A DNA stretch of 64,000 nucleotides from Pelotomaculum thermopropionicum SI. Lineage in GTDB: Bacteria; Bacillota; Desulfotomaculia; Desulfotomaculales; Pelotomaculaceae. The translations under genes and the position numbers were made by a program. The DNA lies in contig AP009389.1 of the NCBI GenBank assembly GCA_000010565.1, positions 1,116,001 through 1,180,000 of the forward strand. The letters are read 5' to 3'. Positions 1 to 64,000 of this stretch are shown in pieces; the stretch's first letter is position 1; every line of letters begins with the position of its first letter. The notes beneath the pieces were generated by a model that saw only the letters and a program-made list of their open reading frames with translations, did not search any database and was not told the origin of the DNA.

Positions 1-128
1 ATCTTGTCGGTCACCGCCTTGTAACGCTGCCACCTGTCCACGGGAAAAAAGCCGCATCTTTTTTCGAATATGTGCCTCAGTACGTTGTCGGGTATAAGGC
101 AGAGCCGCAACAATGAATTAAGCTTCAT
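1..128 (-). CDS. Partial CDS, N-terminus only, product unknown
   Basis: An open frame reads leftward from an ATG at 128 off the window edge, giving 42 residues that begin MKLNSLLRLCLIPDNVLRHI and end near WQRYKAVTDK. An AGGGGTG ribosome site lies just upstream of the ATG. The composition is protein-like (mixed hydrophobic and basic residues, no low complexity), so I regard it as the start of a real gene. The family cannot be named from this fragment. It is divergent from amj, with about 130 bp between them. Confidence 0.5.
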   Translation of the reverse strand, partial: MKLNSLLRLCLIPDNVLRHIFEKRCGFFPVDRWQRYKAVTDK

Positions 129-257
129 GTCAACACCCCTGATTTGGAAATTTATTTCTATGCTATTAAAACTTTTCTTTGATTGTTCATCTTGTGGCGG
201 GTCATTTCCTGATGCAGGACGATATATTAAAAAAGATAAAGTTCACCGTGGTGAAAA

Positions 258-1130
258 ATGGACCGCTTACTGGTTATAATGGCGCTTACCGCGCTGGTGC
301 ACCTGATCAGCACCCTGGCCTACTCGGTCCGGGTGGCCGGGGTGCGCACCCGGCGCCTGATGACGGCCTTTTCCCTCTACAACATAATTTATCTTCTGGC
401 AAGCGTTTCCAATAACATTCAGGCACCCCTGCTCACCTCTATTATGGAACACGGCATCAGGGCCGCTTTGCTGGAGGCGGGGATTAGCGGCCCTCCTGAG
501 CAATTGGTCTGTCTTGAAGCCTACAAGGAGCGCCTGAGTTTGCTGGCCGGGCAAATCCGCATGGTAATTGCCGCTTCCACCTTCGGGACGTTGCTGGGGG
601 CGTTTTTAATCCCGCTCTTTGTGCGGATTTTTATCCGGGCAATTGGCCTGTTCGAAGAAACCGGTTCGGTGGCCCGTGCCTTTGTAAGGCTTTTTTCAGC
701 CTGCCTTTCGCCGGGGCGCCGGCGGCAGGGGCGCCTGCCCCTTCTCCTTGCTTTGAGCAGGATTGCAGCCTGGAAAAGGCCAACGATTCCGGTTAATTTT
801 CTTCTGGCCAATATTATCGTAACGGGGCTTTATACCACCGGTGTCCTCTCGGCCCTTTACGCCGGGGCCATGTTTCCCGACTTTCGTTCGACTGCCGCAA
901 TGCTGGCGGCGGTGGTAAACGGCGCGGCCACCGTCCTGGGCGCAGTGGTGGTGGAACCGGCGGCCTCCTCGATTACCGACGGGGCGCTGCGCGGGGAAAG
1001 GGACGAGGCCGATGTAAAGCAAATGGCCTTTTACATGGCCTTAACCCGCCTGCTGGGAACGGTTTTGGCCCAGGTGCTCTTTCTGCCCGGCGCATACTTT
1101 ATTAAATTTCTGGCGCAGCTTCTGGCATAG
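258..1130 (+). CDS. amj: Amj-family lipid II flippase
   Basis: A 290-residue polytopic membrane protein whose N-terminus matches the Amj/YdaH (DUF2837) family: LISTLAYSVRVAGVRTRR followed by NIIYLLASVSNNIQAPLL. Amj was described in Bacillus subtilis as an alternate lipid II flippase that can replace MurJ, moving the undecaprenyl-linked peptidoglycan precursor outward across the membrane. About six hydrophobic segments are visible and the length fits the family. The ATG at 258 follows a weak GGTG site; no better start is present. Its 3' end overlaps the convergent AlgJ-like gene by 29 bp. A MurJ-family protein is encoded at 23317, so both flippase families occur in this window. Confidence 0.88.
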   Translation: MDRLLVIMALTALVHLISTLAYSVRVAGVRTRRLMTAFSLYNIIYLLASVSNNIQAPLLTSIMEHGIRAALLEAGISGPPEQLVCLEAYKERLSLLAGQIRMVIAASTFGTLLGAFLIPLFVRIFIRAIGLFEETGSVARAFVRLFSACLSPGRRRQGRLPLLLALSRIAAWKRPTIPVNFLLANIIVTGLYTTGVLSALYAGAMFPDFRSTAAMLAAVVNGAATVLGAVVVEPAASSITDGALRGERDEADVKQMAFYMALTRLLGTVLAQVLFLPGAYFIKFLAQLLA

Positions 1131-2250
1131 GCGCATCCGGTTCGAGCAGCCTGTGCCTTTTTATTTCTTCCGCCACCAGCCGGGCGGCCAGCCCGGCCCC
1201 GGCAGTGTTCCAGTGGGTGTCGTCGAAGTGGTAAAGGTCGTTGCCCTTATTGATTTCGTCCCGGAAGGCCCCGATCAGGTTTACGGCAAGCACGCCGTTT
1301 CTTTTCAGCTCTTCGGTCAGGCGGTCGATAAAGCGGGCATCGCCGCTTAATTTTTCCTCATCGGCAATCTGCTCGTAATAGGCGTTGTACTTGTCCGGGA
1401 CGGCAAGGAAGATGAGGGTAATACCGTGCTTTTTCAGCTCTCTGTCGACGTAAGCGATGAATTCCGCCGACCGCCTCAGATCTTGCTCGAAGTTGGGCCG
1501 CTTGAAAGAGTAAAGGTCGTTTTTGTAAAACAGAAGCTCTTTCCCGTTCTTCAGCCTGACCAGCCCGGCGTCGCCGAGCAGCGGCTTTCCGGCGGCAAGG
1601 TAAGCCAGGTTGTTGATCAAGAACTTGACGTTGGCCAGGTTGACCGCTCTTAGCCGCTTCGGAGATTTCCCCTTCTTTTCCCAGTTCTCGTTGTACTCCA
1701 GTTTTTTTCTGGCATTTGCGTAATAGCAGGGGACGTTGGCGAGATTGAAAACATCAGCGCTGATGTTTCTCTCAGCGCTTTCCCAGACCAGGACGCGCGC
1801 TTCTTTAATCAGGCCGCCCTGCAGGAAGGCAAAGGGGTCCTCCACCCCGTTTGCGGCCATGTTGTAGCAGTTAACGCCCAGGATTTGTTCCAGGAGGTTG
1901 TTAAAGCGCTGGCCGTCGCCGTTGAAAAGCATGAACGAGTCGCCCACTGTGACCACCGGGAAGACCGCCCTGCCGCCGTAATTTTTGTTCAGGTAGCCCA
2001 TTTCATCTGAAGTTTCCCTGACCACGCGGGGCACCCCAAGCCGGTAGAGGTAGGAAAGCCGCGCCAGGTCGCCGATGGTTTCGGCCTCGGCCTGCTTCAT
2101 TGGCTCGTGCCGGCCTGTTACCGCCGACCTTTTCAAAAGCTTTTCCGGCAGGGCCAGGGGTTTCCTGGTGAAGCCGTACAGGAACAGGTGGAAAATCAGA
2201 AAAGTTCCGGTTATCAGGCAAAAAAGCCGGACGAACTTTTTATGCGACAT
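1102..2250 (-). CDS. AlgJ/AlgX-like SGNH-type O-acetylation protein
   Basis: 382 residues with one N-terminal membrane anchor (about residues 8-27) and an extracellular domain. The SGNH-hydrolase-like motifs seen are VTVGDSF (nucleophile Ser block, about residue 103) and DDTHWNTAG near the C-terminus (Asp-x-x-His type block). Proteins of this AlgJ/AlgX/DHHW group take the acyl group delivered by an AlgI-type MBOAT protein and place it on an exported polysaccharide. The AlgI homologue ends 15 bp upstream, so the pair is an operon. The substrate is inferred to be a surface glycan made by the neighbouring cluster. The 3' end overlaps amj tail to tail. Confidence 0.8.
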   Translation of the reverse strand: MSHKKFVRLFCLITGTFLIFHLFLYGFTRKPLALPEKLLKRSAVTGRHEPMKQAEAETIGDLARLSYLYRLGVPRVVRETSDEMGYLNKNYGGRAVFPVVTVGDSFMLFNGDGQRFNNLLEQILGVNCYNMAANGVEDPFAFLQGGLIKEARVLVWESAERNISADVFNLANVPCYYANARKKLEYNENWEKKGKSPKRLRAVNLANVKFLINNLAYLAAGKPLLGDAGLVRLKNGKELLFYKNDLYSFKRPNFEQDLRRSAEFIAYVDRELKKHGITLIFLAVPDKYNAYYEQIADEEKLSGDARFIDRLTEELKRNGVLAVNLIGAFRDEINKGNDLYHFDDTHWNTAGAGLAARLVAEEIKRHRLLEPDAPMPEAAPEI

Positions 2251-2265
2251 CTGCCCTCACCCCGT

Positions 2266-3648
2266 TTAAAACTGAAAGTATAAAAACTCGCTGGGGTTGT
2301 CGATCATCGTCAGAGAAACGAGGGCCAGCGACACGGCAAAGGCCAGCCATCTCGCCGACGGTTTGAAAATGCCGGCCAGGTGTTGCGAATTGGGCAAAAA
2401 GTTGACCGCGGCAAGGGCCAGGAGGATAAAAAATACCTCTTCTTTTGTAGCGTAACGTGGGTGCAGGTCGAAGCCGTTCAAGCCGAGGCAACCGGAAAGC
2501 ACCTTCAGGGCCGACTTCAGGTCGCGGGCTCTGAAGAATATCCAGGCCACCGTTACGGCGGTAAAGGTAAGCGTTTTTGCTGCCAGCCGGGGCATTTTTA
2601 TGTTCATAGCCCTGCAGCGGTGGTTGATGCACAGGTAGATGCCGTGCAGGCCGCCCCAGACCACAAAGGTCCAGCCGGCGCCGTGCCACAGGCCGCCCAG
2701 CAGCATGGTGATCATCAAATTCAGATATTTCCTGGCCATGCCCCGCCTGTTTCCGCCCAGGGGGATGTACAAGTAGTCCCTTAAAAACCTGGACAGGGTG
2801 ATGTGCCATCTGCGCCAGAATTCGATAATGCTGTCCGATTTGTAGGGCGAATCGAAGTTGTGCGGCATCCTGATGTTGAACAGCCGGGCCAGGCCCAGCG
2901 CCATGTCGGTGTAACCGGAGAAATCGAAGTATATCTGCATTGCATAGGAAAGGGTGCCGGCCCAGGCTTCAAAAAAGGTCGGGCTTTCCGCCTGGTCAAA
3001 GACCGCGGCCACGTGGGGCGAGAAATAATCGGCCACCATTACCTTTTTGAAAAGACCGATGAAAAACAAAAGGATGCCGGTGGAAATGTTCGAGTAATTT
3101 ACTTTAAAGGTTTTTGCATCTTGAAACTGGGGTATTATTTCCCTGTGGTAGACGATCGGACCGGCAATCAGGTGCGGGAAGAACAGCACAAACAGGCTGT
3201 AGCTCACGGGATCGTACCTTATCTCTCTGTTTCTGTACACGTCAACGATATAGGCAATCTGGGTGAAGGTAAAAAAAGAAATCGCCAGGGGCAGAGTGAT
3301 GTTCAGCGGGGCGGTGTTAATGTTGAGGTGAAAAAGTTGGGCAATGCTGGCCGCAAAGAAATTGCAATACTTGTAATAGCCCAGCAAAAGCAGGTTGAAG
3401 GCTATGCCCGCAACCAGGATTTTTTTGCTTCCCAATTTACTCAGAAGCAAGCCCGTGGCATAATTTGCTGCTATGCTGGCCAGGATTAAAAAAACGTACC
3501 TGAAGTTCCAGTAACCGTAAAAGGCCAGGGAAAGCGCGGCCAGGCCGAAAACCGCCAGGTTTTTCTGGTTTTTGTTTACTAAAAGGTAAAATATAAACAA
3601 GGTCAGAGGCAAAAAAATAAAAATAAACTCGAAACTGTTAAAAAGCAT
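2266..3648 (-). CDS. AlgI-type MBOAT membrane O-acyltransferase
   Basis: 460 residues, multi-pass membrane protein. The family signature is strong: IYFDFSGYTDMALGLARLF, FWRRWHITLSRFLRDYLYIP, and GGLWHGAGWTFVVWGGLHG, which contains the conserved WHG and the second, catalytic His region. AlgI proteins pass acetyl groups from the cytoplasm across the membrane for O-acetylation of alginate, cellulose or other exopolysaccharides. The ATG at 3648 follows AGGAGATACTT, a good ribosome site. It lies 76 bp after the second rhodanese-like gene and 15 bp before the AlgJ-like gene, so the order rhodanese, rhodanese, AlgI, AlgJ reads as one leftward operon. Confidence 0.9.
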   Translation of the reverse strand: MLFNSFEFIFIFLPLTLFIFYLLVNKNQKNLAVFGLAALSLAFYGYWNFRYVFLILASIAANYATGLLLSKLGSKKILVAGIAFNLLLLGYYKYCNFFAASIAQLFHLNINTAPLNITLPLAISFFTFTQIAYIVDVYRNREIRYDPVSYSLFVLFFPHLIAGPIVYHREIIPQFQDAKTFKVNYSNISTGILLFFIGLFKKVMVADYFSPHVAAVFDQAESPTFFEAWAGTLSYAMQIYFDFSGYTDMALGLARLFNIRMPHNFDSPYKSDSIIEFWRRWHITLSRFLRDYLYIPLGGNRRGMARKYLNLMITMLLGGLWHGAGWTFVVWGGLHGIYLCINHRCRAMNIKMPRLAAKTLTFTAVTVAWIFFRARDLKSALKVLSGCLGLNGFDLHPRYATKEEVFFILLALAAVNFLPNSQHLAGIFKPSARWLAFAVSLALVSLTMIDNPSEFLYFQF

Positions 3649-3724
3649 AAGTATCTCCTGTTCACCGGTTAATTAATACGGCCGCGCTGCGGGCCAGGAG
3701 CCCCAGCGGGAAGAGGGGGCGAAT

Positions 3725-4729
3725 TTAATTTGCGGCCTTCGCCACAGGCCTTTCCTCGCCGAACTCCTTCACCCTTTCCCGGAAATGCCATTCGCTGAAC
3801 CCGCCGTCGTAGTTTTTCACGTTGGGGTAGCCGAGCAGTTCGTGCAGGACGAACCAGAGCAGGGAGGACTGGACACCGTCCTTTGAGTACACGAAGACCG
3901 TCTTGTCCGGCGTTACGCCCTTGCCGTTGAAAATGGCGGCCAGCTCCCTGGCCGGTTTAAAAGTCCCGTCTTGATTCAAAAGGTCTGTAAAGCTGATGTT
4001 AACGCTGTACGGTATATGCCCGACCAGGAACTCGTTCCTGGGGCGGGTGTCCACAATAATTTTGTCCGGGGAGGGGTTGAGCACCGCCTCGACCACTTCT
4101 TCCATGACCGTATACACATTGGGGTAGGCCTTGAGGCTGTTGAATTCAAAGCGGGACGGCGTGAGGGGAGCAACCTGGCCGGTTACCGGGAAACCGGCTT
4201 CCTTCCATTTTTCTATGCCGCCGTCCAGGATCTGAACCTGGTTGTCGCAGCCGTACATTTTTAACATCCAGTAAAACCGCCCCTGCAGGCCGTCGTTGCC
4301 GTAAAGCACTATCCTTTTTTTGTTATCGAACCCTTTTTTGCTTAAATTGTTCTGGATGAGCAGCGGGATTCCGATGCGGCCGAAGTATACCGGATGGGTA
4401 TACTCGGAATGCAGCACCGGCACGGCCCCGGGGATGTGCTCCACCTGGTAGGTGGTGCGGAAAACCTGAAAACTCCTGCCTCTTGTGTCCACAATCAGCA
4501 CGTTGGGATCGTTCATGATATCGTGCAGTTCATACACGCTGATGAGAGTTTGCGGCTTATTGTACTGGGATATTTTCTCCGCGGCCAGGGCGGCCGGGCT
4601 TTTTGCCGCCGGCCGGACGGCCTTCCAGGATCTGTGCCGGCTGTAGGTGGCTACGGCGCCGACAACGGCGACAAAAACAAACACCGAGGCCAGGATATAA
4701 ATCAGCAGGGTTAAACTCCTTTTATTCAT
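3725..4729 (-). CDS. Membrane-anchored tandem rhodanese-like protein (catalytic Cys absent)
   Basis: 334 residues: one N-terminal transmembrane anchor (about 7-29), then two rhodanese-like domains exported from the cytoplasm. The active-site loop that normally starts with Cys reads VLYGNDGLQGR in the first domain and VFVYSKDGVQSS in the second, so Gly and Ser replace the sulfur-carrying Cys. In ordinary tandem sulfurtransferases only the second loop is catalytic, and here it is not. The start is the second of two adjacent ATGs, five bases after AGGAGG; a longer frame to 4804 would lack that site. The ATG shares its A with the TGA of the upstream paralogue, implying translational coupling. Role unknown: a structural or binding pseudo-enzyme is likely. 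Confidence 0.8.
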   Translation of the reverse strand: MNKRSLTLLIYILASVFVFVAVVGAVATYSRHRSWKAVRPAAKSPAALAAEKISQYNKPQTLISVYELHDIMNDPNVLIVDTRGRSFQVFRTTYQVEHIPGAVPVLHSEYTHPVYFGRIGIPLLIQNNLSKKGFDNKKRIVLYGNDGLQGRFYWMLKMYGCDNQVQILDGGIEKWKEAGFPVTGQVAPLTPSRFEFNSLKAYPNVYTVMEEVVEAVLNPSPDKIIVDTRPRNEFLVGHIPYSVNISFTDLLNQDGTFKPARELAAIFNGKGVTPDKTVFVYSKDGVQSSLLWFVLHELLGYPNVKNYDGGFSEWHFRERVKEFGEERPVAKAAN

Positions 4730-5754
4730 CATTGCCTCCTTTTCTCCGGCTCGGGCCTGGCAGTCTGCAGGCCTTTCTCGGTCTCCCGTTCGAGCTTGAC
4801 CCATTCCTGCAGCGAGCCGTCATAGTTTTTCACTTCCGGGTAACCCAGCAGTTCTGATAAGGCAAACCATACCAGCGAGGAGCGAACGCCGGAGTTGGAG
4901 TAGACGAGGATCTTTTTATCGGGGGTAATTTTTTTGGATTCAGCCAGGGCCCTTAACTCGTGGGCCGGCTTAAAGGTCCGGTCCTGGTTGAACAGTTCCT
5001 CGCTGCTCAGATTTATGCTGCCCGGTATGTGTTTGTAGAGGTACTCGTCGTTCCGCCGGGCGTCGATGATGACATAGCCGCTGTTGCCTATTGCTGCGGC
5101 TACTTCGTAGGCGGTCGCCATCATCTGCTCGGCCTTGGAGCCGGCAAGGTCGAACTCAAATGTGCCGGGCGGCCGCCGGGTGGCTGCAATTGCCACGTCA
5201 AAGCCAGCCTCTTTCCACTTGTCCAGCCCGCCGTCCAGAATTCTCACCTGATCGTAGCCGTACATTTTTAAAGCCCAGTAAAGCCGCGCCTGCAGGCCGT
5301 CGTTGCCGTACAGGATGATCTCGTTGCCGGTGCCGGCGCCCAGTCTGCCCAGAAAGTCCTGGAGCTGAAGCGGCGTGCCGATCCGTCCCTGATAAGTGGG
5401 GTGGCAGTAGTTGCTGTGCAGGGCGGGCACGGCACCGGGGATGTGGCCTGCCGGGTAGGACGCCTGCAGGACCTTAAAACTCCTGCCGCGGGTGTCGATA
5501 ATGAAGGTGCCGGGGTCGTCCAAACGCCGGCTTAATTCATAAACGCTAATAAGGGCGCCGGGACGGGCATAGCCTGCAATTTTCTCTTCCGCAGCCAGGC
5601 GGGGCAACGGGTCTTCTTTTTTCTCCTCAACCGTTACGGGCACCGGCGCGGCTGTTTTGTGGTAGCATCCTGCGGCAATCAGGATTGTTGCCGCTGCGAG
5701 GATGAACAGCACGGCGGCCAGCCCGGCCGGGTAAAGCCTTCTCATTTTTTCCAT
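4729..5754 (-). CDS. Lipoprotein-like tandem rhodanese-like protein (catalytic Cys absent)
   Basis: 341 residues. The N-terminus is a signal sequence with a possible lipobox (hydrophobic stretch ending LIAAGCYHK), suggesting a lipid-anchored extracytoplasmic protein. Two rhodanese-like domains follow, closely resembling those of the next gene (shared ISVYEL, DTRGRSF, HIPGAVP, LYGNDGLQ, NYDG), so the pair arose by duplication. The second domain loop reads ILVYSNSGVRSS, with Ser where the catalytic Cys belongs; the first reads IILYGNDGLQAR. Sulfurtransferase activity is therefore unlikely. First gene of the leftward operon with the AlgI/AlgJ-like genes; divergent from the SH3-domain gene at 5962. 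Confidence 0.8.
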   Translation of the reverse strand: MEKMRRLYPAGLAAVLFILAAATILIAAGCYHKTAAPVPVTVEEKKEDPLPRLAAEEKIAGYARPGALISVYELSRRLDDPGTFIIDTRGRSFKVLQASYPAGHIPGAVPALHSNYCHPTYQGRIGTPLQLQDFLGRLGAGTGNEIILYGNDGLQARLYWALKMYGYDQVRILDGGLDKWKEAGFDVAIAATRRPPGTFEFDLAGSKAEQMMATAYEVAAAIGNSGYVIIDARRNDEYLYKHIPGSINLSSEELFNQDRTFKPAHELRALAESKKITPDKKILVYSNSGVRSSLVWFALSELLGYPEVKNYDGSLQEWVKLERETEKGLQTARPEPEKRRQ

Positions 5755-5961
5755 ATCACCACTTTTCCACCATAAATTAGTAATTACGCAGCCTTCCTGT
5801 TTAAAATCCCTAACATCACCTCTTTCTTTTGGGTAAGTAACCGCATGCTTCGGATTATTGTATGAATTTTAATTTGCAAAAGTTACTTTTTTCCCGCAGA
5901 GGTATTTAAATGCAGCTCAGTCACGCAGCTGTTTAAATCGACATATGATAGAAGGAAACTG

Positions 5962-6789
5962 GTGAGGCGAGTTAGATTTGCTAGGGAGGCTAAAGGTTTT
6001 ATGTGGATGGGGGCTCTGGCAGCTTGCACGGTTTTTTCGGCTGTTTTACTGATTATTATTCTGGCCAGGATTGAAGCGGGGACAGGAGCTAAGCCGGGAT
6101 GGCTGGTGTTAACCTTTTGTTCCCTTGCTGCCGTTGCAGCACTGATCTTTTTTAAACCGGAGGCAAAAATGGACCAGGTGCAGTACATGCCTGCCCCTTT
6201 GCCGGCGGCGGAAAACGGCCGGGAAGAGCGGCCGGAAGAAATGGTAAAAGAGGCGGTAAAAAAGGAAGCCCTGCAACCGGCTGAAAAGCCAGGCGGCGAA
6301 AGTTCGAGCAGCACTTCTCTTATAAAGGAAAACAGAATGGCGGAAAACCTGGACCAGAGGGATCCCCTGCTTGAGGAAATACTGCTTTTGAAGAAGCAGG
6401 CGCTGGAAAAGAAAAAAGAGGCGGCATCCGGCGGGACTCCTGCCGGACCGCCTGCAGGAGAGTCCGGAGCAGACGGCACTGCCGGCGGGGAGCAGGCGGG
6501 CGATTCCGGCAACGGACTGGAGGAAGGTCGGGAGGAAAATTTGCCGCCGGAGGGACAAACGGGCGGCCAGAATGCTGAAGAAATCGTTTATAAGGCCAGG
6601 GTGCTGGTGGCAGCCCTTAATGTCAGGAGCAGGGGTAGCCTGGACGGAGCGGTGGTTTCCAGGCTGAATGCGGGCGACTTGGTAAAAATTGTCGGCAAGA
6701 GCGGGGACGGTGAATGGGTTCAGATTGAATTAAATAATGGGCAGACGGGATGGGTTATGAGAAAGTACATAGAAGAAATAGCACCTTGA
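5962..6789 (+). CDS. Membrane protein with C-terminal SH3b domain
   Basis: 275 residues from a GTG start behind AAGGA. Two hydrophobic segments (about 11-32 and 42-60) form a hairpin. A long acidic and then Gly/Ala-rich linker follows, and residues about 210-275 form a bacterial SH3 domain (ALNVRSRGS, GDLVKIVGKSGDGEWVQI, TGWVMRKYIEEI). SH3b domains usually bind peptidoglycan peptides or other wall polymers, so the protein probably tethers the membrane to the wall. It precedes the polysaccharide cluster by 145 bp and may belong to it. No catalytic domain is visible. Confidence 0.75.
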   Translation: MRRVRFAREAKGFMWMGALAACTVFSAVLLIIILARIEAGTGAKPGWLVLTFCSLAAVAALIFFKPEAKMDQVQYMPAPLPAAENGREERPEEMVKEAVKKEALQPAEKPGGESSSSTSLIKENRMAENLDQRDPLLEEILLLKKQALEKKKEAASGGTPAGPPAGESGADGTAGGEQAGDSGNGLEEGREENLPPEGQTGGQNAEEIVYKARVLVAALNVRSRGSLDGAVVSRLNAGDLVKIVGKSGDGEWVQIELNNGQTGWVMRKYIEEIAP

Positions 6790-6934
6790 TTGAAAAAGCA
6801 CCTTGATTAGCGCAACCCGGCCGGAAATGCCGGAAAAAGACTTATAAACCTGAACCCCTGTGGCAGGATTAAGGCCCCGCTCATATGATAACCTGTAGGC
6901 CCGGGTTTGGACATTATTTGAAGGAGGATGAGAA

Positions 6935-7630
6935 ATGAAGTTAAAGGACTTCGGACGGGTTCTGGGAGAGCTGAAGCTGGTGCTGGTCTTGATTCCGGTG
7001 GTGGCCATGCTGACCAGCGCGGTAATAAGCCTGTTTGTTTTGCCGCCTGTTTACAAGTCCACCACAACGGTTATCGTGCTGCGGGACGAGATGACCCCAT
7101 TCTCTGAAATTAACATCAATACCCTGGTTCTTAACCAGAACCTGGCCAGAACCTACAGCCAGTTGGCCAAAAGCCGCGCCATCGCAGAAGAGGTGATTGC
7201 AAACAACAATTTAGACATGACGCCGGAGGAGCTTAGTTCCAGAATAGAAGTGGAGCAGGCCGGCAATACGGAAATGTTTAAAATATCGGCCAGCGACTCC
7301 AACCCGGCCATGGCCGCGCTGCTGGCCAACGGGGTGGCTCAGGCGCTTTCCGGAAAGGTCTATAAGGTCCTGAACATAAAGAATATCCAGGTCCTCGACC
7401 CTGCCGTGCCTTCGTCTAAGCCGGTCAGCCCGAACACCTTTTTAAACGTCATGCTTGCCGGCATTATCGGCCTGATCCTGACGGTAACGATTATTTTTAT
7501 CCGGGAATACCTTGACGACACCATCAGAAACCCTGAAGAAATTGAAAGCTACCTTAACTTGCCCGTACTGGGAGTAATACCTGCGGCCGGTCTCCAGAAC
7601 GACAGAGGGAGGAGGACAGAAGTTGAATAG
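6935..7630 (+). CDS. Wzz/CpsC-type chain-length regulator (BY-kinase modulator)
   Basis: 231 residues with the Wzz layout: transmembrane helix near 15-38, an extracytoplasmic domain, a Pro-rich stretch (PSSKPVSPNTF) and a second helix near 177-199, then a short cytoplasmic tail. In Firmicutes such CpsC/YveK proteins activate a separate BY-type tyrosine kinase and set the length of exported polysaccharide. A very strong GAAGGAGG site precedes the ATG. The gene overlaps the BY-kinase-like gene by 8 bp, the usual pairing. It opens the long rightward polysaccharide cluster. Confidence 0.88.
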   Translation: MKLKDFGRVLGELKLVLVLIPVVAMLTSAVISLFVLPPVYKSTTTVIVLRDEMTPFSEININTLVLNQNLARTYSQLAKSRAIAEEVIANNNLDMTPEELSSRIEVEQAGNTEMFKISASDSNPAMAALLANGVAQALSGKVYKVLNIKNIQVLDPAVPSSKPVSPNTFLNVMLAGIIGLILTVTIIFIREYLDDTIRNPEEIESYLNLPVLGVIPAAGLQNDRGRRTEVE

Positions 7631-8354
7631 CCATGAACTTATAGCTTACAGCCAGCCCCGGTCTTTTATAACCGAATCCTTCCGGGTGCTGCGGGCCAAC
7701 CTTCACTTTTTTGAGGTGGGAAACGCCTTGAAAGTGGTTATGCTGGCCGCAGGAGGCTTTGGGGAGGGAACTTCTTTTCTCGCCGCCAATATGGGGATAG
7801 TTTTTGCCCAGGCAGGCCAGCGGGTAATTATTGTGGACTGCGACCTGCGCAAGCCCCAGCAGCACCTGATCTTCAACATCGATAACCAGTTTGGGCTGAG
7901 CAGCGTGCTGGCCGGGTTCAAAGAGCCCGAAGAAGTAATCAAAGCGCTTCCCGTGGCCGGGCTGAAGGTCCTCACTGCCGGCCCGCTGCCCGAAAATCCG
8001 GCCGAATTGCTGGGCAGTCAGAAAATGAACCGGCTGATCCTGAACTTGAAAGAAAAGGCCGACGTAATTCTGCTGGATACTCCCCCGCTAAATGTAGTGG
8101 CCGATGCCGCCGTTCTGTCCAAGTGGGCGGACGGGGTGCTGCTGGTGGTGAGGGCCAGGGTAGCTTCCTGCAATTCCGTGGTTAAAGGCAAGGAATTCCT
8201 GGTAAACGCCAAGGCCAACATCCTGGGCGTGGCTTTAAACGGCGTCAGGGCCGGCGAGATCAGCGAAACCTACAACTCGTACTTTGGTAAGGGGGGCGCG
8301 GTTCATAAAGCGAGGGCAAAGAAGAATGAAAAACCGCCTGGAAAGGTTAAATAA
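7623..8354 (+). CDS. BY-kinase-like (CpsD/CapB) protein lacking the Walker A lysine
   Basis: 243 residues from a TTG start overlapping the Wzz gene. The fold is that of bacterial tyrosine kinases of the MinD/ParA type: Walker A' VIIVDCDLRKP and Walker B VILLDTPPL are intact. The P-loop, normally GEGKST, reads GGFGEGTSFLAAN (codons GAG GGA ACT TCT), so the phosphate-binding Lys is missing. The C-terminal tail holds only two Tyr (SETYNSYFGKG) rather than a dense Tyr cluster. Known family role: autophosphorylation controls polysaccharide polymerisation and export. Here catalysis is doubtful, and a regulatory partner of the Wzz protein may remain. Confidence 0.8.
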   Translation: MNSHELIAYSQPRSFITESFRVLRANLHFFEVGNALKVVMLAAGGFGEGTSFLAANMGIVFAQAGQRVIIVDCDLRKPQQHLIFNIDNQFGLSSVLAGFKEPEEVIKALPVAGLKVLTAGPLPENPAELLGSQKMNRLILNLKEKADVILLDTPPLNVVADAAVLSKWADGVLLVVRARVASCNSVVKGKEFLVNAKANILGVALNGVRAGEISETYNSYFGKGGAVHKARAKKNEKPPGKVK

Positions 8355-8387
8355 GGCGCTTGCCGGATTAAGGCCGGTGGTCCCGGC

Positions 8388-9329
8388 ATGAGCACCTGCC
8401 TGGTTACCGGAGGGGCGGGATTTATCGGATCCAACCTGGCCATCGCGTTAGTCGAACAGGGCCACAGGGTCAGGGTTTTGGATAATTTTGCCACAGGCAG
8501 CATTGAAAACCTGCGGCCGGTATTTAAAGAAATTGAGCTTTACCGGGGGGATTTGCGCAACCTGGACGACGTGCGGCGGACCGCCGGCGGGGCGGAGGTG
8601 GTTTACCACCTGGCGGCCTTGCCGTCGGTGCCCAGATCGGTGGCCGATCCGTTAACTGCCAACGAAGTTAACATTACCGGCACCCTGAATGTGTTCCTGG
8701 CCGCCCGTGATGCCGGGGTCAGGAGGGTGGTTTATGCCTCCTCGTCCTCCGTTTACGGCAACAGCGAAGACCTGCCGAAGCTCGAAACAATGCCTCCCCG
8801 CCCGATGTCGCCTTACGCCGTGACCAAGTTAGCCGGGGAAAACTACGGGAGGGTCTTTTATGAGCTGTACGGCCTGGAGACCGTGGGGCTGAGGTATTTC
8901 AACGTTTTCGGGCCGCGGCAGGACCCGCGCTCGGAGTATGCCGCGGTTATTCCCCGCTTTATTGACGCCCTGTTAAAAGGGAGGCCGCCGGTGATTTACG
9001 GTGACGGCAGGCAGTCCCGGGACTTTACCTATGTGGACGACGTGGTCCGGGCAAGCATATTATCCTCTGAGGCTGCCGGAGCGGCCGGGGAAGTTTTCAA
9101 TATTGCTGCCGGCCACAGGATTTCGCTGAATGAGCTGCTGGCTGTCCTGACCGAAATTACCGGCATAAATGGGGATGCGGTGTATGCCGGGGCCCGCCCG
9201 GGGGATGTAAAACACTCCGCGGCCTGTATTGAAAAGGCTTCGGCCATCCTCGGCTATGTTCCCCTGACCGCTTTCAAAGACGGCTTAAGGATGACTGTGG
9301 AATGGTTTGCCCGGAAGAACGCACCGTAA
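8388..9329 (+). CDS. NAD-dependent sugar epimerase/dehydratase (extended SDR, UDP-HexNAc 4-epimerase-like)
   Basis: 313 residues. The Rossmann motif VTGGAGFIGSNLA sits at the N-terminus. The catalytic Ser region is YASSSSVYG and the Tyr-x-x-x-Lys pair is YAVTK. RYFNVFGPRQDP and DFTYVDDVV are typical of the WbpP/GalE branch that interconverts UDP-sugars at C4. Likely supplies a nucleotide sugar for the glycosyltransferases that follow. Starts 33 bp after the BY-kinase-like gene and overlaps the next gene by 28 bp. The exact substrate cannot be set from sequence alone. Confidence 0.85.
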   Translation: MSTCLVTGGAGFIGSNLAIALVEQGHRVRVLDNFATGSIENLRPVFKEIELYRGDLRNLDDVRRTAGGAEVVYHLAALPSVPRSVADPLTANEVNITGTLNVFLAARDAGVRRVVYASSSSVYGNSEDLPKLETMPPRPMSPYAVTKLAGENYGRVFYELYGLETVGLRYFNVFGPRQDPRSEYAAVIPRFIDALLKGRPPVIYGDGRQSRDFTYVDDVVRASILSSEAAGAAGEVFNIAAGHRISLNELLAVLTEITGINGDAVYAGARPGDVKHSAACIEKASAILGYVPLTAFKDGLRMTVEWFARKNAP

Positions 9330-10513
9330 CAAATGACCTGGCAAAAAGCAACGGCAGGCCCAGGGTGATTCATGTAACCACCATCGGAATTACCGCCCTG
9401 CGCGCCCTGCTGGCCCAGTGCCGGTACTTCAGGGAAAAAGGGCTGGAGGTGGGGTTTGTTTTCAGCCCTTCGCCCGAGGGGAATATCTTGCGCCGGCTTG
9501 GTTTTCCGGTCAAAGAAATTTACATCGACAGAAAAATCAACCCCTGGACTGATTTTCGCTCGATTATCAAGTTATACGGTTTTTTCCGCCTTGTCCGCCC
9601 CCGGATCGTTCACACCCACACCTCGAAGGCCGGCGTGGTGGGCAGGATAGCCGCCAGCCTGGCCGGGGTTCCCAACGTGCTTCACACCGTGCACGGATTT
9701 CCCTTCCATCCCGGGATGCCGGGCGTCAAGCAACGGTTTTACCGGCAGATCGAAAAATGGATGGCCGGGCTGACGCACATAATGTTTTCCCAGAGCAGGG
9801 AGGACGTTGCCACCGCCCTTGAACTAGGCATCAAACCCCGCCGGGGTGACCTGATTTACATCGGAAACGGCGTGGACCTCGGCGAGTTTGATCCCGGCCT
9901 TTACCCCATCCCCCGCCGCTGCCTGGTCAGGAAAGAGCTGGCAATCGGCGAAACCGAGCCGGTAATCACCATGATCGGCCGCATCAACCGGGAAAAGGGC
10001 TACCACGACCTGGTGGAGGCATTGCAGGGAGTGAAGGATTTGCCCTGGCGGGCTTTATTCATTGGGCCCGACGAGGGTTTCCTGCCTGCCGTAAAAAAGC
10101 AAATTGAACGCAGCGGGCTGGAAGACAGGATCAGAGTCCTGGGGCAGCGCGGCGATATTGCCGATTTACTGTCAGTAACCGATATTTACGTGCTTCCCTC
10201 CTACCGGGAGGGATTGCCCCGCTCCCTGATCGAAGCCCAGGCGATGGCTTTGCCCTGCGTGGCCACCGACATCAGGGGGTGCCGGGAAGTGGTGGAGGAC
10301 GGTGTCACGGGATTGCTTGTGAAGCCGGGGGACAGCGTGACCCTTGGCAGGGCGCTGCGCAAACTGCTGCTGGAGCCTGAATTGCGCTTTAAAATGGGCC
10401 GGGAGGGACGGCTCAGAATGTGCCGTTTTTTCAATGAGGCTGAAGTGGCCCGCCGGATCATGGCTGTATACGAGGAAGTTCTGGGAAATGAAAAAAATTC
10501 TTGTTATGATTAG
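9302..10513 (+). CDS. GT4-family glycosyltransferase (PglA-like)
   Basis: 403 residues with the GT-B fold of family 4: N-terminal acceptor domain (HVTTIGITALRALLAQ, HTHTSKAGVVGR, HTVHGFPFH) and C-terminal nucleotide-sugar domain (MIGRINREKGYHDLVEAL, LPSYREGLPRSLIEAQAM, the E-x7-E type block). Cytoplasmic or membrane-associated transfer of a sugar to a lipid-linked intermediate is the family role. The ATG at 9302 lies inside the preceding epimerase gene; the first dozen residues are dispensable-looking, so the true start could be slightly later, although no better start codon is visible. Confidence 0.83.
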   Translation: MVCPEERTVTNDLAKSNGRPRVIHVTTIGITALRALLAQCRYFREKGLEVGFVFSPSPEGNILRRLGFPVKEIYIDRKINPWTDFRSIIKLYGFFRLVRPRIVHTHTSKAGVVGRIAASLAGVPNVLHTVHGFPFHPGMPGVKQRFYRQIEKWMAGLTHIMFSQSREDVATALELGIKPRRGDLIYIGNGVDLGEFDPGLYPIPRRCLVRKELAIGETEPVITMIGRINREKGYHDLVEALQGVKDLPWRALFIGPDEGFLPAVKKQIERSGLEDRIRVLGQRGDIADLLSVTDIYVLPSYREGLPRSLIEAQAMALPCVATDIRGCREVVEDGVTGLLVKPGDSVTLGRALRKLLLEPELRFKMGREGRLRMCRFFNEAEVARRIMAVYEEVLGNEKNSCYD

Positions 10514-11615
10514 CAACTTTAACGGGGTTGGGGGGGCGGAGACGGCAACCGCCAGGTTCCTCAGCAAAATCAGCAGGGAAAAATTTATCATCGACGTGTG
10601 TTTTTTCGGTTTTGAGGATGAATTCGCCCTGTCCGTAAAAAAGGACGTCAACAATATTTATTGCTTTGATGTAAAGAAACGCGGCCACATTTGGACATTT
10701 TTTGAGATTCTCAAGCTGGTCAAAAGGGAAAAATACGAGATCATTCACACCCACCTGGCTCTGGCCGACCTTTACGGCCTGTTCCTGGGGTGGCTGACCC
10801 CGGTAAAACTGATCAGCACCGAGCACAACCTGTCCGACCGGAGGAAGGCGACCCTGCCCGGGAGGGTTTACTACCGGCTGGCCGGGCGCCGGGTTGATTA
10901 TTTCGTAGGAGTGTCCAGCAAGGTCGTCGAGTGGTTAAGGGCTGCCGGGATACCTGAAAAGAAACTGGTGCTTATTCCCAACCCCATTGAAATTAACCCG
11001 AAGCAGGCGGCCCCCTCCTTCAAAAAGGATTTTCTAAAGTCCTGCCGCTGGCCGGAGGATTCCACTGTAATCGGGACGGTGGCGAACCTGAGGCCGGTTA
11101 AGGGTCTTCGCTACCTCATCGACAGCATTAAAATCCTGGTTGATGAAGGGGTAAATGTGCGGCTGGTGATAGCCGGAGAGGGGCCGGAGCGGGGCAGCCT
11201 GGAAAGGCAGATCGAGGCAAACCGGCTGTCCGGGCATGTCAGGCTGCTGGGCTTCCGGAAGGATATAGAGAATGTGTACTCCCTGTTCGATATTTACGTT
11301 TCGCCCTCGCTTATGGAAGGATTCGGCATGGCCATCGCGGAGGCAATGTCCCGCCGCCTGCCGGTGGTATCCACGGCTGCCGGCGGCGTCACCGACTTTC
11401 TGGAGCATGGGAAAAACTCATACCTGGTCAGGCCGCGCGATCCATCTGCCCTGGCCGAAGGTATCCGTTACTTTGTTAACAACAAGGCCGGGGCCGTAAA
11501 GATTGGCGAGACCGCTTTTATTGACGCTGGAAGGTTCAGGACGGAAAGGCTGGTAGCCTGCCTTGAAGACCTGTACGAAGGCAGGGAGCAAAATTTCTTT
11601 TCAGGGTCCGTGTAA
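10488..11615 (+). CDS. GT4-family glycosyltransferase
   Basis: 375 residues from the ATG at 10488 (MKKILVMISNFNGVGGAE), preceded by GAGGAAG and overlapping the previous glycosyltransferase by 26 bp. A longer frame to 10344 is only shadow sequence from that gene. GT-B family 4 features: GGAETATARFL near the N-terminus, IIHTHLALADLYG, IGTVANLRPVKGLRYLIDS, and SPSLMEGFGMAIAEAMS. Donor and acceptor are unknown. Part of the serial glycosyltransferase set that builds the repeat unit. Confidence 0.85.
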   Translation: MKKILVMISNFNGVGGAETATARFLSKISREKFIIDVCFFGFEDEFALSVKKDVNNIYCFDVKKRGHIWTFFEILKLVKREKYEIIHTHLALADLYGLFLGWLTPVKLISTEHNLSDRRKATLPGRVYYRLAGRRVDYFVGVSSKVVEWLRAAGIPEKKLVLIPNPIEINPKQAAPSFKKDFLKSCRWPEDSTVIGTVANLRPVKGLRYLIDSIKILVDEGVNVRLVIAGEGPERGSLERQIEANRLSGHVRLLGFRKDIENVYSLFDIYVSPSLMEGFGMAIAEAMSRRLPVVSTAAGGVTDFLEHGKNSYLVRPRDPSALAEGIRYFVNNKAGAVKIGETAFIDAGRFRTERLVACLEDLYEGREQNFFSGSV

Positions 11616-11656
11616 ATCATGCCGGCCGGATAATCCTGCCGGAAGACGAGGAGGGG

Positions 11657-12241
11657 ATTGGTATCAGGCTAAAGAGGTGCTGTACGGCCGCGTTATTCGG
11701 CTTTCCTCTCCTGGCGCTCGGTATTTGTCTGTACAATCCCTGGCCGCTGCTGGCCGGGCTGCTGTATTTCGATGAGCCGCCGCAAAAGGCCGATGTGATA
11801 ATTGCCCTTGGCGGCGATTCGGAAAGGGAGCTTTACGCTGCCGAGCTTTACCGGCGTGGCCTGGCGCCCAGGATCATCATGTCCGGCTGCGGGTCTGCGG
11901 CCAAGCAGATGGCAATGAAGGCAGCTGCTGCAGGGGTCGGAGAGCAGGACATCATTGTGGAGAACAAATCCGGGAGCACCTACCAGAACGCCCTTTATAC
12001 AAAGGACATCGTCCTTTCCCGGGGTTTCAAGTCAGCCATTGTAGTTACCTCCCCTTATCACATGAGGCGCGCCAGGCTGGTATTTGAAAGGGTGTTCAGG
12101 AATACAGGGGTGAAGCTGTTTTACTGCGCCGCAAAGAATTCGGGTTTCAACGCCGACGGGCGGTGCAGCAGCAAAGCCGACAGGCAGATAACCTTAAGGG
12201 AGTGGATAAAACTTGTCTATTACTGGTTCAGGTACTGGTAG
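11657..12241 (+). CDS. DUF218/ElyC-SanA-YdcF family membrane protein (non-canonical start)
   Basis: About 194 residues: an N-terminal hydrophobic helix (LFGFPLLALGICLYNPWPLLAG) followed by a DUF218 domain (DVIIALGGDSERE, RGLAPRIIMSG, SGSTYQNALYTKDI, VTSPYHMRRARLVFERVF). ElyC and SanA of E. coli affect envelope integrity and undecaprenyl-phosphate or envelope-carbohydrate metabolism. The frame has no ATG, GTG or TTG before the membrane helix. An AGGAGG at 11649-11654 points to initiation at ATT (11657) or ATC (11663). A GTG at 11795 would delete the helix and the first strand. Domain call is firm; the start is not. Confidence 0.7.
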   Translation: MGIRLKRCCTAALFGFPLLALGICLYNPWPLLAGLLYFDEPPQKADVIIALGGDSERELYAAELYRRGLAPRIIMSGCGSAAKQMAMKAAAAGVGEQDIIVENKSGSTYQNALYTKDIVLSRGFKSAIVVTSPYHMRRARLVFERVFRNTGVKLFYCAAKNSGFNADGRCSSKADRQITLREWIKLVYYWFRYW

Positions 12242-12311
12242 ATTCATAAACCTGACCAGTTAATGAATCAGGGAATCAGGCACGGCAATTCAAACAGGGC
12301 GGTGCGAGAAA

Positions 12312-13373
12312 ATGGGAGATTATTATGTACTGGGCCTGCAGGAGCGGGGGAGATGGCTGCAGGAACTGAGCGCCTTAGAGGGGCTGGCCCCGGACCTCCA
12401 TTACCGGCCTGAGTACTGCGGGCTGTTCAATTACCTGGGGGAAGCCCGGCTTTTTGTCTACCGGGAAAAAACCGCCGCGGTGATATACCCCTTCCTGCTC
12501 AGGAGGGTCAACCTCATCCCCGCCCTTGCAGGTAAACTCGAGCAGGACCTGTACGATATCACCAGCCCCTACGGCTACGGCGGGCCGCTGGCCTCTGCGG
12601 ATGCCGGCGAGAGCGTGCTGGATGGCTTTAGCCGGAGTTTTGCCGAATATTGCCGGAAGAACGCCATTATAACCGAGTTTATCCGGTTTCACCCGTTGCT
12701 GGGCAACCACCGCTTGCTGGAGGGCCGGGTAACGGTTGAAAGGGCATCCCAGGTAGTTTGCGTTAAACTTTACCTGCCGGAGGAGGAAATATGGGCGGGG
12801 TACGGGCGAAACAACCGGAAAAACATTAAAAAGGCCTGCCGGGAAGGGCTGACGGTGGTTATCGAGGAGACGCCGGTGTACTTCAATGATTTTATTTCCG
12901 TCTACCATCACACCCTGACAAGGAACCAGGCCGGCCAGTTTTATTACTTTAATGAAAGTTTTTATGAGGGCATTCACAGGGAACTGAAGGGAAATTTTCT
13001 GTACGCCCACACCCTGAAGGAGGGCCGGATCATTTCAACCGAACTTTTGCTTTACAACGAAACCTATATCCATTCCTTCCTGGGGGGAACGCTGGAACAG
13101 TTTTACGGGTGCCGCCCGAATAACATTTTGAAACACGAGGTGATCAGATGGGCAAAGAGCAGGGGAATTAAGTATTTTCTGCTGGGCGGCGGCTACCGCG
13201 GGGAAGACGGCATCTTCCGCTACAAGCGTTCCTTTGCCATGAACGGGGTGCTTGATTTTTTCGTCGGGAAAAAGGTGCACGACCATGAAGCCGTAAGCAT
13301 GCTGGAAAAAATGATGGCGGCTGAAAAGCCCCGGGAAAGCGAAAACTATTTCCCCGTTTACCGGAGGTACTGA
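12312..13373 (+). CDS. FemAB/BioF2-like GNAT acyltransferase
   Basis: 353 residues resembling FemAB-type double-GNAT proteins. The clearest blocks are YGRNNRKNIKKACREGL (about residue 163), the HHTLTRNQAGQFYYF segment, and the GGGYRGEDGIFRYKRSF block near residue 290, where the substrate-binding loop of this group lies. Members transfer amino acids or acyl groups to cell-wall precursors or to sugars in exopolysaccharide clusters. Within this locus an acyl or aminoacyl decoration of the repeat unit is the natural inference. Its stop lies one base before the ATG of the phosphoglycosyl transferase. Confidence 0.72.
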   Translation: MGDYYVLGLQERGRWLQELSALEGLAPDLHYRPEYCGLFNYLGEARLFVYREKTAAVIYPFLLRRVNLIPALAGKLEQDLYDITSPYGYGGPLASADAGESVLDGFSRSFAEYCRKNAIITEFIRFHPLLGNHRLLEGRVTVERASQVVCVKLYLPEEEIWAGYGRNNRKNIKKACREGLTVVIEETPVYFNDFISVYHHTLTRNQAGQFYYFNESFYEGIHRELKGNFLYAHTLKEGRIISTELLLYNETYIHSFLGGTLEQFYGCRPNNILKHEVIRWAKSRGIKYFLLGGGYRGEDGIFRYKRSFAMNGVLDFFVGKKVHDHEAVSMLEKMMAAEKPRESENYFPVYRRY

Positions 13374-13374
13374 A

Positions 13375-14001
13375 ATGGCTGTTACGAAGAGAAATCAGGC
13401 CATTAAAAGGATTTTCGACCTGGCCTGCACTTTAGTGCTGCTGGTAATCTTAAGCCCTCTGCTGCTCCTGGTGGCGCTGGCCATTAAGGTAACCTCGCCG
13501 GGCGAAGTCATCTTCAAGCAGCAGCGCCTTGGGCTGAACAGGGAAGTTTTTCTGATGTATAAATTCCGCAGCATGATCCCAAACGCCCAGAATATCGGGC
13601 CGGGGATGTTTGTGGAAAAGGACGACCCGCGCATTACGCCCGTCGGGAAAATCCTCAGAAAGACCGGCATTGACGAACTGGCGCAGCTTTTTAACGTGAT
13701 TCGCGGGGAAATGAGCCTGGTCGGCCCCAGGCCCGCCCCGCTGCACCATTTTGGCAAGTACGACGAGAGGCAGTTAAAGCGCTTTAACGTCAGGCCCGGC
13801 ATTACCGGGTGGGCCCAGGTCAACGGCCGGGTGGCCCTGTACTGGCCGGAGCGCATCGAACTGGATCTCTGGTATGTTGAAAACTATTCCTTCTGGCTCG
13901 ACCTGAAAATACTGCTCAAAACGGCCGGCACCGTCCTCTTCCAGCGCGGCGGAACGGCCAGGGAGGACCGGAAAGAAGTTGACCCCTTTATGAAATTATA
14001 A
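13375..14001 (+). CDS. Small phosphoglycosyl transferase (PglC/EpsL type), priming enzyme
   Basis: 208 residues with one N-terminal membrane segment (about 14-37) and the monotopic bacterial sugar-transferase domain: KFRSMIPNA, DDPRITPVGKILRKTGIDEL, the catalytic Asp-Glu in GIDELAQLFNVI, GEMSLVGPRP, and RPGITGWAQVNGR. These enzymes move a phospho-sugar from a UDP-sugar onto undecaprenyl phosphate, the first step of repeat-unit assembly. The small size, without the extra N-terminal helices of WcaJ or WbaP, matches the PglC subgroup. The following SDR gene begins 20 bp later. Confidence 0.9.
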   Translation: MAVTKRNQAIKRIFDLACTLVLLVILSPLLLLVALAIKVTSPGEVIFKQQRLGLNREVFLMYKFRSMIPNAQNIGPGMFVEKDDPRITPVGKILRKTGIDELAQLFNVIRGEMSLVGPRPAPLHHFGKYDERQLKRFNVRPGITGWAQVNGRVALYWPERIELDLWYVENYSFWLDLKILLKTAGTVLFQRGGTAREDRKEVDPFMKL

Positions 14002-14020
14002 AAAATTACGGGGGAAGAAG

Positions 14021-14959
14021 ATGAGGCTTAAAGGACGCCGCATTCTGGTGACAGGCGGCGCTGGTTTTCTGGGATCTCACCTGTGCGAAAAACTCCTGGC
14101 CGAGGGGGCGGGCGTCAGGGCTATGGACACGTTTGCCTCCGGCAGGCTGGAAAACCTGCGTCCGGTTTTAAATAAAATCGAGCTGGTGAACAGCAATATT
14201 GCCTGCGCGGAGCGGGTGCTGGAGGCTGCAGGGGATGTCGACTCGATCGTGCACCTGGCCTTTCCCATGGCCCTGCGCTGCAGGCCGGTAGAAACCGGCG
14301 TCGTTGGGGAGATTTTAACCGGTCTTTTGAATTTAATTAAGGCAGCGCTCAGCCGCAACGCCCTGCTTGTATATGTTTCGTCCATCGCCGTATACGGCAA
14401 TGACAAATATATTCCCATGGACGAGAATCATCCCCTGGAGCCGGTCCTGATTCACGGTGCCGTTAAACTGGCCGGCGAGAATTTTTGCCGGACCATGGCG
14501 GCAAGCAACGGACTGCGGATGGTTATTCTGCGGGTTGCGGATATTTACGGACCGAGGAATTCCAGGGTGAGCGTACCGATAAAGTTTTTGCTCCAGGCCA
14601 TGAAAGGCGAGCCGATCACCGTGTACGGCGACGGGTCCGACAGACGCACCTACACCTTTGTTTCCGATTTTTGCGAAGCCGTTGTTTTAAGCCTGCTCCG
14701 GCCCGAAGCGGTGGGCGGAGTTTTTAACATTGGGGGCGATGAATGCGTTTCCATGCGCGAGCTGGCCCTTAAGGTTAAGAAGGCCGCCGGCAGCAAAAGC
14801 CCGGTGATTTTTCAGGATGCTCCGGCCGCCGGCCGCACTTTATGCATAGACAGCCGGAAAGCAAAAAAGCTCCTGGGCTTCAGACCGGCTTTTGACCTGG
14901 CGGAAGGGCTGGCCCTGACCCACCGGTGGATCAGGGATAACCCGGACTATTATCATTAA
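14021..14959 (+). CDS. SDR sugar epimerase-like protein with His in place of catalytic Tyr
   Basis: 312 residues, similar in layout to the epimerase at 8388. Cofactor motif VTGGAGFLGSHLCEKL, YVSSIAVYG (Ser present), GDGSDRRTYTFVSDF. The Tyr-x-x-x-Lys pair that supplies the catalytic base reads IHGAVKLAGE, aligned with PYAVTKLAGE in the other gene, so the Tyr is His (codon CAC). Lys is kept, so NAD binding is probably retained while the normal proton transfer is altered. It may be an inactive paralogue or may run different chemistry. A strong hairpin with a T-run follows directly. Confidence 0.78.
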   Translation: MRLKGRRILVTGGAGFLGSHLCEKLLAEGAGVRAMDTFASGRLENLRPVLNKIELVNSNIACAERVLEAAGDVDSIVHLAFPMALRCRPVETGVVGEILTGLLNLIKAALSRNALLVYVSSIAVYGNDKYIPMDENHPLEPVLIHGAVKLAGENFCRTMAASNGLRMVILRVADIYGPRNSRVSVPIKFLLQAMKGEPITVYGDGSDRRTYTFVSDFCEAVVLSLLRPEAVGGVFNIGGDECVSMRELALKVKKAAGSKSPVIFQDAPAAGRTLCIDSRKAKKLLGFRPAFDLAEGLALTHRWIRDNPDYYH

Positions 14960-14980
14960 GGGGCCGCCCCTTATTTTTTT
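14957..14980 (+). terminator. Rho-independent terminator after the SDR gene
   Basis: The stem AAGGGGC/GCCCCTT with a minimal loop is followed by ATTTTTTT. It overlaps the end of the SDR gene and marks the end of the first transcription block of the polysaccharide locus. Confidence 0.65.
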
Positions 14981-15145
14981 CGCAGGCCCGGGCATTAAAA
15001 CCGTGAAGAAAAACATTTTTCCTCCGGCATCCGGCCTCCTGCCCGTTTCTGAAAAAAATTAAAGACGGACACATACAGGGTCGCACGGAAGGAATATGTT
15101 ATATAAACGGAGTGTAAGAGATAATCCGGGAGGAGGGAATGCAAT

Positions 15146-17188
15146 TTGGAGGGTTTTATTGTTTTGGGAGTGATGCTTCTCCTGACCTGGTTTCTAATAT
15201 ATTTTAAATATTTCCGGGAAAAAGAAGGTGCTCCCGGGTATTCCGGCAAAAAAGAGGCGGCCCCGGACGGGCGGAACGAAGAAGAAAAGGTTTACTCGGT
15301 GGCTCCGTGGGGCGACGACGGCAATGCCGGCTCCCTGAGCAGCCCCTGGAAGACCCTGCAGCATGCCGTAAATAACCTGCAGGCCGGTGACCGGCTGCTG
15401 ATCCGCGAGGGTACATATAAGGAACACGTTTCTTTTAAAAAATCCGGCACCGGTGAAAACCCTATTACCGTCAGCGTTTTTCAGGGCGAGGAGGCGGTGC
15501 TGGACGGGGAAGGGGCCGGGTGGAAATACGGCTTTAACTTTGAGTTCGGCGTTTCTTTTGTAACCCTGTCCGGGTTGAAGGTCAGAAATTTTGCCAGGTA
15601 CGGGTTTGCCCTGTGGGGGGAGAACCGGTCCGTCCGGCTGAGAAATCTGGAGGCAACGGGCTGCAGCACGGGCCTGCACATCATTTCGGCGGAAAATATG
15701 CTGGTCGAGGGATGCAGCTTTTACAACAACAGCGGCCCCGGCCTGGCGGTTTCCCCCGGCCCGATAAAAACGGCCAGAATAGTAAACACGCGGTCTTCTT
15801 ATAATGACGGCCCTGAACCGGCCGACGGTTTTGTCCTGGATAGCGGCGAGGACATCGTGATTGAAAAGTGTAACGCAGAATACAATTCCGGAAGCGGCTT
15901 TAATTGCCTGACGGCAAAAACGGTCATTTCCGCCGGCATTGCCCGGCACAACGGCCGCTACGGCATCAAGTGTCGGGGTGAGGGGTATACGCTGGTTAAC
16001 TGTATTATTGACGGCAACGGAATGGCCGGCATTGCGCTGCAAGGCGGCGGATCATATGAGTTGTTCAACAACCTTGCCGTAAACTGCGGCCTAAAAGGCG
16101 ATTACGGGCTGGTTGCTGCCCCCGAGGCGGGCGCCGCCCCTGCCCGGGTTACCCTGGTCAATAATATTTTTGCCTATAACTACGGCGGCGTTCATTTTGG
16201 CAGCTCCGCAATGCTGGAAAGGGAGGATCACAATATTTTCTGGAGCCGCGCCGATGCCGAGATTTCCAGCAGCACCCGCAGGTATTCCAGGGCCGAGATA
16301 AATGAACAAATCTGGTTTAAAGAAACCGGCAGGGGGGAGAAAAGCTTTTGCCGGGATCCTCTGTTTGTCGACCCCTCCCGGGGCGATTTCCGCCTGGCCA
16401 GGAACAGCCCGGCCATCGACCGCGGCGCCGGAGAAGGCGCTCCCGGCACCGACATTAACGGGATGGTCCGCCCGCAGGGCCGGGGGGTTGATATCGGTCC
16501 CTATGAATCGCCGGAGGGAAGCCTTATTCCGCCCGCCGCCGCCATCACCCACAGTCCAGGCTATTCCAGCGATGCTTCAGGCTCCCTGAAATTCAGCGTC
16601 AAATGGGCCGGCATCCTTGAAGGCGGGGAAGTGGCGGGGTTTAACGTTCAATTTAAGGACGGGGCAGGCGGCGCCTGGCAAAACTGGCTGGCAGACACCA
16701 AGGAAAATGAAGGTCTTTTTACCGGCGCCGGCGGCCATACCTACTACTTCCGGGTGCGGGCTAAAGACGGCTTCGGGAACTGGGGGAACTGGTCCGAACA
16801 GCGGTGCACGGTGGTTCCCGTAGATGACCAGAGCCCGTTGATCAGGTACGAAGGCAACTGGGACTGCATAAATGCGGAAGAGGCTTATCTGAACACTTTG
16901 CATCATTCCGACCGTCCCGGCGCGGCAGCCTCCCTGCGTTTCACCGGCACGGAGATAGCCTGGATTTCCGCAGAAGGGCCGGACCGGGGGCAGGCGCTGG
17001 TCTATATCGACGATGTCCTCCAGGCTACGGTCGATCTGTACTGCGGGGACTGCCGGTTCCGCCGGCCGGTGTTCAAAGCGCCTCTTGACGGCAGGCCGCA
17101 TACCATACGGGTTGAGGTGGCCGCGACAAAGAACCAGCTGTCGAAGGGTTACAGAGTGGACGTTGACGGATTTGCGGTGCGGTCGTAA
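15146..17188 (+). CDS. Membrane-anchored right-handed beta-helix protein with FN3-like and C-terminal glycan-binding-like domains
   Basis: 680 residues from TTG behind GGGAGGAGGG. The N-terminal hydrophobic stretch (about 4-21) anchors or exports it. Then comes a DUF1565-type beta-helix opening (YSVAPWGDDGNAGS, WKTLQHAVNNLQAGDRLLIR) with parallel beta-helix coils rich in N/G turns up to about residue 450, of the sort found in pectate lyase-like proteins and alginate epimerases. A fibronectin III-like segment follows (about 465-555, YYFRVRAKDGFGNWGNWSE), then a beta-sandwich-like tail. It probably binds, cleaves or epimerises the polysaccharide made here. No catalytic residues can be assigned. 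Gaps of about 180 bp on each side separate it from its neighbours. Confidence 0.78.
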   Translation: MEGFIVLGVMLLLTWFLIYFKYFREKEGAPGYSGKKEAAPDGRNEEEKVYSVAPWGDDGNAGSLSSPWKTLQHAVNNLQAGDRLLIREGTYKEHVSFKKSGTGENPITVSVFQGEEAVLDGEGAGWKYGFNFEFGVSFVTLSGLKVRNFARYGFALWGENRSVRLRNLEATGCSTGLHIISAENMLVEGCSFYNNSGPGLAVSPGPIKTARIVNTRSSYNDGPEPADGFVLDSGEDIVIEKCNAEYNSGSGFNCLTAKTVISAGIARHNGRYGIKCRGEGYTLVNCIIDGNGMAGIALQGGGSYELFNNLAVNCGLKGDYGLVAAPEAGAAPARVTLVNNIFAYNYGGVHFGSSAMLEREDHNIFWSRADAEISSSTRRYSRAEINEQIWFKETGRGEKSFCRDPLFVDPSRGDFRLARNSPAIDRGAGEGAPGTDINGMVRPQGRGVDIGPYESPEGSLIPPAAAITHSPGYSSDASGSLKFSVKWAGILEGGEVAGFNVQFKDGAGGAWQNWLADTKENEGLFTGAGGHTYYFRVRAKDGFGNWGNWSEQRCTVVPVDDQSPLIRYEGNWDCINAEEAYLNTLHHSDRPGAAASLRFTGTEIAWISAEGPDRGQALVYIDDVLQATVDLYCGDCRFRRPVFKAPLDGRPHTIRVEVAATKNQLSKGYRVDVDGFAVRS

Positions 17189-17365
17189 ACCAATAGGCGA
17201 GCTAAAAGCGGGGAGTACGGGAACAGACCCAGACCCTTTTTTTTTTGCGGTTGTGTGTTACCGCCGCTGTATGTTTTTTAAGCCTGCGTATCCGCCTGTA
17301 ACAGGATTGGTTTTTGTTCATAGGATAAAAGTAGCAGGATTTAAGCCTCAAAAGGAGGCCTTTTA

Positions 17366-18502
17366 TTGAAAGTTGCCACTGTGGTCGGCACCAGGCCCCA
17401 GTTTGTCAAGGCGGCAGTGGTTTCCCGGGCTTTAAGGGAGAGGCACCGCGAAATACTTATCCACACCGGTCAGCATTATGACATCAACATGTCCGGGGTG
17501 TTTTTTGCCGGTCTGGACATCCCCGCGCCCGATTATTGCCTGAACGCCGGTTCCGGCGCGCCCGGCCGGCAGCTGGCCGGGATGCTCGGTGGGCTGGAGT
17601 CTGTATTTGACCGGGAGAAGCCGGATATCGTCCTTGTTTACGGCGACTCCCGCTCCACCCTGGCGGCGGCCCTGGCAGCATCTAAGGCAGGCGTGCCCCT
17701 GGCCCATGTCGAAGCAGGCCTGCGCAGCCACAGGCAATCCATGCCCGAGGAATTTAACCGGATCGTGACCGACCACCTGTCTTCAATCCTGTTCTGCCCG
17801 TCGGAAACGGCCGTGCGCAATCTCGAACAGGAAGGGTTTACCGGCATAATTAATCGCGGCCGGCTGGTAAGTATAGAGGAAGTCCCGGACCGGCCGGCCT
17901 GCCCCCAGGTTGTCAACGTCGGGGACGTCATGGTTGACGTTCTTCTGGAGTATGCGGGCAAAGAGAGATGCCCTGTGCTTCCGGCGGGAAAGCAGTTCTG
18001 GCAGCGCGGGAAATACCTTCTCGCTACCGTGCACCGGGCGGAGAATACCGATAATAAGGAAAGGCTGGCCGCCATTCTGGAAAGCTTTGCCGAAGCGGGC
18101 GAAAAGGTGGTCTTTCCGGTTCACCCCCGGACCGCCAAAAAAATTGTAGAGTTCGGCCTGACAGGGTATTTACGGCATCACCGCATTGATGCAATTGAGC
18201 CGGTGGGGTACCTGGAAATGCTTTGCCTGATTAAAAATGCCAGGATGGTCCTGACCGATTCCGGGGGTGTGCAAAAGGAGGCCTTTATCCTGAAGGTCCC
18301 GTGCATTACCCTGCGGGAGGAAACTGAGTGGGTGGAAACGGTTGAAAGGGGCTGCAATGTGCTGGTAGGCTGTGCACCTGAACTTATCAGAAGGGCCCTG
18401 GCAACGGCTCCCGCTTGCGACTGGTCGGGTAACCCCTACGGGCGGGGAGATGCCTCCCGCCTGATTGCCCGGGTGCTGGAGGGGTTTATTTGCCGCGGGT
18501 AG
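17366..18502 (+). CDS. wecB: UDP-HexNAc 2-epimerase (WecB/WbpI family)
   Basis: 378 residues from TTG behind AAAAGGAGG. Family motifs: VGTRPQFVKAA, HTGQHYDINMS, VYGDSRSTLAAALAA, VEAGLRSHRQSMPEEFNRI, TVHRAENTDN, TDSGGVQKEAFIL. The enzyme inverts C2 of UDP-GlcNAc (to UDP-ManNAc) or, in the WbpI branch, of the 2,3-diacetamido uronic acid sugar. The YGDSRSTLA block resembles the WbpI branch, and WbpB-, WbpD- and WbpE-like genes lie at 28.7-33.4 kb, so the WbpI reaction is plausible. The substrate is an inference. Confidence 0.87.
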   Translation: MKVATVVGTRPQFVKAAVVSRALRERHREILIHTGQHYDINMSGVFFAGLDIPAPDYCLNAGSGAPGRQLAGMLGGLESVFDREKPDIVLVYGDSRSTLAAALAASKAGVPLAHVEAGLRSHRQSMPEEFNRIVTDHLSSILFCPSETAVRNLEQEGFTGIINRGRLVSIEEVPDRPACPQVVNVGDVMVDVLLEYAGKERCPVLPAGKQFWQRGKYLLATVHRAENTDNKERLAAILESFAEAGEKVVFPVHPRTAKKIVEFGLTGYLRHHRIDAIEPVGYLEMLCLIKNARMVLTDSGGVQKEAFILKVPCITLREETEWVETVERGCNVLVGCAPELIRRALATAPACDWSGNPYGRGDASRLIARVLEGFICRG

Positions 18503-19656
18503 TTATGGTGGTCAACAGTGATTTCCGCCACGATGCGAGGGCTCAGAAAGAAGCCTTGAGTTTAACCCGGGCGGGGTACAGCGTGACCGTTTTTTCCCTG
18601 GCCATGACCGGTCCGCCGGAACAGTGCTTTAAAGGTATCAGGCTGCTGAATCCCGCTACCGGCAGGCTGGCCCGGTTTCCTTACAGGATCTCCTGCCTGC
18701 GATCCTGGTGGCAGGTCATGCGCGCCCTTCTGCAGGAGAAAGGGGACGTATGGCATGCCCACGACCTGGAGACCCTCCCTTTCGTGTTTATTGCCTCAAA
18801 GCTGAGAGGCGGCAAAACGGTTTACGACTCGCACGAACTCTGGCAGGGGTATGACTGGCCGGGCCGCGGCGGCAGGTGGCGGGCCGCCAGGCGCCTGGTG
18901 TGGAAGGGCTGGCTTTACCTGGAGAAGGTACTGGCAAAACGCTGCCATCTGGTAATTGCCGTAAATGAAAGCTGCGCCGCGGAAATGGCCAGGTTGCTGC
19001 GTGTGCAGACACCGCTGGTGCTGAGAAACTGCGTTGACCCGGCCGGGGATCCTGACGGGGCCGGCGGCCTGCGGGAAAGGCTGGGAATTGCCCGCGGGGA
19101 GGCGCTGGCGGTTTACAGCGGGCACCTGAAGGAAGGGCGCGGCCTGGAAAACCTGCTAGAAGCCTGGGCCGGCGTGCCTTGCAGGGCGGCCCTGGCCTTT
19201 GTGGGCTACGGGCCGCTGGAGGTTAAACTGCGGCAGGTTGTGCAGTCTGCCCGGTTGAAAAACGTCCATTTCCTGCCCGCGGTGCAGGCCTGGGAACTTC
19301 CGGAATTTATATGCGGGGCTTCCCTGGGGCTGGTTTTAACCGAAGAAAGCGACCTGAACAGCCGCTTTTCCCTGCCGAACAAGCTGTTTGAATATACGGC
19401 GGCAGGGGTGCCGGTGCTGGCCTCCGACCTTCCGGAAATCCGCCGCCTGGTTACAAAGTATGACACCGGCGTCCTTGTGGATCCCCGGGACCGCGGCGGG
19501 GTCAGGCGGTTCCTGACCGAACTGCTTTGCGACGGCGAAAGGCTGGCCCGCCTGCGGCAGAACGTCCTCAAGGCCAGGGAAATTTTAACATGGCAGCAGG
19601 AAGTGAAAGGACTGATCAATGAGTACTCAAAAATTACCGGTGGAATTCGTGAATAA
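18490..19656 (+). CDS. GT4-family glycosyltransferase
   Basis: 388 residues. Begins at TTG 18490 (or ATG 18505) inside the end of the epimerase gene. GT-B features: NSDFRHDARAQKEALSLTRAGY, WHAHDLETLP, YDSHELWQGYDW, VYSGHLKEGRGLENLLEAW, and NKLFEYTAAGVPVLASDLPEI. The C-terminal nucleotide-binding half is complete. Likely adds one sugar of the repeat unit on the cytoplasmic face. Overlaps the O-antigen ligase-like gene by 38 bp, so the two are translationally close. Confidence 0.85.
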   Translation: MPRVVMVVNSDFRHDARAQKEALSLTRAGYSVTVFSLAMTGPPEQCFKGIRLLNPATGRLARFPYRISCLRSWWQVMRALLQEKGDVWHAHDLETLPFVFIASKLRGGKTVYDSHELWQGYDWPGRGGRWRAARRLVWKGWLYLEKVLAKRCHLVIAVNESCAAEMARLLRVQTPLVLRNCVDPAGDPDGAGGLRERLGIARGEALAVYSGHLKEGRGLENLLEAWAGVPCRAALAFVGYGPLEVKLRQVVQSARLKNVHFLPAVQAWELPEFICGASLGLVLTEESDLNSRFSLPNKLFEYTAAGVPVLASDLPEIRRLVTKYDTGVLVDPRDRGGVRRFLTELLCDGERLARLRQNVLKAREILTWQQEVKGLINEYSKITGGIRE

Positions 19657-20911
19657 ATATATACTTCTGGCCGCGGCGGTGTCTGGAGCGGCCGTGGGCG
19701 TGGCCCGGGTAAAATGGCCTTTATCCCTTGCCGGCGGTTTCATGGCGCTTATTGCCTTTCTGATGGCTCCGGAGGTCCTGGGCTTTTTTATCGGAGGAGG
19801 CCTGCAACTGACCGGCAGGACCCTCGAGCTCGGGCTGTCAGGGCTGCATTTCCTCAACACCGGTTCCTTTTTGTTTCCGCTGTATTGCCTTTTGCTCTTC
19901 TTGCTTTTAAAGAAAAGGGCCGGCACCTTGATCCCCCTGCTGAAGTGCTGGGAAGCATGGGCTGCCCTGGGCCTGGGACTTCTAATGCTCCTCCGCCTGC
20001 CCGGCAGCCTTTTTGCCGAATACGGGGCGCAGAAGCTAAAATACTACCTGGCCAACAACATGGTCAGCTTTGCCGGTCCGGTCCTGGCAACGGCCGTCTG
20101 GGACCTTGCCGGCCTGCACCGTTTCCTGAAAGGGCTTTTCCTGGGCGGCCTGGCCCTGACGGCGTATTTTTGGCTGAGCAAAGCGTTCCTGGACCTGCCC
20201 TTTAACGCTTACGCCGTGCTTAACTTCAACCCCATCGGGTTGGGCAGGCTGATCGGCCTGTTTGCCCTCCTTGCGGTGACCGGCAGGATGATGCCGTTTC
20301 CCGGCCCGCTGAGGCTTTCCCTGGCCGCCGCGGCAGGTGCTGCCGTGGTCCTGCTGAACGCCCGGGGACCGGCCCTGGCGCTGGTTGCCGCCCTGCTTTT
20401 CGGCTGCCTTCCGGCGGGCGGCAGGTTCCGGCCGCAGGCCTTCCTTGCTGTTATTTCGTTTTGCCTGGTTGCTTTCTATATTGTTTCCAATTACTGGTTT
20501 TCAACGGGTTTTCTGAGCGCAGGCGACAGCGGAAGGCTGCAGCTGTATCAGGCGGCCCTGAACGAATTCCTGCAAAACCCGCTGCTGGGCGCGGGCACCG
20601 GCTCCTTTGCCGGCCTTGCGCCTTTGCCCGGGGTTATGTACCCGCACAACCTGTTTCTGGAATCGGCGGTGGAAATGGGCCTGCCGGGACTGGGGCTGTC
20701 CTTGCTGCTGGCTTTTACCCCCCTGGCCCGCCTGATTACCCGGACAAAACGGTCGGAAGACATGGCTCTGGCCGGCCCGTTGCTGGTGTACTGCCTGGTG
20801 AATGCCATGATCAGCGGGGATATACCGGGCAATTTTCCGCTCTGGCTTTCCGCCGGAGTGGCCGCTGCCCTGTTCATGGCCGAAGCGGAGGGCCGCCGGT
20901 GCGGGTGTTGA
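19619..20911 (+). CDS. O-antigen ligase/Wzy-type polymerase membrane protein
   Basis: 430 residues, about ten or more hydrophobic helices. The conserved WaaL/Wzy_C region is LYQAALNEFLQNPLLGAG followed by a periplasmic-type loop with YPHNLFLESAVEMGLPGLGL, containing the conserved His. Such proteins polymerise lipid-linked repeat units or ligate glycans outside the membrane. As the only candidate polymerase in the cluster, it is the probable Wzy. The ATG at 19619 lies within the previous gene; a GTG at 19649 is an alternative. Confidence 0.83.
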   Translation: MSTQKLPVEFVNKYILLAAAVSGAAVGVARVKWPLSLAGGFMALIAFLMAPEVLGFFIGGGLQLTGRTLELGLSGLHFLNTGSFLFPLYCLLLFLLLKKRAGTLIPLLKCWEAWAALGLGLLMLLRLPGSLFAEYGAQKLKYYLANNMVSFAGPVLATAVWDLAGLHRFLKGLFLGGLALTAYFWLSKAFLDLPFNAYAVLNFNPIGLGRLIGLFALLAVTGRMMPFPGPLRLSLAAAAGAAVVLLNARGPALALVAALLFGCLPAGGRFRPQAFLAVISFCLVAFYIVSNYWFSTGFLSAGDSGRLQLYQAALNEFLQNPLLGAGTGSFAGLAPLPGVMYPHNLFLESAVEMGLPGLGLSLLLAFTPLARLITRTKRSEDMALAGPLLVYCLVNAMISGDIPGNFPLWLSAGVAAALFMAEAEGRRCGC

Positions 20912-22101
20912 TGATTTCCGGAGCGAATATCAGGGCTTTCGGCGGTGACGCCGTACATACTTTTGAAACGGCGGGCGGCCTGGCCCGGGCCGGCGTCCGG
21001 GTAACCCTGCTCCTGCGGGGGAAATACCGCGGGTCGGGCCTGTCTGGCATTAAAGTGGTGGGGCTGCCCGTAACGGGGATCAAATACCTTGACTGGTTGA
21101 TCGGGCCGCTTTTAATGTGTTTGGCGGCACTGGTTTTAACTGTGTGTAATGATTACGACGCCGTTTACGTCCGGGACAGCATTCAGGAGATGCCCGCGGT
21201 TCTGCTTCTCAGGCTGCTTAATAAAGTGGTTGTGCTGGAGGTTAACGCCGCAGCGGCGGAAGACCTCCGCTCCAGGGGCAGGCCTGCCTGGAAGCTGGCC
21301 GTGGCTGCCTGGGCTCAGCGCAGGGCCTGTCTTTCTGCCAGCCTGGTCCTGACGGTCACCGCTGCCCTGGCCGGGTGGCTGGCCGGACAGGGGGTGCCGG
21401 CCGGGAAGGTGGTTGTGGTGGCCAACGGGGCCAACCCGTACTTATACCGCCCCATGGATCGCGAGGCCGCCCTGTTCCGGTCAGGACTGGATTCATCGAA
21501 GACTTACCTCTGTTTTGCCGGCAACCTGGCCGCCTGGCAGGGTGCTGGTGCAATTATCGATGCCTTTGCCAGGCTGGCCGGATGCTACCCGGATGCCGTC
21601 CTGCTGATTATCGGGGACGGGCAGGAAAGGCTGGCCCTGGAGGGCCGGGTCCGCCGCCTGGGGCTTCAGGGCAGGGTGATTTTCACCGGCTGGCTGCCCT
21701 ATCCCCGGGTTCCCCTGTACATGAATGCCAGCGTGGCAGGCATAGGCGGCGGCTGGTGCGGAGGTGACCCGCTGTTAAGGAGAAGGTTCGCCTGCAGCGG
21801 AAGTTCAGCCATAAAGGTCTTTTCTTACCTGGCCTGCGGCCTGCCGGTGGTTATACCTGATATCCCCGATCTGGCCGATGTGGTACGCCGGGCAGGCTGC
21901 GGACTGGTGGCGGCACCCGACCGGCTGGAAGACCTGGCAGCGGCCTTAAAGGCCGTTCTTGACAATCCCCGTTACCGGGCGGAGGCAGGACTGAGGGGGA
22001 GGGCCTTCATCGAACGGGAGGGGACCTGGGAACACAGGGCCGCTCAGATAAAATTGCTGATAGAGCAAAAAACAGGCCGAGCAGGGGGGATCTCCCGGTG
22101 A
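20899..22101 (+). CDS. GT4-family glycosyltransferase
   Basis: 400 residues, starting at GTG 20899 (VRVLMISGANIRAFGGDAVH), 13 bp inside the preceding gene. A longer open frame to 20461 is shadow of the O-antigen ligase-like gene. GT-B features: VYVRDSIQEMPAVLLLRLL, LTVTAALAGWLAGQGVPAGK, VVVANGANPYLYRP, FAGNLAAWQGAGAIIDAFARL, GDGQERLALEGRVRRLGL, and AIKVFSYLACGLPVV. Donor unknown. Its stop overlaps the GTG of the next gene by 4 bp. Confidence 0.84.
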   Translation: MRVLMISGANIRAFGGDAVHTFETAGGLARAGVRVTLLLRGKYRGSGLSGIKVVGLPVTGIKYLDWLIGPLLMCLAALVLTVCNDYDAVYVRDSIQEMPAVLLLRLLNKVVVLEVNAAAAEDLRSRGRPAWKLAVAAWAQRRACLSASLVLTVTAALAGWLAGQGVPAGKVVVVANGANPYLYRPMDREAALFRSGLDSSKTYLCFAGNLAAWQGAGAIIDAFARLAGCYPDAVLLIIGDGQERLALEGRVRRLGLQGRVIFTGWLPYPRVPLYMNASVAGIGGGWCGGDPLLRRRFACSGSSAIKVFSYLACGLPVVIPDIPDLADVVRRAGCGLVAAPDRLEDLAAALKAVLDNPRYRAEAGLRGRAFIEREGTWEHRAAQIKLLIEQKTGRAGGISR

Positions 22102-23306
22102 AAAAGCTGATGTACCTGACCGTCACCGCACCCTGCGGCCGGCAGGAGGCTTTTTTGATTGCCGAGGTGAACTGCCTGCTGGAAAAGGGAGTTGACCTGA
22201 CGATAGTCCCCGTACATCCCTCCGGGCCGGTCTTTCACCGGGACGGGGTGGATCTGCTTGCAAGGACCGTTGTTGCCGGGCTTTGGAGCGGGGAGGTATG
22301 GCTGGCGGCTTTGCTGTGGTTCTTTAAGGCTCCCCGGCGGGTGCTGTCCCTGCTGTTCCTGCTGCTGAAAGGCGGCAGCCCGGTCAATAAAGCAAAGAAC
22401 CTCCTTGTCTTTCCCAAAAGCCTGTTTATTGCCGGAAAGGTGAAATCGCTCGGCATAGACCACATTCACGCCCACTGGGCGTCAACCCCGTCCACCTGTG
22501 CCCTGGTGGCGTCGGCCCTCACGGGAGTTCCCTGGAGTTTTACCGCTCACCGCTGGGACATCATGGTTAATAACCTGCTCGCAGAAAAGGTGGGGAGGTG
22601 CTCCTTTGTACGGGTTGTTTCGACCTGGGGGCTCAGGCAGGTAAGCCGGATTGCCGGTTCAGAAGCGGCGAAAAAGGTGCTCTACTGCCCGATGGGGGTG
22701 AAAAGGCCCGGGAAAATACCGGAAGTGTCCTGCACATTAAGGCGGGAGTTTTTTATCGCAGCCGTCGGCAACCTTACGCCGCTAAAAGGTCACCGCTACC
22801 TGCTCCAGGCCTGCCGGCTGCTGGCGGATTGGGGTGTGAAATTCCGGTGCCTGATTATTGGCGACGGGCCGGAGCGTAAAAACCTTGCCGAACTGGCTGC
22901 CAGCCTGGGGCTTAACAATACGGCCTGGCTTACCGGGGCCATGCCCCACCACAGGGTGCTCCGGATGTTCAGGACAGGCGCTTTTCGCGTGCTGGTGCAT
23001 CCCAGCGTGGAAACGCCGGACGGCCAGCATGAAGGGGTGCCGGTGGCGGTTATGGAGGCCATGGCCCACGGTGTGCCGGTTGTCGTTACGGATACCGGCA
23101 GCACCACCGACCTGGTGGACGGGCGGTGCGGCCTGGTCGTTCCCCAGAAGGATCCTGTTGCTTTGGCAACGGCCGTCAAGGCCCTGCTGGACGACCCCGG
23201 GAGGGCACGGAGCCTGGCCGCGGCCGGCTGCCGGAAAATAGACGGGCTGTTCAGCCTGGACAGGAACGTAAATATTCTTTTGACCAGGATGGGGATAACC
23301 CCGTGA
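22098..23306 (+). CDS. GT4-family glycosyltransferase
   Basis: 402 residues from GTG 22098, sharing GTGA with the upstream stop. Features of exopolysaccharide GT4 enzymes: HIHAHWASTPSTCALVASAL, PWSFTAHRWDI, CPMGVKRPGK, AVGNLTPLKGHRYLLQACRLL, GDGPERKNLAELA, and HPSVETPDGQHEGVPVAVME, the donor-site Glu block. This is the fifth GT4 enzyme of the locus and is followed 10 bp later by the flippase gene. Confidence 0.86.
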   Translation: MKKLMYLTVTAPCGRQEAFLIAEVNCLLEKGVDLTIVPVHPSGPVFHRDGVDLLARTVVAGLWSGEVWLAALLWFFKAPRRVLSLLFLLLKGGSPVNKAKNLLVFPKSLFIAGKVKSLGIDHIHAHWASTPSTCALVASALTGVPWSFTAHRWDIMVNNLLAEKVGRCSFVRVVSTWGLRQVSRIAGSEAAKKVLYCPMGVKRPGKIPEVSCTLRREFFIAAVGNLTPLKGHRYLLQACRLLADWGVKFRCLIIGDGPERKNLAELAASLGLNNTAWLTGAMPHHRVLRMFRTGAFRVLVHPSVETPDGQHEGVPVAVMEAMAHGVPVVVTDTGSTTDLVDGRCGLVVPQKDPVALATAVKALLDDPGRARSLAAAGCRKIDGLFSLDRNVNILLTRMGITP

Positions 23307-23316
23307 GGAGGGCGGC

Positions 23317-24882
23317 ATGCAGAGGGAAAAGGCGGTCCAGGCCGTAGCGGTGATAGTTGTCCTTACCGTGGCGGGCAAGTTTTTGGGGTTTATCCGGGAA
23401 GTGATAATGGCTTCATATTTCGGCGCCGGTGCCGTGACCGACGCCTACCTGACGTCCACCCTGGTGATTGCCCTGATTCTGAACATGCTGGGGGGGCGCG
23501 CCCTGGGCACGGCGCTTATCCCGGTATACTGCGAAATTGCCGCAGCAGGAGCGGAGGAGCGGGCGGGAAAGTTTGCCGGGACGGTTCTGATCCTTACCTT
23601 CATTATTTTCTTTGCAGCAGCCCTGCTGGGTTTTGCCTTTGCTTCCCTGCTGGTAAATGCAACCGTGCCGGGGCTTCCCGCTCAAACAAAAGGGCTGGCG
23701 GTTCATTTGACCCGCCTGTTCATGGCCGGCATACCGATGCTGGCCCTGGGGGGCGTGCTGGCTTCCCTCCTGAATGCCCATTACAGCTTTGCCGTACCGG
23801 CCGCCCTGGGCATACCGCATAACCTGGCAATAATCGGATTTGTTGTTTTTTCCGGCGCCGGAGCAGTTGACGGCCTGGCGGCGGGAACCCTGGCCGGCTA
23901 TCTGGCGCAGGTGCTGGTTACCCTGCCGGCCCTTAAGAGAAAACAGGTCAGGATTACTGGCGGACTTGACTGCCGTGAGCCGGGTGTGGCCCGGATGGGC
24001 AGGCTATTGCTGCCGGTTATGGCAGGCGGGGCCGTAATGCAGTTGAACCCTCTGATCAGCCGGTTTCTTGCCTCCGGGCTGCCGGAGGGAACGATTTCGG
24101 CCCTCAGCTACGCGGACAGGATCGTCCAGGTTCTTCTGGGGCTGCTGGTTACCGCCATCATTACGGTCAGCTATCCGGCCCTGTCCAGGGAGTTTGTCCG
24201 GGAAAGGCGCGGTAATATGGCGGAACTGATTAATTCATGGGGAGGAATGCTGCTTTTCGTTACCGCTCCCCTGGCCCTTGCCATGGCGTCGTTGAGCCGC
24301 CCGCTGGTGCAGGTGATTTACGAAAGGGGGGCCTTCGGCAGCGATGCCGCCGGAGCGACCGCCGGCGCCCTGCTCTTTTACAGCCTGGGCCTGCCCTTCA
24401 CCGCCCTGGGGCGTTTTTTTACCAGGGTGTTTTACATATATCACGACTCAAAGACCCCCGTGCTTATCAGCATGGCGGCTGTGGCAATAAATGTTATGGC
24501 CAGCCTGGCTCTGGTTAAGCCCATGGGCCACTGCGGGCTGGCCCTGGCCTCGACAATTTCGGCTGCCGCCGGGGTGCCGCTCTCCCTGGTTTGCCTTAAG
24601 GCCAAAACGGGGCCCGTATTTAACCGGCGGATGTGGAAAAAGGTCCTGTTAATCATCTCTGCCCTGGCGGCGGCAGCCCTTGTGATGGTAGTGGTTTCCG
24701 CTGCCGCAGGGGGCGCCGGAAAAAACGGGCACCGGGCAGGTTTGCTTTATCTTGTGCTGGTGGGCGGCGCCGGCATGACTGCTTATTTCTTTTCCGCTCA
24801 TATTTTAAAAATGGAAGAGGCGGTGGCGGTGACAGCAACGTTGAAAAAAGTCAAAATCGTGCTCAGGCGGAAGGTGACATGA
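23317..24882 (+). CDS. murJ: MurJ/MviN-family lipid-linked oligosaccharide flippase
   Basis: 521 residues with about 14 predicted membrane helices and MurJ signatures: GKFLGFIREVIMASYFGAG, ALGTALIPVY, SYADRIVQVLLGLLVTAIITVSYPALSRE, RAFGSDAAGAT-like region with YERGAFGSDAAGA, and PFTALGRFFTRVFYIYHDSKTP. MurJ moves lipid II outward. Located between glycosyltransferases of a polysaccharide cluster, this copy may instead act as the Wzx for the lipid-linked repeat unit. No other Wzx is present in the window. amj at 258 could cover peptidoglycan. Confidence 0.85.
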   Translation: MQREKAVQAVAVIVVLTVAGKFLGFIREVIMASYFGAGAVTDAYLTSTLVIALILNMLGGRALGTALIPVYCEIAAAGAEERAGKFAGTVLILTFIIFFAAALLGFAFASLLVNATVPGLPAQTKGLAVHLTRLFMAGIPMLALGGVLASLLNAHYSFAVPAALGIPHNLAIIGFVVFSGAGAVDGLAAGTLAGYLAQVLVTLPALKRKQVRITGGLDCREPGVARMGRLLLPVMAGGAVMQLNPLISRFLASGLPEGTISALSYADRIVQVLLGLLVTAIITVSYPALSREFVRERRGNMAELINSWGGMLLFVTAPLALAMASLSRPLVQVIYERGAFGSDAAGATAGALLFYSLGLPFTALGRFFTRVFYIYHDSKTPVLISMAAVAINVMASLALVKPMGHCGLALASTISAAAGVPLSLVCLKAKTGPVFNRRMWKKVLLIISALAAAALVMVVVSAAAGGAGKNGHRAGLLYLVLVGGAGMTAYFFSAHILKMEEAVAVTATLKKVKIVLRRKVT

Positions 24883-26120
24883 CGGGCATAAAGGACCGTA
24901 CCCTGTGGATAATTAACCACCATGCCGGCGGGCCCGGAAGGCACGAGAGCTTTGCCAGGGAGCTTGAATCCAGGGGATGGCGGGTGAGGCTGTTTGCCTC
25001 CAGCTTCATCCATAACCTGTTTTTAGAGCTGAAGGACTACCGGCCGGGCAGCATGCACTTAATGGAAAAATTGAGGGGTGTGGACAGGGTCTGGATTAAA
25101 ACACCGCCTTACCGGGGCAACGGCCTGTCCAGGCTGCTCAACCACCTTGCCTTTGCCTGGCGGGTGACCGGGGTGGGATTGAAGCTGGAGCCGCCGGGCG
25201 CAATTATCGGCTCCTCGGCCCACCTGTTCACCGGCCTGGCCGCGTACCTCCTGGCCAGGAAGCACCGCGTTCCCTTCATCTTTGAAATAAGGGACATCTG
25301 GCCCCAGTCCCTTATTGACATAGGCGCCGTACACAGGCTTAACCCCCTGGCTGTGGGAATGGGTGCGCTGGAGAAATTTTTATACCGTAAAGCCCGGCTA
25401 ATAATCAGCGTGCTGCCTGGCGGGGGGGAACATGTGGCCGGCCTGGGTATTGACAGGCGCAAGGTGGTATACATACCCAACGGTGTCGACCTGGCCTGGT
25501 ACGACCGCTGCGCCCGGGAGAAAAGCCTCACTCCGGAACAGGCGGCTCTTTTCCGGAAGATTAAAGGCAGCATGGTTGCCGTCTACGCAGGGGCGCACGG
25601 GTATGCCAACGGCCTGGAGACGGTGACGGGCGCGGCCGCAATTTTACAGCGAAATGGGGTCAGGGATGTACATATTGTATTGGTGGGCGGCGGGCCGTGC
25701 AAAGCCCGGCTGGTGCAGGCCGCCAGGGAGCAGGGGCTGGCCAACGTGACTTTCCTGGACCCGGTTGAGAAGTCGCAGGTTCCGGCAATTCTTAAAAATG
25801 CCGACGTGTGCCTGTTTCACCTCCGCAACAGCAGGGCCTACCGGTTCGGCCTTAGCTCAAACAAGCTTTTCGATTACATGGCTGCGGCCAGGCCGCTGAT
25901 AGCCGCAGTAGACATCCCCCCGCTGCCGGGGTTTTCCCGGTTTGGCGTGCACATCCCCTCTGACGACCCGGCAGCCCTGGCCGGGGCCATTCTGCATATG
26001 GCGGGCATGCCGCCGGAGGCTAGGAGGAAAATGGGGCTGTGCGCCCGCAGGTACGTGGAAAGATTTCATGATGTTCCGGTGCTGGCAGACGGGCTGGCGG
26101 AAGCCGTTGAAAACTTGTAA
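24879..26120 (+). CDS. GT4-family glycosyltransferase (WbuB-like)
   Basis: 413 residues from ATG 24879, overlapping the flippase stop as ATGA. Features: WIINHHAGGPGRHESFARELE, FEIRDIWPQSLIDIGAV, IPNGVDLAWYD, VYAGAHGYANGLETVTGAA, and SSNKLFDYMAAARPLIAAVD. This matches the WbuB group of GT4 enzymes, which commonly transfer amino sugars such as FucNAc. A longer frame to 24633 is shadow. A palindromic terminator follows immediately, ending the second transcription block. Confidence 0.86.
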   Translation: MTGIKDRTLWIINHHAGGPGRHESFARELESRGWRVRLFASSFIHNLFLELKDYRPGSMHLMEKLRGVDRVWIKTPPYRGNGLSRLLNHLAFAWRVTGVGLKLEPPGAIIGSSAHLFTGLAAYLLARKHRVPFIFEIRDIWPQSLIDIGAVHRLNPLAVGMGALEKFLYRKARLIISVLPGGGEHVAGLGIDRRKVVYIPNGVDLAWYDRCAREKSLTPEQAALFRKIKGSMVAVYAGAHGYANGLETVTGAAAILQRNGVRDVHIVLVGGGPCKARLVQAAREQGLANVTFLDPVEKSQVPAILKNADVCLFHLRNSRAYRFGLSSNKLFDYMAAARPLIAAVDIPPLPGFSRFGVHIPSDDPAALAGAILHMAGMPPEARRKMGLCARRYVERFHDVPVLADGLAEAVENL

Positions 26121-26126
26121 CATTAG

Positions 26127-26163
26127 GCCGGCAAAAAGCCTCTGCGGAGGCTTTATTGCCGGC
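26127..26163 (+). terminator. Strong symmetrical hairpin terminator
   Basis: A nested perfect palindrome: outer GCCGGCAA/TTGCCGGC and inner AGCCTC/GAGGCT around a tgcg loop, seven bases after the WbuB-like gene. It could act in both directions, although no leftward gene is near. Confidence 0.7.
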
Positions 26164-26287
26164 ACTTTGCTTTTTGGGAGGCTTCAGGCCTGGTTGATAT
26201 TACCACAAGGGAAATTGCATATATTGTCGAATTTTGTCACATCAGCAGCGTTATCTGGCCCGATAATTTCTGGCAAGGAGGCAACAA

Positions 26288-28291
26288 ATGAGAAAAACAC
26301 GTTACAGATACCTTGGTTGCATTTTAACCTTTGCTTTACTTTTTGCCATGCTTCCTGTAATGCCTGCCGGAGCGATTGATTCCGGCGAACTGCGGCAGAT
26401 GTTTGACCGGCTGGACACCGTCAATAACGGGAACTGGCACAAGGATGCCAACAACGACGAATCGGCGCTGGCCTGGGGCGAAAGCTATGTTTTGGACTCT
26501 TACGTAACTATGTATGAGGCCACCGGGGATACTTACTACCTGGACAAGTTCGTTACCCACGGCAAGAGCGTTCTGGCCCAGCGGGACACCTCCAGGGGGG
26601 TTACGGACTACCGCGGCTTAAGCCTGCCCGCCTGGCGAAACGGCAAATATACTCTGAACGGTGAATACGCCATTTTTGCCGTGCATACCGGGATGATCGT
26701 TTATCCCATGGCCAGGTTTGCCGCCCTTGTCGCTGAAAATCCCTCCCTGAATAAATACAGGGAGGACATGGAGCTGTTCCTGCAGGCGGCAAAAGACGCC
26801 GTGGCGGTGCACCGGGATGAGTGGGTGGACAACGGTGATACCGGCTATTACAAGTTCCCTGATGATATGCCTTACAAACAGGCCGGCATGGGCCTGCCCT
26901 TCAACCAGTACCTGGCCATGGCCAGGGCGGAGCTGATGATTTACCGCGCCACCGGCGAAGCCCAGTATCTGGAGCGGGCGAGGAAAATGCTCCAGCACTT
27001 CAAGAACAGCCTGGCCGTTGATCAGGATACCGGCGGCTACATCTGGCGTTATTCTGCTTTTTACAGCTCATCTTACGAGGATACCGGACATGCCAAGACA
27101 GACGTGGATGCAGCTTTTCAAGGTTACAGCGCCGGGGTGGTGTTTAACGCCGAAGACATGGTCCGGTTTGCCAATAACGCTGCTAGGAAGATCATCAGGC
27201 CCGACGGAAATATCGCCGGCAATATTCTGGGCGAAGGCACAATCCAGTATCCCTGGCTGATTGGATTCTGGTCGGCCTTCGGGCAGTTTGCACCTGTGAT
27301 TACGGATACCGCCTATAAAGTGCTTTCAGAAATGTCTTACGGCGGGCCCAGCGGCCTTCTGGCCGTGGCCATGCTGAACAAGGCCTGTTCTCAGCCTGGC
27401 TACCGTGGCGGCGAAGGGCAGAATCCTCCGCCGGTGGACAACCCTCCGCCGTCCGGCGAGATGGTGAAGAACGGCGATTTCAGCCAGGGCCAGACCGGGT
27501 GGTCCGGGCCCGACGTGGTGGTGAAAACAGAAAGCAACGGGAACAAATACGGAAGCGCGAAATACGGGTGGAACTTCTACCAGTACGTTCCGGTGGAGCC
27601 GGGCGCGAAATATGTTTTGAGCGCGTCCACCAGGCGGGGGAGTGCGGCCAGCGAGGCCAGGATAGCGTACTTTTTTTACGATGCAGCCGGCAGGCAGCTG
27701 GCCAGCGGCGACGTCCTTTATAAACACAAGGGAACGGGGTGGGAGCAGATTCCGGCCCGGACCGTCACCGCCCCGGCCGGGGCGGCCAGGATCCTGATCA
27801 AGCTGCTGGTCAACGGCGGTTCCGGCACCCACGACTTCGATAATATCTCCATGAAGCCGTTGGACAACCCTCCGCCGTCCGGCGAGATGGTGAAGAACGG
27901 CGATTTCAGCCAGGGCCAGACCGGGTGGTCCGGGCCCGACGTGGTGGTGAAAACAGAAAGCAACGGGAACAAATACGGAAGCGCGAAGTACGGGTGGAAC
28001 TTCTACCAGTACGTTCCGGTGGAGCCGGGCGCGAAATATGTTTTGAGCGCCTCGACCAGGCGGGGGAGTGCGGCCAGCGAGGCCAGGATAGCATACTTTT
28101 TTTACGATGCAGCCGGCAGGCAGCTGGCCAGCGGCGACATACTTTATAAACACAAGGGAACGGGATGGGAGCAGATTCCGGCCCGGACCGTCACCGCCCC
28201 GGCCGGGGCGGCCAGGATCCTGATCAAGCTGCTGGTCAACGGCGGTTCCGGCACCCACGACTTCGATAATATCTCCATGAAAAAGGCATAG
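26288..28291 (+). CDS. Secreted alpha-helical barrel carbohydrate-active protein with two near-identical CBM-like domains
   Basis: 667 residues. A clear signal peptide (about 1-28, ending MPAGA) is followed by an all-helical domain to about residue 370 that resembles (alpha/alpha)6 glycoside hydrolase, lyase or uronyl-epimerase folds (ESALAWGESYVLDSYVTMYE, GLPFNQYLAMARAELMIYRA, IRPDGNIAGN). Then come two copies of a 142-residue beta-sandwich module of the CBM4/9/22 kind (GEMVKNGDFSQGQTGWSG, FYQYVPVEPGAKYVLSAS, HDFDNISMK), each led by a Pro-rich linker. It probably acts on the exported polysaccharide. The catalytic residues were not identified. A strong AAGGAGG site precedes the ATG. Confidence 0.8.
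   Translation: MRKTRYRYLGCILTFALLFAMLPVMPAGAIDSGELRQMFDRLDTVNNGNWHKDANNDESALAWGESYVLDSYVTMYEATGDTYYLDKFVTHGKSVLAQRDTSRGVTDYRGLSLPAWRNGKYTLNGEYAIFAVHTGMIVYPMARFAALVAENPSLNKYREDMELFLQAAKDAVAVHRDEWVDNGDTGYYKFPDDMPYKQAGMGLPFNQYLAMARAELMIYRATGEAQYLERARKMLQHFKNSLAVDQDTGGYIWRYSAFYSSSYEDTGHAKTDVDAAFQGYSAGVVFNAEDMVRFANNAARKIIRPDGNIAGNILGEGTIQYPWLIGFWSAFGQFAPVITDTAYKVLSEMSYGGPSGLLAVAMLNKACSQPGYRGGEGQNPPPVDNPPPSGEMVKNGDFSQGQTGWSGPDVVVKTESNGNKYGSAKYGWNFYQYVPVEPGAKYVLSASTRRGSAASEARIAYFFYDAAGRQLASGDVLYKHKGTGWEQIPARTVTAPAGAARILIKLLVNGGSGTHDFDNISMKPLDNPPPSGEMVKNGDFSQGQTGWSGPDVVVKTESNGNKYGSAKYGWNFYQYVPVEPGAKYVLSASTRRGSAASEARIAYFFYDAAGRQLASGDILYKHKGTGWEQIPARTVTAPAGAARILIKLLVNGGSGTHDFDNISMKKA
27437..28288 (+). 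repeat. Tandem 426-bp direct repeat encoding duplicated CBM-like modules
   Basis: Two copies (27437-27862 and 27863-28288) in the same frame differ by only a handful of substitutions, most of them silent, and diverge only in the last few codons. Such nucleotide identity means recent duplication or ongoing gene conversion. Confidence 0.93.
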
Positions 28292-28302
28292 GACGTTCTG
28301 GA

Positions 28303-28330
28303 AAAGCCACCTGATCTGGCGGGTGGCTTT
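28303..28330 (+). terminator. Hairpin downstream of the CBM protein gene
   Basis: AAAGCCACC pairs with GGTGGCTTT around a ten-base loop, 12 bases after the stop codon. The T-run is short, so termination is likely but not certain. Confidence 0.5.
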
Positions 28331-28352
28331 CAGGTTGCTGACAAAGTCCCCC

Positions 28353-28557
28353 CGGTGGCTGAAACCGCTTGGCTCAGAATGCTCCGCGTCGGGTGAGTAT
28401 GCGCTCACTTCGGGCGGACTTGGGGCGCCCTCAACTCACCGTCCTGGCTCGGTGAGGGCTGGCGCGGACGTCCTGTCCGCGCCCCCAATTCCGCAACCTC
28501 AGTTTCGCCAAGTTCACCAAACGACGCTACGCAACAGAGCAGCGTCTTCAGCCACCG
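28353..28557. repeat. Structured intergenic element bounded by an 11-bp inverted repeat (MITE- or ncRNA-like)
   Basis: The gene-free stretch 28292-28703 contains a 205-bp block whose ends are the exact inverted repeat CGGTGGCTGAA/TTCAGCCACCG. Inside are several strong hairpins: GGCGCGGAC/GTCCGCGCC (28461-28483), CTCACCG/CGGTGAG (28435-28456) and GTGAG/CTCAC. An 88-codon open frame across it has no family resemblance and disrupts these stems, so I treat it as non-coding. It could be a small non-autonomous element, a dispersed intergenic repeat, or a folded RNA. Confidence 0.5.
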
Positions 28558-28588
28558 ATGGCTTTAATGGTAGTTTGTCTTCAGTCTG

Positions 28589-28618
28589 AAGCCACCTGCT
28601 ACGGCAGGTGGCTTTTAT
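28589..28618 (+). terminator. Perfect 11-bp stem terminator-like hairpin
   Basis: AAGCCACCTGC/GCAGGTGGCTT with a tacg loop, followed by TTTATC. The arm sequence echoes the hairpin at 28303, so the two bracket the structured element. Confidence 0.6.
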
Positions 28619-28703
28619 CATGCCCCTGCAAAAGTCACCATCCCCGGGCCGCTGCCATATAATGTGGAGAGCGAAAACCGGCCGGTCAGGAGAGGCTGTA
28701 ACT

Positions 28704-29438
28704 GTGATAAATTACATTCACCCGCGGGCCGCCATGGGAAAAAGCTGCACGATAGGCTTTTACTCCGTTGTCCGCGAGGACGTCTGGATCGGGGAAGGCA
28801 CCTCAATCGGAAATAACGTTACCATTTACCCCGGGACGGTGGTGGGAGAAAACTGTTTTATCGGCGACAACTGCGTTCTGGGCAAGCAGCCCCATCCGGC
28901 CAGAACAAGCACCGTCCGGCCTGACGGCCTGCTGGAGCCGTTAAGGCTGGGGGCCGGCAGCGTTGTTGGCAGCGGAGCCGTGCTTTACGCCGGGACCGTA
29001 ATAAAGGAAGAGGTGATGATCGGAGATCTGGCCTCGGTACGGGAGAGGTGCAAAATCGGCCGCCGGGTAATCATCGGCCGCGGCGCTGTTCTGGAAAATG
29101 ACGTGTCTGTGGGGGATTACAGCAAGCTCCAGACCGGGGCGTACCTGACGGCACATACTTCTGTTTCCGCCCGGGCCTTTATCGCGCCCATGGTGATTAC
29201 GGCCAACGACAACCAGATGGGGAGGACAGAAGAGCGCCTTTCTGAAAAAAGGGGGCCCTGCATAGAAGAGGGCGCCAGGATAGGCGCCGGGGCGCTGCTG
29301 CTGCCGGGAGTGAGGGTTGCTGCGGAAACCTTTGTTGCAGCCGGCTCACTGGTCACCAGGGACACCCGGCCCGGAACGGTGGTAATGGGACGGCCCGCCA
29401 GGTTCGTAAGGTTTGTTCCGGAGAAGGAAAAAGGTTAG
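28704..29438 (+). CDS. Left-handed beta-helix acyltransferase (WbpD-like N-acetyltransferase)
   Basis: 244 residues from GTG 28704, with AGGAG about a dozen bases upstream. The body is made of hexapeptide repeats ([LIV]-G-x4: CTIGFYSVV, VWIGEGTSIGNNVTIYPG, ENCFIGDNCVLG, ARIGAGALLLPGVRV) that fold as a left-handed beta helix and trimerise. The C-terminal segment ends TRDTRPGTVVMGRPARFVR, as in sugar N-acetyltransferases such as WbpD/WlbB. With the oxidoreductase and aminotransferases downstream it fits acetylation of a 3-amino sugar nucleotide. A longer frame to 28608 runs into the terminator and is rejected. Confidence 0.8.
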   Translation: MINYIHPRAAMGKSCTIGFYSVVREDVWIGEGTSIGNNVTIYPGTVVGENCFIGDNCVLGKQPHPARTSTVRPDGLLEPLRLGAGSVVGSGAVLYAGTVIKEEVMIGDLASVRERCKIGRRVIIGRGAVLENDVSVGDYSKLQTGAYLTAHTSVSARAFIAPMVITANDNQMGRTEERLSEKRGPCIEEGARIGAGALLLPGVRVAAETFVAAGSLVTRDTRPGTVVMGRPARFVRFVPEKEKG

Positions 29439-29442
29439 GGGA

Positions 29443-30060
29443 GTGGCTCTTTTGGAACTGGTCCGCCTTTGGGAAATATTGAATAAAAGGCTGTCCGTTA
29501 TACTTGTAACGGTCATTCTGGCGGTGGTGACCAGCGGGGTGACGTGCATGCTTTTGCCCGTTCAGTACCGGGCCAGGGCATTCCTGCGGCTTGATCAGAC
29601 CGACCCCGCCACCGGCCTTTCCAGGCCGGATTACAACAGCTTGATGATGTACCGCCAGCTGGCAAGGACATACAGCGAACTGGCGGCAAGCGAGCCGGTA
29701 ATGCAAAAACTGTCCGGTGCCGTCAACGGCGAGTTGAGCCCCGAAAAACTCAAGGAAATGGTTTCGGTCCGCAAAGTTAAGGATCTGGAACTGCTTGAGA
29801 TCTCGGTGGTGGATGAAAACCCGGAGCGGGCGGCATATCTTGCCGACAGGCTGGCCGCCATTTTGCAGCAGGAGGAAAGAAATGCATGGAAGATGAACAA
29901 CCTGCAGGTAATCGTCCCGGCCTTTCCCGACAGGCGCCCGGCAGGGCCGAACGTCTTCCTTGCCGTTTTCACCGCCGGTCTGGCCGGCCTGGGTTTAGCG
30001 GTAATGGCGGTGGCTGTATTGGAATACCCGGCCGGGAAAGGACAGTCATGGCCAGGGTGA
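29443..30060 (+). CDS. Second Wzz-type chain-length regulator
   Basis: About 205 residues with the Wzz plan: helix near 11-34, extracytoplasmic part (YRARAFLRLDQTD, YRQLARTYSELAASEPVM), Pro-rich motif (FPDRRPAGPNVF) and a second helix near 170-192. It is a distant paralogue of the protein at 6935 and lacks the longer cytoplasmic tail. GTG 29443 and TTG 29452 both sit at sensible distances from AGGGGAG, so the start is uncertain by three codons. No kinase gene is beside it; it may share the one at 7623. Confidence 0.75.
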   Translation: MALLELVRLWEILNKRLSVILVTVILAVVTSGVTCMLLPVQYRARAFLRLDQTDPATGLSRPDYNSLMMYRQLARTYSELAASEPVMQKLSGAVNGELSPEKLKEMVSVRKVKDLELLEISVVDENPERAAYLADRLAAILQQEERNAWKMNNLQVIVPAFPDRRPAGPNVFLAVFTAGLAGLGLAVMAVAVLEYPAGKGQSWPG

Positions 30061-31085
30061 AATTCGGCATTGCCGGCTGCGGCCGGATTGCAAGGGTACA
30101 TGCAGAGGAAATTTTAACTATGCCGCAGGCGGAACTGGCGTCGGTTTGCGACATCGATCCGGGGGCCTTGCAAAGCTTTACCTGCCGCTACGGGGTAAAG
30201 GGATACCGGGATTATGCGGAAATGCTCAATAAAAGCGACCTTGACGTTATTGTCATCTGCACCCCCAGCGGGCTGCACGCAGAAATGGGGATTATGGCGG
30301 CGCGGTTGGGGAAGCATGTTCTCGTTGAAAAGCCCATGGCTCTTACGCTTGAAGACGCAGACAGGCTCATCGAAACCTGCGAGAAGGAGGGAGTCCTTCT
30401 TTCGGTGGTTTTGCAAAACAGGTTCAAACCGCCTTTCCGGTTGCTGAAAATGGCCGTGGATGAGGGGAGATTCGGCAAATTGAGCCATGCCGGGGTAACC
30501 GTCCGGTGGAACCGTGACGAGGCATATTTTCATAACAATCCGTGGCGCGGCAAGAAGGCGGAGGACGGGGGGGTGATGATGAACCAGGCCATCCACAGCA
30601 TCGACATGCTTCAGTGGTTAATGGGTCAGGTTGAATCATTATTTGCATATACGGCCACCCGCTACCGCCCCATTGAGGCAGAGGATGTCGGGGTTGCTGT
30701 TCTAAGGTTCAAAAGCGGCGCCTTGGGCGTGATTGAAGCCGCTTCTACCGTTTACCCCCGCAACCTGGAGGAGACCATTGCCCTTTTTGGAGAGAAGGGA
30801 ACCGCCGTAATAGGAGGGGTTAAAGCGGGGGAAATAAAAACCTGGCAGTTCAGTGAAGCCGGAGAAGAAGGCAAATTCCTGCCCGGCCGGAATGATGCCG
30901 CCGGGAACGTGAAATCGGGCCACCGGGTTGTTTTGGAGAACATGATAAAGGCGCTGAAGACGGGCGGCGGCCTTGCCGTCGACGGCCGGGAGGGGAGAAA
31001 GGCGCTGGAGATTGTGCTGGGAATTTACCGTTCGGCCGAAACCGGCATGCCGGTATCCCTGCCGCTCACCAGGCGCTGCGGTTAA
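30048..31085 (+). CDS. Gfo/Idh/MocA-family NAD(P)-dependent oxidoreductase (WbpB-like)
   Basis: 345 residues from ATG 30048, 13 bp inside the Wzz-like gene. Rossmann motif FGIAGCGRIARVHAEEI, then ICTPSGLHAEMGI, HVLVEKPMALTLEDAD (the conserved EKP), and GGVMMNQAIHSIDMLQWLMG with the catalytic-region His. In the WbpB group the enzyme oxidises C3 of UDP-GlcNAc-uronic acid, preparing it for transamination. The next two genes are sugar aminotransferases and the previous cassette has an N-acetyltransferase, so this reading is well supported by context but not proven. Confidence 0.85.
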   Translation: MARVKFGIAGCGRIARVHAEEILTMPQAELASVCDIDPGALQSFTCRYGVKGYRDYAEMLNKSDLDVIVICTPSGLHAEMGIMAARLGKHVLVEKPMALTLEDADRLIETCEKEGVLLSVVLQNRFKPPFRLLKMAVDEGRFGKLSHAGVTVRWNRDEAYFHNNPWRGKKAEDGGVMMNQAIHSIDMLQWLMGQVESLFAYTATRYRPIEAEDVGVAVLRFKSGALGVIEAASTVYPRNLEETIALFGEKGTAVIGGVKAGEIKTWQFSEAGEEGKFLPGRNDAAGNVKSGHRVVLENMIKALKTGGGLAVDGREGRKALEIVLGIYRSAETGMPVSLPLTRRCG

Positions 31086-31120
31086 TTTGCCTTTTATTTT
31101 ACTGTAGAGGGAGGGGGAAA

Positions 31121-32221
31121 TTGACGGTTGCCCTTTTTGACTTGAAAAGGCAGTACCAGAGCCTGGAAAATGAAATAACCGGGGCCATCCGGGAGGTTCT
31201 GGCAGGAGGGGAATACATCCTGGGCCGGCGGGTGCAAATGCTGGAGGAGCAGGTTGCCGCCTACTGCGGGGCAAGGTATGGCGTTGGTGTGGCCAGCGGC
31301 ACCGACGCCCTGTTTCTTTCCCTGGCGGCCTGCGGCGTCGGCAGAGGCGACGAGGTCATCACCACCCCTTTCACCTTTTTTGCCACTGCCGGGGCCATAT
31401 CCCGGACCGGGGCCATCCCGGTATTTGCAGACATTGATCCCCGCACCTTTAATATTGATCCGGAAAAAATTGAAGCCAGGATCACCGGCCGGACCAGGGC
31501 CGTTGTGCCCGTGCATATCTTCGGCCAGATGGCGGACATGGACGCAATTTTAGAAATAGCCGGAAAATACGGCCTGGCGGTAATTGAAGACGCCTGCCAG
31601 GCCATAGGCTCGGAAAACAAAGGCAGGAAGGCCGGGTCTTTGGGGCTTGCCGGCTGCTTCAGCTTTTTTCCCGCTAAAAACCTGGGATGCTGCGGCGACG
31701 GCGGAATGATCGTAACCAGCAATGAAAAACTGGCTGCCAGAATAAGATCCCTCCGGGCGCACGGCAGCAGCAAAAAGTTTTTTCACGAGACAATAGGCTG
31801 CAACAGCCGGCTGGACGAGATTCAGGCGGCGGTTTTGCTGGTGAAATTGAAGTACCTCGAAAAATGGCTGAACAGGCGGGCGGCCCTGGCCGGCCTGTAC
31901 TCCTCGCTGCTGAAAGGCGCTGTTGTTACCCCCTTCGTGGCGCCCGGGAACAGGCACACTTACCATCTTTATGTAATCCGCACGCCCAGGAGGGAAGCGG
32001 TTAAAAGGCACCTGGAAAAAAACGGGGTGTCATGCGGCCTGTACTATCCCCTGCCCCTGCATCTCCAGCCGGCTTACCAATGGCTGGGCTACAGGAAGGG
32101 GGATTTTCCGGAGGCGGAAAAGGCTTCGGAAGAGCTGCTGGCAATTCCCCTTTATCCGGAGCTAACCCGTGCCGAGGTGGAAAGAATTGCTTTGCTGGTC
32201 AGGCAGGGGGTACAGAGCTAA
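31121..32221 (+). CDS. DegT/DnrJ/EryC1/StrS sugar aminotransferase (WbpE-like)
   Basis: 366 residues from TTG behind GAGGGAGGGGG. PLP-dependent fold type I sugar aminotransferase: ASGTDALFLSLAACGVGRGDEVITTPFTF, ADIDPRTFNIDP, VPVHIFGQMADMDAI, VIEDACQAIGS, with the Schiff-base Lys in SFFPAKNLGCCGDGG. Converts a 3-keto (or 4-keto) nucleotide sugar to the amino sugar. It follows the WbpB-like oxidoreductase by 35 bp. It is paralogous to the next gene, and the two may act at different positions of the sugar ring. Confidence 0.88.
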   Translation: MTVALFDLKRQYQSLENEITGAIREVLAGGEYILGRRVQMLEEQVAAYCGARYGVGVASGTDALFLSLAACGVGRGDEVITTPFTFFATAGAISRTGAIPVFADIDPRTFNIDPEKIEARITGRTRAVVPVHIFGQMADMDAILEIAGKYGLAVIEDACQAIGSENKGRKAGSLGLAGCFSFFPAKNLGCCGDGGMIVTSNEKLAARIRSLRAHGSSKKFFHETIGCNSRLDEIQAAVLLVKLKYLEKWLNRRAALAGLYSSLLKGAVVTPFVAPGNRHTYHLYVIRTPRREAVKRHLEKNGVSCGLYYPLPLHLQPAYQWLGYRKGDFPEAEKASEELLAIPLYPELTRAEVERIALLVRQGVQS

Positions 32222-32309
32222 AACCCGGCCACGCTCCGGCGCCTGACTGGCACATCTTCCGTGTCCGGTTAATAAACTAAATAAGACTGGAAAAGGAAGG
32301 TGCTAAAGT

Positions 32310-33422
32310 ATGAATGTTCCTCTTTCGTCCCCCGACATTGGCCAGAGGGAACGGGAACTGGTAAACGAAGTACTAGCCGGCAGCATTCTCAGCATGGGCC
32401 CCAAGGTGGAGCAATTTGAGCGGATGGTGGCCGAATATCTTGGGGTTAAGGAAGCGGTGGCGGTGAGCAGCGGGACCAGCGGCCTTCACCTGGCGGTGCG
32501 GGCGCTCGGCATAGGCGAAGGCGACGAGGTGATCACCACGCCCTTCAGTTTTGTTGCCTCCAGCAACTGTATCCTCTATGAGCGGGCCCGGCCGGTGTTT
32601 GTTGATATAGATCCGCTCACGTTGAACATCGATCCGGAAGGGATAGAAGCCAAAATAACCCCCAGGACCAGGGCCATTCTTCCCGTGCATGTCTTCGGGC
32701 GGCCGGCAGATATGGCTGTTATTATGGATATTGCGAAAAAACACGGGCTGTATGTTATTGAAGACGCCTGCGAAGCCGTGGGCGCCAGCTATAACGGTAA
32801 AATGGCGGGCAGCGAGGGCGATGCAGGTGTGTTTGCCTTTTACCCCAACAAACAGATTACCACCGCCGAAGGCGGGATTATTTCCACCAACAGCACCGAA
32901 CTGGCCGGTTTGTGCCGGAGCATGCGCAACCAGGGGAGGATCGATGGAAAAAAATGGCTTGACCATTGCCACCTCGGCTATAATTACCGGATGGATGAAT
33001 TGAGCGCCGCCCTGGGCGTAGCCCAGATGGAGCGCATCGACGAAATTCTGGCAAAGCGGGAGGCGGTGGCCAGGGCCTATAATGCCAGGCTGGGGCGGTT
33101 GAAGGGAGTCACGCTACCTCATATGGAACCGGGGATTAAAATAAGCTGGTTTGTTTATGTAATCCGCCTGGACCCCGGCATCAGCCGTGACAGGGTGATG
33201 ACCTACCTGCAGGAAAAAGGCGTGGACTGCAGGCCTTATTTCCCGCCGGTCCACCTGCAGCCTTTCTACAGGGAAACGTTTGGCTACCGGGAAGGGGACT
33301 ATCCCAATGCGGAGCGGGCCGCCTCCGCGACGCTGGCGCTGCCGTTTTTCAACAATTTAACGGAACAGCAGATGGATTACGTGGTTGAAGTGCTGGAACA
33401 GGCGATAAGCCGGGCGGCATAA
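32310..33422 (+). CDS. DegT/DnrJ/EryC1/StrS sugar aminotransferase
   Basis: 370 residues. The same family as the previous gene: SSGTSGLHLAVRALGIGEGDEVI, VDIDPLTLNIDPEG, LPVHVFGRPADM, VIEDACEAVGA, Schiff-base Lys in FAFYPNKQITTAEGG, and YNYRMDELSAALGVAQ. The FYPNKQ variant is common in enzymes making 4-amino or 3-amino sugars in capsule clusters. RBS AAAGGAAGG upstream of the ATG. This is the last gene of the rightward polysaccharide locus and ends in a bidirectional terminator. Confidence 0.88.
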   Translation: MNVPLSSPDIGQRERELVNEVLAGSILSMGPKVEQFERMVAEYLGVKEAVAVSSGTSGLHLAVRALGIGEGDEVITTPFSFVASSNCILYERARPVFVDIDPLTLNIDPEGIEAKITPRTRAILPVHVFGRPADMAVIMDIAKKHGLYVIEDACEAVGASYNGKMAGSEGDAGVFAFYPNKQITTAEGGIISTNSTELAGLCRSMRNQGRIDGKKWLDHCHLGYNYRMDELSAALGVAQMERIDEILAKREAVARAYNARLGRLKGVTLPHMEPGIKISWFVYVIRLDPGISRDRVMTYLQEKGVDCRPYFPPVHLQPFYRETFGYREGDYPNAERAASATLALPFFNNLTEQQMDYVVEVLEQAISRAA

Positions 33423-33423
33423 A

Positions 33424-33448
33424 AAAAGCCGGTTATTTGCCGGCTTTT
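33424..33448. terminator. Bidirectional terminator between convergent genes
   Basis: AAAAGCCGG/CCGGCTTTT with a seven-base loop; A-run on one side and T-run on the other. It serves the aminotransferase gene and the convergent membrane protein gene, whose stop codon lies within the arm. Confidence 0.75.
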
Positions 33449-34014
33449 GACTCTTCATCGAAGAGGGGCGATTTATCTATGACGGTTTTTTCCGTTACGT
33501 TCACGTTAACGTCGACATCTGCCGGGACTTCGTAAACAATCCGGTTATTCTTCGACAGGATGAGCTTGGGCGCTTGCTCCGAAGTGTTTCCTGTTAAAGT
33601 AATGTCAATTACCTTATGCCTGGACGATGTCTTGGTAACTATCATTTCCACGTCCCCGAATTTGATCAAATCGCCCACTTTGCTTCCCGAGGCAATTATG
33701 TTGTTGATGCTGGCCGCTGCCGGTGGTGCGGGAGTGGACGGCGGGTTTGAAACACTGCCCGGAGTTGTTGCTGGCGCTGGATTTGCCCTAGTTTGAGCAG
33801 GGCTGGCGGGTTGAGCGCTGGCAGGACTGCTTTGTGCTGCCTTTGCAGGCGTTCCCTCTTTTTGCAATTCTTCTGCCTGCTTTGTATAGGACTCCTGATT
33901 AAATTCCCTTTCCTTTAAACTTACGTAATTCTCTTTCCAGAGGTAGGCTCCAAGCAAAATAATCAAACCAAAGAAGGCAATTGATACCGTAAAAAAAATT
34001 TCCCGCCTGGTCAC
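33433..34014 (-). CDS. Membrane-anchored protein of unknown function with Pro/Ala-rich linker
   Basis: 193 residues. One N-terminal helix (about 7-27), a charged stretch, a low-complexity Ala/Pro/Ser/Thr linker (about 60-105), then a beta-rich domain of about 85 residues (GDLIKFGDVEMIVTKTS, VIDITLTGN, RIVYEVPADVDVNVNV). I do not recognise the family. The layout suits a surface or periplasm-facing domain on a flexible stalk. It is the last of three leftward genes, the others encoding secreted-type proteins sharing a C-terminal module. Confidence 0.6.
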   Translation of the reverse strand: MTRREIFFTVSIAFFGLIILLGAYLWKENYVSLKEREFNQESYTKQAEELQKEGTPAKAAQSSPASAQPASPAQTRANPAPATTPGSVSNPPSTPAPPAAASINNIIASGSKVGDLIKFGDVEMIVTKTSSRHKVIDITLTGNTSEQAPKLILSKNNRIVYEVPADVDVNVNVTEKTVIDKSPLFDEESKAGK

Positions 34015-34143
34015 TTTATTTTTCTTTCTCCCCCTTCCTTTTTAATTTCCTAATCCTGCGGGTGCCGGTTTTCATTATATTGTATTCAGCAGGTAAGAAA
34101 GTGTTAAGGGAATGAAATTAAAGGCACATCATGGGCGGTTGGA

Positions 34144-34575
34144 TTAGCTTTGGCCCTGGAACCAGATGGTAACAGCCGAATTAAAACCCTGTTTTTTATT
34201 TTTGAATTTTAACCTGGCAAACCTTAAGAAGTATTGCGGAACAATAACCTGCATATTTCCAGGGAAAACAGTTGATTCAGACTCACCGAAGGACCCCCAG
34301 GTGATGCCGTCCGTACTCATTTCCGCCTGACAAATTACTGGATTTAATCCCTCGTTTATCACTAAAAATGTAAATACACGCAGACGCGATACCTCCCTTG
34401 ATTTGCTGTGCCGTACTTCGTCAGAAGTCTTTAAGTTCCTTTGAACAAAACTGGAGAAATGGGGAGTCAATGAACTTTTATGCTTTTTTTTATCGGACTT
34501 CACAACATAAAACAGATTGCCGTTTTCCTCTACAATAAAATCTTTGGTTGAATTTTTCAAACTATTGGCCTTCAT
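34144..34575 (-). CDS. Small protein sharing the C-terminal domain of the adjacent repeat protein (DUF6385-like)
   Basis: 143 residues. The C-terminal 70 residues (EMSTDGITWGSFG, QVIVPQYFLRFARLKFKN, NSAVTIWFQGQS) match the end of the repeat protein at 34659 (QISPDATTWQDEA, LVAQTFLKYARVYYS, AVTLNIFFQGQS). I associate this module with DUF6385-type proteins of Clostridia, from memory and untested. The N-terminal half is basic and polar, with no signal peptide. Paralogous fragment or partner subunit of the neighbouring protein. Confidence 0.55.
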   Translation of the reverse strand: MKANSLKNSTKDFIVEENGNLFYVVKSDKKKHKSSLTPHFSSFVQRNLKTSDEVRHSKSREVSRLRVFTFLVINEGLNPVICQAEMSTDGITWGSFGESESTVFPGNMQVIVPQYFLRFARLKFKNKKQGFNSAVTIWFQGQS

Positions 34576-34658
34576 TAAATACCTCCGGGATTTTTTATTT
34601 ATTTAATTTATATGTATATTATAGAGGAGATTGGGAAGACATTGTCTTCCCAATCTTT

Positions 34659-35537
34659 TTATGACTGGCCCTGGAAGAAGATGTTCAGGGTTACGGCGCT
34701 GCTAGCGTTGACGGCGCTGTAGTAGACTCTGGCATACTTTAAGAATGTCTGGGCTACTAGAGTCGTCATAGAATTCTGGTTGATGGTTACCGGGCCCGCC
34801 TCATCCTGCCAGGTTGTAGCGTCAGGGCTGATTTGCAGTTTGACCAGCGCCTGGGCATTTGCGACTGTGGAAACGTTTACTACACCGAAAGTCCAGGTAC
34901 TAAGCCCAAGCACGTTATAAGTGGTGTCAGGGGTACCCGCGGTGTCAGTGATGTTGGCCCTGGTTGCCGACACGTCAGTGGTACCCACGGCGACTGCCAG
35001 CCCCGTGGAGGTGATGAGAATACCGTTGGCCGGCGGTGTGATTGACAGGCCGGAAGCCGGCGCCGTGACGGTGAGGCCGTTGGCCGGGGCAGTGATGGCC
35101 AGGCCGGTGCTGGTGATGGTGAGGCCGTTGGCCGGTGGCGTGATAGCCAGGCCACCGGTGGGCGGGGTAATGGACAGGCCGGAAGCCGGCGCCGTGACGG
35201 TGAGGCCGTTGGCCGGGGCAGTGATGGCCAGGCCGGTGCTGGTAATGGTGAGGCCGTTGGCCGGTGGCGTGATAGCCAGGCCACCGGTGGGCGGGGTAAT
35301 GGACAGGCCGGAAGCCGGCGCCGTAACAGTCAGGCCGTTGGCCGGGGCGGTTATGGCCAGGCCAGTGCTGGTGATGGCCAGACCATTGGCCGGCGCCGTG
35401 ATTGCCAGGCCTGTTGAGGTTATTGCCAGGTTACCTAATGAGTCGGTGTTGAACGCGACGTTGTTGCTGCCGAAAATTTTTACTTTTACCTGGTCCGGAT
35501 TGTCCTGGAAAATTTTAAAGTTTGGCATGAGAGACAC
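34659..35537 (-). CDS. Thr/Ser-rich short-repeat surface-type protein with DUF6385-like C-terminus
   Basis: 292 residues in three parts. Residues 1-35 are a conserved-looking head (FKIFQDNPDQVKVKIFG). Residues 36-182 are made almost wholly of 9-residue (GLAITAPAN, GLTVTAPAS, GLSITPPTG) and 7-residue (GLTITST) units, arranged as 43-residue super-repeats. The rest is a globular domain shared with the gene downstream, ending NIFFQGQS. Alternating beta-branched residues and Gly turns suggest a stacked beta structure, and the abundant Thr/Ser could be glycosylation sites. There is no signal peptide, so delivery by another route, for example as a spore or S-layer-associated protein, is possible. 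It is divergent from three glycosyltransferase genes. Confidence 0.65.
   Translation of the reverse strand: MSLMPNFKIFQDNPDQVKVKIFGSNNVAFNTDSLGNLAITSTGLAITAPANGLAITSTGLAITAPANGLTVTAPASGLSITPPTGGLAITPPANGLTITSTGLAITAPANGLTVTAPASGLSITPPTGGLAITPPANGLTITSTGLAITAPANGLTVTAPASGLSITPPANGILITSTGLAVAVGTTDVSATRANITDTAGTPDTTYNVLGLSTWTFGVVNVSTVANAQALVKLQISPDATTWQDEAGPVTINQNSMTTLVAQTFLKYARVYYSAVNASSAVTLNIFFQGQS
34992..35432 (-). repeat. 129-bp coding super-repeats of a beta-strand-like array
   Basis: The DNA repeats with a 129-bp period (43 codons) at near nucleotide identity for two full copies (about 35106-35234 and 35235-35363) plus partial copies at both sides. Arrays of this kind change length by slipped pairing or recombination. 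Confidence 0.85.
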
Positions 35538-35667
35538 TCCTTCATATTAGTTCTGATTAATGTAGCTACCTAAAAATAGAATATTTTACATATTAGTGGA
35601 AAGTTCCAGTTTTTGCAACATATATTAAAATAAAAATTTACTGTTTTGAGAGGTATAAAGGAAAATT

Positions 35668-37641
35668 ATGGATGCCAGAATAAGCTTGTGTATGATTGTT
35701 AAGGACGAGGCACAAAACATCCGCAGGTGCCTGGAGAGCGTAACCGGTGCAGTAGACGAAATAATTGTTGTAGATACGGGCTCCACCGACGAAAGCTGTC
35801 AAATAGCCGGAGAATACGGAGCGCTCGTACACTTGTTTCCCTGGAATGAAAACTTCAGCGACGCCCGCAACGCTTCACTGGAACTGGCCACCGGTGACTG
35901 GATCCTGTTTCTGGATGCCGACGAGGAACTGGCAGGGGAGAGCAAGGAAGCGCTGCGAAGGCTGACGGCAGACGATAATGTGGAAGGTTACTTTGTAAAG
36001 ATAATTAACTACCTGGGGAACGAGGGGTGGATCGAAACCTGCCCGGACCTGGTCTTCCGTCTTTTTAGAAACCGGCCGGAATACAGGTTTCGCGGAGCGA
36101 TTCACGAGCAGATCGCCGACGTCATCCTGGAGAAAAACGGCAAGGCCGCCTACCGCATGGCGGAAGAAATAGTGATAATCCATTACGGCTATTTAGACAG
36201 GCAGATAAGTGAAAAAGATAAAAAGAACAGGAATCTGAAGATAATTCAAAAGGAGCTTGGTGAAAATCCTGAAAACCGGTTGTTGAGGTTTCACTACGGC
36301 GTGGAGCTTTTCCGTGCCGAAAGGTATGCGGAGGCAGCTGATGAGTTGACCCGGGCCGCAAACGGCATAGATCCCAATACCATTTACCTTCCGAAGCTTT
36401 TGCGGTATATTGTCATGTCCCACCAGTCTGCCGGTCAGCCTGAGAAAGCCCTCGATGTGGCCCGCCTGGGCCTGCAGGTTTTTCCCAATTATGCGGACCT
36501 GTACTACTATTGCGGGCTTCTTTACTTAGAATTGAGGCGGTATACCTTGGCCCGTGAATATTTCCTAAAGGCGGTCTCAATGCCGGAACAGCCGGCCCAG
36601 TACGCTTCTTTTGGCGGTGTAAGGGGATTCAGGTCGTACTACCACCTGGGCCAGATTTCGGAAATTTTCTTAGACTACGAAGATGCGCTCCGCCACTATA
36701 TTTCATGCTTGCGTGACAATCCTGATTTTACCCCTGCTCTGGAAAATATCGTGAGAATTCTCAAGCCACGTGAAAATCCTGATTACGCAAAGGAATGCCT
36801 GGAAAAAGTTTTTGAATTCAGCACTCCCCGGGCCAATCAAATGATGGGAAATATATACTTCCGGCAGGGAGCATACAGCCTTGCCCTGGAATACTTTAAT
36901 AGATATACAGGCAGCGAGCCGGCATCGCCTGAAATTCAGCTCTGGAAAGCCATTTGTTTAATTCAACTGCGGCGGTACCTGGAGGCGCTGAGAATCATAG
37001 AGAGCTTTAATTCCAATAGCCATCTGTACCCGCTGGCAATGTTAAACAAATTACTTTGTTTTTGGGTTCAGGGCAAGAAACAAAAGGTCTGCTCTATTTT
37101 AGCGGAACTACGCGCCCTGGGCCTGGCGGAGGACACGGATAAGGTTTTAACTCTTTTTTTGAATTCACAGGACAAACGAAAAAATGTATATAGAGTAACC
37201 CTGGGGCAGGACGGGGTGGCTCTCTTACTTGATATCGTAAAGAGATTGCTTGATATGAATGAAGCAGACAGAGCGATTTATCTGTTGAACAAGGTCAATC
37301 CTGAAAGTATGGCCGAATACAGGCTGACCATCGCCCGGCTCTTTTATGACTTCGGCTTTAAGGAAAAGGCAGAACTGCTTTTGAGAGAATATTTGACTGC
37401 AAACCAGGACGGGGAGGCGCATTTCCTGTTAGCGGAAATCTGCCGGGAGACAGGTAATTACATCGAGGCTGCACAGCATTACCAGTACGCCCTGGAAATC
37501 AACCCGGATGAGCCGCGTTATTACCTCAGGCAAATAAACCTGTACGACAACTGGCGCAAAAAAATCTTGCAAGAAGCCATTGAAAAATACCCTAATCTGG
37601 AGGTTTTTATAAAGCTATCGGAGGAGGCCCCGGTTAACTGA
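35668..37641 (+). CDS. GT2 glycosyltransferase fused to TPR repeats
   Basis: 657 residues. Residues 1-230 are a family 2 glycosyltransferase (SLCMIVKDEAQNIRRCLESV, VDTGSTDES, FLDADEEL with the metal-binding Asp triad, RLFRNRPEYRFRGAIHEQ). The remainder is TPR-like helical repeats (YHLGQISEIFLDYEDALRHY, GNIYFRQGAYSLALEYF, HFLLAEICRETGNYIEAAQHY). No membrane segment, so cytoplasmic. TPRs in such enzymes usually hold protein acceptors, as in O-GlcNAc transferase and flagellin glycosyltransferases. First of three related genes in a row, coupled by TGATG to the next. Confidence 0.85.
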   Translation: MDARISLCMIVKDEAQNIRRCLESVTGAVDEIIVVDTGSTDESCQIAGEYGALVHLFPWNENFSDARNASLELATGDWILFLDADEELAGESKEALRRLTADDNVEGYFVKIINYLGNEGWIETCPDLVFRLFRNRPEYRFRGAIHEQIADVILEKNGKAAYRMAEEIVIIHYGYLDRQISEKDKKNRNLKIIQKELGENPENRLLRFHYGVELFRAERYAEAADELTRAANGIDPNTIYLPKLLRYIVMSHQSAGQPEKALDVARLGLQVFPNYADLYYYCGLLYLELRRYTLAREYFLKAVSMPEQPAQYASFGGVRGFRSYYHLGQISEIFLDYEDALRHYISCLRDNPDFTPALENIVRILKPRENPDYAKECLEKVFEFSTPRANQMMGNIYFRQGAYSLALEYFNRYTGSEPASPEIQLWKAICLIQLRRYLEALRIIESFNSNSHLYPLAMLNKLLCFWVQGKKQKVCSILAELRALGLAEDTDKVLTLFLNSQDKRKNVYRVTLGQDGVALLLDIVKRLLDMNEADRAIYLLNKVNPESMAEYRLTIARLFYDFGFKEKAELLLREYLTANQDGEAHFLLAEICRETGNYIEAAQHYQYALEINPDEPRYYLRQINLYDNWRKKILQEAIEKYPNLEVFIKLSEEAPVN

Positions 37642-39401
37642 TGGAAGATACTATCACCCTGGCAATGATCGTAAAAAACGAAGCCGGAAATTTAAAGAGA
37701 TGCCTGGACAGTGTCAGCGGCCAGGTTGACGAGATTGTTATCGTGGACACAGGTTCCACGGACGAAACCCTGGAAATAGCACGAAGGTATACGGATAAAA
37801 TTTACCACTTTCCCTGGGGCGGTGACTTTAGCGCCGCCCGGAATTTTGCTATTGAAAAGGCCGGCGGTGAATGGATAATATCCCTTGATGCAGATGAGGA
37901 ACTGGTTTCCGGAACCGGAGACTTGAAGCGCCTTGTAGCCCGGGATAAACACCTGGAAGCCTACCTCTTGCCCCTAAACAATCCTACCGCCGGTTCTCCC
38001 GGTGAATACAACCGTTTTTTGGTGCTGCGTCTTTTCAGGAACAACGGGCGCTACCGGTTCCGGGGAAAAATCCACGAACAAGTCACCGTTTCTGAAAAAG
38101 GAGTGGTAGGAATAGCAGAAGGGCCTGTGATAAGCCATAAAATGCTTCCTGCCAGGGAGCGCAACCGCAAAAGAGGGCGCAACCTTGCTTTACTGAAAAA
38201 GGCGTTTTCTGACGACCCGCAGAACTATTTTTTACAATATTACATTGGGGTCGAGTGGCTGATGCTGGGCAAGCCGGAGCGGGCCCTCCCGCACTTTCAG
38301 CAAGCTTACCGCAACCTCACGGACGAGAACCTCCTCTTTCGCGGGCCTGCTTTGCGTTACTTAATTATCTGCTTGAAGGAATTGGGAAGACTGGACGAGG
38401 CAATTTGCCTCTGCCTTGAAGCAGACCTCAAATATCCTGAATATACCGATGTTTATTACTTGTGCGGGGTCCTCTTCGAGGAAAAGAAAGAGTTTCAGTT
38501 GGCCATAAAGTGGCTAAATCAGGCAGTCAAGTGCGGGACACCCCCGGCTATTTACAGCCACATGAACGGGGCAGGGAGTTTTTTAGCCTTCTACCACCTT
38601 GGCTACTGCCACGAAATGCTGGGCCAGGCAGAGGTGGCAGAGAACTATTACCAGCAAGCCCTGGACACAAACCCTGGATATATTTATCCGATCTACAACC
38701 TCTTTCTGATAATGCTGGCAAAACGCGGTCCCCGGCTTACTCTGGAATATTTCAAGAAAAAAGGCTACCTGGGCCACATTGACCTGGCCCTGGCCGCGGC
38801 CGGTTTGTTTTTTAATTGGGGTTACCCGGAACTGGCCCGCCGGTGCCTGGGGCACTATGAAACAAGCGGTAAAAGAGCCAAAGAATTTTATTTTTACCTG
38901 GGTAAATACAACATTTACTCGGGGAAGCTGAAGCAGGGGCTGGATTATTTGAAGCAGGTTTCAGAAGAAAGCAGCTTTTTTATCCAGTCACAGATCCTCC
39001 GGGCGGTTGCCCTCCTGCTCCAGGGCCGTTTCGAGAAAGTAAGGTCTCTGGCCCTTGAGTTGTGGAAGAACCATGCGGCCAGGCGCCGCGCCCTGGTCCT
39101 GTTGAGCTTAGCCCGCCTGGTGGAAAAGGGAGGGACGTTAAGCTTCCCTCAAAAAGTAAGGGATATAGACCTGTTGGAGACTGCCCTTGAAATCCTTGAC
39201 CAGTGCAGCCGCTATCTGCCTGATGAAGATCGCGCCCGAAAGGACCCTCGGCTCAACCGTCTGATCAATGGCCTGGAAGCGCTCATTAAGAATAATTCGC
39301 CCCGCGGCCACCTGGCCTTAATTGAGCATTACCGCGATAAGTCTTACAGCGCCCGGAGCTTTTTTGATTATAAATACGGGTTTGGCGGGAACCGGGTATG
39401 A
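37641..39401 (+). CDS. GT2 glycosyltransferase fused to TPR repeats (second paralogue)
   Basis: 586 residues, with the same plan as the preceding protein: GT2 domain (TLAMIVKNEAGNLKRCLDSV, VDTGSTDETLEIARRY, SLDADEELV, RFRGKIHEQ) and TPR-like repeats (YLCGVLFEEKKEFQLAIKW, FYHLGYCHEMLGQAEVAENYY). The ATG shares its A with the upstream TGA, and its own stop overlaps the next ATG as ATGA, so all three are translated together. Probable cytoplasmic protein O-glycosyltransferase; the substrate is inferred to be a surface protein of this locus. Confidence 0.85.
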   Translation: MEDTITLAMIVKNEAGNLKRCLDSVSGQVDEIVIVDTGSTDETLEIARRYTDKIYHFPWGGDFSAARNFAIEKAGGEWIISLDADEELVSGTGDLKRLVARDKHLEAYLLPLNNPTAGSPGEYNRFLVLRLFRNNGRYRFRGKIHEQVTVSEKGVVGIAEGPVISHKMLPARERNRKRGRNLALLKKAFSDDPQNYFLQYYIGVEWLMLGKPERALPHFQQAYRNLTDENLLFRGPALRYLIICLKELGRLDEAICLCLEADLKYPEYTDVYYLCGVLFEEKKEFQLAIKWLNQAVKCGTPPAIYSHMNGAGSFLAFYHLGYCHEMLGQAEVAENYYQQALDTNPGYIYPIYNLFLIMLAKRGPRLTLEYFKKKGYLGHIDLALAAAGLFFNWGYPELARRCLGHYETSGKRAKEFYFYLGKYNIYSGKLKQGLDYLKQVSEESSFFIQSQILRAVALLLQGRFEKVRSLALELWKNHAARRRALVLLSLARLVEKGGTLSFPQKVRDIDLLETALEILDQCSRYLPDEDRARKDPRLNRLINGLEALIKNNSPRGHLALIEHYRDKSYSARSFFDYKYGFGGNRV

Positions 39402-41932
39402 AGAAAAAAGAAACCGTCAGTTTGTGCCTCATAGCAAAAGACGAAGAGGAGTTCATTTTATCCTGCATTAACAGTGTAAAACACCTGGTTGACGAAATAG
39501 TTGTGGTGGATACTGGCTCCCGGGATCAGACGGCCAGGCTGGCCAGAGAGGCGGGGGCCAGGGTATATGATTTTAACTGGCCGGGTGACTTTGCCCTGGC
39601 CAGGAATTATGCACTGGAACAGGCTGTATCCGGCTGGATCCTGGTGCTCGATGCCGATGAAGTCCTGGACTATGTCACCGTTGAAGATTTTAACCGGCTG
39701 CTCTGCGCCTGCGATGTGGAAGGATACTTCCTGCACATTAAGAACTACCTGGGAACAGGGCAAGAAGTGGCGTGGGACCAGGTTGTGAGGCTGTTTAGAA
39801 ACAAGCCTGCCTACAGGTTCACAGGGGCCATACACGAGCAGGTGGCGCCGGCCATTTTAAACGCCAATGGTGGCAGAGGGCTGGCGGCAGCCCCCCTGGT
39901 GATTAACCATTACGGCTATTTAAAAGCCCAGCTCTTGAAAAAAGATAAATTTAAACGAAACACTATAATCATCAAGAGGGCGCTCGAGAACAACCCTGAC
40001 GACCCGTTCCTTTTATACAGCCTTGCTGTGGAACACTACCAGAAGGGAGAAATTTCTAAAGGCCTTGACTGTTTTGAAAAAGCCCTGGTCCGGATGCGGG
40101 GACCGGAAGGTTATTTTGAGGATGTAGTCCTTAATATCGCACTGGGATTATTAAAATTGGGCAGGACGGAAAGGTTAATCGAGTTTGTAAGCAAGTCACT
40201 GGAGATGTTTCCTGAACACCCTGAATTGTTTTTACTCAGGGGTCTGGGTTACCTAAACCTGGGGAAATACCTCGAAGCCGCCGGGGATCTCGACAGGACA
40301 CTAAAAAAGGGAGGCAGCAGGCTGTTTCCGGAATCCTTTATCCGTGACTTAATAGGGGAGAGGAGCATGCTTATGAAACGGCGGGTCCTGGTGGCAAGCC
40401 CAGTACGGCAAAAAGAAGCAATCCTGAGGGAATTCCTGGAGTCGCTGGAGATGCTGGATACTTCAGGGCTGGAGCTGGATTTCGCCTTTATTGACGACAA
40501 TAACGGGCATGATTTGCTGGCCGCCTTCGCCTGGAGAAAGGGCAATGTCCGGGTTTTTCCGGCGAAGTCCGGAGATTCCTACCTTTGCGACGAGACCACC
40601 CACTACTGGCGGGAGGAACTGATCTGGAAGGTGGCCGCATTTAAAAACCAGTTTATCAAGCTTGCCCTGGAAGAGGGCTACGACTACCTTTTTCTCGTTG
40701 ATTCGGATTTATACCTGCATCCCAAAACAATCACCCACCTGGTCTCCCTGGGAAAGGACATTGTCTCGGAGGTCTACTGGACCAGGTGGGAGCCGGGCAT
40801 GGTTCCACTCCCCCAGGTGTGGGCCGGGGACCAGTATCGCCTGTACCATTTCCAGAGGGGCGAGGTCTTGAGTGAGGAGGAAACAAACCGGAGGACCTCC
40901 GAATTTTTGCAAATGCTGTCCGGGCCGGGCACCTATAAGGTCGGAGGACTGGGAGCTTGTACCTTAATCAGCAGAAGAGCGCTGTCCATGGGGGTGTCCT
41001 TCAGTGAAATATACAACCTGGGCTTTATCGGCGAGGACCGGCACTTTTGCGTCCGGGCCGCCGCGCTGGGGCTGGAACTCTATGCCGACACCCATTACCC
41101 GCCCTTTCACATCTACCGGGAGTCCGAACTGCCGGCCCTCAAAGAATATAAAGAGCGAATTTTTCCTGCCGGTAATCTTAAGAGCAAATGTACGGCAAGT
41201 ACACCAGTACAGCACAGGAGAGGGGAAAAAGGAAGCAAAATTACTCTGGCTATGTTAGTAAGAAATGAGGCAGGAAGGTACCTGGAAATGGTCCTTGAAC
41301 ACGCTGCCCGGTATATTGACAGCGCCGTCATCCTGGACGACGCCAGCGAGGACGACACGGTAGAAGTATGCAGAAGGGTTTTGAGCGGTATCCCCCTGAA
41401 CCTGGTTTCAAACAAGGAGCCGTGTTTCAACAATGAGATAGTTCTGAGAAAACAACTTTGGGAACTGACCGTTGATACCGGGCCCGACTGGATCTTGATC
41501 CTGGACGCCGACGAGATTTTTGAAGACAGGGCTCCCCAGGTTTTAAGGTCACTGGCAAGACGCCCTGACGTATATTATTATGCCTTCCGCCTATATGACA
41601 TGTGGGATGAAAAATTCTACCGCGAGGACACCTACTGGTGTGCCCACAAGTGGTACCGCCCCTTCATGGTCAGGTACGTCCCGGGCTTTAACTACCTGTG
41701 GAAGGAGACTCCCCAGCACTGCGGACGTTTTCCCAAAAATATAGAGGAATTGAGAGGTGAGGCCAGCCAGTTGAGGATTAAACACCTTGGCTGGATGAAA
41801 CCGGAAGACCGCCTCAAAAAGTATTACCGCTACAAGCAACTGGATCCTGAAAGCGTCTACGGTATAAAGGAGCAGTACCAGTCGATCCTTGACCCCAGGC
41901 CGAATTTAGTGCCCTGGGTGGAGGAACTTTAA
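39398..41932 (+). CDS. Multidomain glycosyltransferase: GT2, TPR, second GT, and C-terminal GT2
   Basis: 844 residues. Residues 1-220 are a GT2 domain like its two upstream paralogues (SLCLIAKDEEEFILSCINSV, VDTGSRDQT, LDADEVLDY). TPR-like repeats follow to about 320. Residues about 327-590 form a different nucleotide-sugar domain (RRVLVASPVRQKEAILREFL, FLVDSDLYLHPKTI, GFIGEDRHFCVRAAALGLEL), and about 613-844 a further GT2 domain (TLAMLVRNEAGRYLEMVLEH, LDDASEDDTVEV, LDADEIFEDRAP). Three catalytic modules in one chain could add successive sugars. The domains keep their Asp motifs, so all look active. Confidence 0.85.
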   Translation: MKKKETVSLCLIAKDEEEFILSCINSVKHLVDEIVVVDTGSRDQTARLAREAGARVYDFNWPGDFALARNYALEQAVSGWILVLDADEVLDYVTVEDFNRLLCACDVEGYFLHIKNYLGTGQEVAWDQVVRLFRNKPAYRFTGAIHEQVAPAILNANGGRGLAAAPLVINHYGYLKAQLLKKDKFKRNTIIIKRALENNPDDPFLLYSLAVEHYQKGEISKGLDCFEKALVRMRGPEGYFEDVVLNIALGLLKLGRTERLIEFVSKSLEMFPEHPELFLLRGLGYLNLGKYLEAAGDLDRTLKKGGSRLFPESFIRDLIGERSMLMKRRVLVASPVRQKEAILREFLESLEMLDTSGLELDFAFIDDNNGHDLLAAFAWRKGNVRVFPAKSGDSYLCDETTHYWREELIWKVAAFKNQFIKLALEEGYDYLFLVDSDLYLHPKTITHLVSLGKDIVSEVYWTRWEPGMVPLPQVWAGDQYRLYHFQRGEVLSEEETNRRTSEFLQMLSGPGTYKVGGLGACTLISRRALSMGVSFSEIYNLGFIGEDRHFCVRAAALGLELYADTHYPPFHIYRESELPALKEYKERIFPAGNLKSKCTASTPVQHRRGEKGSKITLAMLVRNEAGRYLEMVLEHAARYIDSAVILDDASEDDTVEVCRRVLSGIPLNLVSNKEPCFNNEIVLRKQLWELTVDTGPDWILILDADEIFEDRAPQVLRSLARRPDVYYYAFRLYDMWDEKFYREDTYWCAHKWYRPFMVRYVPGFNYLWKETPQHCGRFPKNIEELRGEASQLRIKHLGWMKPEDRLKKYYRYKQLDPESVYGIKEQYQSILDPRPNLVPWVEEL

Positions 41933-42088
41933 CAAGTCAACCAAAAGCCATAGCTGGTACCATTCCATAACGGGCTCAAGAATTTTTAATAAGCCACAAT
42001 GTTCTTCATAATTTATATTGTGTCTGCATGGAAATGTAACGCATATCTTGTAATAGTATGATTTTATGGAAAAAAGGGGTGTGGGCTA

Positions 42089-43153
42089 GTGAAGTATAAA
42101 CTTGGCAGGGTTGATGATATAATTTCAGCATTTAATTCAATAAGTCAGAAGCAGGATAAGGCAAACCATAAGCTGTCCAGGCTGTCGACAACAGTTTCAT
42201 CCATTAACACCAAAGTAGCCAACCAGGTGGAAGTTTTGAGGAGCCAGGTCTATCTTTTCAGCAGCGACATGGGCTGGCTGGGTATCTGGGATATTGCGTC
42301 CGGCAGTTATAAAGGCTTTGTAAACGTCGGTTCTTCCAGCTCCGGGAAAATGACTGTCGCCGGGGAAACCGGGCAGGTTTTCCTGCTGGCTGAAAACGGC
42401 AATAAAATATTTATCATAGATCCCTACCTTCCCGGCGTTACGGGGGCGTTCCAATTTGATGCAGTGGCTTCCTTTGCAGTTTCTCCAGGCGGGCAAAGAA
42501 TATTTGTATCCCAGAACAGCAGCTCGATTTTGACGGAAGTGGATGCCTATTCAGGCAAAACAATGAGAAACTTTAACCTGCCCGGTACGGGCCTGCACCT
42601 GACTATATGTCCCGAGGCCTATATGATTTACTTCTCCGTTGCCGGAACCAAAGCGGTTTACAGCGTCCAATACCTGGCCGGGGAAGTGGCAAAGGTATTC
42701 GACCTGCCGGACGATGCTGTAAAAATGGCTCCGTATAAGTTCGGCAATAAGTTCGGGCTGCTGGTATTGAGCGGCAGCGGCAATACTGCAGCCATAACAA
42801 AATGGGATAAATCCACTGATACCACCAGCACCGTGCAGGTGGCCAACGCCAGTGAAATTGTCGTGAACCCCTTCACCGGCCAGAATTACGTCGCGAGCTT
42901 AAATAGCATCGTGTTCAGGGCCCTGGACGGGACAGTTGTAAAGACGGTCGATCTGCTTGATCAGGCGAAGCAGTTGACTCTTTCAGTGGACGGGGTTAAT
43001 TTGATTGCTGTGGTAAGCGCCGGTAAGGATGCCCTGCTGGTGGATACTATCAGTGGGGTGGTTTCCACCGGGCCTAAAGCACTCTACCCGCCGACTCAGA
43101 AAACGGCTCAACTGCTCCTGGCCCATGCCCAGTTTGGCTTTGCCAGCAACTAA
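42089..43153 (+). CDS. Beta-propeller protein with N-terminal coiled-coil segment
   Basis: 354 residues from GTG behind AAAAAGGGG. Residues 1-52 are a heptad-rich helix (FNSISQKQDKANHKLSRLST); the rest is repeated four-stranded blade-like sequence typical of YVTN/WD-like propellers (GWLGIWDIASGSYKGFVNVG, IFIIDPYLPG, QRIFVSQNSSSILTEVDAYSG, VVKTVDLLDQAKQLTLSVDG). There is no signal peptide or anchor. The coiled coil may drive oligomerisation. Being 156 bp after the glycosyltransferase trio, it may belong to the same surface-structure locus. Specific function unknown. Confidence 0.65.
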   Translation: MKYKLGRVDDIISAFNSISQKQDKANHKLSRLSTTVSSINTKVANQVEVLRSQVYLFSSDMGWLGIWDIASGSYKGFVNVGSSSSGKMTVAGETGQVFLLAENGNKIFIIDPYLPGVTGAFQFDAVASFAVSPGGQRIFVSQNSSSILTEVDAYSGKTMRNFNLPGTGLHLTICPEAYMIYFSVAGTKAVYSVQYLAGEVAKVFDLPDDAVKMAPYKFGNKFGLLVLSGSGNTAAITKWDKSTDTTSTVQVANASEIVVNPFTGQNYVASLNSIVFRALDGTVVKTVDLLDQAKQLTLSVDGVNLIAVVSAGKDALLVDTISGVVSTGPKALYPPTQKTAQLLLAHAQFGFASN

Positions 43154-43216
43154 TCCTATTTATTGCCACGGTGTTACTTTTAATTTTGAATACCATTGGC
43201 TACAAACTATCATTTT

Positions 43217-43363
43217 ATGCATCGTCCGGATGATCCGGTTACGTGGGGGGAAATGGCGACTGTTATCAACAGGTTTAAGGGTATATCCCAAAGGTCAATT
43301 ACTTTAAAAAATAAATATGACCAACTGGAAATTAATCCACTGGTCATATCATACAAGGGGTAA
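43217..43363 (+). other. Short ORF or gene remnant resembling an SLH-type tail
   Basis: A 48-codon frame (MHRPDDPVTWGEMATVINRF and 28 further residues) sits alone after the propeller gene. The RPDDPVTWGEMATVINR segment resembles the tail of an S-layer-homology or wall-binding domain. The frame is closed by a stop shortly upstream, so this is probably the decayed end of a larger gene. The rest of 43154-43591 holds only the TetR-like remnant and a hairpin. Confidence 0.3.
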
Positions 43364-43368
43364 ATAAC

Positions 43369-43500
43369 TTAGGCTGGCTCATCGCCGGCCACATGCTGGT
43401 CGGCCATGGAATGCCCGTGCTTTAACCAGACTTGAAACAAAGCATTGAGGAGGCCGGCTATAAGGTAGGTAATCTTACCTTGGGCATTTATGCTTAACGT
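43369..43500 (-). pseudogene. Possible TetR-type regulator C-terminal remnant
   Basis: Leftward, an open stretch without a start ends in a TAA at 43369. Its sequence (KITYLIAGLLNALFQVWLKH, then GHSMADQHVAGDEPA) looks like the last helix region of a TetR-family ligand domain. Nothing of the DNA-binding half is present upstream, where a hairpin lies instead. Low confidence because the stretch is short. Confidence 0.25.
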
Positions 43501-43507
43501 GAAAATG

Positions 43508-43531
43508 AAGGCTGCCAAGTACGGCAGCCTT
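43508..43531. terminator. Hairpin, terminator-like
   Basis: AAGGCTGCC/GGCAGCCTT around a six-base loop, in the decayed gap after the propeller gene. The same GGCTGCC/GGCAGCC stem recurs at the end of sigK (44132). Confidence 0.45.
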
Positions 43532-43591
43532 GGGAACTTTTCGTATAATTTTTCGTATAATATTGTTTACTTCTAAAGCGCGACTTTTTAG

Positions 43592-44026
43592 TTAGTTATC
43601 CTGTAAATTAACTGTCCAAGTGATTAATGAGTCCTGTCTAGTGAGGGTAAAATCATTTTTCTTGTAAAAGCCGATGAGATCACTGGTCTTAAGGTCATCG
43701 TTGGGTTTCAGCTGTCCAATGAGGCAGTGAAAACCTTTAGATCTGGCGTAATTCAGTGCAATTTCCAGGAGCTTGGAACCCCAGCCTTTTCTCCGTTATG
43801 CTTTATTTACATTAATGCTTTCAATCCAGCAAATTTTTGAGCCCGGCGGTGATTCCAGGACTTTTATATTTCCCTCGGCATCGTCGGCAATAATAAACTC
43901 CCGCCATTCGGCGTTGTGCGGCTCCACGGTGTAAATTCTTCTCCAGACACTATAAGGTTGTTCAACTGACACCTCTACACACATCATCGTGTGTTCTTTG
44001 TATACATAATATATCATATAGCTCAT
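43592..44026 (-). pseudogene. GNAT acetyltransferase interrupted by one in-frame TAA
   Basis: The frame from ATG 44026 reads 76 residues to ...CWIESINVNKA, meets TAA at 43796-43798, and then continues in the same frame for 67 codons as RRKGWGSKLLEIALNYARSK...GFYKKNDF, ending in TAA at 43592. Together this is a normal 144-residue GNAT protein; the acetyl-CoA site (Q/R-x-x-G-x-G/A) is RRKGWG. Family members usually have Tyr just before this motif, so a single TAT/TAC to TAA change explains the break. Product inactive unless the stop is read through or is a sequence error. Confidence 0.8.
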
Positions 44027-44131
44027 CGTTTTTATATTATAATAAAAAATATATATTTAGAAGAAATTCGTAGCTGAAAAATGTCTACAAGAAAGTATCA
44101 TTTGCTTATGAGACTATATATCTTAAGTAAA

Positions 44132-44149
44132 GGCTGCCTAACGGCAGCC
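44132..44149 (-). terminator. Terminator overlapping the sigK stop codon
   Basis: Read leftward: GGCTGCC, loop GTTA, GGCAGCC, then TTTACTT. The stop codon of the sigK 3' half lies in the loop region. Confidence 0.55.
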
Positions 44150-44494
44150 CTCGAGGTTAAACTCCCTGGTCAGCTTATTTAAGGCCTTCTTTTCAATACG
44201 CGACACGTACGAGCGCGATATTCCCAGGCTTTTGGCAATTTCCCGCTGGGTCATGCGCGCCCCGTCCTCCAGCCCGAACCTTAGCTCCAGCACTTTCTTC
44301 TCACGGCGGGTGAGCTGGCGCACTTTTTCCAGCAGACGTTTTTGCTCGAAATTGTTTTCTACCATTTCGGCAACCACCTCGGGGTGGGTGCCCAGAATGT
44401 CAATCAGGGTGATTTCGTTGCCTTCCTTATCGACTCCGATCGGATCGTACAGCGACACCTCGACCTTAACTTTTTTCATAAACCTTAAGTGCAT
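44138..44494 (-). CDS. sigK: SigK 3' half (regions 3-4), SpoIIIC-like, split by the intervening element
   Basis: 118 residues from MHLRFMKK: the C-terminal part of sporulation sigma factor K (KVKVEVSLYDPIGVDKEGNEI, LTRREKKVLELRFGLEDG, and the region 4 helix-turn-helix TQREIAKSLGISRSYVSRIEKK). It has no ribosome site and no region 2, so it is not a functional gene as it stands. Coding sequence continues upstream to the crossover core at 44499-44504 as ...E-I-L-M-H-L-R. Joining at that core to the half at 48714-49097 restores the frame. SigK directs late mother-cell transcription in sporulation (coat genes, mother-cell lysis). Confidence 0.93.
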   Translation of the reverse strand: MHLRFMKKVKVEVSLYDPIGVDKEGNEITLIDILGTHPEVVAEMVENNFEQKRLLEKVRQLTRREKKVLELRFGLEDGARMTQREIAKSLGISRSYVSRIEKKALNKLTREFNLEGCR

Positions 44495-44520
44495 AAGAAT
44501 TTCAGTGCCGCTGACAAAAC
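44487..44520. other. Attachment site of the sigK-intervening element (sigK 3' side)
   Basis: Core ATTTCA at 44499-44504, shared with the site at 48751. On the sigK side is AAGTGCAT (44487-44494); on the element side is TGACAAAAC (44512-44520). Each is one arm of a dyad completed by the other end (see the 48737-48770 site). Confidence 0.8.
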
Positions 44521-44752
44521 TTTAGCATTCTCCCGTGCCGTTCGTTTAAAAAATTAAAGGATGCGTTACGCCGGAAATTTCTTGCAGAACATCCGTTCTG
44601 CTGGTACAATAATATTGAAGGTGGTTATATTAGGCATAGTGCCCTGTTTGCCCAAAATTACTTCCAAAAAAATTTTTCCGGTGTTTTAGGTGTAAGCCTT
44701 GCAGTATTTTGACCATGCTGGAAATCCGGCAGAAATAGCGTGGGAGTGAGTT

Positions 44753-45994
44753 ATGGAATTGCAAGAGTTATTGACTGGCGAAGAAAAAAAGGCATATATG
44801 TATCGTTCAGTTAATAAACCGACCAGGCCGGAAACAGTAACTCCCGAGACCCCTTTGGAAGATTTAAATTTGAACTGGCGGGAGGTTGACCTGCCTGAGC
44901 GCGAAAGGACGAAGCACGTCCACCGTCTGCATCCTTACCTGGGGAAATTTATACCTCAATTAGTGGAAATATTTTTAAGAAAATATTTCAAACCAGGACA
45001 AACTGTGCTCGACCCGTTCTGCGGGTCCGGCACAACCCTGGTCCAGGCCAATGAACTGGGAATAAATTCAATCGGTTGCGACATAAGCGCCTTCAACGTG
45101 CTCTTATGCAGGGCCAAAACGGCAGAGTACGATCCTGTTAAAGCTCAAAAAGAGATACAGGATATATTAAAAAGGACGGAAGCGGAGGTTAAAAAGATTT
45201 ACGGCGGCCGGCAGATGGCTTTTTGGGAGGACGAAGTACCTGCCCTTTCCGTGGAAACGAAAGACGAATACCTGCTGACCTGGTACGCTCCCCGCGCTTT
45301 GACAGAGTTGCTTGTTTACCGGCATTTTATAAATGATTACGAATATCAGGACCTTTTGAAGGTTATTCTTTCCCGTTCCGCCCGTTCGGCCCGGCTCACC
45401 ACGCACTTTGACCTGGATTTTCCTAAAAAGCCGCAAACCGAGCCCTACTGGTGCTACAAGCATTCCCGGATGTGTCAGCCTACGGCTGAGGCTTTGAAGT
45501 TTTTAAGCCGCTACAGTTACGACACTGTCGGTAGAATTAAAGAATTTGCCCAAGTCAGGACAGGGGCCCCGGTTGAGGTGCTGCACGCCGACAGCCGCAC
45601 GGTAAACTTTCCTCCGGTTCATGGAGTAATCACAAGTCCTCCTTACGTCGGCCTGATCGACTACCACGAGCAACACGCTTACGCTTACCGGCTTTTAGGC
45701 CTGGAGGACAAAAGGGAAAATGAGATTGGCCCTGCTGCGGAAGGCACGAGCCAGAGAGCAAAGCAGAAATACCAGGAAGACATTGCCGAGGTTTTCCGCC
45801 GTATTGGAGAGTCCCTTTTGCCGGGCGGCAAGGTGATCGTTGTGGCGGCAGATACGGCCGGGCTGTACGGCGAAATTGCGAGGCTGGCCGGGTTCGAGCA
45901 GGAATACGTTATAAACCGTCACGTTAACCGGCGCACCGGCAGGCGGGCAAGCGAGTTTTACGAATCGGTTTTTATCTGGGAGAAAAGGGGTTAG
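44753..45994 (+). CDS. DNA methyltransferase of a type II restriction-modification system
   Basis: 413 residues. The AdoMet-binding motif TVLDPFCGSGTTLVQANELG is at about 82-101, and the catalytic motif VITSPPYVGLIDY (S/T-S-P-P-Y) at about residue 287, with a long insert between. SPPY motifs are found in amino-methylating enzymes (N4-cytosine or N6-adenine). RBS GGGAGTGAG precedes the ATG. It is the first gene inside the element and is followed 6 bp later by the endonuclease gene, so the pair is co-transcribed with the methylase first, which favours protection before cutting. Confidence 0.87.
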   Translation: MELQELLTGEEKKAYMYRSVNKPTRPETVTPETPLEDLNLNWREVDLPERERTKHVHRLHPYLGKFIPQLVEIFLRKYFKPGQTVLDPFCGSGTTLVQANELGINSIGCDISAFNVLLCRAKTAEYDPVKAQKEIQDILKRTEAEVKKIYGGRQMAFWEDEVPALSVETKDEYLLTWYAPRALTELLVYRHFINDYEYQDLLKVILSRSARSARLTTHFDLDFPKKPQTEPYWCYKHSRMCQPTAEALKFLSRYSYDTVGRIKEFAQVRTGAPVEVLHADSRTVNFPPVHGVITSPPYVGLIDYHEQHAYAYRLLGLEDKRENEIGPAAEGTSQRAKQKYQEDIAEVFRRIGESLLPGGKVIVVAADTAGLYGEIARLAGFEQEYVINRHVNRRTGRRASEFYESVFIWEKRG

Positions 45995-46000
45995 TTAATA

Positions 46001-46825
46001 ATGAACAGTTCTCCGCTGCCTGGCGATATTGAGCAAAAACTGAAAGAGTACCTGGCAGGCTACTTTCATAAGCGCTTAATCCCTTTAGTAGACAAGGCGG
46101 TAAACACCTCAAAAAGTTTTTTAGATGATGAAGCCAGGCGGGAGGTAGACCCTGAAGGTAAAAAACAGCCTTTTTTGGAAGCCGTATTCCCGCCTGAAGC
46201 GATTTTGATAAAAAGGCTGGAACGGCCTTTTTCAACTAAATTAGGCAGAACTTTTGAGGAAGCAGCCAGAATAATCGCGGCGCATTACCATCCGGAAGCA
46301 AAAACGGGCTGCAGGGTTCAAGGGGCGGTAGATGCCTTTGCAATTGCAAGGATAGATCAAATGTTAAATCTCTGGAGAGAAAACAGCAGCAAAAAACCGA
46401 GTTTTCCAGAAATGAGCCGCCAGGCGGCAGGAGTAATAGATGAAAGCAAAAGGGAAATAAGCATACAGGCCGATCTCTATGTCAAACACTCCAGCGGAGT
46501 CAGCTATTTTTTTGAAATAAAGTCACCAAAGCCAAACAAAGATCAGTGCCTGGCGAGCATGGAAAAAATGTTGAGGCTGCAATTAATCAAAAAAGGAGAA
46601 GCAGCACAAACTTTTTATGTAATGCCGTTCAACCCTTACGGAACGAGAGACGCTTACAGTTACACTTTCGCTAAAACTTACCTCGATTTTGAAAACTTTG
46701 TCCTTTTGCAGGAAGAGTTTTGGGACGGGATTATAGGCCCGCCCGGCACTTTTCAGGCCTTGGTGGATATTTACCGGCAAACAGGCGAGGCAGTTCGCCG
46801 CAGAATAAAATCTCTGTTTTCGTAA
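46001..46825 (+). CDS. Type II restriction endonuclease, TdeIII-like, PD-(D/E)XK fold
   Basis: 274 residues. The catalytic core is visible as ISIQADLYVKHSSG followed by YFFEIKSPKPNKDQC, that is Asp ... Glu-x-Lys. Length and the FEIKSPKPN block recall the TdeIII family, whose founding enzyme cuts GGNCC; that assignment is from memory and the cut site here is unknown. No helicase or translocase domain. Paired with the methyltransferase upstream. Loss of the pair from a cell lineage would normally be toxic, because residual endonuclease outlives methylation. Confidence 0.75.
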   Translation: MNSSPLPGDIEQKLKEYLAGYFHKRLIPLVDKAVNTSKSFLDDEARREVDPEGKKQPFLEAVFPPEAILIKRLERPFSTKLGRTFEEAARIIAAHYHPEAKTGCRVQGAVDAFAIARIDQMLNLWRENSSKKPSFPEMSRQAAGVIDESKREISIQADLYVKHSSGVSYFFEIKSPKPNKDQCLASMEKMLRLQLIKKGEAAQTFYVMPFNPYGTRDAYSYTFAKTYLDFENFVLLQEEFWDGIIGPPGTFQALVDIYRQTGEAVRRRIKSLFS

Positions 46826-46973
46826 ATATTGATGTGGTACAGGTTACTGAAAAGAAAGATTTCCAGGATACTGCAACAAGCAATACCGGCTTAACCACCT
46901 AATTTTGGACAATTAGCCTTAAATACATAAAGTTTTCATAGAATTTCAATTTTTTGTGCCAAACAGGCAGACG

Positions 46974-47009
46974 ACCCGACTTTGGAGAAAGCCGGGTTTT
47001 TATTTTTTT
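46974..47009 (+). terminator. Terminator after the restriction-modification genes
   Basis: ACCCG-a-CTTT/AAAG-c-CGGGT around a four-base loop, followed by TTTTATTTTTTT. It separates the restriction-modification transcript from the recombinase transcript. Confidence 0.75.
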
Positions 47010-47074
47010 GTAAAGACATGTAATAGGACAATTACCTGGTTGCGTAGAAATACCGAGAAAGGAGTTTGACGGTT

Positions 47075-47236
47075 ATGAAAACCGGCAAAATCAGGGAGAG
47101 AGGTTCGCCGTCAGTGAAAGTCAAAGTGGTCTACACGCCGGGAGGGCAGGGTTTGAAGAACGCCTACCAACTGCTGGCGAAAAAAGTGCTGCAGGAAAGG
47201 GAGAAGAAATGCGTGCGGCAGTCTATGTCAGAGTGA
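47075..47236 (+). CDS. Small basic protein upstream of the recombinase
   Basis: 53 residues (MKTGKIRERGSPSVKVKVVY then TPGGQGLKNAYQLLAKKVLQ and a Lys/Arg-rich end). A GGAG site lies ten bases before the ATG. It overlaps the recombinase start by 28 bp, so the two are translationally coupled. No family recognised. The size, basic charge and coupling would suit an accessory factor for recombination, but nothing in the sequence proves that. Confidence 0.6.
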   Translation: MKTGKIRERGSPSVKVKVVYTPGGQGLKNAYQLLAKKVLQEREKKCVRQSMSE

Positions 47237-48717
47237 GCACCGAGGACCAGGCGCGGCACGGCTACTCTTTGCAGGAGCAAAAGGAAGCGTGCCGCTGCCG
47301 GGCCGTCGATTTAGGTGCTAAAACCGTATTGGAGTTCGCAGACGAAGGTGTCTCCGGAGCCACGCTGGACAGGCCCGGCCTGCAGGGGTTAAGGGAATTG
47401 ATCCGCTCCGGTCAAATAGACCTAGTGGTGGTCCGGGATCCGGACAGGCTTTCCAGGAAGCTGTCGCACCAGCTCATTTTGACCGAGGAAATAGAAAAGG
47501 CCGGCGTACGCCTGGAGTTTTTAGATTTTGACTGGAAAGACACCCCTGACGGCAGGCTTTTTTATGCCATCAGAGGGGCAATAGCCGAGTTTGAAAAAGA
47601 AAAAATCCGCGAGCGGATGGCGAGGGGCAAAACGCAAAAAGCCAAGCAAGGCGGCATGCCTATAGGGTTTTATAATTACGGGTACGTTTACGAGCCGGAA
47701 ACCGGGAAGGTGCGGCTGCACGAGACTGAAGCAAAAGTGGTTGAGGAGATATTCAAATGGTTTGTCCAGGAAGACATCGGCATAAACGGCGTAGCTAAAA
47801 GGCTCAACGAGGCAGAAGTACCCAGCAGGAAAGGCAAAAGGTGGCACAAACAGGTTGTCAGGCAGGTACTTGTCAACCCTGTTTACAAAGGGACCTGGCA
47901 GTACAAGGATATTTGTATTCCAGTGCCTGCCATCATTGACGAGGCCGTATGGCTGAAAGCGCAGGAGAAGATCAGGGGAGCGCGCCGGCTGTGGGCCGGG
48001 CAGAGGAAGCACGACTACCTGCTTTCGGGAATCGTAACCTGCGGGGAGTGCGGCCAGACAATGACCGGCGTTTACTCGAAGTGGTGGAATAAAAAAGACC
48101 GGCGTTATACCTGTTTTAAAGGATACCAGGGGGCCAGGCACCGGGGCTGTCTGCCGTCCAAATACGTCTTAGCAGGTTATGTCGAAAGCGCTGTGTGGGA
48201 GCAGGTGAAAGACTGGCTGCAGGACCCTGGGGCCCTGGCGAGCGAGGCTTACGCTTCTTCGCCGAGGGTGGAGGATTATTTAAAAGAGCTCGAACGCACC
48301 GAAAAACTATTGTCCGAAGTTGAGAAGGGGAGAGAGGCGGTCCTGGACGCTCTCGCTTCGGGGTTGTTCGAGCTTGACGCCAGGACGAAGGCGAAACTGG
48401 CTGACTTAAAACGCCGGAAGGAGCGTCTGGAGCAGCGCAAGAAGGAGTTGGTTTTAACTGTGCGCGGGGCGTCCGGCGCGGTAGCCAGGATGGACGAGCT
48501 GAGGGCGCTGGCAAGTGAGGTTTTGGGACGGATAGACGAATTAGATTTTTCTGAAAAGAAAGCCCTGGTGCGGGCGCTGGTGGCCCAGGTTGTGGTTTCG
48601 GGTAAAGGGAAGCGCGGCGCGAACGGGTTAGCTGACATAACCGTGACTGTCGTCGCCCGGATGCCGGAACCGGTTGAAAAAGCGGGACTTTTGGAGAGTG
48701 TTAAAGCCAGGTATTAA
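47209..48717 (+). CDS. Large serine recombinase, SpoIVCA-like site-specific excisionase
   Basis: 502 residues. N-terminal resolvase domain with the nucleophile in [20 protein letters not shown] (Ser of RVST), [12 protein letters not shown] and [16 protein letters not shown]; then a recombinase domain ([40 protein letters not shown]), a zinc ribbon ([12 protein letters not shown] ... YTCFKG ... GC), and a coiled-coil helix (about 355-430) of the kind that controls direction. It ends 4 bp past the stop of the sigK 5' half, facing it. SpoIVCA of B. subtilis performs the same job: deleting the skin element to make sigK. Confidence 0.94.
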
Positions 48718-49097
48718 TGGTATTTATTTACGCCATGTTTTGTCATAAACATTTCATTTTCAATGCATTTGGCGGCATATGTTGCCAGCCTGGTTCCCTT
48801 GCCCGGATTGAAGGTGTTGATGGCCTTAATCAGACCGATGGTGCCGATGGAAATCAGGTCGTCCGAATCCTCTCCCGTGCTGTCGAACTTTTTCACAATA
48901 TGAGCCACCAGGCGCAGGTTCCTTTCCGTGAGGATGTTTCTTGCCTCCTCATTGCCCATGTTCAAAAGTTTCAGGTATTTGGCTTCTTCCTCCTCGGACA
49001 GCGGCTGCGGGAAGGTATTGTTCGCAATGTACGACACGAGCAAAAGAAGGCCGTTTACCAGCGATACCACGGTCAAAGTCCAGAGGCCGGGCAGCAT
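48714..49097 (-). CDS. sigK: SigK 5' half (pro-sequence and region 2), SpoIVCB-like, split by the intervening element
   Basis: 127 residues in the unrearranged state, of which the first 115 are SigK. Residues 1-22 are a hydrophobic pro-sequence ([15 protein letters not shown]), as in B. subtilis pro-SigK, which SpoIVFB cleaves just before the Tyr. Then come [52 protein letters not shown] and [11 protein letters not shown] (region 2). After the core the frame runs into the element for 12 residues. RBS AGGGGGG precedes the ATG. A CATATTAT at 49132-49139 resembles a SigE -10; no clear -35 was found. Confidence 0.94.
48737..48770. other. Attachment site of the sigK-intervening element (sigK 5' side)
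   Basis: Core ATTTCA at 48751-48756. Element-side arm GTTTTGTCA (48737-48745) is the exact inverse of TGACAAAAC at the other end. sigK-side arm ATGCATTT (48763-48770) is the inverse, 7 of 8, of AAGTGCAT. In the excised circle and in intact sigK the dyads both centre between T and C of the core. Confidence 0.82.
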
Positions 49098-49293
49098 TCA
49101 ATTAATCCCCCCTGAAATTTGCATGCAATTAATAATATGTGCGTGGCCGGCGCGGTGGTGCACGTCCTGCACAAAAATTGTTTTAAAAAGGATTTTCAGT
49201 TCCGTTTGGAGAAGCATATTATAAAATAACCGGCCTGATGACGGAAAAAGCCGTTTTGTCTGCCGGCCGGGCGTCAGGATGTGACAGGTAAGC

Positions 49294-49911
49294 ATGCTGC
49301 AAGCTACCGGGGTAATTCTGGCCGGCGGGAGAAGCAGGCGTATGGGCCAGGAAAAAGCCTTGCTTGAGGTCGGCCGGGAAGCTATGATCAGGCGCGTTGC
49401 CGGAGTGTTAAAAGAAGTGTTTGCCGAGGTTATAATCAGCGGTGGGGTGGAGGAAAACGGCCTGCGCCTGGGACTCAGGGTTGTCCCCGATCTGATTGCC
49501 GGGGGTGGCCCTCTAAGCGGCATTCACGCCGCCTTATGCGGCGCCGCGTTTGCAAAATGCCTTGTGGTGGCCTGCGATATGCCTTTCATCTGTCCCGAGC
49601 TGGCGCGGTACATGATGGAGCAGTCCGAGGGCTATGATGTTGCCGTGCCGCGCCACGGGCAGCATCTCCAGCCGCTGTTTGCCGTTTACAGCAAGGGCTG
49701 CATCCGGGCAATCGAGGAATCGTTGCGTGCGCACAAGTGCAAAGTTATTGATTTTTATCCCCTGGTGCGGGTAAATTATGTTAGTGAAGAAAATTTGCGG
49801 GCCCTGGCCGATATTGAGGTGGCTTTTTTCAACGTCAATACGCCGTCCGATTTAGTGAAGGCCAGGGTAATGGCAGAAAATAGCAGAACCGGGAGAGTGT
49901 GGCTTGTTTAA
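49294..49911 (+). CDS. mobA: Molybdenum cofactor guanylyltransferase
   Basis: 205 residues. The nucleotidyltransferase signature VILAGGRSRRMGQEKALLEV is at residues 7-26, with GGGPLSGIHAAL and VACDMPFICPELARYM downstream. MobA joins GMP to molybdopterin to make the guanine dinucleotide form used by many molybdo- and tungsto-enzymes such as formate dehydrogenase. Divergent from sigK with 196 bp between them. The stop overlaps the next gene by 8 bp. Confidence 0.9.
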   Translation: MLQATGVILAGGRSRRMGQEKALLEVGREAMIRRVAGVLKEVFAEVIISGGVEENGLRLGLRVVPDLIAGGGPLSGIHAALCGAAFAKCLVVACDMPFICPELARYMMEQSEGYDVAVPRHGQHLQPLFAVYSKGCIRAIEESLRAHKCKVIDFYPLVRVNYVSEENLRALADIEVAFFNVNTPSDLVKARVMAENSRTGRVWLV

Positions 49912-50428
49912 ACTCTTTTATCCGAGGCTGTATGTGCCGTCGATTCTGGAAATAAAACCTGGATTGTTGAAGAAGCTTGGTATTAAGGGGATTATTTTTG
50001 ACCTTGACAACACCATCATCCGCAGGGATGCAGAAGAGTTTTCGCCTGAAGTGGCGCAATGGTTAGGCAGAATGCAGGAGCACGGCTTCAGGATGGGCAT
50101 TGTTTCCAACAACTCACGCAAAAGGGTGGGAGCCATAGCCGGGGCGGCAGGACTGCCGGCCGTGCCAAGGGCGGTGAAGCCGTGGGTAAGGCCTTTTCGC
50201 CAGGCCTTGAAAGTTTTGGGGACTGCGCCGGGTGAAACCGCCCTGGTCGGCGATCAGATTTTTACCGACATTTTCGGCGGCAACCTGGCGGGCCTGTACA
50301 CCATCCTGGTAGTCCCCCTGGAGGGGAAGGAGTTCTGGGGAACCAGGCTGTTCAGCCGGCCTGTTGAGAGGATTGTGCTGGCGCGATTAAAAAGACATCC
50401 GGAGGTTTTTTATGGCAGATGGGATTAG
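49904..50428 (+). CDS. yqeG: YqeG-family HAD-IIIA phosphatase
   Basis: 174 residues from TTG 49904. HAD motifs: GIIFDLDNTIIRRDAEEF (motif I, with the nucleophile Asp), GIVSNNSRKRV (motif II) and ALVGDQIFTDIFGGNLAGL (motif IV). YqeG proteins are small Firmicutes phosphatases often located with aroE and yqeH. Here it precedes aroE and overlaps it by 17 bp, matching the conserved order. Substrate unknown. Confidence 0.88.
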   Translation: MFKLFYPRLYVPSILEIKPGLLKKLGIKGIIFDLDNTIIRRDAEEFSPEVAQWLGRMQEHGFRMGIVSNNSRKRVGAIAGAAGLPAVPRAVKPWVRPFRQALKVLGTAPGETALVGDQIFTDIFGGNLAGLYTILVVPLEGKEFWGTRLFSRPVERIVLARLKRHPEVFYGRWD

Positions 50429-51308
50429 CGGCCGGACCAGGGTATGCGGCATTTTCGGCTGCCCTGTTGAGCATTCGTTTTCTCCGGCCATGCAAAATGC
50501 AGCCTTCAAGGCGGCCGGGCTGGACTACGTTTACGTGCCGTTCCTGGTCCGGCCCGGGCACCTGCAGGCCGCCGTGGAAGCGGTGCGGGCGCTGGATATG
50601 GCCGGGGTGAACGTAACCATCCCCCACAAGGAAACGGTGCTTTCTTTTCTGGACGAGATAAGCGAGGAAGCCCGCCTGACCGGCGCGGTCAACACCATTG
50701 TCAACCGCACGGGGCGGCTGTTTGGGGATAACACCGACGGAAAAGGATTTTTGCGCTCTTTAAAAGAAAACACCGGTTTTACCCCGGCCGGCAAAACCGC
50801 CCTGCTCATCGGCGCGGGCGGCGCGGCGCGGGCGGTGGCCGTGCAGCTGGCCCTGGCCGGGCTGAAAAAGCTCTTCCTGGCCAACCGCTCTGAAGGGCGG
50901 GCGCGGGAGTTGGCCGCTTTCCTGGCCGCGCAGGCCGGGACGGAAGTGGAGGTCATTCCGTGGCCCAAAGGTGAATCTGAAGTGCTGCCCGGCAGGGCGG
51001 TAACTGAATCCGACCTGGTGGTGCAGGCTACCTCTCTGGGGATGTACCCCAGGCAGCAGGAAACGGTGCCGCTTCCCTTTGAGCTTTTCGGGCCGGGCAA
51101 GGTGGCCTGCGACCTGGTTTATAACCCGGTGGAGACGCTTTTCCTGCAAAAGGCGGGGCAGGCAGGGGCAACCGCGGTGGACGGGCTGGGAATGCTTTTG
51201 TACCAGGGGGCCCTGGCCTTCGAGCTGTGGACCGGCATCGCCGCTCCGGTGGGGGCAATGAGGGAGGCCCTGGTCCGGCTTTATCCGGTAAAGAAAAACG
51301 GCTCTTGA
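50412..51308 (+). CDS. aroE: Shikimate 5-dehydrogenase
   Basis: 298 residues. Shikimate-binding block FGCPVEHSFSPAMQNAAF, catalytic VTIPHKE (Lys) with NTIVN and GDNTDGKGF (Asp), NADP motif LIGAGGAARAVAVQLA and NRS. Reduces 3-dehydroshikimate to shikimate in aromatic amino-acid synthesis. Preceded by CCGGAGG. First of four consecutive shikimate-pathway genes. Confidence 0.95.
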   Translation: MADGISGRTRVCGIFGCPVEHSFSPAMQNAAFKAAGLDYVYVPFLVRPGHLQAAVEAVRALDMAGVNVTIPHKETVLSFLDEISEEARLTGAVNTIVNRTGRLFGDNTDGKGFLRSLKENTGFTPAGKTALLIGAGGAARAVAVQLALAGLKKLFLANRSEGRARELAAFLAAQAGTEVEVIPWPKGESEVLPGRAVTESDLVVQATSLGMYPRQQETVPLPFELFGPGKVACDLVYNPVETLFLQKAGQAGATAVDGLGMLLYQGALAFELWTGIAAPVGAMREALVRLYPVKKNGS

Positions 51309-51344
51309 AGTTTTTACTCCCTTGAAATTTACGGAGGGGATAGA

Positions 51345-52505
51345 TTGCTCAGATACCTGACAGCAGGAGAATCGCACGGCCCGGCCCTCGTTTCCGTGGT
51401 GGAGGGGGTTCCCGCCGGCCTGCCTTTGACGGCCGAATACATAAACAGGCAGTTGGGCCGCCGCCAGCGGGGCTACGGGCGCGGCGCCAGGATGAAAATA
51501 GAGGGCGATGCGGTGAAGTTCCTTTCCGGCCTGCGCGACGGACTGACCCTGGGCAGCCCGATTGCCTTGCTGGTGGAAAACAAGGATTGGGCCAACTGGT
51601 CGGAAATAATGTCGACGCATCCCGGGGCGCGGACGGATGAGAAGGCGGTGACCCGCCCCCGTCCCGGGCATGCCGATCTGGCAGGGGCAATAAAGTACCG
51701 GCACGCCGATCTCCGCAACGTGCTGGAACGTTCGAGCGCCAGGGAGACCGCGGCCAGAGTGGCGGCGGGCAGCGTGGCCAGGAGGCTTTTGGAGGAACTG
51801 GGGATAAGAATAATCGGGCAGGTTATTTCAGTCGGCGGGGTTGAGGCCGGCCCCTTAAGCCTTGCCCCTGAGGAGCTGGAGGCAAGGCTGGAAAAATCGG
51901 AGCTTTTCTGCGCCGATCAGGCGGCCGAACGGCGCATGATGGCTGCAATCGACAGCGCCAGGGAGGCCGGCGACACGGTAGGAGGGGTATTTGAAATCAG
52001 GGCTTACGGGGTGCCCCCCGGCCTTGGCAGCTACGTTCAGTGGGACCGCAGGCTGGATGGACGACTGGCGGCGGCTTTAATGAGCATCCAGGCGGTAAAG
52101 GGGGTCGAGGTTGGCATGGGGTTTGCCGCTGCCCGCAAGACGGGGTCTCAGGTGCAGGATGAAATTTTTTACGAGCAGGGCAGGGGTTTTTACCGCCGCA
52201 CCAACCGGGCCGGCGGAATGGAGGGAGGCGTCAGCAACGGGGAACCCCTGGTGCTCAGGGCGGCAATGAAGCCCATACCGACCCTCCGCCGGCCGCTTCA
52301 AAGCGTAGATCTAATAACAAAAGAGCCTTCATCAGCGGCGGTGGAGCGCTCCGACGTCTGCGCCGTACCGGCCGCCTGTGTGATTGGCGAGGCGGCGGTT
52401 GCCTGGGAACTGGCCGGAGCCTGCCTGGAAAAATGCGGCGGGGACAGCCTGGCCGAGTTAAAGGACAACTGGGACCGCTACCTGTCGTATGTAAGGCAGG
52501 TGTAG
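51345..52505 (+). CDS. aroC: Chorismate synthase
   Basis: 386 residues from TTG behind ACGGAGGGG. Family blocks: [84 protein letters not shown], and [19 protein letters not shown]. Makes chorismate from EPSP using reduced FMN. Full length. The next gene starts 4 bp later. Confidence 0.96.
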
Positions 52506-52509
52506 TTTA

Positions 52510-53028
52510 TTGAAGAATATAGTCTTAATTGGCTTCATGGGTACGGGCAAGACCGCCGTCGGGCGGCGGCTGGCCGGCCGCCTCAAGAGGGAGTTTATCG
52601 ATACCGACGCGGAGATTGAAAAGGTTACCGGAAAGACCGTGGCTCAAATATTTGCCAGGGACGGGCAGATCCGCTTCCGTTCGGAGGAAGCCCTGCTGGT
52701 ACGGAAGCTGGCCGGAAAGGAAAACCTGGTCATTTCCACGGGCGGCGGTATGGTTTTAAATCCTGAAAACGTAAGGCTGCTTAAGGAGAACGGCGTACTG
52801 ATAGCCTTGACGGCGGACCCGGAGGTAATCTGCCGGCGGGTAAAGAACAAAAAGAACCGTCCCCTGCTGATGAGGGGGGACCTGAGAGAAAACATAAAGG
52901 CCCTTTTAAAAGAGCGGGAGGGCGTTTATGACGTGGCCGAGCACAAGGTGGACACCGGGAGCATGAGCCTGGACCAGGCGGTGGAAAATATTATCCACTT
53001 CCTAAAGGAGCATAATTACATCGAATAG
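52510..53028 (+). CDS. aroK: Shikimate kinase
   Basis: 172 residues from TTG. P-loop IGFMGTGKTAVGRRLA, shikimate-binding FIDTDAEIEK, FRSEEALL, STGGGMVL and lid NRPLLMRG. Phosphorylates shikimate at the 3-OH. Sits between aroC and aroB with small gaps, in one operon. Confidence 0.95.
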   Translation: MKNIVLIGFMGTGKTAVGRRLAGRLKREFIDTDAEIEKVTGKTVAQIFARDGQIRFRSEEALLVRKLAGKENLVISTGGGMVLNPENVRLLKENGVLIALTADPEVICRRVKNKKNRPLLMRGDLRENIKALLKEREGVYDVAEHKVDTGSMSLDQAVENIIHFLKEHNYIE

Positions 53029-53097
53029 GCGGCCCCGGGCAAAAACGGCCGGCCGCAGGCCGGGGGTAAGCCGGGGCGGGAGCGGGGCGAGGCGGTT

Positions 53098-54213
53098 TTG
53101 GAGACTGTTAATGTAAATTTGGGCAAGAGGAGTTATCCCATCTATGCAGGGCCGGGGATTCTGCAAGACCTGGGAGAGCTGCTGGGCGGACTGCCGGTTG
53201 GCAGGAAGGTCCTTCTGATTAGCAACCCTACCGTTTTCAGCTTGTACGGGGAAAAGGCGGCCGAAAGCCTGGCCCGTGCCGGCTTTACGGTGGCGGTGGC
53301 GGAGATCGGCGACGGCGAGGAGCACAAAACCCTGGCCACTGCCGGCAGGCTCTACGACCGGGCCTTTGAGGCAGGGCTGGACCGCCGGAGCTCGATTGTG
53401 GCCCTGGGCGGGGGCGTGGTAGGGGACGTGGCCGGTTTTGTGGCCGCTACCTACATGCGGGGAATTTCCTTTGTCCAGGTGCCGACCACCCTTCTGGCCC
53501 AGGTGGACAGCAGCGTGGGAGGCAAGGTGGCGGTAAACCATCCCCGGGGTAAAAACATTATCGGCGCGTTCTACCAGCCCAGGCTGGTGCTGGCCGACGT
53601 TGACACGCTGAAGACCCTGCCTGTGCGGCAGATGCGCTCCGGGCTGGCCGAAGTTATCAAGTACGGCGTAATCTGGAGCCGGGAGTTTTTTGCCTGGCTG
53701 GAGCAAAATATTGAAGCGCTGCTCAATGGTGAAGCTGGTGCACTGGCTTACGCCGTACGGGAGTCCTGCCGGATCAAGGCGCAGGTGGTGGAGCAGGACG
53801 AGACCGAGCAGGGCCTGCGGGCCGTTTTGAACTACGGCCATACCGTGGGTCATGCGGTGGAAGCCTTGACGCATTACAGGGTGTACACCCACGGGGAAGC
53901 TGTGGGGATCGGCATGGCGGTTGAGGCCGGGCTGGCCGTAGCGCTGGGCATGCTTAAACGTTCAGAAGGCGGGCGCATTATCCGGCTTATCCGGCAGGCG
54001 GGCTTGCCGGAAGGACTTCCGGAAGGGCTTCCGCCGGAAAAAACGGTTGAAAAGTTTTATCACGACAAAAAGGCGGTGGAAGGGCAGCTTACCTTCGTCC
54101 TGCCCGAACGGATCGGCAGGGCAGTAGTTAAGAACGGCCTGGCAAAGAATTTTCTGCTGGAATTTTTATCCGCCGGGTACGGTCTTCTTGAAAGGGGGGC
54201 GGGGCGTGTTTAA
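53098..54213 (+). CDS. aroB: 3-Dehydroquinate synthase
   Basis: 371 residues from TTG 53098. NAD and substrate blocks: GDGEEHKTLATAGRLYD, VALGGGVVGDVAGFVAATYMRG, VPTTLLAQVDSSVGGKVAVNH, and metal ligands in LAEVIKYGVI and LNYGHTVGHAVEA/HGEAVGIGM. Converts DAHP to 3-dehydroquinate. A small local repeat, LPEGLPEGLP, lies near residue 302. Its stop codon overlaps the original GTG of pilB, whose first codons lie at 54206-54235. Confidence 0.95.
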   Translation: METVNVNLGKRSYPIYAGPGILQDLGELLGGLPVGRKVLLISNPTVFSLYGEKAAESLARAGFTVAVAEIGDGEEHKTLATAGRLYDRAFEAGLDRRSSIVALGGGVVGDVAGFVAATYMRGISFVQVPTTLLAQVDSSVGGKVAVNHPRGKNIIGAFYQPRLVLADVDTLKTLPVRQMRSGLAEVIKYGVIWSREFFAWLEQNIEALLNGEAGALAYAVRESCRIKAQVVEQDETEQGLRAVLNYGHTVGHAVEALTHYRVYTHGEAVGIGMAVEAGLAVALGMLKRSEGGRIIRLIRQAGLPEGLPEGLPPEKTVEKFYHDKKAVEGQLTFVLPERIGRAVVKNGLAKNFLLEFLSAGYGLLERGAGRV

Positions 54214-54235
54214 CAGGGGCGGGCAAGATGATTTA
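54206..54235 (+). pseudogene. pilB: Original first ten codons of pilB, cut off by the IS element
   Basis: GTG TTT AAC AGG GGC GGG CAA GAT GAT TTA reads MFNRGGQDDL, preceded by AAAGGGGGG. The last six bases, GATTTA, are repeated at 55785-55790, where the frame goes on as AGA AAT AAA (RNK...). Deleting the IS and one repeat restores a continuous 426-codon gene overlapping the aroB stop. Confidence 0.85.
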
Positions 54236-55784
54236 ACTCAACTTTCGCAGGGCGAAAGTTTGAGGCGACCCTTTAAGAACGAAGGCAAACAGGAAATAAA
54301 ATTATTGACCAGTTCCTGCAAAGCACCATCTGTTATTGCAAGAAATTTTCTCAACGTATTTTTGAGCATTGCCAAAAGCAATTGAAATGCCTCTGCAAAA
54401 CTTATGTCCTGCAGTTCGTCACAGCAAACATAAAATAGATCACCGAGAGTCCTCGGGTCCTTGCTTTCACGGTTTTCTAGAGCGAGCATGATGTAACGGC
54501 AGAAGACAATCGTGGTATGGGCCACCATAGAATCATATGTTCTTCCCTGGAATTCCCTGGCCAGGTTCAAAAAGGATTTGGTGGTTTTAAAGAACACCTC
54601 GATACTCCAGCGTTTTCCGTAAATACGAATGATTTCTTCATCGGTCAGCTCTAGATCAGTTGAAAGCAATGCCAGCCATTTTTTAGACCGGTTCCGGTCC
54701 CGGATGAATACAATCCGTGCCGGTACCGGATTACCCTCTGAATCAATGCCGATTTGGACAAGAGCACTTGCCAGGATCTTGGCTTTACCAGGCTTTTTGA
54801 GAAGTTCTTTGTAAAGGGTATCAAGGGTCACCTTCTCCCCTTTATAGGTGTACAGAACTCTTTTCATTGATTTAAGCATGCATATCACATGGAGGAGATG
54901 CTGTTCACGAACCCTGCAGATAATAGACGGGAAGGCAAACCAGCTATCGAAAAGAAGATACCTTGCCTGTACACCATATTCCCGGGCTTGACGCAAGAGA
55001 TCAAACATTACTTCGGTAGACTTTTTGATGCTTTCCACCCTTCTTTTATAGCCAGTGGTACGCTTATCGATCCGTGGGTCAATTCCGCAAAGCCGGTTGC
55101 GTTCATTTTCTGAGCTGAGCAAGGAGAAAGCAACCGGCAGAAAAGTATTGCCGTCCGACCAGCCCAGGGTGAGCATCCTAAATCCACGGACATACTTGTT
55201 TTCAACATGGTCTTTTACCCTGGCCAGCAATTCAACAGCCTTGCTTCTGTTGCGGCTGTAGAGGGAATCGTCAAGAACAAGTACATTTTTCCAGTTGCGG
55301 GAGGTCAAAGGTTCAATGGTTTCATTGATTACAGATGAACTCAGGATAAGCAAAAATTTTCGCCAGTTGTACCGGAACGAATTCAAAAAGCGATAAATTG
55401 CGTCTTTCTCTGGCCTTCCGGGTTCAGCTTCAGATTGTAATGTGCGATAAAGATTCTTGCCGTTAAAGACAAGCAGAAAAATGAACTTGAAAAGTTCAAG
55501 GCAGCTAAATCCCTTTTCCTTTTGAAAATTGGAGCGGCGTAATATTTTACCAATTTCGTGCCTGGATAAAAAATTATCCACACGAGAGTTAAACTGTTTT
55601 TCAATTTCATATTGTTCTGGTAAAATAGAGTTCATAAGGACACCCTTTCGTCTTGTTAGAATGGTCTTGCCAACTCTATTTTACCAAGACAAGGGTGTCT
55701 TTTGCTGTTTTTCTTCAAAAATTATTGCAAAAAATCCAGTTATATCAAGGATTCGAGACTGTTATCTTTGTGAGAAAGTCGAGT
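54236..55784 (-). mobile_element. IS4-family insertion sequence, complete, with target duplication
   Basis: A 1549-bp element with imperfect terminal inverted repeats ACTCAACTTTCGCA (left) and ACTCGACTTTCTCA (right, read leftward), 12 of 14 matching. It is flanked by direct GATTTA repeats (54230-54235, 55785-55790), a 6-bp target duplication. It contains one transposase gene. Between the transposase ATG and the right end, GACACCCTT (55639) and AAGGGTGTC (55691) plus adjoining bases form a stem that could shield transposase translation from read-through transcripts. The left end also has a perfect AACTTTCGC/GCGAAAGTT hairpin. Confidence 0.9.
54238..55635 (-). CDS. IS4-family DDE transposase
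   Basis: 465 residues. The three acidic positions are seen in VLVLDDSLYSRNR (first Asp), YLLFDSWFAFP (second Asp) and IYGKRWSIEVFFKTTKSFL, which is the Y-(2)-R-(3)-E-(6)-K signature of IS4 transposases. An N-terminal DNA-binding region is present and the frame is intact, so the element may still be mobile. It reads leftward, against the aro-pil operon. Confidence 0.93.
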   Translation of the reverse strand: MNSILPEQYEIEKQFNSRVDNFLSRHEIGKILRRSNFQKEKGFSCLELFKFIFLLVFNGKNLYRTLQSEAEPGRPEKDAIYRFLNSFRYNWRKFLLILSSSVINETIEPLTSRNWKNVLVLDDSLYSRNRSKAVELLARVKDHVENKYVRGFRMLTLGWSDGNTFLPVAFSLLSSENERNRLCGIDPRIDKRTTGYKRRVESIKKSTEVMFDLLRQAREYGVQARYLLFDSWFAFPSIICRVREQHLLHVICMLKSMKRVLYTYKGEKVTLDTLYKELLKKPGKAKILASALVQIGIDSEGNPVPARIVFIRDRNRSKKWLALLSTDLELTDEEIIRIYGKRWSIEVFFKTTKSFLNLAREFQGRTYDSMVAHTTIVFCRYIMLALENRESKDPRTLGDLFYVCCDELQDISFAEAFQLLLAMLKNTLRKFLAITDGALQELVNNFISCLPSFLKGRLKLSPCES

Positions 55785-57041
55785 GATTTAAGAAATAAAA
55801 TAACCGCGGCCGGCTTAGAAGTGGTTATGACCGATTTGCTGCCGCCGGAGCAGGCCGACCAGGAGGCTCAGAAAATCGACCTGGCCGCCCTGGTGAACGA
55901 CCTGATCGCTCAGGCAATTTCGGCGAGGGCCAGCGACATCCACATAGAGCCCCAGGAGGACCGTGTGCAGGTAAGATTCAGAATTGACGGAATGTTGAGG
56001 GAAGTTGCGGCCTTGCCGTGGAGCCTGAAATTTCCCCTGGCCGCCCGGGTGAAAATAATGGCCAACCTTGATATTGTGGAAAAGAGGCTTCCCCAGGACG
56101 GCAGGATAAAGATAAGGTTTGCGGGAAGGGACATCGACTTAAGGGTGTCCACCATGGCCACGATGTTTGGTGAAAAAGTGGTTATCCGGATTCACGACAA
56201 ATCCGTGCAGAAGCATAAAATCGACCAGCTTGGCTTCTCGGCAGAGGACCTTTGCCGCTACAGGCAGTTGATTAAAAACTCCCACGGAATGATTCTCATC
56301 ACCGGCCCCACCGGCAGCGGAAAAACCACCACGCTTTACGCAACCATATCGGAGCTGTGCAGCCAGGAAAAAAACATTGTAACCATCGAGGATCCGGTCG
56401 AGTACGTCCTGAAGGGGGTCAACCAGACCCAGGTCAATCCCGGAGCGGGGATAACCTTTGCCATCGGCCTGCGGGCCATTTTGAGGCAGGACCCGGACGT
56501 TGTCATGGTGGGCGAAATCAGGGACCAGGAGACCGCCTCCATAGCCGTCCGGGCGGCAACAACAGGCCAACTGGTGCTCTCAACCATGCATACGATCGAC
56601 GCCCCGGGGGCCCTGACCAGGCTGATCGACATGGGGGTGGAGCCCTTTTTAATCTCATCCTCTGTATTGTGTATCGTCTCCCAGAGGCTGGTCAGGCTGT
56701 GCTGCGAGTTTTGCCGAGAGGCATACGAACCGGCGGGCGATTCTCCGGAGAGAATGCTTCTGGATGCTGAAAACGGCGGGGCGGTCTGCCTTTACCGGAG
56801 CCGCGGCTGCGAACATTGCGGTTATACCGGCTTTAAGGGCCGGACCGGAATATTTGAGATACTGCCGTTAACCGCAGAAATCAGAAGGCTGGTCAGAAAA
56901 AAGGCGTCGTCGGATGAAATTAGAAAAACCGCAACGGAACAGGGCATGATCACTTTCCGGGAAGACGGGATCAAAAAGGCGATGGTGGGCCTGACCACGC
57001 TTTCGGAAGTGATGCGGGTAACTTATTCCGATTTAATTTAA
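55770..57041 (+). CDS. pilB: Type IV pilus/type II secretion assembly ATPase (PilB/GspE), start replaced by IS
   Basis: About 423 residues from GTG 55770, which lies in the IS right end (MRKSSDLRNKITAAG). The native start is at 54206. The protein lacks the N-terminal MshEN domain of long PilB proteins. Hexameric secretion ATPase motifs: SARASDIHIEP, Walker A TGPTGSGKTTTLYA, Asp box TIEDPVEY, Walker B DPDVVMVGEIRD, His box STMHTIDAPGA, and a Cys4 zinc site (CCEFC ... CEHC). Drives pilus extension. Only the first ten residues differ from the native form, so activity is likely if translation starts here; the ribosome site is weak. The frame is open to 55653. Confidence 0.87.
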   Translation: MRKSSDLRNKITAAGLEVVMTDLLPPEQADQEAQKIDLAALVNDLIAQAISARASDIHIEPQEDRVQVRFRIDGMLREVAALPWSLKFPLAARVKIMANLDIVEKRLPQDGRIKIRFAGRDIDLRVSTMATMFGEKVVIRIHDKSVQKHKIDQLGFSAEDLCRYRQLIKNSHGMILITGPTGSGKTTTLYATISELCSQEKNIVTIEDPVEYVLKGVNQTQVNPGAGITFAIGLRAILRQDPDVVMVGEIRDQETASIAVRAATTGQLVLSTMHTIDAPGALTRLIDMGVEPFLISSSVLCIVSQRLVRLCCEFCREAYEPAGDSPERMLLDAENGGAVCLYRSRGCEHCGYTGFKGRTGIFEILPLTAEIRRLVRKKASSDEIRKTATEQGMITFREDGIKKAMVGLTTLSEVMRVTYSDLI

Positions 57042-57065
57042 ATATTCCCGATTATGGAGATAAAC

Positions 57066-58148
57066 ATGGACATCGAATTATTGCTTAAAGCAGCGCGACA
57101 AATAGGCGCCTCAGACCTGCACATTACCGCAAACAGCCCTCCGGTGGTACGGGTTAACGGGAAGCTGGTCTTTATTAACGAGCCGCCGTTAAAAGACAGG
57201 CTGCCGGTGCTGGCGGAAAAATGTACTGTTTTAAGCGGTGCGGACACCGAAAGGATGGCCCTGAGACTGTTCGGCCGGGAGTCTTTAGACAAGCTTTTGG
57301 AGTTGGGAGAACACGACTTCTCCTACTGTTTGCCCGGACATGGCAGGTTTAGAATAAACGCTTATAAGCAAAGAGGTTTTATAAGCCTGGCCGTCAGGCT
57401 GATTAACGAGCATATCCCGGCTCTGGAAGAATTGGGGCTGCCGGAAGTGGTTAAAACGCTGGCGCGGCTGAACCGGGGCCTGGTCCTGGTAACCGGCCCG
57501 ACCGGCTGCGGCAAGTCAACAACCCTTGCCGCCATGGTGGAACTGATCAACACCGAAAGCAGAAAGCACATTATTACCCTGGAAGACCCGATTGAGTTTT
57601 TGCATGAAAATAAAAAGAGCATTATAAACCAGCGGGAAATCGGCCGCGACTCGGCCAGTTTTAAAACGGCCATACGGGCTGCCATGCGGGAGGATCCGGA
57701 CGTTATACTGGTGGGGGAAATGCGCGACCTGGAGACCATTGCAGCCACAATAACGGCTGCGGAAACGGGACACCTGGTCCTGGCCACTTTACATACCTCA
57801 TCTGCCTCTCAAACAGTTGAAAGGATAATCGATGTTTTCCCACCTCACCAGCAGCAGCAGATTCGCATTCAACTGTCCAACAGCATCCAGGGGATTATTT
57901 GTCAGCAACTGCTGCCCAATGCTGACGGCAGCGGCCGGGTGGCGGCGGTGGAAGTAATGGTTGCCACGCCGGCAATAAGAAATATTATCAGGGAAAATAA
58001 GACTTACCAGATTTATTCGCAATTACAAACCGGCCTGCGTTACGGTATGCAGACCATGGAAAGATCCATAAAAGACCTTCTTCAGAAAGGGCTTATAAAC
58101 AAGAAGGATGCGGCCGGCATTGCTACGGAGCCTGCCGGAGTGGAATAG
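57066..58148 (+). CDS. pilT: Pilus retraction ATPase
   Basis: 360 residues from ATG 57066, seven bases after GGAG; an in-frame ATG at 57054 is less well placed. PilT features: ASDLHITANSPPVVRVNGKL, Walker A TGPTGCGKSTTLAA, EDPIEFLH, Walker B DPDVILVGEMRDLET, ATLHTSSASQTVERIIDVFP, and the AIRNIIRENKTYQI segment of the C-terminal region. Powers pilus retraction for twitching or DNA uptake. Lies 24 bp after pilB. Confidence 0.93.
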   Translation: MDIELLLKAARQIGASDLHITANSPPVVRVNGKLVFINEPPLKDRLPVLAEKCTVLSGADTERMALRLFGRESLDKLLELGEHDFSYCLPGHGRFRINAYKQRGFISLAVRLINEHIPALEELGLPEVVKTLARLNRGLVLVTGPTGCGKSTTLAAMVELINTESRKHIITLEDPIEFLHENKKSIINQREIGRDSASFKTAIRAAMREDPDVILVGEMRDLETIAATITAAETGHLVLATLHTSSASQTVERIIDVFPPHQQQQIRIQLSNSIQGIICQQLLPNADGSGRVAAVEVMVATPAIRNIIRENKTYQIYSQLQTGLRYGMQTMERSIKDLLQKGLINKKDAAGIATEPAGVE

Positions 58149-58222
58149 TTTTTGATAAAGAGGATCCAGAAACAAAAAAATTTGTCTAATAAAAAAGGAA
58201 TTATTAAAAAATTACCGAAAAA

Positions 58223-58228
58223 TATAAT
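58223..58228 (+). promoter_or_regulatory. Possible -10 element upstream of pilC
   Basis: TATAAT lies in a markedly A/T-rich 137-bp gap between pilT and pilC, unlike the surrounding sequence. TTATTA 16 bases upstream is a poor -35. A secondary promoter for pilC and the prepilin genes is possible. Confidence 0.3.
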
Positions 58229-58285
58229 TTAATAAAAAAAATACTAAGTTAATCCATAGTAGTATAGTAATGGAATGTCATTTTT

Positions 58286-59500
58286 ATGCCCAGGTTCAAA
58301 TATAAGGTGAGGGACAAATCAGGCAAACTTCACAGGGGTTTGATCGAAGCCGAAGGGGAAAGGGACGCTGCGGCATATTTAATGGACAGAAGCTATTTTA
58401 TAGTCCATCTCGAGCAGTTGCCGGACGGGAATGCCGGGGCAATGGCCGAATGGACAGAAAAGTTATTCAGTCCCGGAGTCTCGAAGAGGAATATGAGTAT
58501 TTTATGCCGGCAACTGGCCACCATGCTTCAGGCCGGGGTTCCCCTTCTGCAGGCTTTGCATATTTTGACAAGGCAAACCGGACATAAGGGGTTAAGGGAT
58601 TCACTTTCTGTGATAACCAGGCTTCTGGAGGAAGGGCGGACCTTCAGCGAGGCCCTGAGAATGTTCCCCGCCATCTACCCCGGAATTATGGTCAGCATGG
58701 CTGAAGCGGGGGAGGTAACCGGCCGCCTGGATTATGCCCTGGAAAATTTAGCCGGTCATTTTGAAAGGGAGCACAACATTTCGGAAAAAATAAAGTCCGC
58801 CATGGTTTACCCTGCCGTTCTGGTTGCCACCGGGATAGCGGCGGTAAGCATTGTATTTATCCTGGTTGTTCCGAGCTTCAAGGCAATGCTTGATACGCTC
58901 GGGGTGGAACTGCCGGCAGTAACCAGGGCTGTTATGAGTGTAAGCGCCTTTTGTGCGGCCAACTGGTATGTATTGCCCGCTGCTTTATTGCTTGCATTTG
59001 CCGTTTTAAGATATTTCAAGGCGGCCGGAACAAGCGGCAGGCTGGAGCTGCACCTGCCCCTGGTTGGGCCGGTGTTGAGAAAAATAAACATAGCCAGGTT
59101 TTGCCTGACAATGGCCATGTCGATAAAATCCGGCATACCGGTTTTGCAGGCGCTGGAGCTGTCCAGAAGGGTTGTCGCCAGCAGCGCGATTGCCGGTTCG
59201 CTGCAAAAGGCGGAAGAGTCGGTCCGGAACGGCCACAGCATTGCCGGCCCTATTTTGGATTCCGGAGTGTTCCCGCCGCTGGTTGCAAAAATGATTGCCG
59301 TGGGCGAAACCACCGGAGATCTGGATGCCATGCTGGAGAAGACGGCAGCCATATACGAGCGCGAGGCAAATGAAAGCATTGCCAGGCTTTTGGCGCTGCT
59401 GGAGCCGGCGATAACCTTTGTAATGGCCGGGTTCGTCTGCCTTTTGGTGCTGACGGTGCTGCTGCCCGTGTTTAAAATTCTGGAGTCGGTATCGTACTGA
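58286..59500 (+). CDS. pilC: Type IV pilus inner-membrane platform protein (PilC/GspF)
   Basis: 404 residues with two GspF domains. First copy: SILCRQLATMLQAGVPLLQAL and VSMAEAGEVTGRLDYALENLA. Second copy: ARFCLTMAMSIKSGIPVLQAL and MIAVGETTGDLDAMLEKTA. Three membrane helices (about 170-190, 225-245, 370-395). The platform links the ATPases to the growing pilus. Complete length for the family. Confidence 0.93.
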   Translation: MPRFKYKVRDKSGKLHRGLIEAEGERDAAAYLMDRSYFIVHLEQLPDGNAGAMAEWTEKLFSPGVSKRNMSILCRQLATMLQAGVPLLQALHILTRQTGHKGLRDSLSVITRLLEEGRTFSEALRMFPAIYPGIMVSMAEAGEVTGRLDYALENLAGHFEREHNISEKIKSAMVYPAVLVATGIAAVSIVFILVVPSFKAMLDTLGVELPAVTRAVMSVSAFCAANWYVLPAALLLAFAVLRYFKAAGTSGRLELHLPLVGPVLRKINIARFCLTMAMSIKSGIPVLQALELSRRVVASSAIAGSLQKAEESVRNGHSIAGPILDSGVFPPLVAKMIAVGETTGDLDAMLEKTAAIYEREANESIARLLALLEPAITFVMAGFVCLLVLTVLLPVFKILESVSY

Positions 59501-59526
59501 TTTCCGGCGGGGGTGCGGCGGGGCTT

Positions 59527-60012
59527 ATGAAGGTTGCCGGCTATAATTTGATAGAGGTGATGGTTGTCGTTTTCATACTGGGGATCGTTGCCGGCGTTGC
59601 TGTTCCGGCCTGCGAAGGGGCAATTGCCGGCTATGAGCTGCAGGTTGCGGCGCGCCAGGTGGTTTCGGACATCCGCTACATGCAAAACCTGTCCCGCGAC
59701 CTGCTGCAGGACGGCCTGGAACTGGACCGGGACGGCTATTACATTTACTTCAACACCGAAAATGACTCCTACAGCATCTACAAGAATTTCAGCGAAAAAA
59801 TAAAGGAGTACAGTTTTCCGAAATCGGTGGATCTTTATGATACCAACTTCAGCGGCGATAGAATTGCCCTAAAGATGAACGGGCTGATTAATCCCGGCGG
59901 CACCGTCATTATCCGGAGCAGGAAAACGGGCAAATTCCTTTATGTGGTGGTTGCTTCAATTTCCGGCAGGGTAAGAATAAGCAGTGACTACCCGGCAACC
60001 GGAAGTGACTGA
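59527..60012 (+). CDS. Type IV prepilin-like protein (GspH/FimT type)
   Basis: 161 residues. A short leader ends in Gly before YNLIEVMVVVFILGIVAGVA, a prepilin peptidase site with Glu at +5 and a hydrophobic helix. The body (VSDIRYMQNLSRDLLQDGLE, RDGYYIYF, GTVIIRSRKTGK, GRVRIS) resembles the minor pseudopilin GspH. It probably primes pilus assembly. First of four consecutive pilin-like genes. Confidence 0.83.
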   Translation: MKVAGYNLIEVMVVVFILGIVAGVAVPACEGAIAGYELQVAARQVVSDIRYMQNLSRDLLQDGLELDRDGYYIYFNTENDSYSIYKNFSEKIKEYSFPKSVDLYDTNFSGDRIALKMNGLINPGGTVIIRSRKTGKFLYVVVASISGRVRISSDYPATGSD

Positions 60013-60023
60013 CCGGGGGGAGC

Positions 60024-60398
60024 ATGAAGGTTAAGCTGGTTAGCAGAAAAGGCTTTATATTCCTTGACCTGGTATTTTCCATAACAATTTTTTCGCTGGT
60101 CCTCATTCCCGTGCTCAATATGATGCTCGGCAGCACTCTCAACTCGGCCGCAGCAAAAAAAACCGACATTGCCGTCAATTTGGCCCAGATGAAGCTTGAG
60201 GAATACAGGAATACCGGCTTCGGGGAACTGCTGCCCGTTGAAGAGAAAACGGCCTTTGAAGATCATCCCGGTTTTACCTACACCGTTGGTCTGGTGCAGG
60301 ACGGCGGAATTTCCAGAGTTGTAACGGTAACAGTGTTTTTTCAGACTGCCTCGGGTGAAAAGAGCGTTGCCTTGTCAATGGAAAGGATAAAGAGGTGA
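60024..60398 (+). CDS. Prepilin-like minor pilin (PilV/GspI type) with Asp at +5
   Basis: 124 residues. The leader KVKLVSRKG is followed by FIFLDLVFSITIFSLVLIPV, a prepilin-type helix. The conserved Glu at +5 of the mature protein is Asp here, a conservative but uncommon change; Glu+5 helps subunits dock in the fibre. Small soluble part with the LAQMKLEEYRN segment seen in PilV/GspI. The stop overlaps the next start by 4 bp. Confidence 0.78.
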   Translation: MKVKLVSRKGFIFLDLVFSITIFSLVLIPVLNMMLGSTLNSAAAKKTDIAVNLAQMKLEEYRNTGFGELLPVEEKTAFEDHPGFTYTVGLVQDGGISRVVTVTVFFQTASGEKSVALSMERIKR

Positions 60399-60949
60399 AG
60401 GCCTTCGGCAAGGCGGCCTTTTTATCAGGAATGCCCAGGGGTTCCACCCTGCTCGAGTTGCTGATGGCGCTTTCCATGCTGGCGGTTGTTCTGGCCGTCC
60501 TGCTCGGCTTCTCGGAGTCCGGCGCGCTGTGGTGGAAACGCCTGGAAAGAGAAATGGAAGTCAGGGACAACCTGAGAATATCCCTAGACCTGATCGGCAG
60601 GGAACTGGCCGGCGCCGGGGGAATAGCCGGGTTGGCAGGCGACAGCCTTTATTTTTACGATCATGCAGGAAGCAGGTTCCGCTATTACGTTGATTATGAC
60701 CCCAGGCTGAAACTGTATGCCTTGAGGCGTTACGCGGAAGGCAGCGGATCCAGCGTTCCGGTTGGCCTGCACCTTAAGCCGCAGGGTTTAAAGGTGGAGT
60801 ATTACGACGGGGATTTGCAAATACCCGCCGGGCAGTACGGAACATATGATCCTGCCAGGGTAACCCTGGTCAAAATAAGCCTGACCGGCAACAGCGGCGG
60901 CCTGGAGGACATTACTTATACAACTGCGGTGAAGCTCAGAGGGCGTTGA
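60395..60949 (+). CDS. Prepilin-like minor pilin (PilW/GspJ type)
   Basis: 184 residues from GTG 60395. Prepilin site RG followed by STLLELLMALSMLAVVLAVL with Glu at +5. The body contains NLRISLDLIGRELAGAGG, typical of PilW/GspJ proteins, and Tyr-rich beta strands. Probably forms a tip complex with the neighbouring minor pilins. Confidence 0.82.
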   Translation: MKAFGKAAFLSGMPRGSTLLELLMALSMLAVVLAVLLGFSESGALWWKRLEREMEVRDNLRISLDLIGRELAGAGGIAGLAGDSLYFYDHAGSRFRYYVDYDPRLKLYALRRYAEGSGSSVPVGLHLKPQGLKVEYYDGDLQIPAGQYGTYDPARVTLVKISLTGNSGGLEDITYTTAVKLRGR

Positions 60950-60979
60950 ATTCTTCAGGCGCCCGGAAGAAGAACAGTT

Positions 60980-61879
60980 ATGCCGAACGCGGTTTTAATG
61001 CTGGTTTTGATGCTGGGGCTGCTGCTGGGAACATCTGCAGTGTCCATATCCGTTGCCGACAGGATAACGGCTGACAGGCTGAAGGACCAGAAGCAGGCTT
61101 ACTATGTAGCCGAAGCCGGGGTGGAAAGGGCGCTGGCCAGCCCCTGGTTTCTCAATACCCTGGAAGAAGACGGCTCTGGTGCGATCGACGATGACTACCC
61201 GGATTCTGTTGCGTTTCTGGAAAACGGGGAATGCCTTGGCGGCACAGTTACCGTAAGAGCCGTCAGAAAGCCCGGCAGCCGGTTTTATATCTATTCCACC
61301 GGCAGGTATAAAGGCAGCGTCAGGGTACTGAAGGTGGACGCAACCGCACCGTTAATTTTTAATAACCAAGCTGCGCCGGAACAGGGGGGAGCATTTACCC
61401 TCCCACAATACAGGCAGCAAATTGAAAACTGGTTTTACCAGAATGCCGACTGGTTGTATGAAGGCGGCAGGATATGGGATATATCAGAGGAGCCCTGCCG
61501 GAACGGCGTATATCTGTTTGAGGGAGATGTTCAAATACGGGGCTGCTACAGCCAGGGGGCAATTATTGCGAGTACCGGCAAAATTATTGTGGACGATGAG
61601 CTTTGCAAGTTGGGGAGCGAACCGCTCGTCCTGGTGTCTTTTGAGGGGATGGAAATATGTTTGAGCAATGCCGGGCTGGTAGAAGGCCTTTTTTGTTCTG
61701 CCGGAAGCGTGGAGATAACCGGGAGGAGCAGGGTTAAAGGGGCGGTTGCCGGCAGCGCCGTCCATATTGGCGGGGAGGCCGTTTTTGAATTCGACCCTTC
61801 CCAGTTCGCTGCCCGTCCGCCCGGGCTTACCGGGCCGGTAATGATAAATTCTTGGCGGGAAAAATACTCGGTGTTTTAA
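60980..61879 (+). CDS. PilX-like pilus assembly protein
   Basis: 299 residues. The N-terminal helix (AVLMLVLMLGLLLGTSAVSI) followed by DQKQAYYVAEAGVERAL matches the PilX N-terminal region. The C-terminal part (EGDVQIRGCYSQGAIIASTG, GLVEGLFCSAGSVEITGRSR, VKGAVAGSAVHIGG) looks like a small beta-helix of the bactofilin-like or DUF7305-like kind. No usual Gly-Phe prepilin site is visible. ATG 60980 follows GGAAGAAG, and an in-frame TGA closes the frame upstream. Confidence 0.7.
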   Translation: MPNAVLMLVLMLGLLLGTSAVSISVADRITADRLKDQKQAYYVAEAGVERALASPWFLNTLEEDGSGAIDDDYPDSVAFLENGECLGGTVTVRAVRKPGSRFYIYSTGRYKGSVRVLKVDATAPLIFNNQAAPEQGGAFTLPQYRQQIENWFYQNADWLYEGGRIWDISEEPCRNGVYLFEGDVQIRGCYSQGAIIASTGKIIVDDELCKLGSEPLVLVSFEGMEICLSNAGLVEGLFCSAGSVEITGRSRVKGAVAGSAVHIGGEAVFEFDPSQFAARPPGLTGPVMINSWREKYSVF

Positions 61880-61906
61880 GTTTTTCTGCCGGGAGGCGGC
61901 AAGCAA

Positions 61907-62815
61907 TTGAGGAATCGCACCGGGAAAACCCTCACTTGTACGGCCGTGGCGCTGGGAGCAGACTGTATAAGGGTTGTTGAACTGGCCGTGAGAGGCAGAA
62001 GCCAAGATCTTCAGGCCTGGAGTTCCCTGCCCGTCGACCCGGGAATTATGACTGACCCCGACAAAAACAAGGAAGGGCTGGCCAAGCTCATCAGAAAAGC
62101 CGTGGAACTGGCGGGGGCAGAAGGAAACCGGGTTGTTTCGGCCCTGCCGCACGGCCGCGTCATTACGGTTGTCGTTGATATGCCCAAAATGCCCCTGGAC
62201 GAATTGTCCCAGGCTGTGAAGTGGGAGGCCTTCCGCCGCTTTCCGGAGTCCGGCAGGGCCGGTGAGATGGTGCTCAGGCATGTTGTCCTGGATGAGCTGA
62301 ACAACGGCCGGCAAAAGCAGTTCCGGGTGTTGCTGGCGCTGGCCAGGGAGTCATTCATAAGAGCTTACTACAGCCTGTTTTCCCTGGCCGGGCTTGACCT
62401 GATTGCCCTGGAATTGCAGGGCCTGGCTTTATGGCGCGTTTTCAGGTGCCAGACCGGCCTGAAGGGCAGGGATGAACCGCTGGCCGTTATTGACGCCGAT
62501 GCGGCCGCGGGCCAGATGATAATTATTGATGGCGGAAAATTATGCTATTATAAAGTTTTTCCGGCGGACTTTACGCCGGAGATGCCGCTTGCGGCGGTGC
62601 ATGAAATTCGCCGGGCTTTCGATTATTATTCATCCACCCGGCATAAGAAGATTAAAAGGCTGGTTTTAAGCGGCGGGGCGATTGCCGCCGGCGAGTTAAA
62701 AGCACACCTTCTGGATGAACCCGGCTTGCTGATAGAGCCGGGCTGTCCGGCTGAAGGCCTGGAGCCGTCTTTTAATGTGGCAGTGGGGCTGGCCCTGCGG
62801 GGGGCTGAGGGATGA
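61907..62815 (+). CDS. pilM: Pilus assembly actin-like ATPase PilM
   Basis: 302 residues from TTG 61907. Actin-like fold of the PilM/FtsA group: VALGADCIRVVELA, VVSALPHGRVITVVVDMPKM, LSQAVKWEAFRRFP, AVIDADAAAGQMIIIDGG, and LVLSGGAIAAGELKAHL. PilM is cytoplasmic and binds the N-terminus of PilN to form the PilMNO inner-membrane complex. Overlaps pilN by 4 bp (ATGA). Confidence 0.85.
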   Translation: MRNRTGKTLTCTAVALGADCIRVVELAVRGRSQDLQAWSSLPVDPGIMTDPDKNKEGLAKLIRKAVELAGAEGNRVVSALPHGRVITVVVDMPKMPLDELSQAVKWEAFRRFPESGRAGEMVLRHVVLDELNNGRQKQFRVLLALARESFIRAYYSLFSLAGLDLIALELQGLALWRVFRCQTGLKGRDEPLAVIDADAAAGQMIIIDGGKLCYYKVFPADFTPEMPLAAVHEIRRAFDYYSSTRHKKIKRLVLSGGAIAAGELKAHLLDEPGLLIEPGCPAEGLEPSFNVAVGLALRGAEG

Positions 62816-63435
62816 ACTACCGGCTAAACATGCTGCCAGACGATCTCGCTCCGGATGAAAAATCCGTAAATTCCGGGAATCCGGGCATGGCCGTGGCCTT
62901 ATTGGCCTTATTGGCCGGTCTGGCCGTCTGGTACGGAATTTTTATTGCCGGCCTTTTTAAAATGAAAAACGATTTAAACGTTTTAAACTCAAAGATAGAC
63001 GAGCTGTCACCTGTTTACACTTACGTTTTGAAAACTAAAAATGAACTGGAAGCAAGCCGAAAGTATCTGGCCCTGCTGGAGCAAATGGCCGCGGCTTCCG
63101 GAAGCAGTTCGGCCGTTCTGGCGGGCATAAACGGCGCCCTGCCAGCTGACGTGTGGCTGAAAAGCCTGCAGATAATGAAGGGCGGCAGGGAAACCGGCAC
63201 GGGCGAAAAAAGCTCCGTCCCCGCCCAAAACGCCGCGCCCGGCGGGCAAATTGCGCCGCCCGAACGGCCGGACACGGTAATTATTGAAGGATACACCCGG
63301 GCGGCGCCCGCCGTCGGGGCTTTGGCCGGCAATCTTGGCCGGATACAATGCTTTACAGAAGTAAGCGTAGAAGAAGTAAGTTACAGCGATGAAAAAAAAG
63401 CTTTGAGCTTTAAGATTCGCGCAAAGTTCAGGTAG
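62812..63435 (+). CDS. pilN: Pilus assembly protein PilN
   Basis: 207 residues. The N-terminal YRLNMLPDDL corresponds to the PilN motif that contacts PilM (usually I/R-x-N-L-L-P). One membrane helix (about 26-47), a coiled coil (about 48-85), and a C-terminal ferredoxin-like domain with ALPADVWLKSLQIMKGG, VIIEGYTRAAPAVGALAGNL and FKIRAKFR. A polar, Pro-rich insert lies near 125-150. Confidence 0.85.
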   Translation: MNYRLNMLPDDLAPDEKSVNSGNPGMAVALLALLAGLAVWYGIFIAGLFKMKNDLNVLNSKIDELSPVYTYVLKTKNELEASRKYLALLEQMAAASGSSSAVLAGINGALPADVWLKSLQIMKGGRETGTGEKSSVPAQNAAPGGQIAPPERPDTVIIEGYTRAAPAVGALAGNLGRIQCFTEVSVEEVSYSDEKKALSFKIRAKFR

Positions 63436-63442
63436 GTGCGTG

Positions 63443-64000
63443 ATGGTTATACCCAATTTTAGTTACAGGCAGGCCGTCATGGCTGTCTTGCTGGCAAGCG
63501 TTGCGGCGGCGCTGCTTTTTTACAGGTTCTTTTTTGATATTCAGTTGAAAAGCTACAACCAGACCAGGGCGGAAATAAAAAAGGCCGCGGAGCAATTGAG
63601 GCTGATGGAAAACGAATTGGCCCTGGCGGAGGACTACGCAAAAGAGCTCAAGGCGGCAAAGGACAGGGAAGCTTTTTTAAACCGGTATCTGGCGGGGCCG
63701 GCAGGAAACGGCGAGATTATACTAAAAATCGGGACGGCGGCGTCTGGAAGCGAAATCCAGGTTACCGGCTTTAAGCCCATGGAGGCCGCCCATATGGGAC
63801 AGTTAAGGCAGGAGCTGTTTTTGCTTAAGGTTAGAGGGGACTATAAAAATTTTGTCCGTTTTCTGGAAGATTTGGAAAACACCTCATTCTTCCGGGGCTT
63901 AAGCTTTAAGGAAATTAAAATCAGCAAAGCCGGGGCCGGCCCCGGCAGCCCGGAAGGTACGGTAGAAGCGGAAATGATTATAGCCTGGTGTACCGTTAAG
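63443..64000 (+). CDS. pilO: Pilus assembly protein PilO, truncated by the window end
   Basis: 186 codons are visible from ATG 63443 with no stop before the window ends. Short cytoplasmic start, one membrane helix (AVMAVLLASVAAALLFYRFF), a coiled-coil segment (TRAEIKKAAEQLRLMENELA) and a PilO-like domain (ASGSEIQVTGFKPM, LFLLKVRGDYKNFVRFLEDL, FFRGLSFKEIKI). Pairs with PilN in the inner membrane. Begins 7 bp after pilN. Confidence 0.83.
   Translation, partial: MVIPNFSYRQAVMAVLLASVAAALLFYRFFFDIQLKSYNQTRAEIKKAAEQLRLMENELALAEDYAKELKAAKDREAFLNRYLAGPAGNGEIILKIGTAASGSEIQVTGFKPMEAAHMGQLRQELFLLKVRGDYKNFVRFLEDLENTSFFRGLSFKEIKISKAGAGPGSPEGTVEAEMIIAWCTVK

Follow-up and report, generated by a model that had tools for sequence, protein, structure and literature searches.

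The window, a 64,000-nucleotide stretch of the Pelotomaculum thermopropionicum SI genome, contains a divergent locus of two DUF6385 proteins and three glycosyltransferases. On balance, we favor the interpretation that this locus makes a spore-surface glycoprotein, produced in the mother cell and O-glycosylated in the cytoplasm, similar to the BclA3/SgtA system but built on a non-collagen stalk. We are confident that the DUF6385 proteins and the glycosyltransferases constitute a dedicated substrate-enzyme set. The spore surface is the likely site of the product, O-glycosylation of the stalk is reasonably probable, and the chances that the product is a trimeric fiber are about even. That the 34659 product is glycosylated, and where it is located, are what we infer from the evidence below.

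The locus and its DUF6385 proteins

The genome around the locus is closed, measures 3,025,375 bp and contains spoIVA. All six genes of the first-pass annotation were found at their coordinates in the open reading frame list of the window (Table 1).

Table 1 Features of the DUF6385 locus, in window coordinates.
Feature	Position	Strand	Evidence
Short DUF6385 protein, 143 aa, without stalk	34144..34575	-	Pfam PF19912 E 6.6e-24
Stalk protein, 289 aa from likely ATG	34659..35528	-	Pfam PF19912 E 1.9e-22, tandem repeat, 21-relative alignment, AlphaFold2, composition
Divergent promoter region	35529..35667	.	Conserved elements in 13 loci
GTa, GT2-TPR glycosyltransferase, 657 aa	35668..37641	+	Pfam Glycos_transf_2 + TPR; PDB matches; DXD at residue 83
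GTb, GT2-TPR glycosyltransferase, 586 aa	37641..39401	+	Pfam; DXD; GmaR 4.7e-35
GTc, fusion GTcN + GTcC, 844 aa	39398..41932	+	Pfam; DXD; GmaR 9.7e-34; units separate in most relatives
Coiled-coil beta-propeller protein, 354 aa, lineage-specific accessory	42089..43153	+	AlphaFold2, Foldseek

The C-terminal module noted at first pass as common to both minus-strand proteins is Pfam PF19912 (DUF6385) in each, with scores of 84.2 and 79.5 bits against a gathering score of 26.8. These two are the only DUF6385 proteins in this genome. Searches of Pfam and NCBIfam found no other domain in either, including no BclA-C/TNF-like or BclB-related domain. A Pfam Arabino_trans_N match on the stalk repeats fell below the cut-off and was taken as compositional.

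The Thr-rich array of 7- and 9-residue units proposed for the longer protein is real. Its gene holds a DNA tandem repeat of period 129 bp (2.9 copies, 92% matches, score 641), well above chance, and the units resolve into 7 residues (GLTITST) and 9 residues (GLAITAPAN) of the type GL-x-(I/V)-T. The likely start of this stalk protein is the ATG at 35528 (MPNFKIFQD..., kept in relatives) and not the GTG at 35537. From this start, the protein comprises a leader (residues 1–33, beginning MPNFKIFQDNPDQ...), the Thr-rich repeat stalk (34–178) and the DUF6385 head (179–289). Leader positions M1, P2, N3, K5, F7, Q8 and D9 (M-P-N-x-K-x-F-Q-D) are nearly invariant in an alignment of 21 sequences. The 145-residue stalk is 27.6% Ser and Thr, with 20% Thr, and contains neither charged residues nor Cys; the whole protein is free of Cys. 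Across relatives the protein ranges from 210 to 309 aa and the stalk varies in length, as expected of a spacer.

In relatives, the stalk gene has an orthologue of the short DUF6385 protein beside it. At three loci (L036, L038, L039) this counterpart includes a hydrophobic segment, and at three others (L034, L041, L097) a CBM96 domain. The short protein is a putative anchor or cap. Downstream of the pair, the minus strand at 33433-34014 encodes a protein of 193 aa that has a single membrane segment at its N terminus. A gene 52% identical to it occupies the matching place in P. propionicicum (L040), so that in this lineage the protein may be part of the set.

Predicted structures

AlphaFold2 predicts the DUF6385 head to be a jelly roll (pLDDT about 90) and gives no regular structure for the stalk in the monomer. 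Foldseek and VIA-align place the Ena1/2/3 endospore-appendage subunits among the best solved folds for the head (Z 8.6–9.9). However, the head also resembles jelly rolls unconnected with spores, namely PBSX XepA (Z 11.2) and PirA (Z 10.6), and GOLD domains too; by VIA-align Z, unrelated jelly rolls match it as well as or better than Ena. Two family assignments were rejected by hhalign: a divergent F-ENA head (DUF4183, probability 0.1%) and a divergent Ena (probability 2.2%, p 0.022), for which any likeness is in the predicted fold only.

A weak profile match links the stalk to the shaft of the AfpX13 tail fiber (E 0.004); it is a lead only, and would fit a fiber of short beta-repeats. Together with the resemblance of the head to predicted viral jelly rolls, this match could instead mean that the stalk protein was domesticated from a phage or tail-fiber protein. 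We regard such an origin as very improbable, since no relative was confirmed in viral contigs, the DUF6385 and propeller proteins lack a PHROG match, and no phage genes were recognized around the loci.

The coiled-coil beta-propeller assignment of the last gene agrees with its AlphaFold2 model, in which an N-terminal helix (6–49) is followed by beta blades, at a mean pLDDT of only 61 from two sequences. The best Foldseek match is an archaeal surface-layer YVTN propeller (E 1.3e-13).

The glycosyltransferases

The description of three coupled GT2-TPR genes divergent from the DUF6385 pair was borne out: GTa overlaps GTb by 1 base and GTb overlaps GTc by 4, and all three proteins match both GT2 and TPR. 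DXD motifs are present, and for all three N-terminal glycosyltransferase domains the nearest PDB sequence is GmaR, the Listeria flagellin glycosyltransferase (GTa at 7.7e-40), followed among glycosyltransferases by SunS, the SPbeta peptide S-glycosyltransferase (GTa 2.7e-21). GmaR and SunS both act on polypeptides, and GmaR is also an antirepressor. In GTc, the N-terminal part (GTcN) is a GT2-TPR unit, and GTcC is a unit of ~510 aa that combines a sub-threshold Anp1-like segment with a second GT2 domain; the two are separate genes in most relatives. By their GT2, DXD and TPR features, GTa to GTc classify as putative GT2-TPR enzymes of the SgtA/GmaR-like protein-glycosyltransferase type.

SunS-like S-glycosylation was considered and rejected, since the TIGR04195 equivalog scores are 95.9, 83.2 and 77.5 bits against a cut-off of 350 and the stalk protein offers no Cys.

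In other lineages, six loci (L101, L102, L104, L121, L125, L128) carry GT2-TPR proteins of ~1,100–1,250 aa beside or between DUF6385 genes, one of which (L101) has two GT2 stretches. These long proteins look as if several glycosyltransferase genes had been joined into one.

Conservation of the gene set

Gene order in relatives bears directly on the proposal of a dedicated scaffold with its own glycosylation enzymes. The stalk gene and the glycosyltransferases stay together: the stalk gene is divergent from GTa-GTb-GTc in 19/19 usable contigs across the order, those with enough flank, and the later glycosyltransferases follow where the contig reaches. These contigs include named genomes of Desulforamulus, Desulfofundulus, Desulfotomaculum, Pelotomaculum propionicicum and Desulfovirgula, as well as MAGs. 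DUF6385 itself is present in 14 of the 60 relatives, mostly as a pair, and is absent from most genomes of the window's own family. The propeller had been included in the set at first pass, but it occurs in just 3/60 genomes, all three with DUF6385, and is no part of the core; in P. propionicicum it sits at the end of the glycosyltransferase operon.

The association extends across the phylum, where 56 of the 398 sampled genomes encode DUF6385. GT2-TPR genes lie within about 10 kb of DUF6385 at 15/20 distant loci, often sandwiched between two DUF6385 genes, as against 0/20 same-size control windows drawn from other places in the sampled genomes (p = 8e-7). Thus, the order-wide divergent layout and the phylum-wide proximity uphold the pairing of scaffold and enzymes. 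The gene set is widely conserved but unstudied, and a literature search found no mention of DUF6385.

The same enzymes might instead build a separate spore or cell-surface polysaccharide, sharing only regulation with unglycosylated DUF6385 proteins that act in the coat or bind carbohydrate. GT2 domains are widespread in polysaccharide synthesis, genes of a polysaccharide type, sugar aminotransferase-like ORFs, lie upstream in the window (31121-33422), some relatives of the short partner bear CBM96, and the remaining 5/20 distant DUF6385 loci have no nearby GT2-TPR gene. We consider this unlikely, because the closest solved relatives of the enzymes modify polypeptides, the conserved set includes neither a polymerase nor a flippase, and the uncharged, Thr-rich stalk is a fitting acceptor whose gene is the one held in the tight divergent pairing.

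A DUF6385 gene without nearby GT2-TPR (L126:13661-14707) stands beside what appears by eye to be a NeuB-type nonulosonic acid synthesis-like cluster. Elsewhere, a plus-strand gene (L127:6005-7204) couples a DUF6385-like end to a long array of GTLNKVTAVGTITKVAT units and adjoins GT2-TPR and collagen-like genes, and so has another stalk repeat in the same setting.

The divergent promoter

The intergenic region contains a conserved 31-bp element on the minus strand (35577-35607), GTAACNTTCYAC-N10-AATAYYCTA. At a fixed offset from it, on the strand of the glycosyltransferase operon, is a GCATANNNTA-like box, and both are kept in 13 loci with fixed spacing. The GCATANNNTA sequence is exact in 9/13 loci and has one mismatch in 4/13, some of the loci being near-identical pairs, compared with an exact rate of 0.4% in shuffled sequence. 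We take this box to resemble the -10 of sigma-E/sigma-K promoters. We do not posit a full sigma-K promoter, since the -10-like box is conserved but has no AC 16–17 bp upstream and no fitting -35. A regulon defined by the 31-bp element was discarded, as the element is present as a single copy in the genome.

Probable link to sporulation

Among high-quality genomes, spoIVA is found in 47/47 with DUF6385 and in 258/309 without it (p = 4e-4); the genomes are not independent, and this co-occurrence is a matter of consistency and not proof. Overall, two DUF6385 genomes lack spoIVA, with completeness of 75% and 80%. Gene neighborhoods may point the same way. One DUF6385 locus (L131) neighbors a gene whose DNRLRE/CBM96 and collagen-like product bears an exosporium BclB-related domain, and L127 neighbors GPT collagen-like proteins and a GT2. 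At two loci (L116, L117) yabG directly adjoins the DUF6385 pair, at another (L113) the neighbors are sigF-spoIIAB-spoIIAA, and in this window sigK lies 1 kb beyond the propeller gene. Since sporulation genes are common in such genomes, the exosporium-type neighbors carry most weight. By crude hydropathy alone, no protein of the set has a signal-peptide-like hydrophobic stretch at its N terminus. This agrees with the first-pass remark on signal peptides and would suit proteins that reach the spore surface from the cytoplasm of the mother cell. The main text of the P. thermopropionicum transcriptome paper does not mention spores or glycosyltransferases.

The first-pass annotation had offered spore-surface or sheath use, and the spore surface is the better of the two; for a vegetative sheath we found no evidence. 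A sheath on the surface of vegetative cells, or a structure in the cytoplasm, would be sensible to the extent that Pelotomaculum lives in close contact with methanogens, giving a cell-surface role some appeal, and that the closest fold of the propeller is an archaeal surface-layer protein. Nevertheless, the lack of signal peptides, the exosporium-type neighbors and the confinement of DUF6385 to spoIVA-bearing genomes, once completeness is considered, make a structure other than one of the spore improbable.

Comparison with known systems and proposed mechanism

The nearest parallel to the proposed spore-surface glycoprotein is found in C. difficile, in which SgtA, a GT2 enzyme carrying four TPRs, modifies Thr of the BclA3 repeats with beta-O-GlcNAc and is encoded by a gene adjoining bclA3 (PMC7157674); bclA genes are under sigma-K (PMC3789822). 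Both systems place a protein of Thr-rich repeats beside a GT2-TPR enzyme, which O-glycosylates the repeats in C. difficile and would do so here. The present stalk, however, is not collagen (no G-X-Y), the head is DUF6385 in place of BclA-C/TNF-like, and three or four glycosyltransferase units are divergent from the substrate gene where C. difficile has one.

In F-ENA proteins (DUF4183; PMC11952670), an N-terminal hook that docks on the preceding head, a beta neck of variable length and a C-terminal head would correspond to the conserved leader, the stalk and the head of the stalk protein; the lack of a signal peptide is shared. Each subunit of F-ENA-4, from a member of the Clostridia, shows putative O-glycans at five Ser and three Thr (PMC11952670). 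In contrast, the locus has neither DUF4183 nor a collagen-like anchor, and comparing the profiles showed no relationship. DUF4183 is absent from this genome and from the order above cut-off. No genome of the phylum sample has both DUF4183 and DUF6385, though only about one such genome would be expected.

The S-/L-ENA subunits Ena1/2/3 (PF13157) may be alike in the jelly-roll-type fold predicted for the head, whereas the stalk protein lacks the Cys needed for disulfide linkage; PF13157 gave no match to the DUF6385 proteins at E 0.1 and none in the genome. GmaR and SunS provide the parallel of a GT2 domain acting on polypeptides, although the putative substrate here differs from that of SunS in being the Cys-free DUF6385 stalk protein. 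By the features tested, the locus is not a member of the BclA, F-ENA or Ena families.

We propose that, during sporulation, the mother cell would make both DUF6385 proteins and the glycosyltransferases. In the cytoplasm, the GT2-TPR enzymes would hold the substrate through their TPR arms, place a first sugar on stalk Thr/Ser and then extend it. The analogy with SgtA and GmaR makes GlcNAc the probable first sugar. The chains would probably form trimers, with the repeats as a beta-fiber and DUF6385 as the head, and could self-assemble at the surface of the engulfed spore, on its outer coat or exosporium, where the short DUF6385 protein may serve as anchor or cap.

More speculatively, and with considerable doubt on our part, the DUF6385 stalk proteins may represent a third, unrecognized class of endospore appendage, in which glycosylated trimeric fibers with a beta-spiral-like stalk take the place of Ena and F-ENA pili in ~1/7 of the sampled phylum genomes. 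DUF6385 is commoner in this sample than DUF4183 (7 genomes) or Enas (2 genomes), and the stalk protein differs in fold and repeat from the collagen-like hairs on the spores of model bacteria. If the product is a spore-surface glycofiber, it would reveal the outer covering of spores in many environmental anaerobes, and the locus would offer a compact set of substrate and enzymes in which to study how repeat fibers are O-glycosylated in the cytoplasm.

Other features of the window

A secreted-looking ORF of 667 aa (26288-28291) contains a 426-bp in-frame tandem duplication at 27430-28281 (98% matches), which doubles the C-terminal module of the protein and is a recent event.

The sigK gene is split into parts at 44138-44494 and 48714-49097, both on the minus strand, by a skin-like element of 4,252 bp (about 44505-48756). 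In order of position, the element encodes a DNA methyltransferase (44753-45994), a restriction enzyme of the TdeIII type (46001-46825, E 1.8e-70) and a large serine recombinase (47209-48717). When its flanks are joined at a shared TGAAAT, an intact SigK frame of 235 aa results. Many genomes of the order have sigK split near residue 110–126 (G001, G011, G014, G025, G027, G029, G034, G035 and others) and in others it is intact, such that elements interrupting sigK look common and variable in the order.
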